DNA of 64,000 nt, taken from assembly GCA_946122785.1 (NCBI GenBank), contig CAMGYJ010000005.1, positions 89,584,547 through 89,648,546 on the forward strand, written 5' to 3'. The position numbers were made by a program, and so were the translations under genes. Below are positions 1 to 64,000 of the stretch, one piece after another (positions within the stretch are counted from its first letter, which is position 1; each line of letters starts with the position of its first letter). The notes under the pieces are model-generated. The model did no database searches, was not told the DNA's origin, and saw only the letters and a list, made by a program, of their open reading frames with translations. This DNA comes from Linum tenue. Taxonomy: Eukaryota; Streptophyta; Magnoliopsida; Malpighiales; Linaceae.

Positions 1-966
1 TTTCAAGCTTGATTCTCTCCTTACCATCCCTCAGAATTAAGGTCCCCTCATTAGCGTCTATCAATGCCTTGGCGGTGGCAAGAAAGGGACGACCGAGGAT
101 GAGTGGCATATCCGAGTCCTCACTTATGTCGAGGATCACGAAATCAGTCGGATAGCAAAACTTGCCCACTCTCACCATCATGTACTCCACAACACCCCTT
201 GAGCTAATGACTGAACGGTCAGGTAAGGTGATGCTAAGCTTAGAGGTCTTAAGTTCACCTACTTCTAACTTTTTGAAAAGCTTGTAAGGCATCATATTAA
301 CATTAGCTCCTAGATCTGCCAATGCATTGTCTATATGATGGTTACCAATATCAAGAGGGATAGTAAAGCTACCTGGGTCGGACCGCTTTTTGGGCAAGCG
401 GTTGAGGAGGTAAGTCGAACACTCCTCGCCAAGAGTCACGCTGGCGAGGCCTTTAAGCCTTGGCTTCTTGGTGAGTAATCCTTTTAAGTACTTGGCATAT
501 CTTGGCATTTGAGCCATGGCTTCAAGGAAAGGGATGTTGAGGTGGAGGTTGTGGAGCATTTCCATGAAAGCTCCACACTCGTCCTCCAACCTCTCCTTGT
601 ACATCCTAGTGGGATAAGGAAGAGGTGGCCTGTACACCCCCACCGGCGATGCCTTCCTTGCTGCCTTTCTCTCATTCCTCGATGGCTTCTTCTCTCCCTT
701 CTTCGGGTTGGTATCTTCCTTCTCCTTCACTTCTTCAGTGGAGAATTCCGAAATCAACTTCACACTCCTCACTTGAAGTGCATTCACCCCGGCATGGTTG
801 TTGGGGTTCGCCACGATTTTGGAAGGTAGGGCCCCCTTGGGTCTCTCGGTGAGGATGTCGGCGAGGTTGTTGATTTGCACCTCCAAGCTTTGGAGATTCG
901 CTTGTTGGCTTCGGCGAACCGCCTCAACCGAGGTAAACTTGGTAGTCGACACTTCCATAAATTGCT
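1..966 (-). pseudogene. gag linker and aspartic protease of element A, partial
   Basis: Continuation of the polyprotein with no usable start of its own. On the minus strand I read SDPGSFTIPLDIG, then the protease active-site block LADLGANVNMMPYKL near 320-275, then DFVILDISEDSDMPLILGRPF and ATAKALIDANEG near the window start. The active site reads DLGA rather than DTGA/DSGA. The same DLGA is present in the two Athila-type elements at 39.3 kb and 44.9 kb, so it is a family trait here and not decay. The RT region would lie left of base 1. Confidence 0.8.
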
Positions 967-2418
967 CTATCTGCTCAAACTTTTGAGCACTCTACTCACA
1001 AAGTTGTTCACTAGGTCTTCAAGCTTAGATAGCTTGTCCGGTTGTTGTTGTTGTTGAAACCCTAGGGCACCTTGTGATTGGTACGATTGTTGGAAGCTTG
1101 AGCCTTGGAGTTGGGGCGTCTGTTGGATGTAGGTCGGTCGAGGTTGGAAATTTCCCATAGGGCCTCGAAAACTCGGGGGCCTTGGATTTGTCGGCGATGC
1201 CCAAGCAAATTTGGGGTGGTTCATCCATCTGGGGTTATAAGTATTGATATACGGGTTGTTGACCCTAGCATTTGCCACAAAGTTGACTTGTTCCTCCGGA
1301 GTGGTTGCCTCCTTCATTGCTTGGCACTCTGCCATCTCGTGGCTAGTACTCGAGCACCAGTCGCACGACATTACCGCCCGTTTTCCTTGCCTTTTATCTT
1401 CAAGCATAACGTCAAGCAACTTATCCAACTTTGCCTCAAGCGGAGCACTCGCTCCCACGCCTCTCACTCGCTCCCACGCTTCTCACTCCCCTTTCATTGC
1501 TTCTTCTTCCACTTCTAGTCAACCCCCAATCATACCCCCTAAGGGCCATGTCTTCTAGGATCTCGGTTATTTGGGGCGGAGCCATATTCATCAACTTCCC
1601 CTACCACAAGGAGTCAATGAGGATCTTATCTTTTTGCATTAGGCATCCGTAGAAGGTTTCAATCCGAAACTGTACTTCAAACCCGTGGTGAGGGCACTGA
1701 AGAAAGTAATCGGAGTACCTCTCCCAAGCATCCCTCAAGGTTTCGTCCTCTTCTTGCTCGAAATGTGTAATCTTCTTTCTCCACTCCGCCGTCTTCAAAG
1801 GCGGGCAATAACGAGCCATAAACTTGTTGAGGAGGTCATCCCAAGAGGTGATAGACCGAGGTGGGCGGTTGTTTAGCCACCTAAGTGCCTTCCCTGAGAG
1901 TGAGTATGGGAAAAGCCTTAGTTGCAAAGCTTCGACCGACACACCATTCATTTTCAAGCTCCACGCGAGCTCCAATAATCTATGCACGTGCTCTCTTGGC
2001 GACTCGCTTTCATGGCCGTGGAAGAGAGCATTACTTTTTATCATAGTCACTAGAGCCGGCTTGATCTCGAAATTGTTTGCCGCCACCGGAGGATGTAGGA
2101 TCGACGATTGAATGTCTGCCGGCCTTGGGGCCATATAGTACCCCATCGTCCTCGGGGCTTCTTCTTCTCCCGCTGACTCATTCATATGGCGGGCTTGAGC
2201 GCCTCCTTGTCTTTGGTTCCCCGCCATTTCCATTTCAACGATGGGTTTAACTTCGACTCTTCAACTCCTTCTCCACTAACACCGGGACTCAATTGTTGTC
2301 CCCCTCTTTCACTCCTTCTCCTTGCCTCGGATAGCTCTCTCTCCCTTGCTAGGAGTCGGAGAGTTTGTTTTATGTCCTCGTCAAGTGGTAGCAAGGGTGT
2401 CGGGTTGCTCCGGGTCAT
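967..2418 (-). pseudogene. gag of Athila-type element A, frameshifted
   Basis: Capsid/nucleocapsid remnant. It starts at 2418 with MTRSNPTPLLPLDEDI, which matches the gag start MTRSQSGGLLPLDPE of the relatives. The middle block (about 2233-1601) has the retrotransposon gag core, with LFPYSLSGKALRWL, SITSWDDLLNKF and TLRDAWERYSDYF. The last block (1467-967) has a zinc knuckle CDWCSSTSHEMAEC (CX2CX4HX4C) and a Gln-rich tail. The three blocks are in different frames, so at least two frameshifts have occurred. Confidence 0.85.
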
Positions 2419-2542
2419 GCACCTCTTACACACAATCGGAAAACACCAAGTCTAGCTCAAGCAAAGAACACACACACTTGCAAAACTGGAAATTAAAAGC
2501 TAGATTAACAACCAACAACTTTTTCAGAATAACAGACCGTAC

Positions 2543-2560
2543 TCCCTGGCAACGGCACCA
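2543..2560 (-). other. Primer binding site, tRNA-Asp type, degenerate
   Basis: The minus strand reads TGGTGCCGTTGCCAGGGA, two changes from the TGGCGCCGTTGCCGGGGA seen in the elements at 37062 and 42712. That sequence is complementary to the 3' end of plant tRNA-Asp(GUC) as I know it. It lies 6 bases inside the LTR end. Confidence 0.75.
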
Positions 2561-2566
2561 AAAACT

Positions 2567-3832
2567 TGACTTGCACGAAACTACACTACAATTAAACCCC
2601 AATTAGAGCCCAAGTTTTTAAACTCTAATCGGATGCAGTATAGGGCAAGTATTTAGATATCGACCCGGGCCGGTCCGTCTATCCCTACTTCCATTGTTGA
2701 AATCATTATGTAGCAAATAAACTTTGGTTTAAAAGGTTTGCTAATTGAATTAAAAGAAAACAAAGGTGATTGGGTTTGAAAACTCTTTTGTGGGAAAGTC
2801 ACTCGGGTTTCGCTTCCCCCTAACCGCTACCATGCTATGTGGATTGGAACGATTGCCTTGGGCACGTTAATCGTGAACCGCAGAGGAAAGCATATGTGGT
2901 CGGAGACCACAGTCTCAATTGCTAAACCGAGGTGAGGATGAAAGGTCGTGTCACTCTACCCTCTCGGTTTAGACAATCGGTAATCGACTTACTCCCTCGC
3001 TCAACTCTAAGGTCGGACGGTGTAACCACGACTAATCGACTTGTTTAATTCAATATTGAGGGTTGCCCTAACTCAACCTAGTTTAGGTGGCTTAGAAAGC
3101 GGAAGGAAAATCAACTCGATTGAGTCTCCCTTGAAAGGGGGATTTTTCGCTCTAAACTAGGCTAAGGTGGCAAATTAGATTACTAGCACCTAAATGCACA
3201 AACTTAGGGGTGCTAAGCACAATTATGCACAATCCCTAGGATGCTAAGCACAAAACATGCACAAACCCTAACCTTCTTCTTCCCTTTGGTTCTGTTTCTC
3301 TCACTAGAATGCTGAAGAAGGTGTTTCTCATAAAAGTGGGCTCTCCCTTCTCTCCTCCTTGCAGCTCAGCTTTTAAACCCGAGAAGAGCCGAGTTCACGG
3401 CCTGAGTTCACGGCCGTGAACCATCAAATGCGTCTGTGAACTCAAGGCGTGCGCCAAAACGCTATGCATCACTCACGTTAGTTCACGAGCAAATGCTTGT
3501 GTTCACGGTCTTAGTGACCGTGAACTCACCTTGCGTCAGTAACCTTCACATTGGCTCTGAACACCTCGCGATTCACGGTCAAGTCTCCTTCTTCACGGTC
3601 TTACATGACCGTGAACTCCTTCAGTTAACCGAGAACTGGCGCTTTTTCACCTCTTCTCCCGGTTTTGGATCCTTTTCGCCAATATTTCGACTCCGAGGCT
3701 GGTTTCACCTGTTAAATCCTAAAACACACTTAAACACAAAGAACCTAGCATAAAACCGACCTTTAAGGAGCGAATTTGGCACAAACATCTAAGTAAAATG
3801 GGGGCAAAATATGTGCAATTAGGCCCGAATCA
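2567..3832 (-). repeat. 5' LTR of Athila-type element A
   Basis: On the minus strand it starts TGATTCGGG at 3832 and ends AAGTCA at 2567, immediately before AGTTTTTGG and the primer site, just as in the two better-preserved relatives. It is about 1266 bp. Between 3386 and 3625 it carries inverted-repeat words built on GTTCACGG/CCGTGAAC, including a 16-bp perfect palindrome at 3406-3421 and dyads at 3501-3525 and 3592-3615. No partner LTR is in the window, so the ends rest on comparison with the relatives. Confidence 0.75.
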
Positions 3833-4903
3833 CTCTTCGTCCTTTCCCCACCGACCAATTCGCAAAACCCATAATCAATAATATCGAATGGAGAGTTGAT
3901 GCATGCAAATGAAGTAGATCGTAATCGAATCCGAGTTAAGAAATGAAGAACGCATAATCTATCAACTCTCAAAACCCATTATCCCACCAACGCAAGAGAG
4001 TGACGGAAGGACAATAGAGATCTGGGAAGGGACGAAAGGACAACAGAGATCTGAGAAGGCAATAGATCCGGTCGTCGCCGGCCATTTTGCTCTCCTTTGA
4101 CCTGGAACCAGAAGGCAATAGATCTATGTGAAGGAGAGACACGAGCTCAAGGAGAGTGCGACTATCCCCGGAGCAGGGTTTGGCGGGTTCCCTTTATATG
4201 ATCGTTCCGATGTAAGCCGCGACTGTTGTTGTTGCCTTACTGGTTCCTCCGTCGTTTGTAATGCTTAGTTATGTATAAGAGGCGGGGAGGCGGTGAGCCT
4301 TTTTTTTTTTGGTAAGAGGCGGATGGTCGGGTGGAACAATCCCACTGTGGGTGCAGGGCCCGAGAATGAGAATGAGAATGAGAATGAGATGTATATTATT
4401 TTATATATTTAAATTGACATGTCATTAAGTTAACGGTACAGTCAGCAGTTTTGTTTGCCATGTCATCAAAAAACTGACGGATTTAACGGAGATTGACGGC
4501 CAATGACTAACGGTGAAACAATTCGTAAAGTTAGTGACGACTAAGAAAGAAAAGTGATTTGGGTGGCAAACGTGAAAGATTTATGTAATTTGAGTGACCA
4601 AACGTGTAATTTAGCCAAAATACTACTACTCCAACCTACACCAAACACTATCACTACCACTATGACAGCATATACCACACTTATTAATCAATACCAATGC
4701 ATGAAAACCAATACCAATACGATAACATTAATAAAAAAAACAATACTATTACATGACATACCAATGCAAAAAAAGATAGCTACGAAAAATTAATACCAAT
4801 ATGAAAAAAATACATACCAATACACAAAAACCATATATGAAATCTGGTCGATGATTGTCGACTTCTTCTTGTTGTTGCACCAACGACAAATCGTTGATGA
4901 CAC

Positions 4904-4906
<3 letters not shown>
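3833..4906. other. Unassigned spacer with low-complexity tracts
   Basis: I see no gene here. It contains a short GAGAAT tandem (about 4362-4389), a stretch at 4400-4620 rich in TTAACGG/GACGG words that looks like an old repeat, and an A-rich tract at 4610-4830 with recurring ACCAATAC. The short frames are open by composition only. Confidence 0.5.

Positions 4907-4955
<49 letters not shown>
4907..4955. repeat. (AG)n microsatellite
   Basis: About 24 uninterrupted AG dinucleotides. Confidence 0.95.
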
Positions 4956-4957
<2 letters not shown>

Positions 4958-5134
4958 CAGTATATAATTATTTAGTTTTTGGGAGAATATATGGAAAATC
5001 TTATTTTAAGGATAGTAATTAGGCGTGGTTGTTATTTTTTCCAAAATTATCCCTAATAAAATATGACCGTCAATTTAAAAATGAGCCACAATGGTTACTA
5101 AAAAAATAGTAATCATCCTAACTCATCCCCCATC

Positions 5135-8100
5135 CTATACCAAGGTTTTACATTGTGGTATATTTGGTCCTGAAATCCCCCATAGAAATTCGTAGATTGA
5201 TCACGATGAAACCGTTCATTCTGGAGAAAATTTTCAAAATTCGTGTTAAAAATGAAGGTGTAAGGACTAAGGAGTGGTAGAATTTTTTTCTCAAAATATA
5301 TTAAAAATGAATATCATTTTGTAGATCACAACGAACCCGTTCTATCTGTGCAAAAAGATTTGAAATATAAGTTAGATCGAAAAAGATAAAAGTCGATTAA
5401 AAACTTAGAGAAAATAGAAATGACATTTAGGGGTCGTTTGGATGGAACAAATTAACCCATTTAGCACTCCCAAAATCGGACGAGGCAATAATTGGTGTTG
5501 GGGGGATTTCACTTTGATCCGTTATGGAACATTTGAGATTACCTGGTGGGGGAGACAACTTCAATTGTCTTGTTTTCTCATTTTTTCCCCCGTCATTTTG
5601 TTGTAAATCCACATATGCCCTTGTTGGATCCATTGACATTAATCTCTTCTTTCTCGTTCTACTTTTTTATTATGTAGCTGTCAAAGGAGGGAACCCGTGA
5701 GGCTTAGCGGTCGACGATTAAAGAAAGTGGTGAAGAAGCAAGTTCCCAGTGGAGTGGGGTCGTTCGAGGGACAAAGTGTGGGATTATCCTCTTTAAAGAT
5801 TATGCCAGGTAAAGTGATTTTGGTTGATTCTTCTCTAGGTAATACCTTACATTTGTAACGCGAGCATGCCCAGAATGGGCGATTAGGGTTCCTCGAAGTT
5901 CTAGATACTTGCACTACAAATTCATGAAGACGCTTGAAGTATACATCTTATTGTTTGTCTTCCAGGTCGCCCACCCATGTAACTGCTGGTTGGGGGAGTG
6001 AGGGGGAGCTTCTTCGCCTGCCAGAGTTGGGGAGAGGTGAAATTGTATTTTGTGAGGTGGAAGAGAATATATGTTATGAGATATATAAGGAGGAAAACAC
6101 CCAGTAAGCTGAGGGCATTTTGGTAGTTCACCATTATCTCCGGAAAAAAGACAAATGTTAATTGCCTCATTCCAAAAGCAACACCAACGAACCAATTTCA
6201 TCCAATTCCTAGTGGCTGAAATAAGACAATTCTGAAATGGATACAAGTACATAATTGACTCATTTTACATTCGTTTCATCCAAATAACCCCTTATTTCCA
6301 CATCATTCAATCCGATTCCACTTTTTTCCAAGGCAAGCCAAGAGTGCATGGGACAAAGACTCAACTCAGTTACAAGGACAACTCCAAAAAAGCGGTAATC
6401 CGTAAGCAAGCGGATTCCTGGTAAATGAGCATGATTTGCCACTACATGGGCAGTCTATTAAAGCTCCAAGGATAAAAATGGAATGACATTGACTAAAAAA
6501 AGGAGAAAAGGGAGTGAACTTCCTCCAAGACAACCCTGCTCGAGCGTGTGTAGCGCTCTTTGACAAAGTGTTTTTATGACCAGTTGTATGTTTCCACAAA
6601 TGCAACCACAAAAAAAGTATGTTTTAAGAACCATCTCATACCATCTTTAAGAGCTAGAAGCTCAACAAACTAAGCCTCCGAAATTCCTTCATAAAATTTA
6701 CTAAAAGCAAATGATAACATACCGTCACCTAAGAAACCAACAAATCCGATTGAACTTCCTCGATTTTCCTTCATGGCTCCATCAAATCTGACCAGGATAA
6801 CCATTATTAGGGCATGACATATGAATGACTCCTTTGATATCCGAGTGGATTGGTAGGATGCACTGATGATATTTGGACACCTATGGATTGCCGAGCTTTA
6901 TGTCCCTTCGTCGTTCGTCATTCCTCTATGTGCGTTATGAGTTGTCGGAACAAAACTCGAGCTTGAAATAATACCAAAGCATAGGTAGCTTTGCATCTTC
7001 CTTTTAAAATTCTACAGAATAGAAAAATCGTATAGGCAATCTCAATCTTCGAGATCTGAGGTGAGAAGAATAATTTTCTTCATGCAAGATCTGGTTGAAG
7101 GGAACACATTGAGTTTCTTCGATGCTCCAATCCAGCCATAATTGACAACGACTTAGCAACCTTACACTCAAATAAGAAATGGTTAATGTCCTTGGTTGGC
7201 TCACAACGTACAGAACATTCACTAGATGTAGCCAAATTCCAAATCTTGGAGTATTCTTCGGACAGAAGGAACCCCTGAACTATCCTCCAAAGAAAAAAAT
7301 TCAATTTTTTCGGCACTGGTATATTCCATAAAAATTTTCAAATTTTTGTGTTCAAGTAATATGGAATTTCGTTATGAAATGGGTTGATTTCATTTGTTAA
7401 AAGGTGATACCCCAATTTCATTGTGTATTGACCAGATTTATCATAGTGTCAAATAAGTTTATCCTCCCTTGGGGATGCGAAAGTATGACATAGCATAGTT
7501 TGGGATGACCATTCCTATCAATTTTATAACCACTTCTTTGGTTGCCAAAGACATAACCGGTTTCCAATTCTAAATCCGAGTTGCTAACGAGTCCTCAATG
7601 TACCAAAAGGTGAGGACTTTAGAACAATGTATTCTTGATAGAAAGCCCAAGTACCAATCATGAGTCCCTATTTTAGATACTCCTAGAGCTTTTGCTAATT
7701 CTGTAGCATCTTGCTCAGAAATATTGGAACTCAAGGTAACAACCGATTTTTGGAGGTTAACTCATTGATGACCACTGGCTGCTTCGTATGATTGCAGGAT
7801 TCCCAACAGATAGTTATTTCTGGTCTGGAGGTTCTAAGAAATAAATATGAATCATCAGCAAAAAAGAGGTGGGAGGTCATGAGAGCCTCCCTATGAACCT
7901 GAAGCCCATAGAGAGAAAAGTTTAAGCCATCAGCTTGGATCATAGCCGAAAAGGCCTCTGTGTGGATAGAAAATAATAATGAAGAGAGAGGGTCACCTCG
8001 ACGCAATACATAATGAGGCTTGGAAAACCCATGGATTGAGCCATTTAAAATTAACGATAAGGAAACAGTAGTAATACAAGAGCCGATCCATTGGTCACTG

Positions 8101-9660
8101 ATTCACAATGCTTTCATTACATTTATTAGAAATTCTCATTCTACACGGTCATAAGCTTTTTCCATATCCAGATTTAGAGCCATCCATTTTTATTTTCCTT
8201 TGATCATCGTCTTAAGGAATTGCATTACCTCTTGGCCAATCAAGATATTAACAACAATAGATCTTCCCTTTACAAAACCGTTTTTATTATGACCCACAAT
8301 GAGTGGTAACAAATGACTTAGTCATTCTACCATGATTTTGGGAATAATTTTGTAGAATACTTGGCACAGTCCTATAGGTCGTATTTATCTCATGTATTTC
8401 GCATTCGAAACCTTGGGAATAAGGGTGAGTAGAATGTGGTTGAAATTATAGAGAATTCTTAATCAGTGAAAGAAGGAATGGATAGCCTCACATAGCGGGT
8501 TACTAATAACTTCCTAGAAGGTTTGGTAAAAAAGCCTTGTGAAGCCATCTATACTTGGAGCTTGGTATGTCCCTATAGCTAATCTAAATCTCTTAATATT
8601 CTCTTGAGATACTAGTGATGTTAAGAAAGAGTTCACGTGAGAATCAACTTTAGTGGTGAGACCTAGGTCAGCCACCATAGGTAGGGAGGCTACTCCGTTC
8701 GATGTGAAGAGGTGAACAAAAAAGCCGATAGATATTGAAGCTTTACTTTGTTCATCTGTATGAGGAACCCCATTATTGTTCTTAAGAAATTTAATTATGT
8801 TTTTCATCTTTCTTTGAATAGTGGATAGATGGAAGAAATGAGTATTTGAGTCCCCTAACGAGAGCCAAGTCGTTCTCGATTTTTATTTCCAAAAATCTCC
8901 ACTTGAAAATAAGCCGAGGATAGCTTAAATTCTAGTGATCTGATCGAATCCCTATCCACAGAGTGGGCTTCTTTGGCTTCATCAATCACTTCTCATAATT
9001 CTCTAATCTGTCAAGTTGAGTTGGAGGTTCATTTAGACATCCACTATACAAGGTTATACCATGCGCCTTTCAGCTGAGCAGAGAACTTAAATTGTATTAT
9101 ACAATTCATTTGGTCCCACCAATTTCCTAACACTTTTTCTTTAGTTTCAGGATTATAAGCCCAACGACTATCAAATTGAGAGCGCATCCTACATAATTCA
9201 ATTTGAGGTTCAAGATGTAAAATGATCATTCGATGATCAGATCCCAGGTCTGTGAGGTGTGTAACTTCGGCTAGAGGCAAAGTATTGAGTACGAAAGAAG
9301 ATCCTAGAACTCTATCAAGTATAACCATAAAGTGGTCATTAGCCGATTGAAGATTAGACCAGGTAATTGGGAACCACAGAAACCCATATCATGTAACCCA
9401 ACTTGAGAGCAGAAGTCTCTTAGCTGGTCAAGAGCTAAAAAATGCAGGGCTCCTACCCCCTGTCATTTTCTATGACTGAAGAATACAATTGAAGTCCCCA
9501 AGTACACATATAAGGTTGGAACAAGCCTGAGGGCTGAGTTGGAAATGTCATCCAGTTGGGGCTGACTGTTTCTTATATCACAGCCAAGATAAACACAAAT
9601 AAAGAAAGCGATCCTCAACTCACGATGGTGACATTTTAATGATCTCTTGGTAGGGATATG
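5135..9660 (-). mobile_element. LINE copy A (L1-type with RNase H), decayed, with an inserted MITE
   Basis: Non-LTR retrotransposon on the minus strand. From 5' (right) to 3' (left) I can read an endonuclease core with CVLGDFNCIL near 9510 and LGSDHRM near 9230, the start of RT with APSIDGFTRLFYQTF near 8520, RT with RRGDPLSSLLFSI near 8000 and the FADD catalytic box near 7860, a zf-RVT-like block near 7300-7080 (KKLNFFLWR), and an RNase H tail near 6440-6290. Many frameshifts and stops break ORF2. The segment 5135-5429, beyond the MITE, recurs at 9684 together with the RNase H tail, so it is probably the 3' UTR. No poly(A) or target-site duplication is recognisable. Confidence 0.75.
5430..6291. 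mobile_element. PIF/Harbinger-like MITE inside LINE A
   Basis: The ends are inverted repeats. The left end starts GGGGTCGTTTGGATGGAAC. The right end, read in reverse complement, starts GGGGTTATTTGGATGAAAC. TTA flanks both ends, the TWA target duplication of PIF/Harbinger elements. It is 862 bp with no transposase frame, so it is non-autonomous. A shorter copy lies at 9974. Confidence 0.7.
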
Positions 9661-9683
9661 AGTTTCTTATACCACTAGTTACC

Positions 9684-10970
9684 ACCCTAAACCAGGGTTT
9701 TACAGGGTGGTATATTTGGTCTTGAAATCCCCCCTAGAAATTCATAGATTGATCACGATGAAACCATTCTTTTTCGAGAAAATTTTCAAAATTCGTGTTT
9801 AAATGAAAGTGGTAACAAGTGGTAGAATTATTTTCTCAAAATATTTGAAAATAGATATCATTTTGTAGATCACAACGAACCCGTTCAATCTGTGAAAAAA
9901 TTTTGAAATCCAAGTTAGATCGAAGAAGATAAAAGCCGATTAAAAAACTTAGAGAAAATAGAAAAGCCATTTAGGGGTCGTTTGGATGGAACAAATTGAC
10001 CCATTCAGCACTCCCAAAATCGGATGAGGCAATATTTGGTGTTGGGGGGATTTCACTTTGATCTATTATGGAACATTTGAGATTACCTGGTGGGGGAGAC
10101 AATTTCAATTGTCTCGTTTTCTCCTTTTTGCCCCCGTCATTCCAGTGGAGTCGGGTCGTTCGAGGGACAAGTTGCGAGATTCTTCTCTTTAAAGATTGTG
10201 CCAGGTAAAGTGATTCTTGCTGATTCTTCTTCGGATAATACCTTCCATTTGTAATGCGAGCATTACCAAAATGGACGATTAGGGTTTCTCGAAGTTCTGG
10301 ATATTTGCACTACAGCTTTCTGTTGACGCTTGCACTGTAAATCTTCTTCTTTGTCTTCCAGGTCGCCCATGTAACTTATGGTTGAGGGGAGTGGGGAGAG
10401 CTTCTTCGTCTGCCAGAGATGGGGAGATGTGGAATTGTATTCTGTGAGGTGGAAGAGAAGATATTTATGAGATAGATAAAGAGGAAAAAACCCCAGTAAG
10501 TTGAGGACATTTTGGTAGTTCACCATTATCTCCAGAAATAGACAATTGTAAATTGCATCATTCCAAAAGCAACACCAACGGACCAATTCATCCAATTCCT
10601 AGTGGTTGAAATGAGATATTTATGAAATGGATCAAAGTACATAATTGACTTATTTTATAACTATTTCATCCAAACAACTCCTTATTTTTCACATGACATC
10701 ATCAAATCTGATTTCACTTTTTTTTCCAACGTAAGCCAAGAAGGCATGGGGACAAAGACGTAACTCAGTTACAAGGAGAAATTCAAAAAAGGCGGTAATC
10801 CATAAGCAAGTGAATTCCTGATGAATGAGCCTGCTTTGCCAATACATGGGTAGCTCTATTAAAGCTCCAAGAAGAAAAAGGAAAGGACACAAACTAAAAA
10901 AAAAAGAGAAAAGGGAGTGAACTTCCTCCAAAAAAGTCCTGCTCGAGAGTGCGTAGCGTTCTTTGAAATT
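9684..10970 (-). mobile_element. LINE copy B, 3' end only, with the same MITE
   Basis: This is a diverged repeat of 5135-6640. It has the same 3' flank (9684-9973 matches 5141-5429), the same MITE, and the same RNase H tail (10684-10970 matches 6294-6570, with VTELRLCPHAFLAYV on the minus strand). Everything 5' of the RNase H tail is missing. It is either a 5'-truncated LINE insertion or a local duplication; I favour a second insertion of the same family. Confidence 0.65.
9974..10681. mobile_element. PIF/Harbinger-like MITE, shorter copy, inside LINE B
   Basis: It begins GGGGTCGTTTGGATGGAAC after TTA and ends CAACTCC before TTA. It is about 708 bp and lacks an internal segment present in the copy at 5430. 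The terminal repeat on the right is more decayed. Confidence 0.65.
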
Positions 10971-11631
10971 AAGAGAGGGTTTCGATTTCTCTAAGTCGCA
11001 AAATGAAAGGAAGAATTGTGGGAGGAGAAGCTGATTGGTGATTGAGAATTAAGATTAGTGGTTCCAAAACTTGGTCGCCAGAAGGAGAGAGGAGAAGAGA
11101 AGACCAAAGAGAAAGGGAGGGTTTCCATTTCTCTGAGTTAGACCCGCCAGGCAGAGATTAGAGAGAAAAAGAAGGCCAAAGAGAAACGACATCTCAATCG
11201 TCCAGTTTCATTACTTGCAACGGTAACCGGTTGCTAACCGATACCCAGTTAGTCGGTTAATCTATTAACTGGTTTCATTCCGATAACGGTAGTCGGCAAC
11301 AATTTAGCACTAATCGGTATACCGATAGTCGGCCGATTACCACCCTAGGTTCCCTTATCATGATTTATTTGCCTTTCTCCTAATCAGTAAGTGAGCTCAG
11401 GGTTACACGCGTCGCCTTTGTGCATATTCTCCTTAGGGATTATGATTCCTCCTAGGGGTATACCTTTAGGCATTTTCCTCTTAGGGGATATCTTTAGGCA
11501 AAAATGTCTCATCTCCAACCAAATCAGCCATTAGACAAGCTGCTTCATATGGGATCTCGTCCTCTGTCTCCTATTTACACTTAAAATAAAATGATCATAT
11601 CTAGACTCTAGTTATGTAAGGGTTATACAAT
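10971..11631. other. Unassigned spacer
   Basis: No gene seen. There are purine-rich stretches at 11040-11190. A block at 11218-11345 is dense in CGGTTA/TAACCG words and may be an old MITE, but I cannot find its ends. Confidence 0.45.
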
Positions 11632-12152
11632 TGTTGGGTCTAGTATTAACCCGCCTAATACGGGCCCAAGCCCATCACAAAAGCATCTCACCTTGGGCCC
11701 AAGCCCATTATAGGGTCCAGTACACCGGGAGGCGTCCAGTCCACCCGGGGCCGTCCATCACCGGGAGGCGTCCAGCCTACCCGGGGGCGTCCACCACCGG
11801 AAGGCGTCCATCGACGGGAGGCGTCCAGTCTACCGGGGGCGTCCATGACAACGGGAGGCGTCCACACGATGCCTCCGACTCCTACATAAGGAGGCCAGAC
11901 CCTCCAAGCAAGGGGACTTCTTCTCTCCCTTCCCTCACTTTACCACTTATGGTTCTCTCTCTAAACCCTATATCTCTCTACATTTCTCTCTACACTCTAT
12001 CATATATCCTATTCTAACTTGGGCGTCGGAGTGTAGATCCCGGGGGCCGCCCCCGACTCTCCACAGGATTCTTCCACTCCCGAGGAGATCAGACGAGGGA
12101 GTCCGGATCAAGGTTCCACACAAATCCCCCGGTACTAATTCCGGGTCAAACA
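11632..12152 (+). mobile_element. Solo LTR, Tat-like
   Basis: It begins TGTTGGGTCTAG and ends GGGTCAAACA, the same terminal bases as the Tat LTR at 27969-28521 (TGTTGGGTATAT... to ...GGTTCAAACA). It is flanked by ACAAT (11627-11631) and ACTAT (12153-12157), a five-base target duplication with one mismatch. No primer site or internal region follows, so it is a solo LTR. It holds a GC-rich array of about seven variants of ACCGGGAGGCGTCCA (11727-11870). The upstream region and start codon of the symplekin gene follow on the same strand. Confidence 0.75.
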
Positions 12153-12656
12153 ACTATGATTATTCACCCTAACCCATATGCAATTGATCTTAATGTGGCT
12201 TTAGAACTTGGAATCAACTTGCATCGCTATTAACCCAAGGTTCATAATTGGATGGTCGCACAACCCTTATTGGCCCAGCCCAACCCAAACGCGCTTCTTC
12301 GGTGCCTCGAGAGAAAATAATAACAAATGGTGTTAGCCCAATTTCATCGTCCTCGAAAATAAATCCCAGTCTCCACAGCCACGACGACAATCAAGCCTCT
12401 TCTCGTTTCACTTCTTTGGTTCCGAGTCCTGTAACTTCCACTCATCCCAATTCTCAGCGCTGCAACTTCCGGCTTCAGCGAAGAGCGAACCGCTGTTTCT
12501 GAATTGCCAATGTTTCCTCCCTTCCATCTCTCATTCCTGCCCTAAACCCTAGAAGACGGCCGACGCCTCCGCTCCATCACCACCTCCCCAATCTTCCCTC
12601 CGACTAATCCACCAACAAATTCCTTGGCCCCAAATTGCCAGTGCCAGGCCAAAGCT
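12153..12656 (+). promoter_or_regulatory. Upstream region and likely 5' UTR of the symplekin gene
   Basis: This is the non-coding stretch between the solo LTR and the symplekin start. It is C-rich near the ATG (CCTCCGCTCCATCACC region), as plant leaders often are. I see no convincing TATA box. The start codon at 12657 is chosen because it opens MASRDQAVALLCAARTHGD, the usual start region of plant symplekins. Confidence 0.4.
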
Positions 12657-15600
12657 ATGGCTTCCAGAGACCAGGCTGTGGCTCTACTATGCGCCGCTAG
12701 AACGCACGGCGATGTTGCTATCAAGCTTTCTTCCCTGAGGCAGGCCAAAGACATTCTCTTGTCCGTAGACCCGTCCTTGGCCGCCGAGCTCTTCCCGTAC
12801 TTGGTTGACCTTCAGTATTCGCCTCACAATCTCGTTAGGAAGATGCTCCTTGAGTGAGTTCCCACCCAAACCCTAATTCCCGCTCCATCTCCTTTTTATT
12901 ATTATATTTTACTTGTCCTGCTGCAAATTTTCGTACTAAAAATTGCCCTCTTCTGCGCGCCAGTTCCTTGGTTCCCTGCTAGAATCCTTTACAAGATCGC
13001 TCCTTTTTAGTAATGTAGTTAACAGTGTATCTTCACTTTGGTTTTAGGCAACAGCATTCTACTTCCAAGCGGAGATAGTGATTAATTGATATGTTTTTTT
13101 GATAATGAATTGACTTGTTTGGTGCCCTGGTTTCATCTTTTGTGGGACCATGTACTTGCACTCGCATTGCATTGATATGTTTGGCTTGCTACTATACTCA
13201 TCATTTTGGTCCGCTGAAATTTACATATCCACCAGTTAGATGTTTTCTTAGACATTGTCCTGCAATCTGTGTGGTTATTATGCAGTGCTCTTTAAATGTC
13301 CTCTGTCTGTTTGGCAGGATAATTGGTGAAATTAGTATGAAAGCGATGGAACATTGTCACCTGTTAGTGCCTGTTTTGTTGGCTCTTCTAAGAGATTCAG
13401 ATCCTATCATTGCGAGGGACGCTGTTGCCAGTGGCATACATTTTTACTGTGCTGTTCTGGAGGAAATGGCATTGCAGGTCTATCTCTCTCTCTCTCTCTC
13501 TCATGTTTGAGTTCAGTGGATGTGCCCATTGCAAGTCATTTAGCCTCATGGGAATTTAAGTTTTTCTGTATCTTATGTTTTGGGATTTTGCTTAAATCAC
13601 TATGGATTAGTTGTCGAAAGAGAATGAAATTAGTGTTGCTACTAGATTGAAAATGTAGGATGACAATAAGGAGAGCGACCCAATATCTTCATTGTTCACT
13701 GCAAACATATAAAAGAAGTTTATTGGCTAAACGCTCTGGAAGTCTTAAAATGAAATTGTCTTAACAAAAATCCTGTTGCATGCTACAGAAACCTGCTTCC
13801 TAGCGAATAAATAGGGAAAGAAACATATTGTTGTCGAAAGTTTATTGTGATGGTTAGTTAGTGTATATGTTGAATGGGGTTTGGGGGGGGGGGGGGGCAC
13901 AACTTGTTCGTATTGCAGAGCTAAGTAGTACTTGCTGGTTCAGACCCATAGTTTGGGAGAATCACGATGTTCCCTTCATCTTTTATTCAAGGCTCTTGTG
14001 TGGTTATTCTGGATAATCACTGTCCATGTTACTAAGATGTGTATTTTTGCCTATCTGTAATGTGGTTGTTCACATTCTATATGCAAGTTTACTTATCTGC
14101 CTTCTTTCTGTGTTTACATTAAAGTTTCTCAATAAACAGAATGGTTGCCTCCCTCTCTATGGGCTCCATAATTTAGTATTTGATGTTCTATTTCGTCATT
14201 TCTTCTAGCTATTGTACATCTATTTCTTCACATGGTGGTTTTAATTCTTAATATGTCTGCAGTACCTGTCTGTCTAATCTTCTACCAACAGTTGTGTCTT
14301 ACATATGTCCTGTTTTCCATTTTGCTGGAATTATAGTTTCACCACGTGGAAAAGTAGAACGCTGGCTCGAAGAACTCTGGCTTTGGATGCTTAAATTTAA
14401 AGATTCTGTTTTTTCCATGGCTTTTGAGGTATGTCTAGCTTATTCTGCGATTCCGTGACCTGAACCCTATTGGTTCCACTTGTCAGGTCTAGGACCTGAG
14501 ATTACCGAGATACTTTGATTGGGAAATAGGTTAATGATATATTTTCTTTGTAACCCTGTAATTGCATTTTTATTTGAACAGAAGATTCTCTGTTTATAAC
14601 CTGAATGTTGCTTGAACTTTGTTCTAGGCTGGTTCCATTGGACCGAAGTTGCTGGCATTGAAGTTTCTGGAAACATATATTTTACTTTTTACAGCTGACA
14701 CCAATGATTCCGACAACAGTGTTGTGGGAGGTATTGCATCTTGACCCTTAAGATCTATAATAAGAAATTGAAACGATAAGATTGACGAAGGAACTTGGGT
14801 GCAAGTTCTTTGATGTAGTTTTCTGTGTTTTTATATGTAGTTTATTTTGTTACTGATTTATCAAGGTTGTTGCAGGAAGTAGACGGTTATTTAATATATC
14901 ATGGTTGGGAGGTTACCACCCTGTGTTGGATCCAGTTTTCTTCATGTCTGATGCAAATAGGACTTTAGGTATTCTATGGATTTTCTAAGGGTCGCCGAGA
15001 AGTCTTCCTGGTTCATTGATAATTTCCATTGTTAATTGGTGAGTCTAATTAAGTTGCATGCATAATTCCAATTTATCTCATTCAATTTCTTACTTGCTAA
15101 CATTATATCCATCTCAACTGAACTGTTACCTCCTTTTGTTTGATTGTTCGTTTAATTTTATTGTTTGAGTTATTAGATCCACCTGTGTTCAATGTGATAT
15201 GATTGACTTTGTTGGAAACATTAATTAATTAAGGTGAACTCATTCTCATAAATCGTGTAATTATTTGCAACCTAGCAACATGCCTGCATCTATTTATGTT
15301 GAATAACTTATATCTCACTTCCATTGAAAAGCAACCCATGTTTGAGTCCCTTGGTTGCTTGTTCCTCTAAAATCTGATGAAGAGGGAAGTCAGGTGGGTA
15401 AGAGGCATGGATTGATGTTGCATATTGTCTCAATGAAAGTTGGTTCGTTGCATTTGTTTGCTGTCGGATGGTATATTTGTTATGCTTTAAGGTTATATAT
15501 ATAAAATTACATTGATGCTGGAGATCCTTGTGGAATGCTTCAATGCTTTTCTGATAACATATATCGATGGAAAAATCCGGTCATGTTCTTAAATGATTAA

Positions 15601-18600
15601 GATTAAATAACATGCTCATCAACTTTATGTTCAGATGATTGATATTGATGGACAAGAGGAAGAAGAATTTTAAATCATATCATTCATGGTTGAATGGCAG
15701 GGCACCAACATATAACCGATTATAACTGTCTGTTTCCATTCAGATATCTCATCTTCTACTATCCCGTTCAAACTTTATTTGTAATTTACAGGGTGTATGT
15801 TGCCTGTTGGGCTTGATTCTTTTCCTTTAAAATTTTGGAGGGATAGTGGCTTGGAAACAAGTTGTAGTACAAGTTCAACTGCTTGTTTGTCACGTTATTG
15901 CAGCATGCTGGCCAGCTTTCTCATGCGGAATGTACTGGGCTTGGATACTGCACCGTCCAGATAATGGAAGTTTACAGTGTAGACAGTATCCCCACCTCTT
16001 ACAATTCTTTGGATCACCAGTGGCCAGTTATTGGAATGGTTAACTGATGGTAAAATGGTCATCCCATGTGCTGAGGGATACTGGGTGGTCAAAGCAACGC
16101 AATTTATCTTCATAAACCTGTTAGACAGGCCATTAGTTACTACTGTTAGTTGAGGTTTTGTTATGTAGTGCTTACTGTCGAGGATGCACGGGTACTTGAG
16201 AGTATTATTGTTTTGCTACTGTTGATATACACAATTAATACCTATTTATTGGAAATTACTTTTAAACTGGGTTTGACCCTGCTTTATATGTTTTGCTCAT
16301 TATTATGTTTTCAAGTTCCCATGTCCGATAATCTATTGTGTCAATCTTTTAAGCTGTGGATGGCCCCGTGATATCTGTTATGGTCCATTGTGATTCTGAT
16401 TCCACCCCCATCAGCTCACAGCAGTCATGTCTGCTCTTTACATGCTTGTTAGTCCTTTTGGCTACGACATAACAGCATACTGTATGACTTCACCTTGAAG
16501 CTACTTCTTTGTCTTGTTGTAAAGCTGAGTATTATAGAAAAGGTATTGAAGGGATGTGGTGCTCTTATGTTTATGACACTCAGAATGACATTCCTGTTGA
16601 CGATATCAAATAAAAACAGTCTCGAAATCGAAAACTGGCATAATTTAGTAAATGAACTCAAGTTTAGGTATCAGTTCTTTCTAACTTGAGTGGGGTGGAT
16701 GTCACTGAAGTAATTCTTATTCTGCTGTTCGGAAGTGAACATACCGTGAATTCAGATGTTACATTGCTTTTGCTAGGGCCTTCTTCTAGTGAGAAGTAGC
16801 CTCGTTTCACAGTATGTCATGATTAACTCAAAAGTGGCATTGATTAACTCTCGTTTCTGTTCTATTTCCTGGGCTCAGTGTGTTGAACTTTTAGTTTTGC
16901 TTTTTGTCTTCCTGAATTTCTTATTTCTGTGTTCATCTGCCCTTTGTTTTGAATTAATGTGTTTATCTGCAATTTACCCTTTCTACTTTCTTAAATATGT
17001 TGGCTGTTTCCTTGGTAGATCATATGTAGTTAATCTGTACAGCCTTCATGATACTGAAAAATTGTCCAAGAGCCATGACATATCTGTCTTTTCAACAGTC
17101 TTTCAGCTATAGCAAGGAAGAGGCCTATCCACTATGATATCATCCTTTCAGCATTGCTTGATTTTGATCCGAACTTTGAGACTGCTAAGGGTGTTCTTCC
17201 AGTCAGTATCCAGTACTCCTTGAGGACAGCCTTTCTAGGATTCCTTCGGTGCACCAGTCATACCATTATAGAGGTAAATATTTTCTATATTAATTGTCTT
17301 TATTTTTTCTGTGTGCACTCTTCCCCTTTTGGCTCTGGTCAGTTTGAATCTTTTGTATACGCAGCTTTCAGAAATCTAGGATATTTTCAAAATGTATTGT
17401 TGATTTCTTATTATAGCCTTTTATTTTAGGCAATAGTTGATCGTGCTCTCTTTATTATGACTAGTTTGTATCAATATCAGCTGATGCTAGATTGAAGGCT
17501 ACTAAGCTTTATCTTTCGATAACTTGGAAGAGAAAATTATCCTGTGGCCGCATGCAAAGAATCTATTCAACAAAGTAAAATTTAGATCATCAGTTGCTCT
17601 TACCCTGCAGAAGTAAAAAAGCCAAATAAATATGCGAAATTAATTATCCATTTTATTATTTATCACCCAAAAGGAATGAAAACTAAAAAAAAGGAAAGTT
17701 TGTGATGGAATCAAGACACAGACGTCTAGTCCTCTCGGAAGGCCAAAGTGCAGGACAATAATGCATTAGTTTCTCTCTATTGTTTGAGCTGCGGGTCTGT
17801 GACTAAAGCCATAAAATGAATCCGATTCCATCTTGTCAGGTTGTTGATGTCTGAGCATTGTGCTGCTGCAATGATATGTTTTCCTCTTTGCATCTCTTAC
17901 TAGCCTCAACTTTTTGATGTTTTCCTGCTTTCTCCCTCTCTCTGATCTTTTCTCAGTCAAGAGATAGGTTGTTGATGGCTTTACGTGCCTTGAATGCTGG
18001 GGATGCTGCCGATCAAGTTGTCCGCCAAGTTGATAGAATGATAAAGAATGGCGAGCGTAGCTCACGTGAATCCAGGTTCAGTACCAGGGTAATGCCTCCT
18101 TAAGCAGAGTAGTTCCTAGCAATCACTGTTAATCCGTTTTATCATAAGATATGATCTAATAAATTTCTCTCTCCTGGTGCTGCCTTGATGAAATTAACTT
18201 TGGTCATTAGGATGATCAACAATCAAACCAACCAGTCATTTCAATGGACCAATCGAGGAAAAGATCAATGCCCCTGGATACTGATGAGCAAGCTAATGGT
18301 CACGTGGTGTCTCTCAAGCGAACTCGTTATGACCCGTCGAGTATGGCAACTCACACTGATCATTCTGAGAAGGATTCTATTCTAGGCAATGGCACGGCAG
18401 CTAATGCCTCCCTAGTAGATGGTGATTTGACTCCTGCTGAACAGATGATTGCTATGATTGGTGCATTACTCGGGGAAGGAGAGAGAGGGGCTGAATCACT
18501 TGAAATTCTCATTTCAAATATTCATCCTGATCTACTTGCTGACATTGTCATTACTAATATGAAACATTTGCCTACGACCTTTCTATCTTTACCGAAGGTT

Positions 18601-21534
18601 GGGAGCTTGCCAATTAGTCGCCAACTTGGCTCTCAGACCAGTCCTGCACATGTTATTGCTCCACCTATCATTCCAACCCAGTCTACTTCTCTAGCCCCTT
18701 CCTCTCATGTTTCAACATCTGCTCAACCTATCAATATTTTGTCTCAAGCTGACACATCAAATGCCAATACCTTCCCAACAGATTCTAAACGTGATCCGAG
18801 ACGGGTATGTGGCTGTTCTCCAGTTAATTTCCCCCCATCTATTTCTGTTTATCATAGTGGGTTTTCCTTTTTTTTTTTTCTTCTCACAGGCTGTTAACAT
18901 CCGAGTTTTTTTCTTTCTAATTCTAATATGACTCCTGTCTGATTATTGCAGGACCCCCGCCGCCTGGATCCACGCCGTACAATGCCGCCTGCACCAACAT
19001 CTATTGTGGATGATATTGGTGTCGTGGAATCTGAATTTGATGGGTCTTCTACTTTAAGTAAGTCTTCGTCATTTTCTGTGCCAACACCTGCTGAGAATGA
19101 CCTGGATGCTTTACCGTTAAACTACACAGTTAACGTAAAAGAAGAACCCACCCCTGAACTGGATCAAGTTTCTACGAAAGATGAGGGTTCATGCACAGCT
19201 GAGGAACTTGTTCATACTTCAGAGTCCGATATTGTTCCAGAACATTCGTATTCCCTTCCTGATGAAGACAACCGTGATGCATTAGCAGTTTCAGATTTTG
19301 AAGTGGCATATGATGCTGAAACGTCTTTCGTGGAATCTGATGAGTATTCTTCTCCTGCTGATTCAAAAGAATGTCTGACTGAGGAGACTTTTGGGGATTT
19401 AGCCGAGCTTCCGTTGTATGTTGAACTGGATGAAGCACAACAAAGAAATGAGAGGAACACAGCAATTGAGCGGATTATTGAATCCTATGGGAAATTATCT
19501 GACGCTGATTGTGGAAGCCAGATGCGCATGGCACTCCTTGCTCGGTTAGTTGCTCAGGTAAGGATCTCCCATTGGCTGTCTCTTATTTCAGGTGTATTTT
19601 CTTCACCCCAAAGTTTCTTTGGTTCTTCTGTGTTAATCTTCCCTACTCTATTTGTTGTATCAATGTTTGGAAACTGAAAATTGTCGGTTTTAATCTTACT
19701 TTCAACTCACCAACTGGTTACTGATTTTTGAGGTGATGACATGTAGTATCAGTGCAACCTGTATTACAGTGTCACAGCTGTGTTTATATTGCCGTTGTCC
19801 TTTTTCAGATTGACGCAGATGATGATGTTGTTGAGCTGCTGCAGAAACATATAACAGTGGATTACCGACAACAGAAGGTAGTTGCTATTTTAAAACTTCC
19901 TTGATTAATTACTTGTGCTTTATCACTACTTATCACCTGTTCCTTTTTCAATTGTCTTCATTTTTTTCTGTTTTTTTATCTCTCTCCACTCGTTTTCAGG
20001 GGCATGAGCTTGCTTCACATCCTATACCATCTGCATTCTCTCATAGCTGTAGATGCAAATGGAAACCCCTCATATGCTGCTGCAATATATGAGAAATTTC
20101 TAGTGGCAGCGGTAAGTGTTTCTTTGTATTCGCTGGTTTATCATCTTCCACCAGGTATTCAGATTGAAGTTCTATCCTTTTTTTTTTTTGCAGGCCAAAT
20201 CTTTGCTTGATGCTTTCCCGGCATCTGACAAGTCGTTTTGTCGACTGTTGGGCGAAGTTCCGCTTCTGTCCACGTCAGCATTGAAATTGTTGGAAAATTT
20301 GTGCTATTGTGATGTTTTTGATTCACATGGAAATGAGGTTCGTGATGTTGAACGAGTCACTCAGGGTCTTGGTGCTGTTTGGAGTTTGATTCTTGGGCGA
20401 CCAAAGGATCGGCAAGCATGTTTAGATATAGCGTTGAAGGTAACTTTTAATTTGTGTAACTGGTGGCAGTGTCGTGCTTTAAGAATTAGTAGCATTTGAT
20501 CAGCAGTTGTGGGCTTGGTAGGATCAGCACAGGTTTTCAGCTTGGATCATGCTTCTGTGTTCCAACTGTTTCCTTCGTTTGCTTCCTTCAACACGAATCA
20601 TTATGTTACCCTTGCAAATCGGATTGGACTTGGTAGGAAATCTGAGATAAATGGATAATCTATAAGAAATCTCAGGGTCCACTAATGTGCTGTCATGGGA
20701 TAATGTGATCCGTTATGTATGGATATATGGCCTGTGCAGATGCCTGATGCATTTTTCTTTTTATCGCAGTGTGCTGTCCATTCACAAGATGATGTCCGAG
20801 CAAAAGCTATTCGGCTGGTATATGTCTCTATACAACTCTATATTTTTTTTATGTCCCCAATTGGCTTGATTTCGCTAATTGAAACTAAACTTAGCTTCTG
20901 CTTGTGGAGCCGCAAGCTCTCTTTCATTTTCTTGAAATTGAGTATTATTTTTCTTTTGAAAGGTGGCGAACAAACTTTACCAGCTAAGCTACATTTCAGA
21001 AAATATTGAGCAATTTGCAACCAGTATGTTGCTATCTGCCGTAGATCAGCAGTCCTCAGATGTGGAGCTTTCTCAGTCTGCTTCCGTTGAGCAAAGAGAA
21101 GGCGAGGTATGAGTCCTGATTTGTTTTGTTCGGATTCTGCTTAATCGAGATAGAATATCTGCTTTTTAGCAGCACTTTCTGCAAAATTCTGGAACTAGGC
21201 TGACAATCAACATTAATCCTAATCATTGGAGCTGATTGTTTTTTTTTAATCTTTTGTTTGGGATTGGAAGAGGATGGTACTGGGATATAGTGACCCTACA
21301 GCGCCCTTGTTGTCTGACAATCAACACACATCTAAACTTTGGAGCGGATTGTTTTCTTTTAACCTCTTGTTTGGGATTGGAAGAGGATGCTACTGAGATA
21401 TTGTGACCCTACAGCTCCCTTTGTTGTCTGATGAGCCCCATTAATTTCTTACCTTCTTCGGGTGCTTGCTTTTTAGGTTGGAACCCAGGAAGCCTTGATT
21501 AGTGGTTCTCAAGTTCAGAGCGTTTCTACCATGT
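12657..21534 (+). CDS. ESP4: Symplekin-like mRNA 3'-end processing factor, 3' end lost in gap
   Basis: Symplekin (Pta1/ESP4) is the HEAT-repeat scaffold of the nuclear cleavage and polyadenylation machinery. Exons read by splice sites and phase: 12657-12853, 13318-13477, 14337-14428, 14628-14730, 14876-15038, 17099-17273, 17957-18088, 18211-18804, 18952-19557, 19809-19877, 20000-20111, 20194-20439, 20770-20817, 20963-21106, 21477 into the gap. The N-terminal symplekin/Pta1 domain is recognisable (GKVERWLEELW, LLDFDPNFETAKG, SIQYSLRTAFLGFLRCT, ALRAMN-like ALRALNAGDAADQV). The frame breaks in exon 3 (one base short after TTTCACC), in exon 5 (stop and compensating indels at about 14969-15005) and in exon 11 (two bases short near 20012). 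It is either a recent pseudogene or has sequence errors. The C-terminal symplekin domain is absent because the contig ends. Identity is firm; functionality is doubtful. Confidence 0.85.
15039..17098 (+). other. Large intron 5 of the symplekin gene
   Basis: About 2.06 kb between GTGAGT at 15039 and TTCAACAG at 17098. The flanking exons join in phase to give VNCLSAIARKRPIHY. I found no coding domain or repeat ends inside it; short open frames at 15846-16043, 16150-16371 and 16789-17112 look like chance. Confidence 0.6.
21201..21430 (+). repeat. Two tandem copies of about 114 bp in a symplekin intron
   Basis: TGACAATCAAC starts at 21201 and again at 21315. Both copies continue with GAGC(T/G)GATTGTTTT, TTGTTTGGGATTGGAAGAGG and GTGACCCTACAGC. 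They lie in the intron between the exons at 20963 and 21477. Confidence 0.85.
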
Positions 21535-21634
21535 NNNNNNNNNNNNNNNNNNNNNNNNNNNNNNNNNNNNNNNNNNNNNNNNNNNNNNNNNNNNNNNNNN
21601 NNNNNNNNNNNNNNNNNNNNNNNNNNNNNNNNNN
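21535..21634. other. Assembly gap of 100 N
   Basis: Exactly 100 N, the usual placeholder for a gap of unknown size. Symplekin exon 15 runs into it from the left. The first intron of a minus-strand gene runs into it from the right. Confidence 0.98.
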
Positions 21635-21839
21635 TTCAACATCTTCAGAGGGATTCCTCAAAATTCAGCATACCAGGATCCACAAATCCAGAAAAAAATC
21701 CTACGATTCCCTCCAATTTTAGGTTCTACTTGGAAATGCTAGCCTGAAATTCCAATAGTTTCCGTTTGTTCAATCAAACCCAGTTCACATAACAGAGAGC
21801 GAGAGGGGAATAGAAGAGGGAAGGAAGGAGAAATAAAAC

Positions 21840-22135
21840 CAGTTCTGCCACCAGCTCCAGTGACGAGGACGGTGGGCTTGGGAGGCAGACCGGCCATAGA
21901 TGCAGAGGTGACTCGTAATCTCCTCGTGAGACCTTGTGCTATTATTGACTTTCGTCTCCCCCGATGGAGAAGCAGTAGACAGAGAGTGAGAAGAGTGCGA
22001 CTGTGGAAGATTCTCGAATGCTAAAGGTGGAACGACTGGAAATGGGGAAAGGCAATAATGAGGCCACGCCTGCGAGTTTTTGATCGCGACTTTAGCAGGG
22101 GAGACCAGATTGAGACACGTCATCATCGCGGACAT
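21840..22135 (-). CDS. First exon of an NAD(P)-binding Rossmann-fold protein (At2g37660/At5g02240-like), partial
   Basis: On the minus strand, from 21897, I read MAGLPPKPTVLVTGAGGRTG, the glycine-rich dinucleotide-binding start of the plant atypical short-chain dehydrogenase family. A GT donor follows at 21839. Upstream, from 22135, another frame gives MSAMMTCLNLVSPAKVA and a Ser-rich, acid-poor stretch like a plastid transit peptide. The two parts are in different frames, so either an indel lies near 21940 or translation starts at 21897 as in the cytosolic type. The remaining exons should lie to the left, in or beyond the gap. Confidence 0.55.
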
Positions 22136-22450
22136 TGTATTCGTATCAGTTTGGTTTTACCTCCGACTTGAATGCGCGCCCCTCTCGTAGCCGTTGAATT
22201 GCTGCGAGGTGCAGTTGGGTTGTTGGAGCGTTTGATGTTTTTTTTCCTTATCCGGATGATGCGAAAAAAATCCTTAAATAGTTAACTTACATTGAGAAGA
22301 GGAAGGAAAATGCTTCTTAAGAGTGTCCATTTTGCAATTTGGAGACTCAAGAGTATAATTCAGAGATTTTATGGGTTAGCAGAGTTTGGCGACCAACTGA
22401 TTTCGACCACTGTTCGAGCTAGAACCTAACCTAACGGTGGGGAGTAGGAT
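22136..22450. other. Spacer
   Basis: Presumed upstream region of the Rossmann-fold gene on the minus strand. I see no other feature. Confidence 0.4.
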
Positions 22451-22915
22451 ATGCGAGCTAATGAGAAGGTGGACGATGAAATTCTAGGAAAACTAGGAAT
22501 GGTTTTGTGGTCAATTTGGTACGAGCGGAACAACCAACTTTTCAACAACAAGAAAGCGGAAGAATGGGAGATGTGGCAGGGCAGTGGAGCTTTGGGAGGA
22601 ATTCAATTCACACCACAAAGCAGCTCAGAAGCGAAGAAGAGAAAACTCATCCTGGGAACCGGCGCCGACGGGCTGGATCAAGTGAACGTCGACGCCGCGG
22701 TCTTGAAAGGGAAGGACGGGATTCGGAGCAGTGGCCCGCGATGAGAATGGGATCTTCGTGATGGTGGCGGTACGGAGGGAGCGGATCCAGTGGTCACCAG
22801 AGATAGCGGAGCTTAAAGCCATCGAATTCGGCATCAGAATGGCTGGACGGAGTGGAATTAATCACATGGTGGTGGAACGGATTGCCAGACCGCATTTCTC
22901 GCCCTAGAAAAACCC
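22451..22915 (+). pseudogene. LINE fragment C: end of zf-RVT region and RNase H
   Basis: The first part reads LGMVLWSIWYERNNQLFNNKK, typical of the linker before RNase H in plant LINEs. Then comes VNVDAAV and, after a frameshift near 22735, ARDENGIFVMVAVR, WSPEIAELKAIEFGI and INHMVVE, the usual order of the RVT_3 RNase H domain. It is an isolated fragment, not continuous with the LINE at 23260. Confidence 0.65.
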
Positions 22916-23259
22916 ATAGTCGACAAGAATAGAGAGGGAGGTCATCATTCGCGAATTGAAGGCCGAGCGAGAGGATAGGGAAGATTCGGTGGCGTTTTGC
23001 AAAACGTGATTGTAATACTGCAGCCCACAGTATGACCCATATTAAGTTAATTGGGAAGCCCAGGAATGTTGGACAACCAGGCCACCTATTTTCCTCCTTC
23101 CAATTCTGGATAAGGAGCCCATTACACATTAATAAATAAGCAAATATTCCTATAAAAATAAAAAATAACTATACTCTTCTTTCGTGACGAGCACAGGGTT
23201 TTCACACTAAGGAGGAGAAGGCTGTAGTTATATCCTTTTATCATAATTTATTCTTATCT

Positions 23260-26191
23260 ACGGATACAGTTGGCCAAGGTGGTTAGTGACGACATGAATG
23301 CTTAGTTTATGCTCCGATCTCGCAGTAAGAGGTTTGGCTGCTGTTTTAGCATCGGTATGACGCAAGCACCGAGATTTGATGGATTCACTGCTGCTTTCTA
23401 CCAACGTTTCTGGCTTGATGTTGGGCAATCTATGACGGAGGTTGTCCTTTCCTTTTTTCAAACTGGACGCCTACTCCAGAGTATAAATCACATGTGGCTT
23501 GCTCTCATTCCTAAGGTGCCTAATGCTGATTCTATGAATCAATGCGGCCTATCATCCTCTGTCTGGTTCTGTATAAAATTATAGCTAAATTCTTGCTTCT
23601 CGGATAAGTCTCATCCTCCCTATTATCATTAGCCCTTATCAAAATGGGTTATTAAAGTCGATCGATTACTAATATGTGTTGATTGCCCAAGAAATTATGC
23701 AATTCTTAAAGACCAAGGTGCAGGGAAAGGAAAATGGATGACATTAAAACTTGATATGGAGAAAGCGTAAGACAGAGTTGAATGGAGGTTCCTCATCTCG
23801 GTACTAGAGGCGATGGGCTTTTCTGATCGCTCGCTCCGATGGATCCAACATGTAGCACAACTATGTGTTTCTCCGTGCTTATGAATGGCGTGGAGTATGG
23901 TTATTTCCGCCCTCAATGCGGTATCAGGCAGGAGACCCCCTTTCTCCTTTACTGTTTGCTTTATACTCGAAAGCTTTTTCTGATGCCATTCTGAATACTG
24001 TTATGCTTCTGCTATTCATGGATTACGGGTCCATAGGCTAGCTCCTATTCTTCCCATCTCTTTTTTGCGGATGTCACTTATTTGTTTCTTCGTACCTCTA
24101 TTCCTGCATGTACTAACCTTATGCAGTTGTTGAGTGACTATGAAATGGTTAGTAGCCAGCATGTCAATTTGCAGAAATCGTAGTCTCACTGAGTCACAAT
24201 ATGTTAGATAAGGAATTGAATGCTTTGACTTCTTTTCTGGGGGTCTTTGTGATGGCCCCAGTGACAAATACCTAGGTTACCCTATCAGTCCAGCGATCTA
24301 AGACTCAAACTTTCCATTTTGTTGAAGAGTGTTAGCTAATCGAATCCGGAATTGGAAAATCAATGCTTTGTCCTTTGCAGGAAAGGAGGTTGTTATCATA
24401 GCGGTGGGTGGTTCTGCTTGGCCGGTTTACGCCATGTCCTCGTTCGGCTGCCTTCGTGTACTTGTCATCGATGTAACAGCCTCCTTTCTCGATATTGGTG
24501 CGCAGGGCAGGATAAGGAGAGCTAGATTCATTGGCTATCATGGACAACGACTTGTCAAAGTAAGTTTCAGGAGGACTAGGTTTCTGTGATTTTGACTGAT
24601 TCATGTTGCTTTGCTTGCTAAACAGGCTTGGCATCTCCTGCGAATCCTGATAGTTGCCTCGCTTGAATCTACAAAGCTTGCTGCCATCAACATCACCACT
24701 TTCTCGAAGCTAAGTCGGGCTCTCGACCATCATGGACATGGCTAGGGATTTTGGAAGGGCGCGACCTACTCAACCGCGGTTTAAGATGACAGATTGAAAA
24801 ATGGCTCTTCGGTACGAGTTCTTGATGATCAGTGGTTGCCGACCATCCCTCCTTCTTCCCAGTCTTACTGTAGGCTGTCAGTAGTGTTCCTCTTAGGATT
24901 TTTTTTATTTAATTTGCTCTACCTGTCGTTGTTGGAAGCAATAAGCTATATTGGGGAGCCTCTTCCCATTTGCCACATTCAAGACCATCTTAGGAATTTC
25001 GTTGGCTGTGTACCCTTCGGAGGATCGTTTGATATGGCATTACTCCACCTTAGGCTAGTATACGGTCAAAGCAGGTTACTAGGTTCTCACAAATGAGCTC
25101 AACACTCGGGATCCCTCCTCCTGCATTGTCGTTCGATTGGAAAGTTCTAGAAATTCCTATGGAGCCTCCATGTGCCGCCAAAGTTGCGGAATTTCGCGTG
25201 GCGGTATGCTCGCGACTTTATACCAATTCAAACAGTGTTTCTTTGCAAGACGCTCGTTACGTCATCGATCTGTCCTGTTTCTCTGCTGCCGAATAAACTC
25301 CCCAACACTGTTTTATGCAATGTCTGATAGCCATAGGGGTATGACAACTTGCTGGCAAAAGAGACTATCTGCCAACTTTTAGACAGTCCAGATTATGGTA
25401 ATGCATGGAAACTTCTTTTCTTCTCTATTTTATTGTCCAAATTGCAGGTCTGAAATTCTTTTTCTCTTCTTGAGGATCTGGGAAGGCAGGTGTCGTGCGG
25501 TTCATGGTGGAATTCAGTACCTACCGTCGGCTTTACATCGATAATTCAATATGCAGTTGGAGGAATGGAGGTCCTCCTCTTAGGACCCAATTCATGCACT
25601 ATTTACAACTCTCACTCGGACTTAGCAAAAGAACAAGGCGGCGCATCAAGCTTCTTCGGGCGTTCTCAAACTCTCGCAAGATATTGGCTGCTCTGCATCC
25701 CCCTGCTTCTATCAAGGTAAGCTTCACCGGCTGGGTACAACGTGACCGAGGAGTAGGTGTGGCTTTTGGTTGTCACAATAATTCAGACATGATATTCTTT
25801 GCCATGGGTCAGTTTTATGAAAATGTACATGATCCTTTTCTTGCAGATATTTTAGCTTTACGTGACTCCTTACAATGGTGTTTAACTCACAATTTCCTTT
25901 TTATCAATTGCCATGGTGATTCTCTCTTCATAATTCGGCGTGTGTTGGTGGCCGATACTCACCATGTCACAGGAGGAGCAATCATTGAAGACATCCGCAG
26001 GTTGGCTGGTCTTTTCGTGTTTTGTTCCTACTCCCATATTACTCGTCGAGTTAATAGAGCAGCTCATTTTGTGGCAAAAAATGCTCGCTCATCGGAATTT
26101 CGACGATTAGTCGACTTCCGCCCGTGGTTGAATGTTGTACTCTCACTATGTTTCCGGACTTCAGTCTGGGTTTGACTATTTAAAAAAAAAA
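23260..26191 (+). mobile_element. LINE copy D (L1-type with RNase H), 5'-truncated and decayed
   Basis: ORF2 remnant on the plus strand. In order: RT entry APRFDGFTAAFYQRFW (about 23370), LALIPKVPNADSMNQ (23500), KLDMEKA followed by a stop and DRVEWRFL (23750), the catalytic box read as FADV where FADD is usual (about 24065), NRIRNWKINALSFAGK (24340), NGSSVRVLDDQWLPTIPP (24800), and an RNase H domain (25695-26175) with CHGDSLFIIRRV and NRAAHFVAKNARSS. An A-run at 26182-26191 follows the last stop. Many frameshifts and stops are present. It is related to LINE A but on the other strand. Confidence 0.75.
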
Positions 26192-26212
26192 TCCCACAAT
26201 ACAACACCTTAC

Positions 26213-26350
26213 AAAAAAAGTTCAAAATACCTAAGTTTCGTGCAGTTTGCTGCAACTTAGAGCGAACCACAAAACAGTTCGCGTGTCAGGGGAGCAAACT
26301 AGGTTATTCGCGGTAAAAAAAAAGCGGATTACGAATTTGTTCGGCGGATT
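26213..26350 (+). repeat. Dispersed repeat, intact copy
   Basis: It shares TTCAAAATACCTAA, GCGAACCACAAAAC and AAACTAGGTTATTCGC with 27195-27660 in the same order. This copy lacks the MITE and shows what the other copy looked like before insertion. Confidence 0.7.
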
Positions 26351-27194
26351 GATGAGAAGGTGGTTTTATTGCTAAGATTTCTGTTTATGAATTTATTGTT
26401 AAGATGTTATGAGTGCTCTACTTTAGAAATGAGTTGGAGGTATCTATTAACTTATCTAAATTTTGTGCACTCATATTTTACACAGTATATGTCATACTTA
26501 ACACATTTTTGGCTATTTTACAGTATACGTAAAAAACTTACGGTATTAAGCTTTAATTCTAACGCTTTATGATTTTACCCATTTTCTGCTTCTACGTAGA
26601 ATCGCGCTTTTGACTGCATTGGACTAAACTTTACGATGCTGACTTGGCTCCCACGTAACAGTTACCATATAATATTTTTAATTTTAAAAAATAAATTATT
26701 AAATAATTAAGATATTATTTAGAACTGTATCACAACGAAATTCCCAGAGAAATTTGCAAGAAGGAAAGTTAGTCTTCCTTCTGCCCCCTTCCATTCATAT
26801 ATATATCCATATTGTGTCATTACAACTTACAAGACAACGCCAGCTCAGGGCAGTAAATAAAACAGAACAATGAAAATGGAAAACTAAGAAATGTCCGTTG
26901 TCGACCGTTGGAGATGAAGAACTTAGCTCGTGGTTCATTTCTTCTCTGTTGCTGAAAAAACTTATGTTTCTTCTGTTGTTACTGTAGAGGGAGGGAGAGA
27001 GGAGTGGCGCAAATCTTTGAGGAGGGGAGAGACGAGGAGGATGAGAGGGAGGAAGAAAACCCTAAAACTCTTCATATTGGAATTAGCAGATTCAGAATTA
27101 TGCACAACAGTAGTTATGGCTAATAATTAGTATTTTCATAATTGTGACTATTATTCCCCGCTGCTTATAGTTGTGGCTAATATATTGTATTACC
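26351..27194. other. AT-rich spacer
   Basis: No gene or clear repeat ends seen. The short frame at 26930-27130 is purine-rich and unremarkable. Confidence 0.45.
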
Positions 27195-27660
27195 AAAAAA
27201 ATTTCAAAATACCTAAATTTTGTGTAGTTCGCTGCAAAATAAAGCGAACCACAAAACGGGATGGGATTAGGTGCTAACCCTTATAGGGGTAAGCACCGTG
27301 ATAACTAGCAAAAAACGCTACTAAAAACAACGAAATCACTATGGATTATTATAAAATCAATACAACATCTAAGCTAAATCACAACTAATTCAAACTAGTA
27401 GTAGTTTTTCCCTTGGTTAGGACCGTGCTAACTCTTGTACAATTAGCACCGTCCTAACCAAGGGTTAGTAGTGATTTAGCTTAGATGTTGTATTGATTTT
27501 ATAATAATCCGTAGTGATTTCGTTGTTTTTAGTAGCGTTTTTTTGCTAGTTATCACGGTGCTAACCCTCTATAAGGGTTAGCACCTAATCCCATCCCTAG
27601 AAAACTAGGTTATTCGCTGAAAAAAGAGGATTGCGAAGTTGTTCGACAGATTGAGAAGCG
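27195..27660 (+). repeat. Dispersed repeat, copy interrupted by a foldback MITE
   Basis: The left part ends GCGAACCACAAAAC at 27257 and the right part resumes AAAACTAGGTTATTCGC at 27602, as in the copy at 26213. GTTCGCTG-like words continue to about 27850. Confidence 0.7.
27258..27597. mobile_element. Foldback MITE
   Basis: 340 bp, almost all of it one inverted repeat around about 27435. It starts GGGATGGGATTAGGTGCTAA and ends with the exact reverse complement. The arms differ by a few substitutions and short indels. No coding capacity. I could not settle the target duplication, so the superfamily is left open. Confidence 0.8.
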
Positions 27661-27968
27661 TATAAAAACCAGTTGTTCACGCATTAGAAAACCGAGCTAC
27701 TGTGGTTCGCTGACTCTGTGGTTCGTTGATAAAGTAAGCAAACTACAGTGATTCGCTGCCTATGTAAGTTCTGCCGACATATTTTTGTAGTTTGCTTCCA
27801 ATATAAGTGAACAATGTGGTTCGCTGCCAATTGTAACGAACCACTTTCAATTATTTTGTGATCTCACTTTCTCCTTACATGTCTTAGGACAAGGCGTAAG
27901 GATATGGTTTACTAGTTGGAGTGCATCGCTGGGGTGGGCAGCGAACTACTCCTCAGTGAATGAAAAAT
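27661..27968. other. Spacer upstream of the Tat element
   Basis: Contains recurring GTTCGCTG/GATTCGCTGCC words that continue the dispersed repeat. No gene. Confidence 0.4.
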
Positions 27969-28521
27969 TGTTGGGTATATGACTTGGGTCTAGCCGCCCG
28001 GCATCGCCCCCAGAGGAGTAAAGCGCGTTAGCGCCAACGCGACCAAAGCCCGCGCGAGGACCTCAAGCACGGCAAAGCCCTCACTCGCGGACAAGGATGC
28101 CGGGCACTGAACGACGACGTCTATGCCAAGCGTTGACCAGACCAAGAAACCACGGAAAACGACGCCGCATTTCCCGAGGAGTGGTCACATCATAGTCATA
28201 GGTACAATCATAGATAAATCTCCTTGTCCTAGGTAGAGGTGTGGCCTAAACTTCTGACATGTCAGTAGTCATGTCACCATACCACCATGTAACTCACCCA
28301 CCACCATGTAGCCTATAAATAGGGCATTTACTCCGGTGGGTGAGGGGATCGGATTTTCCAGACTCTATCTCTATAAACTACCAAATTATCTCTCTAAGAT
28401 ATCACTCTCTCAACCTGATTCTCCCTTTCCTTTGTTCTTCAATCCATAGCTGATTCCCATTGCTTACTCTCCTTGACCCATTTTCCCGAACCTCACTCCT
28501 ACACTCAGTTAGGTTCAAACA
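27969..28521 (+). repeat. 5' LTR of the Tat element
   Basis: It begins TGTTGGGTATATG and ends GGTTCAAACA, two bases before the primer site. It is about 553 bp. No partner copy is present. The boundaries rest on the TG...CA ends, the primer site, and similarity of the ends to the solo LTR at 11632. Confidence 0.7.
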
Positions 28522-28523
28522 AT

Positions 28524-28542
28524 TGGCGCCCACCGTGGGGCT
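28524..28542 (+). other. Primer binding site, tRNA-Lys(CUU) type
   Basis: TGGCGCCCACCGTGGGGCT is complementary to the 3' end of plant tRNA-Lys(CUU) as I know it. Confidence 0.75.
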
Positions 28543-28570
28543 AAGTAGAGAAGCAGTAGAAAACCAACCA

Positions 28571-30038
28571 ATGGCAGAACGTAACTCCAACTCGCCCGAC
28601 GAGGCAACACCCATCAAGGCAATGACAAACCCAAAGGTGTTCGCGGAAACCAGCAACCTTAACGCTGTGCTCATTGAAGAGGAGGAGCCCGAACTGACAG
28701 CCAAAGAAATGAGGCAACTAATGGCAAAGCAAAACGACGTCATAGCCGATATGCAAAAACAAATGAGCCAAGTTATAGCGCTCATGATGAGCAAGGAGGG
28801 TGCGACAACAGTGGACGTGGCGGCGGTCGCGCCGCAACAAATGGCAGGGGAAGCGTCAGGGACTGCCCTGCTACCACAACAAGCGCCGGCTGTGTTACCC
28901 GCGAGTGAAGAGCAACGAGCCGAGCTGCTAGGCAGAGCGGACCTCAGCTTCCTGGAGCAACATTTATCCCCGCAATACCGCCCCAACCCACCCAGAAGAG
29001 CTCTCCACCAACCGCTAAGCGCGGAAATCATGGCGGAGCACCTAAGCGGAATGCCACCCGCCCTTCCAACGTATAACGGAACGGCCGATCAAGAGGACCA
29101 TGTAAGCACCTTCTGCCTACGGATGCAACTCCAAACCAACTCCAACGCGGCGCTATGCAGAACCTTCCCGTCAACATTCTCCGGAATATGCCTCGATTGG
29201 TATAACATACTCCCAAATGGAATCATCCGTTCGTTCGAAGAGTTCATACTCTTGTTCACAACAAAATTCGCGTCACAAAAAAGAAGGCCTCTCCACCTCA
29301 AGGCACTGATAGACATCAGGCAAAAAGACGGAGAAAGCTTGCGAGCGTTCTACGCCAGGTAGTCCAGGGTGGGAATGGCCGTGCGAGATCTTACCCCCGA
29401 AAACCTCCGCCCATCATCTCATGGATGCCACCACCAACATGGAACTCAAGCGGGCATTATCAAAAAGACCAGTCACGCTGTCGACAGAGCTAGAGGTCAA
29501 AATCGAGAAGGCCATCACACTGGAAGAAACCCTTGGCGCGGGCTCTGTCAGACGCTTTGAACCCGCGAAACCGCCTAGAGAAGATCAAGGGCGGAAGCAG
29601 CTCCCGGTACCACGGGAGCAGTTGGTACAGTTACACAGCGGGCCGAGGCGCCCCCCCCCCCACCAGAAACAAGCTCAGCGGGGGCGATCACCGGATAGGC
29701 GCCCACCCAACGCCTACACGCTGCTCAATGACTCAGTAAAAAACGTGTTTCTCGTGCTCCGCGAGAAAGGTTCCAAAATCAACTGGCCCGCACCCTTTAA
29801 GGCCTTACCACATATGCGCGATCCAAAAAAGCATTGCGACTTCCACAGAGAGATGGGACACTGGACAGAGGATTGCAAGAAGCTGTGGTACGAAATTGAA
29901 GGCCTCATACGAAGAGGACTACTGACCGAGTTCATCCGCGGAACGGAAGAACAGATAGAGCAGCCCCAAAATCCGCCACCATCCCCGCAAGCCGATTACA
30001 AGGAGGCTACTGGCTCGTATGTAGACGGAAGGAAATAG
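28571..30038 (+). pseudogene. Tat gag
   Basis: It starts at 28571 with MAERNSNSPDEATPIKAM. The capsid core includes PTYNGTADQEDHVSTF, RTFPSTFSGICLDWYN and FTTKFASQKRRPLH. A stop at 29360 and a frameshift follow FYAR; the protein resumes in another frame at about 29421. The end of gag has CDFHREMGHWTEDC, the CX2H..H..C variant knuckle typical of Tat gag, near 29840-29880. Confidence 0.85.
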
Positions 30039-30098
30039 GGGTGGTAATAGTAGAAGGAGACCGCCCCAAAAAAAAAAAATACCAAGCATGAACGCGCA

Positions 30099-33000
30099 AT
30101 GGAATGCGCGACAGACGAGGTACAGACAAAGTGCAACCTAAGCTTCGACGACGCTGAGTTCCCACAAGGGATCCCGTCAGAAGACCCACTCACCATCACC
30201 GCACTGGTGGCCGCCTTCAAAATTCACCGCCTACTGATAGACGGGGGCAGCGCGGCAGACATCCTTTTCAAAAGCACCATCGACCAAATGGACATCGATC
30301 CGCGGCTAATCAAGCGCGCTCAAGGGTAGAAGGAGAGGCTCGCCAGACCAACATCGTTGACACAAGGGCAGAAGAGCCCCGCTCAGAATCCATGGATTTC
30401 GATTTTGAAGTTGCGCTCGATCCAACCTAGCCGACAAAGAAAATACGCATCTCGACTCATATCCACGGTGACGCGATTGAGCCGCTGATAGCGTTACTGA
30501 AGGAGTACAAAGAATTGTTCGCCTGGTGCACAGAAGTCATGCCGGAAGTTCCGAGGCAAGTAGCTCAACATTGCCTCGCAGTTCCAGTCAACGCGGAACC
30601 AAGGCAACAAGCGCGACAAAGCTTTACAGGCGACAAACTGAAAGCCATAGAAGAAGAAGTCGCGCGACTATTAGCAGTAGGATTGATCCGCCCAGTGAAA
30701 TACCCGAAGTGGTTGGCAAATGTGGTCTTGGTGAAGAAGTCATCAGGGGCTTGGCGAATGTGCGTCGACTATACAACGATCAACAAGGTGTGCCCGGGAG
30801 ATCCTTACCCCTTGCCGCGCATTGACCAACTGATCGACGCCACCGCTGATCATGAGACATTGTCTTTTCTAGACATGTTCGCAGGATACCATCAAATCCC
30901 AATGTCCCGCGAAGACGAGGAAAAAACGGCCTTCATGACACCATTCGGAAACTTTTGCTTCGTTAGAATGCCATTCGGATTAAAGAATGCTGGCGCGACA
31001 TACCAAAGAATGATCGATTCAGTGTTCTCACAACATATAGGGCGGAACATTGAAGCGTATGTGGATGACCTCATCGTTAAAACCAAAACGGCCAACTCAC
31101 ATATGGAAGATTTGCGCGAGACGTTTGAGGCACTCCGCAAACACAGTTTCCACTTAAACCCACTAAAGTGTGTATTCGGAGCAGAAGCAGGGAAGTTCCT
31201 CGGGTTCATGATCACTAAGCGCGACATTGAAGTTGACCCGAAATAGATCACCGCAGTCCAGCAGATGCGGGCGCCGAGGAACGCGTTGGAGATTCAATCC
31301 TTGAACGGCAAGATAGCGGCACTAGGGAGGTTCATACCAAGGTCGGCTGACAAGTGCGCCCCTTTCTTCAAAATGCTTAAAAACGGCGCGCGATTCGCGT
31401 GGTCCAGGGAGTGTGAAGTGGCCTTCTAAGAACTCAAAGCATATCTTGTATCCCCCCTGTATTGGCCGCCCCCAAGCTTAATGAAAAACTTTTTCTGTAT
31501 CTTGCCGTGTCGACAAGAGCCGTGAGCGCAGTACTAATATCCAGGAGGGACGGCCAGACCGAGCGGCCTGTGTATTACACATCGCGAACTCTGGTTAGCG
31601 CGGAAACCAGATATTCCCCAATAGAGAAAGCTGCTCTGGCGCTGGTGAGCGCATCTCAGAAATTATACCTCTACTTCCAAGCACACCCAATCACCGTCCT
31701 GACCAACCTTTCGTTGAAAAAGATTCTAACTTCAATGGAGGTGTCCGGGCGGATGGTTAAATGGGCGGTCGAGCTGCCAGAGTACGACATCCAATACGCG
31801 CCAAGACCAGCAATAAAGGCGGAGATCCTAGCAGACTTCATCGCTGAGGGAGTCACTCTCGAGACGACACCAGAAGGAGTATGGGAGGTTTACGTAGACG
31901 GCGCAATCCGATTCAGAGTGTTGAAGACAAATAACGCGGCCGAGTATGAGGCCATCCTGGCGGGAATGGCGGCCGCCAATGACTTGAGCGCTAGAACGAT
32001 CCGGGTACTCTCCGATTCCTCGCTAGCAGTTAACCAACTGAACGAAACCTTCGACGCCAAAGAGGACGCGCTCGCCCATTACATGGAGCATGTCAAACAA
32101 CGGGCAAGCGCCTTTGAAGCGGTGACATACGTGCAAATACGAAGGGAGGAAAACATGCATGCATACGTGCTATCCAAACTAGCAACCACCACCGACTTCG
32201 AATCAATGCGCCTGGTACCGGTCCAGAAGAAAGAAGAGGAAATTCACCAGGACGTAATGATCAACGCCACAGAAATAGCGCAAGAGGAAGATTGGAGAAC
32301 CCCAATAAGAAGATACTTAGAAGAGGGTGTAGTGCCAGAAGACAGTAAAGAGGCATGGACCCTAAGGCAGAAAGCAGCCCGCTGCACGCTCATTGGCGGG
32401 GAGCTGTACCGCCGGTCATACTCTGGCGTGTACTTAAAATGCATCGGGCAAGAAGAGGCGCGTAACTTAGTACGCGACCTACATGAAGGTTTGTGCGCAA
32501 TGCACACGGGGGCACGCAGCATGGAACGAACTATCTTGCTGCATGGATACTTCTGGCCGCGAATAAAAAAAGATACGAAATAATATGCAGACCAGTGTCA
32601 CAAGTGTCAGGTGAATGCGCGCCAACATCACCTACCATCGACCGAGCTTCAAGGCAACCTAAGCCCATGGCCCTTCGCGCAATGGGGAGTGGATCTTTTG
32701 GGCCCCTTCCCCACGGCAAAGGGAAAGCGCAAGTACATAATCGTGGCGGTTGACTACTTCACCAAATGGATCGAAGCAGAAGCACTAGCCTCGATAACCG
32801 CGCAACAGGTGACCCGCTTCCTAAAGAACAATGTCCTTGCGCGATTCGGTGTTCCGAACGCGCTCGTATTCGATCATGGAAAGCAGTTCGACTGCGCGGA
32901 GGTGATAGACTTCTGTGACCAAGTAGGAGCCATCGCAAGATTCACATCACTAGCCTACCCCCAAGCCAACGACCAAGCGGATTCGGCAAACAAGGCAATT

Positions 33001-33528
33001 TGACATGGCCTACACACCCGCCTTGATGAGGCGAAAGGAAATTGGGCGGACGAGCTTCACACGGTGCTATGGGCACACCGCACCACATTCAAAGTGGCGA
33101 TGGGCGAAACCCCCTTCGCCCTCACATATGGCACGGACGCAGTGATCCCTATCGAGACAGCCACTCCCACCTACCGAATCACGATGTATGATGAAGAGAG
33201 TGATAACCAAGCGCGGCTGCTAGATTTGGAGCTGGCGCAAGAACGACGAGAATTGGCAGCTATTAGGCTGGCTGCCACTGAAGAACAAGTAGCAAAGTAC
33301 TACAATGCCAAGCTGGTTTCACACAAGCTGGTCCTAGGAGACCAAGTGCTTAGGTGGAACTTCCGCCCCGACCCCAAACATGGGAAGCTCGCCTCAACAT
33401 GGGAGGGCCCTTACCTAGTCCGCGAGGTTATCGGCGCCAACACATTCAAGCTCAGCGAGTTGGGAGGCACGAAAATACCAAGGATGTGGAACGCGCAAAA
33501 CCTTAGGAAATATCACTGCCCCACCTGA
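30099..33528 (+). pseudogene. Tat pol (protease, RT, RNase H, second RNase H, integrase)
   Basis: Protease block RLLIDGGSAADILF at about 30225; the expected DTGS reads DGGS. The RT (30515-31246) is well kept, with AWRMCVDYTTIN, RMPFGLKNAGATYQRM and the YVDD box near 31060. RNase H begins at about 31480. The archaeal-type second RNase H (WEVYVDGA to NNAAEYEAILAGM, about 31890) lacks its usual middle part. Integrase has the zinc region (HKCQ near 32600), the catalytic AVDYF near 32750, VFDHG near 32865, and QADSANK near 32980 where catalytic Glu is expected but Asp is seen. Stops at 30327, 31244, about 31427, 32581 and 33001. Confidence 0.85.
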
Positions 33529-33574
33529 TGTGTATCTTTTCACTACAACGCCTTTGGCGCGAAGAAATAAATGC

Positions 33575-33870
33575 CAGTTCTACGAAACACGACTAGCAAT
33601 AATCATGAATTATTCGCGCCACCGCTCCACGAGAGCAAAACATACAAAGCGTCAATCACGAATTGCGCAAAAAGTTCTACGGAACACGACTAGCAATAAT
33701 CATGAATTATTCGCGCCACGGCTCCACGAGAGTAAAACATACAAAGCGTTAATCAAGAATTGCACAAAAAGTTCTACGGAACACGAATAGCAATAATCAT
33801 GAATTATTCGCGCCACCGCTCCACGAGCGCAATAAAGCATTCATCGTGCACTACGCGAAAGCTCTACGGA
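33575..33870 (+). repeat. Tandem repeat of about 97 bp, three copies
   Basis: GTTCTACG(A/G)AACACGA recurs at 33577, 33674 and 33771, with a degenerate fourth start near 33861. Each unit contains AATCATGAATTATTCGCGCC and GCTCCACGAG. It lies just after the pol stop, between the sense genes and the 3' end of the antisense gene. Confidence 0.85.
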
Positions 33871-34061
33871 ACAAAAATAAACAACAGCCATCACGCGTCA
33901 CACGAGAGCGAAGAAAGAAAGGAAATCTTTGGATTATATTAGCGGGAGCAATATTCGCGAGCCCAATGCCGCGATATGACAAAAAACAAGCATACATAAA
34001 AAACACAATAATAAGCAAGTTCACGGGATGACATCATACTAGCGCGACTACACTTCGTCTA

Positions 34062-35357
34062 TTACAACATCTGCAGTGGTAGTCTGCGCCGCATCACCCG
34101 TCTCCTCGCCACCAGACCCAGCCTCCTCATCCTCCCCCGCGCCTGTGCTTGTGCGCACTTCCTCTTCCTCAGCTTCCGCGGCTCTGAATCGAACTCTAAG
34201 GACCTCTTCTCGCCCACCCACATCTGAACATGTCGCACCATCGCGCGAGTGTTCCAGCGGATACCCGGATTCTCTGGCCGCACCTTCTTGCGGATCGCGA
34301 TCACAGTCTTAGTCATCGCATCCGCCACAATCTTCCCAAAAGAGGGAGACGATTTGCACTGGCGGATAGCAGTAACTTGCGCTGCGCGCACGGCCTCCGC
34401 CTTCGCTACATCATGAAGGCGGACCAGATCCTCTTTCTCCTTCTGAAACTCCTCGCGGACTTGCTTCAGCTTCTCCGTGTGCGCTTCTTCCAGCTGCCTC
34501 TTCTCCTCCGCGAATTGGCTCCGCAACTCCTCCCGAAGGGTGTCGTGCTCCTCCGCCCTCACCCGCTCCTTGGCCGCTTCCACGTCGTCCGCCAACTTGC
34601 TCTGCAGCATGCCAAGCTCCTCCATAACCTCGTTAGCTTTATTTGTCGCCACTTCTGCGCGACTCTCTGCCCCGGCAAGCTTGCCTTCCAGTTGGACAAT
34701 CCTCGACTCCTCCGCCTTCAGCTTTGCGCGGTGCGAGGCTCGCTCCTGCTGGGCTCGGAAGGTCACCAGCAAGCCCTACATTCACAACGCCACAGGACTT
34801 AGCAGAATCCCACTTAACAGGTAAGATGGACTATGCATAAGATTAAATTTATCTTACCGCGAAGTGAACCTGAGCCAGGTTCTGCAGCGGATCCGACTTC
34901 TCCAGCCGCGTAGGGACACTCAGCAGAGGGCCAACCGCTCGCAGGGCAGCCTGCGCGGCCGTACTGTTGCACGCCACACCAGTGTGTAGCCGCACATTGC
35001 GGTAATAATTGATGGCGATGGCGGCTCCCCCAAAACCGGCCATCTCCGGTAGCTTCTGTTGGACAGTCGCCCCAGATGAACTGGCAGCCACTTCCTTCTC
35101 AGGGCGCAGAGACTTCCCGACGCGCGCCTCTTGTTCGGAAATCACCAGAGGCAGTTGGCGCGCCGCCTGCGCGGGCTGCTCGGTCACCCGAGCCGCTTTC
35201 CTAGGCTTCTCAGCAACCAGTGGCTGTTCCACCTCTTTCCTCTTCGCACTGCTGGGTTGCGCGCCCTCCCTCTTCTTCTTCTCGGCATGCGGAACACGAG
35301 GAGTCTTCATGACGTCGTCCACCAACATTATGCTCACCAAGTTCGAGAAGTCAACAC
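34062..35357 (-). pseudogene. Tat antisense gene, exons 2 and 3
   Basis: Accessory protein encoded opposite to gag-pol. Exon 2 (35357-34858) begins VDFSNLVSIMLVDDVMK and continues with a Lys/Glu/Ala-rich linker. An 82-bp intron (34857-34776, GTAAGAT ... TGTAG) joins in phase to exon 3 (34775-34062), which is a long coiled coil (LEGKLAGAESRAEVATNKAN, REELRSQFAEEKRQLEEAH). Near 34200 the frame probably shifts, because another frame gives the acidic tail usual for such proteins. Exon 1 is at 61019-61913, separated by the inserted LTR element. The biochemical role is unknown. Confidence 0.7.
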
Positions 35358-35559
35358 CTGTGCCAATAAATCGTAAGAAGTCGGTTAAATTGTAACATCC
35401 AGAACCTCGGATAATTTTTCTTCTTCCTAGTAGCAGACGTATATTGCATGATTCGAGACTGCAAAAAAATCGAGAAGTTATCCTATATGAGGTAGGATCA
35501 ACGAAACCACTTAAGAACTCCCCAAATATCAAAAAGTGCAACAAAAATAAATTGTTAGC

Positions 35560-35632
35560 TGTAGGAATCGAACATCTAACCTGTTGATCAGTAAAGAAGG
35601 GTTCAACAACCTAACCAGTTAGACTATGCTAG
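35560..35632 (-). other. tRNA-like segment in the chromovirus-type LTR
   Basis: On the minus strand, TAGTCTAACTGGTTAGG resembles a pol III A box and GTTCGATTCCTA a B box. The spacing is that of a tRNA (about 73 nt). The acceptor and T stems do not pair well, so it is not a functional tRNA gene. Confidence 0.35.
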
Positions 35633-35695
35633 TTTCAATAATACAAAAGGAGCCGAGTCATTAATGAGCTAATGACGTCGGCATTGCACCAGCAG

Positions 35696-37055
35696 TGATA
35701 ACGATGTAATTGCATGATTTTATACCCCTATTTCTTATCCATTTGCGGAGCATGGTTGTGTGTTTTGGCCTATTTTACGCCGGGTTGTGCTACTTTGTCC
35801 TATTTCAGGTCCCAGGCGTCAAAGGGAAGGCCAAGCACGAGTTTCGGATCGTTTGGAAGTCGTTTGGACAAGCCAGGGCCAAAACACGGGCAGGAGGCCC
35901 TCAGAACACGGCCGTGTTCCTGACCGTGCTTTTATGGCCGAGACTTCCCAAGGGTGGCTTGGACCACCTAAAAAACACGGGCAGGCCTGAGGAAGAACAC
36001 GGCCGTGTTTTGCACTGAACACGCCCGTGTTTTCATGATGCCCGTGGCCGTGTTTTTAAGCCAGATCCAAAACACGGGCGGGCTGAGGCAAAGCACGGCC
36101 GTGCCCTCGACCGTGCTTTGGCCAATGATGCCCTTTTAGGCAGATTTCAGCCAAATTGAGAGGGGATTCGAGTTTTAGAGAGACAGAGCGATTCCTAGAG
36201 AGAGAAAGCGACGAACAAGAGTCTCCAAGTGCCCTAGCTTGATCTTCAACACCATTGGAGCTTGGCTTGAGCTTGGAGAAGTGTCGATTCAACGTCCAGG
36301 AGCAGAAATCCATCTTCACAGTATGATTTCCGCATCTGATTCTGCTTTTGCTTCTTTCTCCATGGAGTAGTTCTCCCATTCATCTGGGTGTGGGAAACCC
36401 TAGTTCTGTATGTTGGGATTGATTGTATGAACCCAAGTACTGTTTCTATGAATTGATTATATTCGATTGAGGTTTGAATGATTGAATGGCATGAATCCTG
36501 ATCAAATTCCTGTTGTTTCTGCTTTAACCTAGAATGAGAATATCTGCCTAGGTTAATAGAGTATCCTTAATTGAAGGTAGTGAATTGGTGACTTTAGTCG
36601 AGGAGCCAATTCACTATTCTGTACCGAATTCAATTCGGTAGTGGAGGTTTTGTTCATAGGGCCTCAATCTGTTTACTCCGGTGGAGGTTAGTCGCCCGCT
36701 AGAGACTCAGATTGAGAGGGTCTGAAGACCTTTAGTCGAGACTTCAGACTGTTTGAGAACCTTCCGCAGTATAACTATAATAGAAATTGAACTTGGTAAT
36801 TACAATCCGGCTTAAGTGCAGACTAGGGGGAACCATATCCGGGTGACCTCTCTTAACCTGAAAACAACCGTTTAGTTGCTTTGCTTGCTTGTTAGTTTAG
36901 ACCTTCACTAAAGTTTCATTGCTAGATAATACGAATTCACTGAGTAGTCATCACATCTAGGACCCGGGTTGACATTAAAACCCAAACCCGCTATACTACG
37001 CTTTAGGAAGTGGTTACACTTGGCCAATTTCTAGAGTGACAGTAGGAGTGAGTCA
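35696..37055 (+). repeat. 5' LTR of the outer Athila-type element
   Basis: TGATAACGATG ... GGAGTGAGTCA, 1360 bp. Dyad modules built on AACACGGCCGTGTT and arms AAAACACGGGC occupy about 35880-36120. From about 36120 on it aligns closely with the LTR of the inner element; the module region does not. Confidence 0.93.
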
Positions 37056-37061
37056 AGTTTT

Positions 37062-37079
37062 TGGCGCCGTTGCCGGGGA
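37062..37079 (+). other. Primer binding site of the outer element, tRNA-Asp
   Basis: TGGCGCCGTTGCCGGGGA, 18 bases complementary to the tRNA-Asp(GUC) 3' end, six bases after the LTR. Confidence 0.85.
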
Positions 37080-37203
37080 CGGCTAGGTTGTTGAAGAAAA
37101 GTGATTTTTGTTACTCTAGCATTTACATTTTCGCATTTAGTTTTTGTTCTTTCCCACTTGTGCCTTCACGGGTTTGCATTGCTTGATTGTGTGCAGATAG
37201 TGC

Positions 37204-39760
37204 ATGACCCGTAGCCAGTCGGGAGGTTTACTGCCGTTGGATCCAGAGATTGAACGCACCTGCAACCAACTTCGGAGACAACAGCGAGCTAGACTGGCTA
37301 CGGTGGAGTACAGAGACGGCCAATTGAGCAGCGAATCCGAGGAAGAGCACGAGATGGAGGGCGAAGACATCCCACAACCGGGGAATGCTCGACAGGCTCC
37401 CCCGGTGAATCAGCATCCACCACCACCGCCGGGTCCCACCTTGGAGTACTACTACACTCCACGGATTGCTGACATCCGCCCGGTCATCCTCTATCCACCC
37501 ATCCCAGCAAACAACCTCGAGATCAAGCCATGCTGGATTCAACTCATTACATCATCTATCCAGTTCCATGGTTTGAAGGATGAGGAAGCCCGGGCACACC
37601 TTTCCCGTTTTCTGCAGCTGACGAACGGGTTCAAGCTGAATGGTGTTCCGGATGATGCAATCCGTCTTCACCTCTTCCCCCATTCTCTGGCAGGGAATGC
37701 TAAGAGGTGGTTGGAGACCCAGCCCCCTTTGTCCATCACTTCTTGGCACGATCTAGCAGACAAGTTCGTGCACAGGTATTATCCGGCATCGAAGACTACT
37801 GAGATTCAGCGGGAGATCACTCACTTCCGCCAGGAGCCAGATGAGTCCCTTCGTGATGCATGGGAGCGGTACATGGGATACTTCTGGCAGTGTCCCCATC
37901 ATGGCTTCAGGGATGCTTTCACAGTAGGGAACTTCTACAGTGCCCTCACCCCAGACAGCCAAAGGGTGATCGAGTCTCTATGCCCAGGAGAGGATATTCT
38001 CACTAAGACTCCACCCGAGCTGAACCAGATGATTAGTACCTTGGCTGCCTGCGATCATTCCTGGGGGCAGAGCAGCAGAGGCAGGCATTCCCGGGACCGT
38101 GGTGTGCATGCCATGGAGGCCCGATCCGGGTTAGAGCAGCAGGTGGCTGAGTTGGTGCAGACATTGAAGCAGCCCAATAGTCTCCTACCGGGCCGAGGTG
38201 TCGCTCCGCCTCCAGTCGCTCAGTGTCAGTGGTGTGAGAGCCCGAACCACCTGGTGGAAGATTGTCAGTCTATGAGGGAGTCTTCTACTCCCCAAGAGCA
38301 GGTGGATTTCATCGCCAATGCTCGGCGCCTGGACCCATACAGCAACACCTACAATGAGGGATGGCGCCAGCACCCTAACTTTGCCTGGAGCAGCAACACC
38401 AACCAGCCACCTGGTTTCCCAGCACCAGCAGGTGGTTTCCAGCAGAGCCAGCCCTTCTAGGCTAGGCAGGGGCCACCACCACAGCAGCAGCCCTACCAGC
38501 CTAGGCAAGGGCAGCCATTCCAGCAGCCCCAGGGCCAGTTTGCTCATCCTCCAGCAGCCGCAGCACTAGATCCTCAGATATCTGACCTGAAAGAATATTT
38601 TGCAGGCTTTCATGACCACCAGTCAGGTGAACTTCACAAGGATGGATCAGAACATAGCCTCACTGGAGGCAGGCCAGAGGAACCAAGGTGCCATTCTGCA
38701 AGATCTACAAAATCAGATTGGGAGCCTAGCTCGCCAGAACACTACTAGGGCACCGGGGACTCTGCCTGCCACCACCATCCCCAATCCACGAGACCCGCAT
38801 GAGGCCGCACACGCCATCACCACCAGGAGTGGCAAGACTACATCTGCTGCTCCTGCCCAGCCCAGGCGAGACGACCCACTACCGGCTTCAACACCTCCAG
38901 CTGATACTGCAGAGGTGGGGGAAGGCAGCACAGCACCTGCTCCAAAGCCGCAACCTGTGGTTAAGGAGCATACACCCCAGCTGCCCTTCCCCACTCGACT
39001 TCATAAAGACAAGCTGGAGACAGAGTTTGCCAAGTTCATGGCAATGTTGAAGCAGGTCAACATCAGCATGCCGTTCGTGGAAGCACTGTCGAAGATGCCC
39101 AAGTATGCCAAGTTCATGAAAGACCTCCTCACCAATAAGAAGAAACTTGGGGATCTTTCGACAGTGATGCTCAGCGAGGAGTGTTCTGCTATCTTGTAGA
39201 ACAAGCTGCCCGAGAAGCGCAAAGACCCAGGGAGTTTCACTATCCCTCTTGTTATTGGAAGCATGCATGTAGGAAAGTCCTTGGCGGACCTAGGCGCTAG
39301 CATTAACGTCATGCCCTATAAATTGTTTAAGAAGCTAGACCTAGGTGAACCTAGAGCTACTAGGATGAGTATTCAGTTAGCTGATCGTTCTATCGTGCAT
39401 CCTAGGGGTATCATTGAGGACTTGCTTGTTAATGTTGGTGCATTCACATATCCTGTTGATTTTGTTATTTTGGATATAAATGAGGATGTGGATGTGCCTT
39501 TGATTTTGGGTAGACCATTTCTCGCCACCGCCAAGGCGCTTATTGATGTGCATAGTGGTAAATTGATTCTGCGTGCTGGTGATGAACAGGCTACTTTTTC
39601 TGTGTCTGACAATGGGAAACATTCTCATTTGCATGATGACATAGACTACTGTGATGTGCTTACCGATTTTGAGACCGCACTCGCCATCACGAGTGCGGGT
39701 ACTGATGATGCTCTTGAGCGTTGTATTTTGCTAGGTGAGCAGGCATTGCAGGAGCCATAG
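37204..39760 (+). pseudogene. gag-protease of the outer element, with amber stops and a frameshift
   Basis: Starts MTRSQSGGLLPLDPEIERTC. The gag core has HLFPHSLAGNAKRWLETQ, SITSWHDLADKF and SLRDAWERYMGYFWQCPHHG. The knuckle is CQWCESPNHLVEDC (CX2CX4HX4C, about 38220). A TAG at 38458 stands where the inner element has CAG. One extra base near 38590 shifts the frame. A second TAG at 39197 again replaces CAG. The protease follows (LADLGASINVMPYKLFKKLD, PLILGRPFLATAKAL), then a third TAG at 39758 before pol. Apart from these breaks the protein is nearly complete and close to the inner copy. Confidence 0.9.
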
Positions 39761-39772
39761 CTGGCGGAGCAG

Positions 39773-41364
39773 TTGGCCGCGTTGGAGAGTGGCCCTTTCT
39801 TGGAGGGCGACAGGCTGTTTAAACCGATCTCATCCTCCACCCGCATCACCACCTCCTTGGCGGGGCACGAGTTCTACTGCTTCCTGGATGGGATGTCCGG
39901 GTACTTTCAGATCCCTATTGCACCGGAGGACCAGGCGAAGACCACTTTCACCTACCCCTTCGGCACATTTGCTTACCGGAGGATTCCATTCGGGCTATGC
40001 AACGCCCCGGCCACCTTTCAGCGATGCATGCTCGCCATATTTGACCGTCTGGTCGGCGAGATCATGGAGGTGTTTATGGACGATTTCTCGGTTTATGGAG
40101 ACTCCTTCTCTCACTGTCTCCATAACCTGGAACTCGTTCTTAAACGGTGTGAAGAAACGAACCTGGCACTGAGTTGGGAGAAGTGTCACTTCATGGTTCG
40201 AGAAGGCATAGTTCTGGGGCACAAGATCTCCAATATGGGGATCGAGGTAGACAGAGCAAAGATCGAGACTATCAGCAAGCTGCCTCCTCCTACATCTGTA
40301 AAGGGGATCCGGAGTTTTCTTGGCCATGCAGGTTTCTATAGGCGGTTCATCAAGGACTTCTCGAAGATCGCCCTGCCCCTAACTAAGCTTCTAGAGAAGG
40401 ATGCCCCCTTCCTGTTCACTGATGCTTGCACAGCGGCGTTCACCACCTTGAAGGAGAAGCTCACCCAGGCTCCTATCATGGTTGTTCCAGACTGGTCCTT
40501 ACCATTTGAGCTGATGTGCGACGCCAGTGACTTTGCTGTTGGAGCTGTTTTGGGGCAGAGGCGAGATCAACACTTCCGACCTATCTACTACGCCTCGAAG
40601 ACTCTGAATGATGCCCAGGAGAACTACACCACCACCGAGAAGGAGCTGCTTGCGGTGGTGTTTGCCTTTGATAAGTTTCGCCCCTATCTGGTCTTGTCCC
40701 AAGTGACCGTGTACACAGATCACTCCGCGATTAGATACCTGATGAGCAAGGCCGATGCCAAGCCTCGGCTCATACGATGGATCTTACTGCTGCAGGAGTT
40801 TGATATTGTGATCCGGGACAAGAAGGGAGCAGAAAATGTTGCAGCTGATCACCTCTCCCGGTTGGACGCACCTCCTGCGGACAACCTCGTGGAGGAGATT
40901 GATGACTCCTTCCCAGATGAGAGGTTGATGATGATGTGCTTGGTGGAGAGTGTCACCCCCTGGTACTCTGATTTTGCGAACTATTTGGTGGGCCAGCAGC
41001 TGCCCAAGGGGATGGCAACTCACGCCAAGAGGAAGTTTTTCTCCGATCTGAAGTACTACTTCTGGGATGACCCTCATCTTTTTCGGATCGGAGCCGACGG
41101 GATCATCCGTCGTTGTGTTATGGAGAGTGAGATGGAGGGCATTCTATCTCACTGTCATGAGGGACCTACTGGCGGTCATCACGGAGGAAACCGCACGGCG
41201 AGGAAGGTGCTCCAGTCGGGATTTTACTGGCCCACGCTCTTCAAGGATGCAGACGCCTTCGCACGCAGGTGCGACCGATGCCAGAGGTCAGGTAACATCT
41301 CTGCCCGTGATGAGATGCCCCAGAATGTGTTTATCACTTGTGAGATTTTTGATGTCTGGGGTAT
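39773..41364 (+). pseudogene. pol of the outer element, first part: RT (N-terminally deleted), RNase H, integrase zinc domain
   Basis: The frame continues from the protease. RT begins abruptly at [18 protein letters not shown] after an unrelated-looking 25 residues, so the usual fingers part with the VCIDYR motif is missing. The rest is intact: [18 protein letters not shown], catalytic FMDD near 40077, then RNase H from [17 protein letters not shown] (40505) to [11 protein letters not shown]. The integrase zinc domain HCHEG...HHGG...CDRCQ is at about 41150-41285. The frame is cut inside the codon after DVWG by the inner element at 41365 and resumes at 49502. Confidence 0.9.
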
Positions 41365-42705
41365 TGATAGACCGATAATTATACATATTTTCACCCCTAT
41401 TATGGAGCCGTTTGTGCTGAGGAATCTCGTGTTTTAAGCCGATTTTACGCCAGGTTGTGTGTTTGTGTCATATTTCAGGTCCCGGCGTTGGAATCGAGGC
41501 GGAGAAACGAGTTCTGGGTCGAAAGGAGCCGAGTTGGGACTAAGGGGGCTGCAGGAGGAAAATACCCGGTCGGATGGCAAAATACCCGACCGGGTATTTA
41601 TCGTTTTTGGCACCCGTGAGAAACAGAAGGGGGCCCGGGCGAAGGCCTTAAATCCCCGGTCGGGGATTTTGGTGGTAGACCGGGGATTTTCGCCTTTAGT
41701 GGAACGGTGCGTTTCACAATACCCGGTCGAACCATAAAATACCCGACCGGGTATTTTGACCGGGTATCGCGACCAGGCAGCTGATAAAAGAGGAAGAAGG
41801 CCAATTTTCAAAGGGTTCCGAGTTTTTGAGAGAGAAACCGATACCTAGAGAGAGAAAGCGTCGAACCAGAGTTCTCAAGCGCCATAGATCGATCTTCAAC
41901 ACCATTGGAGCCCGTCTTGAGCTTGGAGAAGTGCGATTAAACGTCCAGAAGCAGGAATCCAACTTCACAGTATGATTTCCGTGTCTGAATCTGCTTTTGC
42001 TTCTTTCTCTATGGAGTAGTTTCCCCATTCATCTGGGTATGGAGAACCCTAGATTTGTATGCTAGGTCTGATTGTATGAACCCAAGTACAGTGTTTGTGA
42101 ATTGATTATATTCGATTGAGGTTTGAATGATTGAATGACTTGAATCCTGATCAAATTCCTGTTGTTTCTGCTTTGACCTGGAATGAGAATATCTGCCTAG
42201 GTTGATAGAGTACCCTTAATCGAAGGTGGCGAATTGGTGACTTTAGTCAAGGGGCCAATTCGCTATTCTGTACCGAAGTCAATTCGGTAGTGGAGGTTTG
42301 GTTCATTAGGGCCTCAATCTGTTTACTCCGGTGGAGGTTAGTCGCCCGCTAGAGACTCAGATTGAGAGGGTCTGGAGACCTTTAGTCGAGACTTCAGGCT
42401 AATTGAGAACCTTCCGCATTATAACTTTCATGAAAACTGAACTTGGCAAATTGCAATCCGACTTAACGGCAGTCTAGGGGGAAACCATATCCGGGTGACC
42501 TCTCTTGACTTGACAACAAACCGTTTACTTGCTCTGTGTTTTGTTTGCTTGAGTTTCACTAAAAGTTCACTGCTAAATAACAAGAATTCACCGAGTAGTC
42601 ATCACATCTAGGACCCGGGTTGACATTAAAACCCGACCCGCTATACTACGCTTTAGGAATTGGTTATACTTGGCCATTTTCTAGGGTGACAGTAGGAGTG
42701 AGTCA
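41365..42705 (+). repeat. 5' LTR of the inner element
   Basis: TGATAGACCGA ... GGAGTGAGTCA, 1341 bp. Three dyad modules with cores at 41580-41599, 41650-41669 and 41736-41757 (arms such as AAATACCCG/CGGGTATTT). Confidence 0.93.
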
Positions 42706-42711
42706 AGTTTT

Positions 42712-42729
42712 TGGCGCCGTTGCCGGGGA
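42712..42729 (+). other. Primer binding site of the inner element, tRNA-Asp
   Basis: TGGCGCCGTTGCCGGGGA, identical to the outer element. Confidence 0.85.
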
Positions 42730-42852
42730 CGGCTAGGTTGTTGAAGAAAAGTGATTTCTGTTACTTTAGCATTTTCATTTTTGCATTGAGTTTTTGCTTT
42801 GTCCCACTTGTGCCTTCACGGGTTTGCTTGCTTGAGTGTGTGCAGGTAGTGC

Positions 42853-45674
42853 ATGACCCGTAGCCAGTCAGGAGGTTTACTGCCGTTGGATCCAGAGCTT
42901 GAACGCACTTGCCGCCAACTTAGGAGACAGCAGCGAGCTAGACTGGTTACGGGAGAGCGCATAGACGGCCACTTGACCAGCGATTCTGAGGAAGAGTACG
43001 AGATGGAGGGCGAAGACATCCCACAACCGGGGAATGCGCGACAGGCTCCCCAGGTGAATCAGCATCCACCACCACCGCCGGGTCCCACCTTGGAGTACTA
43101 CTACACTCCACGGATTGCTGACATCCGCCCGGTCATCCTCTATCCACCCATCCCAGCAAATAACTTCGAGATCAAGCCAGGCTGGATTCAGCTCATCACA
43201 TCCTCCAGTTCCATGGCTTGAAGGATGAGGAAGCCCGGGCACACCTTTCCCGTTTTCTGCAGCTGACAAACGGTTTCAAGCTGAATGGTGTTCCGGATGA
43301 TGCAATCCGCCTTCACCTCTTCCCCCATTCTCTGGCGGGGAATGCTAAGAGGTGGTTGGAGACCCAGCCCCCACTGTCCATCACTTCTTGGGACGATCTG
43401 GCGGATAAGTTCGTGCACAGATATTATCCGGCATCGAAGACTACTGAGATTCAGCGGGAGATCACTCACTTCCGCCAAGAGCCAGATGAGTCCCTTCGTG
43501 ATGCATGGGAGCGGTACATGGGATACTTCTGGCAGTGTCCCCATCATGGCTTCAGCGATGCTTTCACAGTGGGGAACTTCTACAGTGCCATCACCCCAGA
43601 CAGCCAGAGGGTGATCGAGTCTCTATGCCCAGGAGGGGATATCCTTACTAAGACTCCACCCGAGCTGAACCAGATGATCAGTACTTTGGCTGCCCGCGAT
43701 CATTCCTGGGGGCAGAGCAGCAGAGGCAGGCACTCCCGGGACCGTGGTGTGCATGTTATGGAGGCCAGATCCGGGTTAGAGCAGCAGGTGGCTGAGTTGG
43801 TGCAGACACTGAAGCAGCCTAACAGTCTCTTTTCGGGCCGAGGTGTAGCTGCGCCTCCAGTAGTTCAGTGCCAGTGGTGTGAGAGTCCAAACCATCTGGT
43901 GGAGGACTGCCAGGCTATGCGGGAGTCCTCTACTCCCCAAGAACAGTTGGCCTTCATCGCCAATGCTCGGCGCCTCGATCCATACAGTAACACATACAAT
44001 GAGGGATGGCGCCAGCATCCCAACTTCGCCTGGAGCAACAACACCAACAAACCACCTGGTTTCCCAGCACCAACAGGTGGTTTTCAGCAGAGGCAGCCCT
44101 ACCAGGATAGGCAAGGGCCACCACCACAGCAGCAGCCCTACCAGCCTAGGCAAGGGCAGCCATTCCAGCAGCCCCAGGGCCAGTTTGCTCAGCCTCCAGC
44201 AGCCGCAGCTCCCGATAATCAGATGGCTGATCTGAAGAACATTTTGGCGACATTCATGACCACCAGCCAGGCGAATTTCGCAAGGGTGGACCAGAGCATA
44301 GCTTCTTTGGAGGCAGGGCAGAGGAACCAGGGTGCTATTTTGCAAGATCTACAGCACCAAGTCGGTGTCCTAGCGCGCCAGCTTACTGCTCGGGCCCCGG
44401 GGACTCTACATGCCACCACCATCCCCAATCCGCGGGACCCGCACGAGACCGCACATGCCATTTTCACCCTGAGCGGCAGTCCTACATCAGCTGATCCTGC
44501 CTCGACTAGGCAGGAGGAACCACTACCTGCTTCAGCACTTCCAGCCGGTGATACAGAAGTGCGGGTGGAGAAGGAAGCCCCTGCTCCCAAGCCACAACCA
44601 GTGGTGAAGGAGCACGTACCCCAGCTTCCCTTCCCCACTCGCCTTCACAAAGACAAGTTGGAGACTGAGTTTGCCAATTTTATGGCAATGTTGAAGCAGC
44701 TCAACATCAGCGTACCATTTGTGGAGGCACTGTCGAAGATGCCCAAGTACGCTAAGTTCATGAAAGATCTCTGCACCAACAAGAAGAAACTTGGGGATCT
44801 CTCGACAGTGCTGCTGAGCGAGGAATGTTCTGCCATCCTGCAGAACAAGCTGCCCGAAAAGCGCAAGGATCCAGGGAGTTTTACTATCCCTCTTACTATT
44901 GGCAGCATGCATGTAGGAAAGTCCTTGGCGGACCTGGGCGCTAGCATTAATGTCATGCCATACAAATTGTTCACAAAGCTAGACCTAGGTGAACTTAGCC
45001 CTACTAGGATGAGCATTCAGCTAGCTGATCGTTCTGTGGTGCATCCTAGGGGTATCATAGAAGATTTGCTTGTTAATGTGGGTGCATTCACATATCCTGT
45101 TGATTTTGTTATTCTGGATATAAATGATGATGTGGATGTGCCTTTGATTCTAGGTAGACCATTTCTTGCCACCGCCAAGGCACTGATTGATGTGCATGAT
45201 GGTAAACTGATCTTGCGTGCTGGAAATGAACAGGCTGTTTTTCCTGTGACTGAGTCTGATTATTGTGCTATGATTTCTGTATCGCCTGTGCATGCTATTT
45301 CTGATCAGGTACACGAGCCTGTCGTGTACCCTTCTGCACCTCTCATTTTGCAGGACCCGCCTATCATTCCTTCGTCGCCACTCCATCCAGTCTCGCCTCC
45401 GAACAAAAAGCTCAAGGAGGGGTGGCGGCCGAAGCCGCAAGTGGCTAAGCCTGCACGGAAGAAGAGTGGAGACCACTATGAGCTGGTCCCACCCCCCGCA
45501 CCACGACCACCCTGGCCATCCGAGTACTCACTCGCCTGCATCTTGCCGGATGGCCAGGTCGAGCTGACTTCTGCTGGTGGTTGCAACCGTCGGGTGCACG
45601 GTCACCACCTGAAGCTGTACCTCAACAGCGATGTGGATCCGCTCTTGGAGGCACCTGTTCCTGCCCTTCCCTGA
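42853..45674 (+). pseudogene. gag-protease of the inner element with an integrase-tail end; one 4-base frameshift
   Basis: gag starts MTRSQSGGLLPLDPELERTC. A four-base deletion near 43205, judged against the outer copy (ACATCATCTATCCAG there, ACATCCTCCAG here), breaks the frame; from 43218 the rest is one open frame to 45674. It has the knuckle CQWCESPNHLVEDC, the protease LADLGASINVMPYKLFTKLD and PLILGRPF. After a Pro-rich linker it ends ACILPDGQVELTSAG and VHGHHLKLYLNSDVD, which matches the integrase end of the outer element ([23 protein letters not shown]). So about 3 kb of pol is missing between protease and the integrase tail. Confidence 0.9.
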
Positions 45675-45681
45675 GTATCCA

Positions 45682-45745
45682 CCATGGGCGTCCAGCTAAA
45701 AGACGGTAAAGAAGCGCTTGTGGGGAGGCAACCCCACCACGGTTT
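45682..45745 (+). promoter_or_regulatory. Conserved post-pol motif with a GTGGGG/CCCCAC hairpin, inner copy
   Basis: Starts a few bases after the stop codon: CCATGGGCGTCCAGC, AAAGACGGTAAAGAAGCGC, then GTGGGG-AGGCAA-CCCCAC (45720-45737), a perfect six-bp stem. It is identical over about 60 bases to 50381-50443 although the flanking sequence is diverged. Possible roles are RNA processing, export or packaging; none is shown. Confidence 0.7.
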
Positions 45746-45987
45746 GACTTTCTTTCTTATGTTTCGAGTCGGATTGCGATTTGGTTTTGTTTTGGTTTGT
45801 TTCATTTGTTCTGGATGACGTCGTATTGGGCTGACATCGGACCTCACATATTCTGGTTGAGCTCTTCTGTTCCCCTTGAGCTGTGCTGTGTTCCCGACTG
45901 GTCCATTTCCAGTCCTCTGCCGTCCGTGCATCCCGGTAACATCGTTCCCCTTTCCTTCCCTCTTCTCCATTGAGGGCAATGTCGATC

Positions 45988-46001
45988 TTAAGTGTGGGGG
46001 G
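45988..46001 (+). other. Internal polypurine-tract-like motif, inner element
   Basis: TTAAGTGTGGGGGG, the same word as the terminal tract at 48139, about 2.1 kb upstream of it. Confidence 0.6.
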
Positions 46002-46035
46002 ATGTTTATCTTTTGACTGCATTAGCTCTGTTTGT

Positions 46036-46089
46036 GTGCTTGGAGCCTAGTCCACTGTCCAAATCTTACGATTTGAGGGCTCCAAGTAC
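46036..46089 (+). other. Bulged hairpin motif, inner element copy
   Basis: Lower stem GTGCTTGGAGCC/GGCTCCAAGTAC (12 pairs, one G-U), internal loop TAGTCCACTGTC opposite AG, upper stem CAAATC/GATTTG, loop TTAC. It lies after the internal polypurine-like tract. Confidence 0.7.
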
Positions 46090-46795
46090 TGCTGTTGGAT
46101 CATATTGGCACTGTGTTTTGATGGATGAATTGATTGGTTTTCGGATTAATGCATGACGACTTGTTTGTGACTAGGACAACCTATGATGAGGACTGAGATG
46201 TGCAGTAAAACGATGTAGGGGTTCAGTTTGTCAACTGTTTGCTTGCCAACTGTGACTTGATCTGACTTGATCTGATTACTTGTCCTTGACAGTCGTTTAT
46301 GCATCTAGTTCAGGGTATCAGAATGTGAGATAGAGTATATAGGTGGCCATGTGAGATTTGAGCCTGCTCGTTTCTTTCTTGTGCGATAGATCCCTCTTCC
46401 ATGATGTGTAGCATTCACGTTGTCACTAGCTAAGGTGATGGGGGCATAGGATTAGCCCACGCCCAAAACTGACTGTCCTGATGTGTCATACCCCCTAGTC
46501 AGCCCTTTGAGCCGTGTGTTATCCTTTCTTTTGGTCTATAATGAAAAAATCACCCTTGTTGCATCTTTTAGAAGGTTCCACAGAGTGGTTTTATATATTC
46601 TCTGCTGTTTCTGCTAAAGTCTATGTGAGTGTTGGAGGTAGTGCTTAAAAATTGGGCAGGTGTTTGAAATTTATGCAGAAGTGGGGGCTCTCTTAAGAAA
46701 TGAAAAGAAAAATGAAAGAAAAACAAAGAAAAATTGAAAGCAAAAGAGAGTCACTACCAAAAATCGGAGTAATGCCCAGTAAGCAGTGTTTCTTA

Positions 46796-48033
46796 GCAGT
46801 CTGGCTTGGAAATGCTGATGATTATGCCTCCTTAGCTCTTGTGCTCTTAAGATATTGAGGAATGCAGAATAGCAGAAAGAAAATACCGGGTTGGTTGACT
46901 GTGATTGTGTGTTTGGAAAATGTGGAACCTTTTTGCTATGAATACTTCCACCACCTAAAAGGCCTTTTCCCCATGTCCAAGACCCTAGCCAGTCATTTGA
47001 ACCTGTGTCTAAGACCTCCTGATTAGTTAGTGGTGACACCCCATATGTGAACTCTAGCATTTAGAGGCTGCCATCATGGTGAAGAGATGATAGGGATTGA
47101 GAGAAATAGCATGCGCATCTTTCGCATCAAAAATTGTCCTGACCCCACTGGTCGAGAGTGAGTGATTCATTTCCATTTTCTATATGCTCTTGTACCCCGG
47201 TGAGGACCTAGATTGCTCGGTCTCTATTCTGATGTTTTGAGTTGGATGCATGAGTCGACTGTTTTGAGTAAGTGGTTGAATCAAGTCTAGGTTGGCTAGT
47301 GAACAGATGGGAGACTCTTCCTTTACTCGATTTGCTGCACTCGAATGTCCTTTGTGGTGGTTGTCCAGGTTGTTATTAAGGTTGTGCATGTATTGATGTT
47401 TGAAAACAAGTGCGGCAGTCTGGCTTGGAAATGCTGATGATTATGCCTCCTTCGCTCTTGTGCTCTTAAGATATTGAGGAATGCAGAATAGCAGAAAGAA
47501 AATACCGGGTTGGTTGACTGTGATTGTGTGTTTGGAAAATGTGGAACCTTTTTGCTATGAATACTTCCACCACCTAAAAGGCCTTTTCCCCATGTCCAAG
47601 ACCCTAGCCAGTCATTTGAACCTGTGTCTAAGACCTCCTGATTAGTTAGTGGTGACACCCCATATGTGAACTCTAGCATTTAGAGGCTGCCATCATGGTG
47701 AAGAGATGATAGGGATTGAGAGAAATAGCATGCGCATCTTTCGCATCAAAAATTGTCCTGACCCCACTGGTCGAGAGTGAGTGATTCATTTCCATTTTCT
47801 ATATGCTCTTGTACCCCGGTGAGGACCTAGATTGCTCGGTCTCTATTCTGATGTTTTGAGTTGGATGCATGAGTCGACTGTTTTGAGTAAGTGGTTGAAT
47901 CAAGTCTAGGTTGGCTAGTGAACAGATGGGAGACTCTTCCTTTACTCGATTTGCTGCACTCTAATGTCCTTTGTGGTGGTTGTCCAGGTTGTTATTAAGG
48001 TTGTGCATGTATTGATGTTTGAAAACCAGTGCG
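46796..48033 (+). repeat. 619-bp tandem duplication in the inner element
   Basis: GCAGTCTGGCTTGGAAATGC begins at 46796 and at 47415. The two units differ at only a few positions (CTTAGCTC/CTTCGCTC, CACTCGAATG/CACTCTAATG, AAACAAGTGCG/AAACCAGTGCG). The outer element has one unit (about 54016-54640). Confidence 0.93.
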
Positions 48034-48138
48034 ATTCACGTGTTTTGTGCCCTTATGACTTGTCCCCAGTGTTGGTTGATTGAAATATGTAAAGCTTACC
48101 TAGTGTCTGACTTGGTTTGCTTGGGGACAAGCAAACGG

Positions 48139-48155
48139 TTAAGTGTGGGGGAGTT
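48139..48155 (+). other. Polypurine tract of the inner element
   Basis: TTAAGTGTGGGGGAGTT immediately before the 3' LTR (TGATAG at 48156). Confidence 0.8.
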
Positions 48156-49496
48156 TGATAGACCGATAATTATACATATTTTCACCCCTATTCTGGAGCC
48201 GTTTGTGCTGAGGAATCTCGTGTTTTAAGCCGATTTTACGCCAGGTTGTGTGTTTGTGTCATATTTCAGGTCCCGGCGTTGGAATCGAGGCGGAGAAACG
48301 AGTTCTGGGTCGAAAGGAGCCGAGTTGGGACTAAGGGGGCTGCAGGAGGAAAATACCCGGTCGGATGGCAAAATACCCGACCGGGTATTTATCGTTTTTG
48401 GCACCCGTGAGAAACAGAAGGGGGCCCGGGCGAAGGCCTTAAATCCCCGGTCGGGGATTTTGGTGGTAGACCGGGGATTTTCGCCTTTAGTGGAACGGTG
48501 CGTTTCACAATACCCGGTCGAACCATAAAATACCCGACCGGGTATTTTGACCGGGTATCGCGACCAGGCAGCTGGTAAAAGAGGAAGAAGGCCAATTTTC
48601 AAAGGGTTCCGAGTTCTTGAGAGAGAAACCGATACCTAGAGAGAGAAAGCGTCGAACCAGAGTTCTCAAGCGCCATAGATCGATCTTCAACACCATTGGA
48701 GCCCGTCTTGAGCTTGGAGAAGTGCGATTAAACGTCCAGAAGCAGGAATCCAACTTCACAGTATGATTTCCGTGTCTGAATCTGCTTTTGCTTCTTTCTC
48801 TATGGAGTAGTTTCCCCATTCATCTGGGTATGGAGAACCCTAGATTTGTATGCTAGGTCTGATTGTATGAACCCAAGTACAGTGTTTGTGAATTGATTAT
48901 ATTCGATTGAGGTTTGAATGATTGAATGACTTGAATCCTGATCAAATTCCTGTTGTTTCTGCTTTGACCTGGAATGAGAATATCTGCCTAGGTTGATAGA
49001 GTACCCTTAATCGAAGGTGGCGAATTGGTGACTTTAGTCAAGGGGCCAATTCGCTATTCTGTACCGAAGTCAATTCGGTAGTGGAGGTTTGGTTCATTAG
49101 GGCCTCAATCTGTTTACTCCGGTGGAGGTTAGTCGCCCGCTAGAGACTCAGATTGAGAAGGTCTGGAGACCTTTAGTCGAGACTTCAGGCTAATTGAGAA
49201 CCTTCCGCAGTATAACTTTCATGAAAACTGAACTTGGCAAATTGCAATCCGACTTAACGGCAGTCTAGGGGGAAACCATATCCGGGTGACCTCTCTTGAC
49301 TTGACAACAAACCGTTTACTTGCTCTGTGTTTTGTTTGCTTGAGTTTCACTAAAAGTTCACTGCTAAATAACAAGAATTCACCGAGTAGTCATCACATCT
49401 AGGACCCGGGTTGACATTAAAACCCGACCCGCTATACTACGCTTTAGGAATTGGTTATACTTGGCCATTTTCTAGGGTGACAGTAGGAGTGAGTCA
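48156..49496 (+). repeat. 3' LTR of the inner element
   Basis: 1341 bp, the same length as the 5' LTR, about five substitutions. Confidence 0.93.
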
Positions 49497-49501
49497 GGTA
49501 T

Positions 49502-50375
49502 CGACTTCATGGGCCCCTTCCCTCCATCTTTTGGTAACACCTATATTCTGGTTGCTGTTGACTACGTCTCTAGGTGGGCGGAGGCGCAAGCTTTGCCCAC
49601 CAATGATGCTAGACGTGTTTGTGGTTTTTTGAAGCAGCTCTTCTCCCGGTTCGGGACACCTAGAGCCATCATAAGCGATAGAGGCACCCATTTCCAGGGC
49701 CAATTTGATAAACTACTCTCTCGCTATGGTTCGACTCACAAGGTGTCCGTGGCCTATCATCCCCAGACCAGTGGCCAGGCCGAGCTGACGAACCGGGAGC
49801 TCAAGCGGATCCTGGAGAAAATGGTGGATCAGTCCCGCAAAGATTGGTCCACCAAGCTCGATGATGCTCTATGGGCGTATCGCACTGCCTACAAGACGCC
49901 CATTGGTACTTCACCGTACCGGCTGGTCTATGGAAAGGCTTGCCATTTGCCCGTGGAGCTAGAGCACAAGGCCTTCTGGGCCCTTAAGCTGCTCAACTTG
50001 GATGTTCGTGTTGCAGGTACTGAGCGAAAAATGCAGATGTTGGAGCTGGAAGAGTGGCGTTACCACGCATATGAGAACACCAAGCTGTACAAGGAGCGCA
50101 CTAAGCGCCTACACGATGCACGGTTGAGGGGTCTGAAAGAGTTCCAGGTTGGTGATCGAGTTCTCCTTTACAACTCTCGCCTGAAGCTCTTTCCCGGAAA
50201 ACTTCGCTCCCGGTGGTCTGGACCGTTCACGGTCACCCAGGTGTTCCCATATGGCACAATCGAAATTGCCAACCCGCAAACTGAGCCGTTTAAAGTGAAT
50301 GGACATCGTCTCAAGCTCTACCTGGGAGACGAGGTCGAACGTGCGGAGTTGGTAGTGGAACTCGCGGACCCTTAG
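49502..50375 (+). pseudogene. pol of the outer element, second part: integrase core and C-terminus
   Basis: Removing the inner element and one GGTAT restores [17 protein letters not shown] in frame. The catalytic triad is visible: [16 protein letters not shown] and [10 protein letters not shown]. The C-terminal [11 protein letters not shown] (GPF motif) and [11 protein letters not shown] end the protein at a TAG (50373). No chromodomain is present, as expected for this branch. This half has no internal stops. Confidence 0.92.
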
Positions 50376-50380
50376 TTCCG

Positions 50381-50443
50381 CCATGGGCGTCCAGCTAAAA
50401 GACGGTAAAGAAGCGCTTGTGGGGAGGCAACCCCACCACGGTT
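50381..50443 (+). promoter_or_regulatory. Conserved post-pol motif with a GTGGGG/CCCCAC hairpin, outer copy
   Basis: Same sequence as 45682-45745. The hairpin is at 50419-50436. It begins six bases after the pol stop. Confidence 0.7.
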
Positions 50444-50656
50444 TGCATTTCTACCCTTTGTTTATTTTATTTTATTTTATTTTATTTTTGTCGGTTTTTG
50501 CGTCATAGAGTCTGTCCGGAGTCTGTCTGGAATGTATTTCGTGCCTCTGGCGGTGCTTTTTAATGTGTAATTGAGTAAATTTTCGAGCCGGGGCACGAAT
50601 GAGTCTGGGTGGTTTGAAATTGGAATTTGGAAAATCAGCATTCTGGGCTCGGCATA

Positions 50657-50915
50657 AAAAACACGGGCAGCAGGGGGTCAAAACACGGCCGTGTTTTGCC
50701 CCTTGCCCGCCCGTGTTTTAAATTTTTGCTCATTGTGCTCGCGGCCATAAAAGCACGGGCGGCCTGGGGTTCAGAACACGGCCGTGTTCTGCCCCCATCC
50801 CGCCCGTGTTTTAAAGGAGGGGGAGCACGCTCTCGGCCATTAAAACACGGGCGGAACTTGGCCAAAACACGGCCGTGTTTTGGCTGCCCGTGTTTTAACT
50901 CCCCTCCTATAAAAA
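50657..50915 (+). promoter_or_regulatory. Internal dyad array followed by a TATA box, putative promoter of the extra ORF
   Basis: Three modules, each made of a left arm (AAACACGGGC type), a central palindrome (AAAACACGGCCGTGTTTT, or GAACACGGCCGTGTTC) and a right arm (GCCCGTGTTTT), repeat the design of the LTR array. TATAAAAA lies at 50908-50915 directly after the third module. The extra ORF starts at 51705. Promoter function is an inference from this layout. Confidence 0.5.
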
Positions 50916-51491
50916 CGAAATTTCAGCAGCCCCCCCTCATTTCCCCCATTTTTCTCAAAATCCTAGCCGCCCTCCCCATTTCCCCTCGCCGGAAATCGCC
51001 CCCCTCCTCCTCCTCTTCGGTTTTTCGGCCATTTCTTGCTCCCCCGACCTCCAAATCAAAAACCGCGACCTCCCCCACGCTCCTGGCGTCGAGGAGCACA
51101 TTCCCCAGAGGTTTGGGCGAATTTGGCCGAGGTTGGGTCGCCGGCGGTGAGTTCTCCGGCGAGCCTTCGGTGAGTTTTCCGGCGACTTTGGGGGCTTCGT
51201 TCTATTTTCTTCACCTTTCTCCGGGTATCTTCTTGCGTCTCCAGGTGTGTTATCCTTCCCTGTCTTGTATTTATGGAGAATCGATACCTAGGGTTAGGTG
51301 AAGAACTTGGATTGTGCAATAATTTGCGAATGATTTGGTAGGCTGATGGTTTTCTTTGCATGCTCTGTTCTATCTTGGAATTTCAGTCCCTCGGCCTACC
51401 ATTTGCATGTGGGATTATTTCCGGGTTTGTGGTGATTTTGGATGTGGTTGGTTGCTTGGTGATTATTTGGATTGGATTTGTTGTTTATTTC

Positions 51492-51539
51492 CCGGGGGCC
51501 TAGTCCACTGTCCAAATCGCTTGATTTGAGGGACCCCGG
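51492..51539 (+). other. Bulged hairpin motif, outer element copy 1
   Basis: Lower stem CCGGGGGCC/GGACCCCGG with one G-A mismatch, the same internal loop TAGTCCACTGTC opposite AG, upper stem CAAATC/GATTTG, loop GCTT. Located upstream of the extra ORF. Confidence 0.7.
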
Positions 51540-51586
51540 TGAATTTGGCTGTGTACTTTTTGTGTGATGGGGATGTTTGTTTTTCT

Positions 51587-51634
51587 CCGGGAGTCTAGTC
51601 CACTGTCCATATCTTCCGATATGAGGGCTCCCGG
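51587..51634 (+). other. Bulged hairpin motif, outer element copy 2
   Basis: Lower stem CCGGGAGTC/GGCTCCCGG (one G-U), the same internal loop, upper stem CATATC/GATATG (a paired change from CAAATC/GATTTG), loop TTCC. It starts 95 bases after copy 1. Confidence 0.7.
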
Positions 51635-51704
51635 TGTGATCTTGACTAACATTGACCCCGTTTGCTCGTGTCCCATTTTGTCCGTTCTTGTGCTATGCAG
51701 GGTC

Positions 51705-52934
51705 ATGGAACACTACCTAGAGCAGTTGAGCATCACCCAGCGCCATGCACTGCGGACTATCCGTACCCGCACCATTCCCGAGCACCTGCACCTCGATTTT
51801 GCGGTGTTCGATGCCCTTCACGCCAGGCCGCAGATGGAGGCCGCTGTGCAGGCTTATGGTTGGCAGCGCCTGCTCTGTCTCGTCGAGTCGACCTATCAGG
51901 AGCTCGTCTGGGAGTTCTATGCCTCCTTCCACCACAACCAGAGGGGGAATGCCGACCATAGTAACGCCGTTCAGTTCACACTTGGCGGGGTCGAGCACTC
52001 CATCAGTTACTGGGAGCTCGCCAATGCACTTCGGGTGAACTCCCCCCACTCCAGCGACGGGGTCCTGCGCTTGGACATCACCGATCCCACAGACTTTCCA
52101 TGCCAGGCATACTTCCGGCGGATCTGTCATCCCGACTACGTGGACGTGGAGTACGTCGCCAGCCAGACGAGAGGCTCTCTCCTTAGGCCTGAGTGGCGCA
52201 TCCTCAACCACCTGCTCACCAGTTCCTACACCCCTAGCCGGGGCTCGGCCAACCGGGTCACCCTCTGGACCCTGTGGTTCATGGAGGCGATGGGTCGCTC
52301 TGAGGACACCATCCAGCTGGGCTCGGTGGTCGCCCGGACATTCGCGAAAGCTGCTGCCAACCAAAGTCGCGCCCTTGTCTGTGGCCCAGTCATCACGGCC
52401 CTGGCCCGCTACTACGGGGTCGACATCACTGGGATGACCCTGGTCCACGGGCCCACTCCACTCAGCGAGAGCAGCCTCCGTTCTCAGCACCTGGTGGCCC
52501 GCCAGGGGCGTGTTCACTGGATTGCGGGGTTTCCCCAGCCGTCTGAGCCCGCCGCGGGAGACCAGCCAGAGTCCAGCGCTGCTGGATCACGCCGGGTTCC
52601 TCGCCGTGCTACTCCTCGTGACCAGGCTCCCACGAGCCCCGCCGCTGCCCCCCGGTCTCCTGCCCCCAGGTCTCCTCCACCCGTGGTGGTTCCCATCTCC
52701 GATCAGTTGGCAGCTATCGCTCAGTAGAACGAGCGCATCCTGGCCGGCCAGGAACGCATTCACACCCGCCTGGATCGCGAGCGGGACCGCGGCCGTCGAC
52801 TGATGTCCGGCCAGCACTACATCATGTCCTACCTGGGCATGGACCCGAGCGCAGTTCACTATCCTTTTGTCCAGTCCCCGGGGTATGAGGACCAGTACCC
52901 ACCACCTGCCGGCGATGGTGGCGATGACTTCTAG
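51705..52934 (+). pseudogene. Extra ORF in the env position (Athila ORF family), one amber stop
   Basis: It opens MEHYLEQLSITQRHALRTIR at 51705, five bases after a good 3' splice-site sequence (TTGTGCTATGCAG), so it may be made from a spliced RNA. It contains FTLGGVEHSISYWELANALR and WRILNHLLTSSYTPSRGS, like the plant Athila ORF family. A TAG at 52725 interrupts it; the frame then continues NERILAGQERIHTRLDRERD and ends PPPAGDGGDDF at 52934. I see no signal peptide or membrane segment, so despite its position it does not look like an envelope protein. The C-terminal third is Pro-rich and then charged. Function unknown. Confidence 0.75.
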
Positions 52935-53209
52935 TGGCGAGAGTACCTGGTTCTGACCGTGATTCCTGTTCCAGACTGAGACTCCATGTTTATGTTGTTT
53001 CATTTGGATTTGTTTTTTTATTTTGGATTGTAGACTCGGAACTTCGGTTCTATCACCCAGTGTGTCTCTTGTGTGACTTTAGCTTTGTGCCTTGGACTGG
53101 ATCCCCTTCCCGTCCTCTGCTATTGTCTGGTCTGCCTCTCGATCTCCGTTCCTGATTTCACGGTAACATCGTTCCCCTTCCCTCTGCTCCATTGAGGACA
53201 TTGTCGCAT

Positions 53210-53224
53210 TTAAGTGTGGGGGGG
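53210..53224 (+). other. Internal polypurine-tract-like motif, outer element
   Basis: TTAAGTGTGGGGGGG, about 1.5 kb upstream of the terminal tract; the flank matches 45935-46001 of the inner element. Confidence 0.6.
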
Positions 53225-53254
53225 TTCTTTGTATTAATTGGAACGGGTGTATGG

Positions 53255-53308
53255 GTGCTTGGAGCCTAGTCCACTGTCCAAATCTTGAGATTTGAGGGCT
53301 CCAAGCAC
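53255..53308 (+). other. Bulged hairpin motif, outer element copy 3
   Basis: Lower stem GTGCTTGGAGCC/GGCTCCAAGCAC (12 perfect pairs), the same internal loop, upper stem CAAATC/GATTTG, loop TTGA. Located downstream of the extra ORF, at the position equivalent to the single copy in the inner element. Confidence 0.7.
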
Positions 53309-54741
53309 TGCTGTTTGCTTGATAATTGATCGTATTGGCATTGTGGATGTGATTAGAGAATTGAATGGCTTTTGACTCAATGCATGACAACTTGAGTGTG
53401 ACTAAGATAGCCTATTACGATGACTGAGATGTGTAGGAGAGTTGTGTAGGGGTTCAGTTTTCGTCTGTTTGCTTACCAACTGCGTCTTGCATTTGATCAC
53501 TTGCTTTTGACAGTCATTTATGCATCTAGTTCAGGGAATCAGAATGTGAGATAGAGCATATAGGTAGCCATGTGAGATTTGAGCCTGCTCGTTTCTTTCT
53601 TGTGCGATAGATCCCTCTTCCATGAAATGTAGCATTCACGTTGTCACTAGCTAAGATGATGGAGGCATAGGATTAGCCCACGACCAAACTGACTGTCCTG
53701 ATGTGTCATATCCCCTAGTCAGCCCCTTTGAGCCGTGTGTTATCCTTTCTTTCGGTCTGAAATGGAAAATCACCCTTTGCATCTTTTAGAAGGTTCCACA
53801 GAGTGGTTTTTGCATGCTTTCTGCTGTTCTGCTAAATGTAATGTGAGGGTTGGAGGTAGTGCTTAAAAGTTGGGCGTGTGTTTGAAAAATGTGCAGAGGT
53901 GGTGGTTCTCTTAAGGAATGAATAAAGAAAAAATAAAGAAAAACAAAGAAAAATTGAAAGCAAAAGAGGGCCACCACCAAAAATTTGAATAGTGCCCATT
54001 AAGTAGTGTTTCTTAGCAGTCTGGCTTGGAAACACTAACATTCATATAACCTCCTTCGCTCTTGTGCCCTGAAGAATTTGATTAATGCAGAATAGCAGGA
54101 TGAAAGTTACTGGTTTGCTTGATTGTGGTTTTGTTGGGTTTGGAAATGTGGAACTTTGTGCTATAACTGCCACCACCTAAAAGGCCTTTTCCCCATGTCC
54201 AAGACCCTAGCCAGTCATTTGAACCTGTGTCTAAGACCTCCGGATTAGTTAGTGGTGACACCCCCTTATGTGAACTCTAGCATTTAGAGGCTGCATTCAT
54301 GGTGAAGAGACGTTAGGGATTGAGAGAATAAGCATGCGCAATTTTCGCATCTAATTGTCCTGACCCCACTGGTCGAGAGTGAGTGATTCATTTTCTCATA
54401 TTCTCTATACTCCTTACCCTGGTGAGGACCTAGATTGCTCGGTTTTAATTCTGATATCTTGAGCTTTGTGCATGAAGTGACTGTTTTGAACAAGTGATTG
54501 AGTCAAGTCTATGTTGGTTGGTGAACAGGAGAGAACTCTTCCTTTGCTCGATTTTACTGCATTCGAATGTCATCTGCGGTGGTTGTCTAGGTTGTCATTT
54601 AGGTTGTCCGTGTGTTGATGATCGAAAGCCAGTATGATCCACGTGTTTTGTGCCGATACGATTTGCCCTAAAGCCTACTTGATTGAAATGGCTCGAGCTT
54701 ACCTGGTGTCTGACTTGGTTTGCTTAGGGACAAGCAAACGG

Positions 54742-54758
54742 TTAAGTGTGGGGGAGTT
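54742..54758 (+). other. Polypurine tract of the outer element
   Basis: TTAAGTGTGGGGGAGTT immediately before the 3' LTR. Confidence 0.8.
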
Positions 54759-56118
54759 TGATAACGATGTAATTGCATGATTTTATACCCCTATTTCTTA
54801 TCCATTTGCGGAGCATGGTTGTGTGTTTTGGCCTATTTTACGCCGGGTTGTGCTACTTTGTCCTATTTCAGGTCCCAGGCGTCAAAGGGAAGGCCAAGCA
54901 CGAGTTTCGGATCGTTTGGAAGTCGTTTGGACAAGCCAGGGCCAAAACACGGGCAGGAGGCCCTCAGAACACGGCCGTGTTCCTGACCGTGCTTTTATGG
55001 CCGAGACTTCCCAAGGGTGGCTTGGACCACCTAAAAAACACGGGCAGGCCTGAGGAAGAACACGGCCGTGTTTTGCACTGACCACGCCCGTGTTTTCATG
55101 ATGCCCGTGGCCGTGTTTTTAAGCCAGATCCAAAACACGGGCGGGCTGAGGCAAAGCACGGCCGTGCCCTCGACCGTGCTTTGGCCAATGATGCCCTTTT
55201 AGGCAGATTTCAGCCAAATTGAGAGGGGATTCGAGTTTTAGAGAGACAGAGCGATTCCTAGAGAGAGAAAGCGACGAACAAGAGTCTCCAAGTGCCCTAG
55301 CTTGATCTTCAACACCATTGGAGCTTGGCTTGAGCTTGGAGAAGTGCCGATTCAACGTCCAGGAGCAGAAATCCATCTTCACAGTATGATTTCCGCATCT
55401 GATTCTGCTTTTGCTTCTTTCTCCATGGAGTAGTTCTCCCATTCATCTGGGTGTGGGAAACCCTAGTTCTGTATGTTGGGATTGATTGTATGAACCCAAG
55501 TACTTTTTCTATGAATTGATTATATTCGATTGAGGTTTGAATGATTGAATGGCATGAATCCTGATCAAATTCCTGTTGTTTCTGCTTTAACCTAGAATGA
55601 GAATATCTGCCTAGGTTAATAGAGTATCCTTAATTGAAGGTAGTGAATTGGTGACTTTAGTCGAGGAGCCAATTCACTATTCTGTACCGAATTCAATTCG
55701 GTAGTGGAGGTTTTGTTCATAGGGCCTCAATCTGTTTACTCCGGTGGAGGTTAGTCGCCCGCTAGAGACTCAGATTGAGAGGGTCTGAAGACCTTTAGTC
55801 GAGACTTCAGACTGTTTGAGAACCTTCCGCAGTATAACTATAATAGAAATTGAACTTGGTAATTACAATCCGGCTTAACTGCAGACTAGGGGGAACCATA
55901 TCCGGGTGACCTCTCTTAACCTGAAAACAACCGTTTAGTTGCTTTGCTTGCTTGTTAGTTTAGACCTTCACTAAAGTTTCATTGCTAGATAATACGAATT
56001 CACTGAGTAGTCATCACATCTAGGACCCGGGTTGACATTAAAACCCAAACCCGCTATACTACGCTTTAGGAAGTGGTTACACTTGGCCAATTTCTAGAGT
56101 GACAGTAGGAGTGAGTCA
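54759..56118 (+). repeat. 3' LTR of the outer Athila-type element
   Basis: 1360 bp, the same length as the 5' LTR, with four substitutions noted (one each in the module region, the GAAGTGYCG word, AGTACTKTTTC and CTTAASTGC). Confidence 0.93.
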
Positions 56119-56630
56119 AGCAGCTAGCTTGTTTATGGAGCCGGCTTTGGAACTTGAGTTTCTTCCTTTCAAAGCTACTGCTCCTTAGAAGGCCGCCCCA
56201 CGCCTTTACTCCATCTGCTGGAAAGTAAATGAAGAGGTAAGAGCATGAATCAAAGAGCTCTATTATACCGGTAAGCTAGCTCTCCATTTTTGCCTTCGTA
56301 CAAACACCAAGAAGAGAAAAGAAAAGAAATAATATGAAACCAAAACCTAGCATAGTCTCTGTATTCCCAACAAAGGTTTAGAACCTATACAAACCTGTTT
56401 ACAAGCCAAAATCGCCAAACCAACTCACCAAATATCCTTTACCGAAACATTTGTCGTAACCTTTTCATCAGCCAAACCAGTGCCACTACAGACAGCATCA
56501 GCTTCGAAGCTTGATATCGTTACAAAGAGCAAGTCACCACGAGCATCACAGAGTTTACGGAATTGAATTCCGAGCTCAGACGAGAGAGAAACAAGGTCGG
56601 GAAGTTGGTACTTGAGGTAAGGGAATTTCC
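56119..56630 (-). pseudogene. Protein-like exon (gene fragment) in the chromovirus-type element
   Basis: On the minus strand 56636-56425 reads NWKFPYLKYQLPDLVSLS, LGIQFRKLCDARGDLLFV, TISSFEADAVCSGTGLADEK and ends VKDIW-stop. It is preceded by a good acceptor (TCCAAAATCTGCAG). A second stretch at 59022-58939 reads CFYGPVGENGSLFGCQMKKL and ends at a GTTAGT donor; joined, the phase fits, with a 54-bp intron into which the LINE at 56648 inserted. I do not recognise the protein. The rest, 56124-56424, shows nothing. Confidence 0.35.
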
Positions 56631-56647
56631 AGTTTTCTGCAGATTTT

Positions 56648-58878
56648 TTTTTTATGGTTAATCAAAATTGTATTGAAGCCCGGGGAGGTGCAACTCGCAA
56701 CCTCCCTCTCAAAATATCAACGTTTTACACTCCAATAAACCTATACCAGTAAGTAATTGAAAACAAAAAAACAGAACCTATAATCCCAGCACATCATTGG
56801 CCATCTTCTGTAATTCTATTGTACTGCCTATGTATAACTTGAACTCCTGCAATATAGTGGTTGAGATTTGAGAAGGATCTGAAACTCTTCTAGCGCCATA
56901 AACTCGAGCACATCTCTCTCGCCAAACATATGCACAACACATCGTCCATAACAGGCTTCCAACCTTAGCTTTCGAGCTTGTACCCGACCATCTTTACGTC
57001 ACCCAGGCCAAATGAGAATTCCAGTCTGGGAAAAGAGGCCACCTGCAGATCTTCTTTAACACTAACTGAAAGATCTCAGTGCTATAGGAACATAAAGAGA
57101 AAAGGTGATCTCTACTTTCAAAGCCACCAGGACAAAAAACACAGCAATTCTCACCTGCCAATCCCCAACTAACAAGTTTATCTTTCGTGGTAATGCGATC
57201 CAGAACAATCAACCAAACCAGCAGACTATGCTTTGGGATAAAAGGCTTACCCCACAAAACAGTACACCACTCAACAGGAGGGGATGGAACACGAATGGAA
57301 GCCCAAACTAACTTAACAGAATACTTCATCAGTATTTGACCATCCAAAGAAAGATTATTACCTGCTCTAGTGATATGAGAGTGAGCCAATCCTCTGCATT
57401 TAAGTACTTTCTTCCATACCCATGAACTGGCTGAGCTCGCAGGAATCCCCCATATGTCACGCCCTTTAACCCTATACTTCTGGACCCAGGCAACCCACAA
57501 AGAGCCTGCCTCAGCAAGCAAATTCCACTACTGCCTTAAAACACAGGCCTTATTCCATGTCTTGAAGTCCCTGATCCCTAATCCCCCTTCTGCTTTGAGC
57601 ATAGCAACTTTAGACCAAGACACAGGTGATTTCTTCCTCCCATTCAAACCAACTCCCCACAGGAACTTGTTGCACACCTCTTCAATTGACTTCAAAACTC
57701 TCATTGGTAACATGAAGACAGCCATCTAGTACTGAAACACACTAGTGATAACAGAAGAAATCAACTGAATTCTCCCAGCATAGCTAAGAGTTTTGGCTTG
57801 CCAAGTGGTAATCCTTTTAGTTATTCTACTCACCAAGATGCTGCAATCCTGAGCTGACAATCTACCAGAAAGAAGAGGAACTTCAAGGTATTTCACTGGC
57901 AGTTCTCCCAAGGGGAACCCTGTAAGATCTGAAATCCATTTCTGCTCTTCCTTTGAGATCCCTGCACAGAACAATTGGCACTTGCCCAAATTGCATCTCA
58001 ACCCAGAAACATGATAGAATTTATCAAGTAACCTCTTTATCCCAGCAACTGCCCTGACTGAACCATTTGAAAGAACCAGAAGATCATCTGCGAAGCAGAG
58101 GTGAGTGATTCCAAGACTTTTACACCTTGGATGATAAGGGATAAGATTTAGAGAAACATCCCTATCTAACATACAAGAAAAGACCTCCATGGCAATAGTA
58201 AATAGGTAGGGGGAAAGAGGATCCCCTTGCCTTAACCCTTTACCTGCTGGGAAATAACCACAAAGTCCCCCATTGAAAGCCACACTCAGCATAGGAGTTG
58301 TGACACAAGCTTCAATCAACTTAATAAAACTCATTGGGATATTCATAGCCACCATAACCTTCAGCAGGAATTTCCAATCCACAGAATCAAATGCCTTCAT
58401 CAGATCAATCTTCAAAACACATCTAGAAGAAATAGAGGCCCTATGATAATCTTTAACCAATTCTGTTGCCATAAGTATGTTGTCACTAATAAGTCTACCT
58501 CTAACAAAAGCAGACTGGCTAACCCCAATGAGTTTAGGTAACACTAAGGAAAGCCTGTTTGCTAACAGCTTCGAGATTCCCTTGCAAACAACATTACAAC
58601 ATGATATTGGCCTAAAGTTTTTCATTCTATCCACCACTTCAAGCTTGGGAATCAGTGCTAAAATAGTAGAGTTTACCTGCCGAGGCATGATTCCAGTCTT
58701 AAAGAAATCCAAGACAGTGTCTTCAACAGACTTTCCAACCACATTCCAGTCCATTTTAAAAAACTCAGTTGTGTATCCATCTGGCCCTGGAGCCTTATCA
58801 TTTCCCATAGCCATAAAAACTGATTTAATTTCCTCTCTTGTAACAGGGGATGTTAATATGTGAGCATCACCCTCTCCA
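56648..58878 (-). mobile_element. LINE copy E (L1-type), 5'-truncated, with 17-bp target duplication
   Basis: AGTTTTCTGCAGATTTT occurs at 56631-56647 and 58879-58895. The T-run after the left copy is the poly(A) tail in reverse. The element is 2.23 kb: only the later part of RT onward was inserted. Confidence 0.92.
56994..58814 (-). pseudogene. ORF2 remnant of LINE E: reverse transcriptase and zf-RVT
   Basis: RT reads NDKAPGPDGYTTEFFKMDW, LALIPKLEVVDRMKNFRPIS, GVSQSAFVRGRLISDNI, GLRQGDPLSPYLFTIAMEV and the catalytic FADD near 58085. A TAG at 57726 stands in a conserved Y-W-M context and another at about 57525. After it LLAEAGSLWVAWV and a zf-RVT domain (WGKPFIPKHSLLVWLIVLDR, CCVFCPGGFESRDHLF) follow to 56994. 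Only two stops over 600 codons, so it is fairly young. No RNase H domain is seen. Confidence 0.88.
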
Positions 58879-58895
58879 AGTTTTCTGCAGATTTT

Positions 58896-60822
58896 GGACA
58901 GCAGAAAATCAAGAATTAATCCACAATTTCGTACTAACGATGATCAGCTCGCAGTTTCTTCATTTGACATCCAAACAACGAACCGTTTTCGCCTACAGGA
59001 CCGTAGAAACAAGGATAATTTGTAGGAGCCAATCTCTGGAATTTTAGAACTTAATTCCTGACTTGGAATTGGCTAAATTAAGGTGTGTGGGGATTAAGAG
59101 GACCTTAATTATTGCATCGTTTATTTATGCTTGATTTGCATATTTGGATGGATGGATTACTGTGGGTGATGACTTATTTGTTAATATGATGATTTGGTGA
59201 TTATTCTTGATTGTTATTGATTTTACGGTGTTAATATCGGTATTTGACAAGTTTCCCCGTAAAAACGAATAGTTGGGTTTATTGAGTCTAAAATTGATCT
59301 AAGAGATTTTTGTTTGTCTAAAATGAGGTTGGGGCAGATTGAGCAGAATATTTCACTTGAAAATGGTTTTCGTATTAAAAACTGTATAACGGTGAATTTT
59401 ACGAAAAGCTAGGTAAAAACGTGTTTTATTTATCTTTAAGATTTGGATCACTTCAAAATGGTAAGTATGGATTGTTAAATGGGTTGTGGTCTGAAAAGGG
59501 TAAATTAGATAGTTGGTGGAGTTTTTATCTTTAAAACGGTAAAAATGAGCTTAATACGAGATTTGCGATAAATACCGAGTGTAATATTATTTTCATGGTT
59601 TGGAGCTGTTGAAAAATATAGAAACTGGACAGACCTGTTTTAGGATGATAAATGGAGGTTCTTGTATTTTTGGGAGATTTTTGGATTTACCGTTTTGTTG
59701 GAATTTAAGTTACCGTAAAATAATGGTTAATACGGGATTTTTTATATTTTATTGTCTAAATTGATTTTTATGACCAGAACTGGATTAAATGGATTTTTGT
59801 TTCAATAAATTCATTTACATGAATTGTGTGAGGATTTTAATGAAGGAAAGTGAATTTTGAGTTAAGGATATTTTTAACCGCAACCGGGTTATTTATAATT
59901 ATTTGCGTTGGCGCTATTTCGTGAAATTGTTGATGAATTTTGGATGAGGAATGGTGACATGGTACTGCTGAGTAGCTTTACTGGAGAATGAAATGATTTA
60001 TGTGATTCAGTATTGGATGATGAAATAGTTGTATTTTTTGAAACGTCGAGTTGATAATCGACGGGAAATATATATATGGACTGGTTAATCCGTAAGACTA
60101 CATTGATTCCGGATTGATTGTGATGGATGAGAGAAATGGAAATGGTTTGATTCGTGATCATATTAATTCACGTAGATATAGAAAGGGCTTGCAGTTAACC
60201 TCACCCCTTGAGAGTGGGTAGATTTAGCTCGCTTATGCGATTTAGTGTTGTGGTTGCATGAGCACCACAGATGAGTGTTGTGGTTAAAAACCACGGATGA
60301 GTATTGTGGTTAAAAACCACGGATTGAATGTTGTGGTTGCATGAGCACCACGGATGATGATTTGCTCGAGCGGGGGTAAGTGTATGGTGACCTTGGCGCC
60401 ATTAATAATTAACCCGAATTTTCATATCATGCATTGATTATGTGTTCGTGAAATTATGTGATTATCTTATTGGATAAATTGATTTGGTGATGATGAGTTG
60501 GTGGATTCGATAATTTGATCGGTAATTTGTATATGATGATTTAGGATGGCATCTAGAGTAATAAATTGTGATTGATTATGATTGTTTGATTAGCTGATTG
60601 CGGTCTCAAAATTAGGTCGTGGGAAAGATCCACACACACAGCTTAGTTGCTGACCCACGTCTGTTTTCAGGCTCGCAGGTGCAACTAGGATCGGACTACT
60701 GAGGCTGCCCTATCCTTCTGTACTACCATCATGAGGTAGTTTGGAACACTGTTCTGTCATGGTCACCTAGGATTTTTGCTTTGAGTGTTTGAATAATAAA
60801 CTCACATTTTGTAAAATTCAAT
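58896..60822 (+). other. Remaining body of the chromovirus-type LTR
   Basis: AT-rich sequence with no coding domain except the putative exon at 58939-59022. A possible inner LTR start (TGTAGGAGCC) is at 59031, but it is not supported by a second copy. Confidence 0.45.
60245..60357 (+). repeat. Four-unit hairpin repeat in the chromovirus-type LTR
   Basis: Units of 30, 26, 27 and 30 bp. Each has GTTGTGG-type start and a dyad core: GTGGT-TGCATGAGC-ACCAC in units 1 and 4, GTGGTT-AAA-AACCAC in units 2 and 3. Confidence 0.8.
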
Positions 60823-60978
60823 AAGTGGGTTGGGATTCGAATAATGAGTTTGTATGATAACGGTTTATGTTTGTGTTTAATTATCGGATATGATGTTTGA
60901 GATGATCGAGTTCAACCAGTAACACCTATGATTTGGCTGCGCGGTCGAACCACGGTTTCTTATGGGTGGGGTGTTACA
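60823..60978 (+). repeat. LTR tail, first copy
   Basis: AAGTGGGTTGGGATTCG to GGGGTGTTACA; nearly identical to 61914-62080 except for a short gap near 60957. Confidence 0.9.
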
Positions 60979-61018
60979 TAAATATGACAGAATGCAAAGG
61001 GAAAGAAACATAACTAAC

Positions 61019-61913
61019 CATCGGCAAAGAGCTCCTCCAAACAATCCTCGCGGACTCCGCTCAAATATAAATTAATCTTTTGAAGCATGCACGCCTCATA
61101 TTCCTCATCGAGCCCGTCGTATTTTCCTTGATCCAACTCGTATCCGAACGTGCTGCCCTTTTTCAAACAGTCGGCACCTCCACATGCTCACTCGCCCACT
61201 CCCCCGGTGTCGGCTTGACATAGAAGAAGCGCTCGAACCAGGTCTTCTTCAACTTCGGAGACCCATACACGAAGCCGTCGGGCCTCTTGTCGCGGCGCTT
61301 GATAGAGAGGCAATCGCTCGTCCTCGTGGGCTCCTTGATTTTGTAAATCTTCCGGAACAACCCATAAGTTGGCTGGATGTTAAGCCTCTTACACACGAGG
61401 CGGAGACACGAGGCGTGCATGATCACCGAAGGGGAAAGGCGCCCAACCGAGCAGTTGAGACGCATGTACAGCGTGCACAGCAGCGGGTCGATGGGGAATT
61501 TAAACCCCATCACCCAATACTCGGTGTACACCCCGAACCACCCTGGGGGGCAATTACCGACCATGCTCCGCGCGGAAGGAACCGCGTACTCCCAGCTGGG
61601 GGGCAAACCCAACCCGCGCACAATCTCAGCCACGTCAGCTCGCCCGTAGACGGACGCGTGATCGGGCCCCCGCAACAGGTTGTCATGCGGCGCTTGCTCC
61701 TCGCCCCACATCTCCGCCCAGTCTTAAATGGTGTAGACTGCGCCTACACCGCGAAGCCCAAGGCGGCTCATCGCCTCGGACACGCGCGCATCGACGTCCG
61801 CGATCCTAGACACACCAGCACAGTCGCGGTGGATTATCAACACCCTGCGAGGTCGCGTGCTTGGCTGTCCACTTCCAGATGCTACCGCATCCACATCGGA
61901 GGAGCTGAGCAGG
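61019..61913 (-). pseudogene. Tat antisense gene, exon 1, 5'-truncated
   Basis: Minus strand, open from 61913 except for a TAA near 61724 and a TGA near 61163. It has the globular N-terminal domain of plant gypsy-type transposon accessory proteins: FGVYTEYWVMGFKFPIDPLL, HASCLRLVCKRLNIQPTYG, then KTWFERFFYVKP and KKGSTFGYELDQGKYDGL. It ends EELFADG at a GTTAGT donor (61018). Joined to the exon at 35357 the frame continues LFADG-VDFSNLV. The true start is lost to the right. Confidence 0.7.
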
Positions 61914-62083
61914 AAGTGGGTTGGGATTCGAATAATGAGTTTGTATGATAACGGTTTATGTTTGTGTTTAATTATCGGATATGATGTTTGAGATGATCGA
62001 GTTCAACCAGTAACACCTATGATTTGGCTGCGCGGTCGAACCACGGGTTCAACCATAGAGATTATGGGTGGGGTGTTACAAGT

Positions 62084-62124
62084 GGTAACATACTTATAGT
62101 TCGCTGCACTATAAGTATGTTACC
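62084..62124 (+). other. Perfect 16-bp hairpin at the primer-site position
   Basis: GGTAACATACTTATAG, nine-base loop, CTATAAGTATGTTACC. It starts three bases after the LTR end, where chromoviruses usually have TGGTATCAGAGC; only TGGTA is left. Confidence 0.8.
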
Positions 62125-62271
62125 TTAACTCGTGAGGATTAGCTACCCTCAGTCGGGTGAAGGTACTCCATACTCGTATTTGCACCGAGACTTTCTGGGT
62201 GATGGGATCAATTGTGACAAAAATATTTTGAAAATGATTTTTAAAAATTTTGAGGAATTGAGAAACGATCT

Positions 62272-63147
62272 TTGGAAGGAGTTTTTGTGGAAGAACTAAA
62301 GTTTGGTTTCTTTTTCTTTCTTTGTAGTGACCGGAATAGTGTGGGCCCTCGTAATGTTCAGTTAGCACCGCTACCACCCCCCATCAGGGTGGAGTTTCCT
62401 CAGCTTAAAAAATATGGGCTGAAGGAGTTTCGAGGGGATAGTGACGACCCCCAAGAAACGGCAATGTGGTTGAAAGAGTCGCGCATTCAGTTCGATTACA
62501 TGGGATATGATGAGGAGCAGAGGCTCCAAGCAATGGTTATGCTTCTTAAAGGCCATGCCTTGACTTGGTGGGGCTCTCAGGAGGAGGGGTAGGTTTATCC
62601 TCCGCTACTGACGTACCATGATTTTATGGCTATGTTTCGGGCGATTTTCTTTCCACCGGAGTGGATATATAAGAAACAGCGGGAGTTCGATGAACTTAAG
62701 CAGGGGGAGATGTCTGTATTGTCTTACAACATCAAATTCTTCGAGTTATCGGAGTGGTGTGAGATTGAGACAGACCGAGATGGGAAGTTGGCCATTAGGT
62801 TCCTTCGCGGTCTCCGATACACCATCCAGGAGGGAGTCTCCTCAACTGACATGGTAAGCCTGAATGCCATTAAACAGGCTGCCCTGAGGAAAGAGAACCT
62901 GGAGAAGGCCAAGAAGGAATCCTGGAAGGACAGTGCCCACAACTCGCCCGAGCACCAGCACCGTCAGTGGGATCTGTTCAGGGCCCGAGAACCCCATCGG
63001 CGGGAGTTTCCAAGGGAGCAGCAAGGCAGGGAGGACGTCCTAGATCTCGAGGACCTGGAGCTAACTCCTATCCACAGGGTGGACCGAGTCAGCAACCCAT
63101 GGGACGGGGAGCAGGAAGCCAGAATCAGGCGAGACTACGCGCTTTGA
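62272..63147 (+). pseudogene. gag of the truncated chromovirus
   Basis: FPQLKKYGLKEFRGDSDDPQ, ARIQFDYM-like SRIQFDYMGYDEEQRLQAMV, ALTWWGSQ, then a TAG at 62590, then IFFPPEWIYKKQREFDELKQ and KLAIRFLRGLRYTIQEGVSS. The Arg/Gln-rich C-terminus needs two one-base shifts near 63000-63060 to join the next frame. I see no CCHC knuckle. Confidence 0.8.
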
Positions 63148-64000
63148 CTAGAGATGCAGCGGAGGCCGCTACTGATGTTGTCACTGGTATGATAACTTGC
63201 TTTGGACATGCTCTATATGCCTTGTTTGACACTGGCTCTTCGCATTCCTTTATGTCCGAGAAATGTGCTAGTAACATGCATATCGTATCAACCGAGCTGA
63301 CTACCCGATGGGGTGTGAAAACACCATTGGGTACTTCGGTGGTAGTTAATCGCGTGATACGCGATTGTGATGTTGTGATGGGAGGAGTAGCATTGAAGGC
63401 AGAGCTGATGATTTTGCCTTTCAATGAGTTCGATGTGATTCTTGGAATGGATTGGTTATCCAGTCACGACGCAGTGATGGATTGCCAAAAGAAGGAAATA
63501 CGCTTGTCTGGAGATGATGGTAAACATAAGATATTCCAAGGGTTGAGAAGACAGAAGTCAACTCCGATGGGTATCATCTCGGCGATGGAGATGTATGTGT
63601 TGCTAAGGGAAGGGTGTCAAGCCTTTCTTGTGCAAGTTGAGGTGACTAAAGAAGAGAAGTTGGAGGAAGTACGAGTTGTAAATGAATACCAGGATGTGTT
63701 TCCAGAAGACCTTCCTGGGGGGCCAATCAAACGGGAGGTGGATTTTAACATCGAGTTAGTACCTGGAACTGCTCCCATATCTATCCCACCGTATCGGATG
63801 TCACCAATCGAATTGAAGGAGATAAAGGAACAGTTGCAGGAACTCTTGGACAAAGGGTTCATCCGACCTAGTATATCACCTTGGGGAGCACGTGTTCTAT
63901 TTGTGAAAAAGAAGGATAGGTCCATGCGAATGTGCATTGACTATCGGAGGCTAAAAAAGGCGACGGTTAAGAATCGTTATCCACTTCCTCGAATTGATGA
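63135..64000 (+). CDS. Protease and start of reverse transcriptase of the truncated chromovirus, partial
   Basis: One frame is open from 63135 to the window end with no stop. Protease: [20 protein letters not shown] (active site DTG near 63230) and [22 protein letters not shown] start: [60 protein letters not shown] and [20 protein letters not shown]. Catalytic RT residues lie beyond base 64000. It reads LF where most relatives have VF, otherwise standard. This frame is better preserved than the gag in front of it. Confidence 0.88.

Follow-up and report, generated by a model that had tools for sequence, protein, structure and literature searches.

An Athila-type retroelement (E1) of Linum tenue carries a bulged RNA hairpin at three sites, H2 and H3 ahead of its env-like ORF2 and H4 beyond it. 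The fold is kept while the letters change, which makes it highly probable that the hairpin has a function in the element RNA. Our preferred reading, to which we give about an even chance, is a cis-acting RNA element of Athila-type elements that would serve as a protein-binding site on unspliced genomic RNA for export or packaging.

Three paralogous hairpin sites in E1 and one orthologue in a nested derivative

The window, i.e., the whole 64-kb stretch of DNA analysed, contains the following features:

35691-35695 and 56119-56123: TSD of E1, AGCAG
35696-37055, + strand: 5' LTR of E1
37204-38460, + strand: gag of E1 (PF03732)
39263-41364, + strand: protease, RT and RNase H of E1, as far as the E2 insertion
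41365-49496, + strand: E2 (LTRs differ at 5 of 1341; TSD GGTAT)
43218-45674, + strand: gag-PR of E2
45990-46001, + strand: PPT2 of E2, preceding H1
46036-46089, + strand: bulged hairpin H1, in E2, orthologue of H4; third pair is G-U
49509-50375, + strand: integrase of E1 (PF00665), resuming past E2
51489-51542, + strand: H2, first hairpin 5' of ORF2; lower stem with one private G.A mismatch
51584-51637, + strand: H3, second hairpin 5' of ORF2; upper stem CATATC/GATATG
51696-51701, + strand: acceptor-like TGCAG/G just 5' of ORF2, predicted from sequence
51705-52727, + strand: ORF2 (env-like/aORF) of E1, 340 codons to the stop
53212-53224, + strand: PPT2, second (internal) polypurine tract of E1, ending 30 nt before H4
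53255-53308, + strand: H4, hairpin 3' of ORF2 and of PPT2 of E1
54744-54758, + strand: terminal PPT of E1, without a bulged hairpin after it
54759-56118, + strand: 3' LTR of E1 (4 differences in 1360 between the LTRs)

E1 has the order gag-PR-RT/RH-INT-extra 3' ORF between LTRs, as in Athila-type Ty3 elements. E2 is a deletion derivative nested in E1, in which RT, INT and ORF2 were not found and which has a single hairpin. The PBS in the window begins TGGCGCC, which we take to be the tRNA-Asp PBS; a figure legend states that the PBSs of Diaspora and Calypso pair with tRNA-Asp (PMC1142308). ORF2, which in several relatives continues to about 409 aa, scored 38.7 bits for PF20167 (Transposase_32) in the window, against a cut-off of 45, and precomputed PF20167 matches are present in 19 of 25 homologues. 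For a sunflower Athila, the available text relates the 3' ORF to Transposase_32 (PF20167) (PMC11728184).

The four copies reported in an earlier note on this DNA all lie where it had placed them and, taken as 54-nt units, start at 46036, 51489, 51584 and 53255; TAGTCCACTGTC occurs exactly 4 times in the window. The hairpin is built from a lower stem of 9-12 bp, an internal loop that is asymmetric (AG facing 12 nt whose edges are conserved), an upper stem of usually 5-7 bp and a terminal loop, which is its most variable part. Since its arms form an inverted repeat, the minus strand could fold in the same way. That the stems stay paired largely holds, with 94.4% of cells paired in the four copies, but the H2 lower stem has one G.A mismatch, private to the window copy among the copies compared (most other H2 copies have GGCCCCCGG). 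The compensatory double change described earlier is present as well, and the fuller count is six pairs changed on both sides (columns 5, 6, 9 and 27 and the outer columns 1 and 2), against 0-1 with the partner slid.

Folding z-scores are -5.2 for H1, -4.7 for H4, -2.6 for H3 and only -0.7 for H2. When H1, H3 and H4 are folded together with neighbouring sequence, the nine inner pairs of their lower stems have probabilities of about 1 and the upper stem of H4 one of 0.6; H2 folds up only in some of the longer contexts tried. Among the four copies, only H1 and H4 have clearly alignable flanks. The copies are three paralogous sites (H2, H3 and H4) and one orthologue (H1, the H4 of the nested E2), not the products of one recent duplication.

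Occurrence in the Linum tenue genome

A stem pattern with a free 12-nt loop has 4,427 matches in the Linum tenue genome, compared to 2 for the reversed control. As the earlier note had supposed, the hosts are Athila-type elements, in 30 of 30 loci sampled by pattern; these were picked by an exact 20-mer and are biased to that loop, a bias that the loci sampled by ORF2 do not share. Among the latter, the full set of three is present in 28 of 30, a number that includes E1, and the hairpins sit ahead of ORF2 and in the 3' part, the regions named in the earlier note; the exceptions are L055, without H4, and L061, with H4 only. All three were also found at 10 of 10 places with a more divergent ORF2, with H2 cut by the region edge in eight and only 26 nt matched in one. 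At ten further divergent places (L087-L105), H3 was found in eight and weakly in one more, H2 in six, and H4 in seven of the nine fetched.

The E2-like derivatives L019, L032 and L036 have one H4-type copy each, and L026 retains H2 and H3 without PPT2 and H4. Deletion derivatives lacking RT, integrase and ORF2 thus keep one site, and they appear to have spread. H4 is probably the ancestral site, and H2 and H3 look like added copies.

Selection on the fold

Stem changes are compensated across 84 distinct gap-free hairpins, in line with the covariation anticipated by the earlier note. Pairing amounts to 92.3%, compared to 64 or 71% under two tree-aware nulls, and the covariation score is 4.38, compared to 0.54 or 0.42; 0 of 1000 reach either value. 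Pairs changed on both sides number nine, which the nulls reach in 17 and 4 of 1000. These and the following P values are only indicative, because the rows are related and all come from one genome. Opposite-strand matches, L057 (H2 with an insertion), L095 and L097 (indels) and L083 (26 nt) were dropped, and the chimeric hairpin L022:1477 was kept apart from the row groups.

The kinds of one-sided stem change found in at least two copies comprise 14 G-U, 4 A-C and 6 others (relative to flank rates, one-sided P 0.001, or P 0.011 when only transitions are counted). Once private changes are added, G-U is in weak excess, at 19 G-U, 8 A-C and 24 others (P 0.064, or P 0.018 for transitions alone). 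The preference of inherited one-sided changes for G-U rather than A-C, as read on the sense strand, suggests that selection acts on the RNA of that strand. In H4, divergence is about nine times less than in its surroundings (0.0032 versus 0.0298; 29 loci), and in H2 and H3 together it is 0.030 versus 0.062 (28 loci); 10 of 50 H2 rows have a common upper-stem mismatch, C against T. Tree-aware covariation, the sense-strand G-U excess and low divergence support the proposal that the hairpin is a selected RNA structure.

Two explanations without an RNA function were weighed against this. The inverted-repeat arms and the folding of the minus strand would suit an element that works as DNA, for instance a cruciform or a binding site for a transcription factor, but the inherited G-U excess over A-C is unexpected under DNA pairing and the variability of the terminal loop also counts against it; we reject a cruciform and regard any DNA-level element as very improbable. 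We assign a similarly slim chance to a neutral by-product, in which repeats are carried along with the element and pairing is the remnant of an old inverted repeat. The copies are indeed related, some of the conservation is recent shared descent, and between E1 and E2 15% of the 3'-region windows are as similar as the hairpin. However, the tree-aware nulls are exceeded, divergence is lower than in the surroundings, and in the family-B element described below the stems are kept though the alignable 3' pieces are only 68-79% identical and the loop has changed, for which reasons a neutral repeat is disfavoured.

The internal loop varies between types

The 12-base internal loop, previously described as invariant, is nearly fixed within this subfamily only. 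Related copies vary between A and G at column 19 and between T and C at column 23, and in other loop types of the same genome 4-8 of the 12 bases differ, with TNGN....TGYC retained, the middle altered and the stems kept, the lower one above all. The loop tally was made by hand from the 100 matches listed of the genome pattern search, all on one contig, and 15 unusual-loop copies were chosen from these for their loops. The earlier note held that hits elsewhere with a varying loop together with uncompensated stem changes would undermine its reading; the loop does vary in other types, and stem changes are compensated across the 84 hairpins.

A family-B element, whose ORF2 is 31-35% identical to that of E1 at the amino acid level, retains H4 with further both-side changes. 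Among 11 family-B-type hairpins inspected by eye, the upper stem of six contains a single T.T mismatch, and L110 is without the upper hairpin; a set of 16 rows, hand-picked for diversity, includes only two of the ten B-type rows that were fetched and omits, among others, the six with the mismatch and L110.

Candidate functions

Under our preferred reading, the hairpin would work in the sense transcript, its asymmetric loop being a putative binding site for a host- or element-encoded protein, and the bound protein may single out genomic RNA that is unspliced, to be packaged or exported from the nucleus. All three sites would be present in the full-length RNA, but H4 alone in a spliced ORF2 mRNA, should one exist, as H2 and H3 would be removed.

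Two other RNA-level roles deserve attention. The hairpin could act on PPT2, perhaps by making RT pause or by guiding RNase H into place, and so turn this tract into a second plus-strand primer. One copy does lie 3' of an internal polypurine tract, at about 30-55 nt, in the element types examined: the exact PPT2 string precedes H4 in 47 of 68 rows (at 33-43 nt, median 34), PPT2 also precedes the hairpin in E2 and in the family-B element (there at 46 nt), and the 15 unusual-loop copies have the exact string (nine) or a visible G-rich run (six) upstream. This spacing would also fit a role in reverse transcription. An extra PPT is known in Athila4 and Calypso, and in Sireviruses a conserved inverted repeat next to the PPT has been proposed as an RNase H guide, both according to the available text of PMC2829016. 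Nevertheless, there is no AAGTGTGGGG tract close to H2 or H3, no hairpin follows the terminal PPT of E1, 21 of 68 H4 rows have no PPT2 string within 160 nt or the locus ended, and L026 has H2 and H3 while PPT2 and H4 are absent, making this role unlikely in our view. We are a little more sceptical still of an ORF2 expression element, in which H2 and H3, 5' of the acceptor-like TGCAG/G, would control splicing to or translation of ORF2. It draws on the near-constant spacing from H3 to GCAGG..ATG, with GCAGG located in 44 of 54 H3 rows and starting 58-59 nt past H3 in 41 of these, and on the splice acceptors predicted for env-like ORFs of Athila (available text of PMC2829016). Yet the constant spacing may be plain inheritance, H4 lies 3' of ORF2, E2-like derivatives without ORF2 retain the hairpin, and in the one family-B element examined, which has ORF2, cmsearch did not find H2 or H3.

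The binding-site reading can be taken further, to a lineage-wide Athila RNA recognition element, duplicated around ORF2 and recognised either by the ORF2 protein or by an export factor of the host for nuclear exit of unspliced genomic RNA, a plant counterpart of CTE or Rev-response systems with protein-binding specificity set per family by the variable loop middle. We consider this version doubtful.

Comparison with known systems

To our knowledge, little has been described of how Athila-type elements export, package and express their full-length RNA and the extra ORF. With elements of the CTE/RSV-DR type, unspliced RNA appears in the cytoplasm via NXF1, and a retroelement packaging signal is bound by Gag and needed for encapsidation. 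By sequence, the Athila hairpins are likewise a structured cis element inside the full-length RNA region. In the available text of PMC12789967, unspliced RNA is exported by means of the MPMV CTE and, in RSV, of repeats on either side of src; the MPMV CTE, MLV CAE and RSV direct repeats are cis-acting RNA too, and the RSV repeats resemble the present hairpins further in lying around an additional gene and acting for unspliced RNA. Unlike these, the present elements are 54-nt units in plant Ty3/Athila, three in most sampled ORF2-bearing copies, with a putative role in export. Ty1 genomic RNA has structured cis-acting RNA for packaging and dimerisation, as described in the part of PMC5454406 available. 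The Ty1 hairpins are at the 5' end, whereas the Athila hairpins, seen so far as sequence, are in the 3' part.

Sireviruses share a conserved structured motif beside PPTs: their conserved non-coding motifs are multiple PPTs with an inverted repeat, alongside palindromic LTR repeats (available text of PMC2829016). However, Sireviruses are Ty1/copia and their inverted repeat includes the terminal PPT, while here, in Ty3, the hairpin is 3' of the internal PPT and also ahead of ORF2. Athila4, Calypso and Diaspora are of the same element type, with an env-like ORF and an extra PPT in Athila4 and Calypso (PMC2829016), and the available parts of their descriptions (PMC2829016, PMC1142308) mention no such hairpin.

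Searches beyond the element

Two further ideas were discarded: a microRNA-like precursor, on a judgement by eye alone, in view of the large asymmetric loop and the length of 54 nt, and pairing of the loop with the primer tRNA, a 5-nt match expected by chance. In viral contigs, 18-mer, gapped and generic hairpin patterns gave 0 matches and INT and RT protein queries none that was confirmed; the 18-mer hit six records among prokaryote contigs, all bacterial or bacterial MAGs, which we take as chance. The antisense frame over H4, used as a protein query, gave one candidate and none scored. Literature matches listed for the loop string have unrelated titles (human/cell biology; probably primers).

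The earlier note knew of no named motif of this kind, and we agree: titles and abstract openings among the Athila literature matches listed do not describe it, and no Rfam family lies over the hairpins at the gathering cut-off in a window scan, or with E up to 1 in 51470-53330. The hairpin would add a family of the Rfam type, and degraded copies could be annotated with its help as a 3' landmark. Being compact, with thousands of natural copies and families with differing loops, it is a defined RNA to probe and a bait for its protein. The Rfam scan of 51470-53330 gave three sub-threshold matches, away from the hairpins.

Host elements and their hairpins

The window consists of plant DNA with two related elements, one nested in the other, and carries four 54-nt bulged hairpins (H1 to H4).

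Elements and hairpins, in window coordinates; hairpins by start, sense strand
35696-56118: E1, Athila-type element; LTRs differ at 4/1360 sites; TSD AGCAG
41365-49496: E2, deletion derivative; LTRs differ at 5/1341 sites; TSD GGTAT
46036: H1, the H4 of E2
51489 and 51584: H2 and H3, 5' of the env-like ORF2 (ATG at 51705)
53255: H4, 3' of ORF2

E1 encodes gag, protease, RT/RNase H, integrase and ORF2, whose homologues come from Linum trigynum and L. tenue. E2 is inserted in the pol of E1; its gag-protease is joined directly to sequence that follows integrase in E1, and RT, integrase and ORF2 were looked for in E2 and not found. With so few LTR differences, both elements appear to have inserted recently. 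Some relatives of ORF2 (51705-52727) are named Putative plant transposon protein or Aminotransferase-like plant mobile domain, which hints at a relationship to plant mobile domain proteins. E2 has a 619-bp tandem duplication in its 3' region (46796-48033, 99.5% identical), and across two 3' stretches (53509-53777 and 54171-54305) 54-column windows show 91-100% identity between E1 and E2, above most of the rest. Between integrase and ORF2 (50650-50900) lie GC-rich palindromic tandem repeats, ACACGGGCGG..ACACGGCCGTGTT, spaced by about 92 nt by eye, which give the lowest-energy 54-nt folds anywhere in the window.

On the sense strand, a covariance model matched H1 to H4 and nothing else in the window; on the other strand, the arms of H4 and H1 matched weakly. 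GCAGG follows the end of H3 by 59 nt. Across the four copies, 94.4% of cells pair and 6 pairs show both-side changes; sliding the partner leaves 0-1 such pairs. The hairpins of E1 and E2 share 94% identity and the adjacent windows 57-76%, yet 15% of 3'-region windows are as similar as the hairpin, so that this contrast by itself is not decisive.

Distribution of the hairpin in the genome

The exact 20-mer CCTAGTCCACTGTCCAAATC occurs at 887 places in the genome (reversed control, 0). Athila-type segments adjoin the hairpin in all 30 loci cut out, the first 30 of these places, all on one contig. With the loop left free, the stem pattern CTTGGAGCC-N12-CAAAT has 4,427 places versus 2 for its control. 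Sampling by ORF2, in which the motif played no part, gave H2, H3 and H4 together in 28 of 30 loci (one being E1 itself); one exception lacks H4 and the other has H4 only. At the first ten places with a more divergent ORF2, all three hairpins are present in 10/10, counting regions whose edge cuts H2 (8) or H4 (one) and an H2 that is a 26-nt match (one). At ten further such places, in short regions where some hairpins may be missed, H3 was recovered 8 times and once more as a weak match, H2 6 times, and H4 at 7 of the 9 fetched. One pre-ORF2 site (L022, 1477-1530) carries a chimeric hairpin with an H4-type left arm, an H3-type right arm and one mismatch, which looks like exchange between sites.

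Selection on the fold

For a tree-aware null, we built a FastTree tree of 84 distinct gap-free hairpins and re-scattered the parsimony changes over columns, either uniformly or by column rate, with 1000 simulations each. Neither the observed pairing nor the observed covariation score was reached in any of the 1000 simulations under either null, and the 9 pairs with both-side changes were reached in 17/1000 and 4/1000. Among 172 hairpins sorted by site, the one-sided kinds of stem change common to at least 2 copies numbered 14 G-U, 4 A-C and 6 other, where flank rates predict a G-U share of 26.7% (one-sided P 0.001, uncorrected for relatedness of copies). Private kinds, obtained by subtraction, were near neutral (5 G-U, 4 A-C, 18 other), and pooling all kinds gave P 0.064, likewise uncorrected. 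A G-U pair in the sense strand corresponds to A-C in the opposite one, so the excess points to selection acting on the sense RNA. Measured against the majority base of each column, divergence was 0.0032 in H4 and 0.0298 in its surroundings (29 loci); for H2 and H3 it was 0.030, versus 0.062 in surroundings that include the ORF2 start (28 loci).

Compensated stem changes, claimed in the earlier note from four copies, thus hold up under the tree-aware nulls, and covariation, the shared G-U excess and the low divergence of H4 support its selected RNA structure. The comparative data favour the view that Athila-type elements carry an RNA hairpin selected in the sense strand, and we are confident that it is a real RNA element under selection.

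Loop types and divergent elements

The 12-base internal loop, by contrast, is not invariant, contrary to what the earlier note claimed. A hand tally of the first 100 of the 4,427 places assigned 64 to TAGTCCACTGTC and 8 to TAGTCCGCTGTC, with another 15 within 1-2 changes of these two; 10 belonged to a second type (e.g. TTGATGTATGCC, TAGTTGTATGCC), 2 to a third (TAGTATGTTGTC, TAGTGTGTTGTC), and the last was an antisense arm. Eight representative loops agree at positions 1, 3, 9, 10 and 12 and show two states at each of 2, 4 and 11, leaving TNGN....TGYC. The right arm GGCTCCAAG, absent from the search pattern, is exact in 12 of 15 further sense hairpins chosen for unusual loops.

A family-B element, more divergent and with a different loop, lies within 10 kb of the window's left edge (L106; ORF2 31-35% aa identity, alignable 3' pieces 68-79%). 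Its one clear hairpin, ATGCTTGGAGCC-TTGATTTATGCC-CAAATT..AATTTG-AG-GGCTCCAAGCAT, differs on both sides at two pairs, the first of the lower stem and the last of the upper stem. By eye, the upper stem is weaker in divergent types, with one T.T mismatch in 6/11 B-type copies, and one locus (L110) lacks the upper hairpin. In 16 hand-picked rows from across the types, 95.8% of cells pair, with both-side changes in 8 pairs versus 0-1 when slid. In another deletion-type element, a tandem pair of decayed hairpins of this kind (L106, 598-654 and 687-740, minus strand) lies about 60 and 145 nt past a PPT-like tract.

Position and possible role

The internal polypurine tract PPT2 (AAGTGTGGG) lies 33-43 nt 5' of H4 in 47 of 68 H4 rows, where the exact string was found; the other 21 have no exact string within 160 nt or reach the locus end. 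Of the 15 copies with unusual loops, 9 have an exact GTGTGG tract 30-54 nt upstream, and the remaining 6 show a G-rich run. The family-B hairpin starts 46 nt 3' of AAGTGTGGG. Because cmsearch found no H2 or H3 in the one family-B element read, H4 is probably the ancestral copy and H2 and H3 additions, an ordering drawn from few elements.

We propose that a protein would recognise the asymmetric loop and that the hairpin may serve export or packaging of unspliced RNA, a role to which we give even chances. In RSV, direct repeats flanking src act in export of unspliced RNA (PMC12789967); the placing of the Athila hairpins around ORF2 is reminiscent of them. The H4-PPT2 spacing would also suit a possible role in reverse transcription. 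A role confined to ORF2 is argued against by deletion derivatives: three loci share the E2 arrangement, gag-PR adjoining the post-integrase segment followed by PPT2 and one hairpin, and a fourth resembles them apart from its more divergent gag. Another (L026) keeps H2 and H3 without PPT2, H4 or ORF2 beyond its start. One hairpin seems enough in derivatives that appear to have spread, which would fit the need of a cis signal on genomic RNA. No Rfam family covers the hairpin, and no description of it was found among the literature matches listed, mostly titles or abstract openings.

Short stems lie immediately 5' of the terminal polypurine tract of E1 (GGTTTGCTT..AAGCAAAC, 54717-54739) and of the internal tract of E2 (CATTGAGGGCAATG, 45968-45981). 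Three Rfam snoR71 (RF00097) matches fall antisense inside retrotransposon gag ORFs (37802-37907 and 43447-43552, minus strand; 1680-1785, plus strand), and in plant genomes RF00097 may be matching Athila gag.
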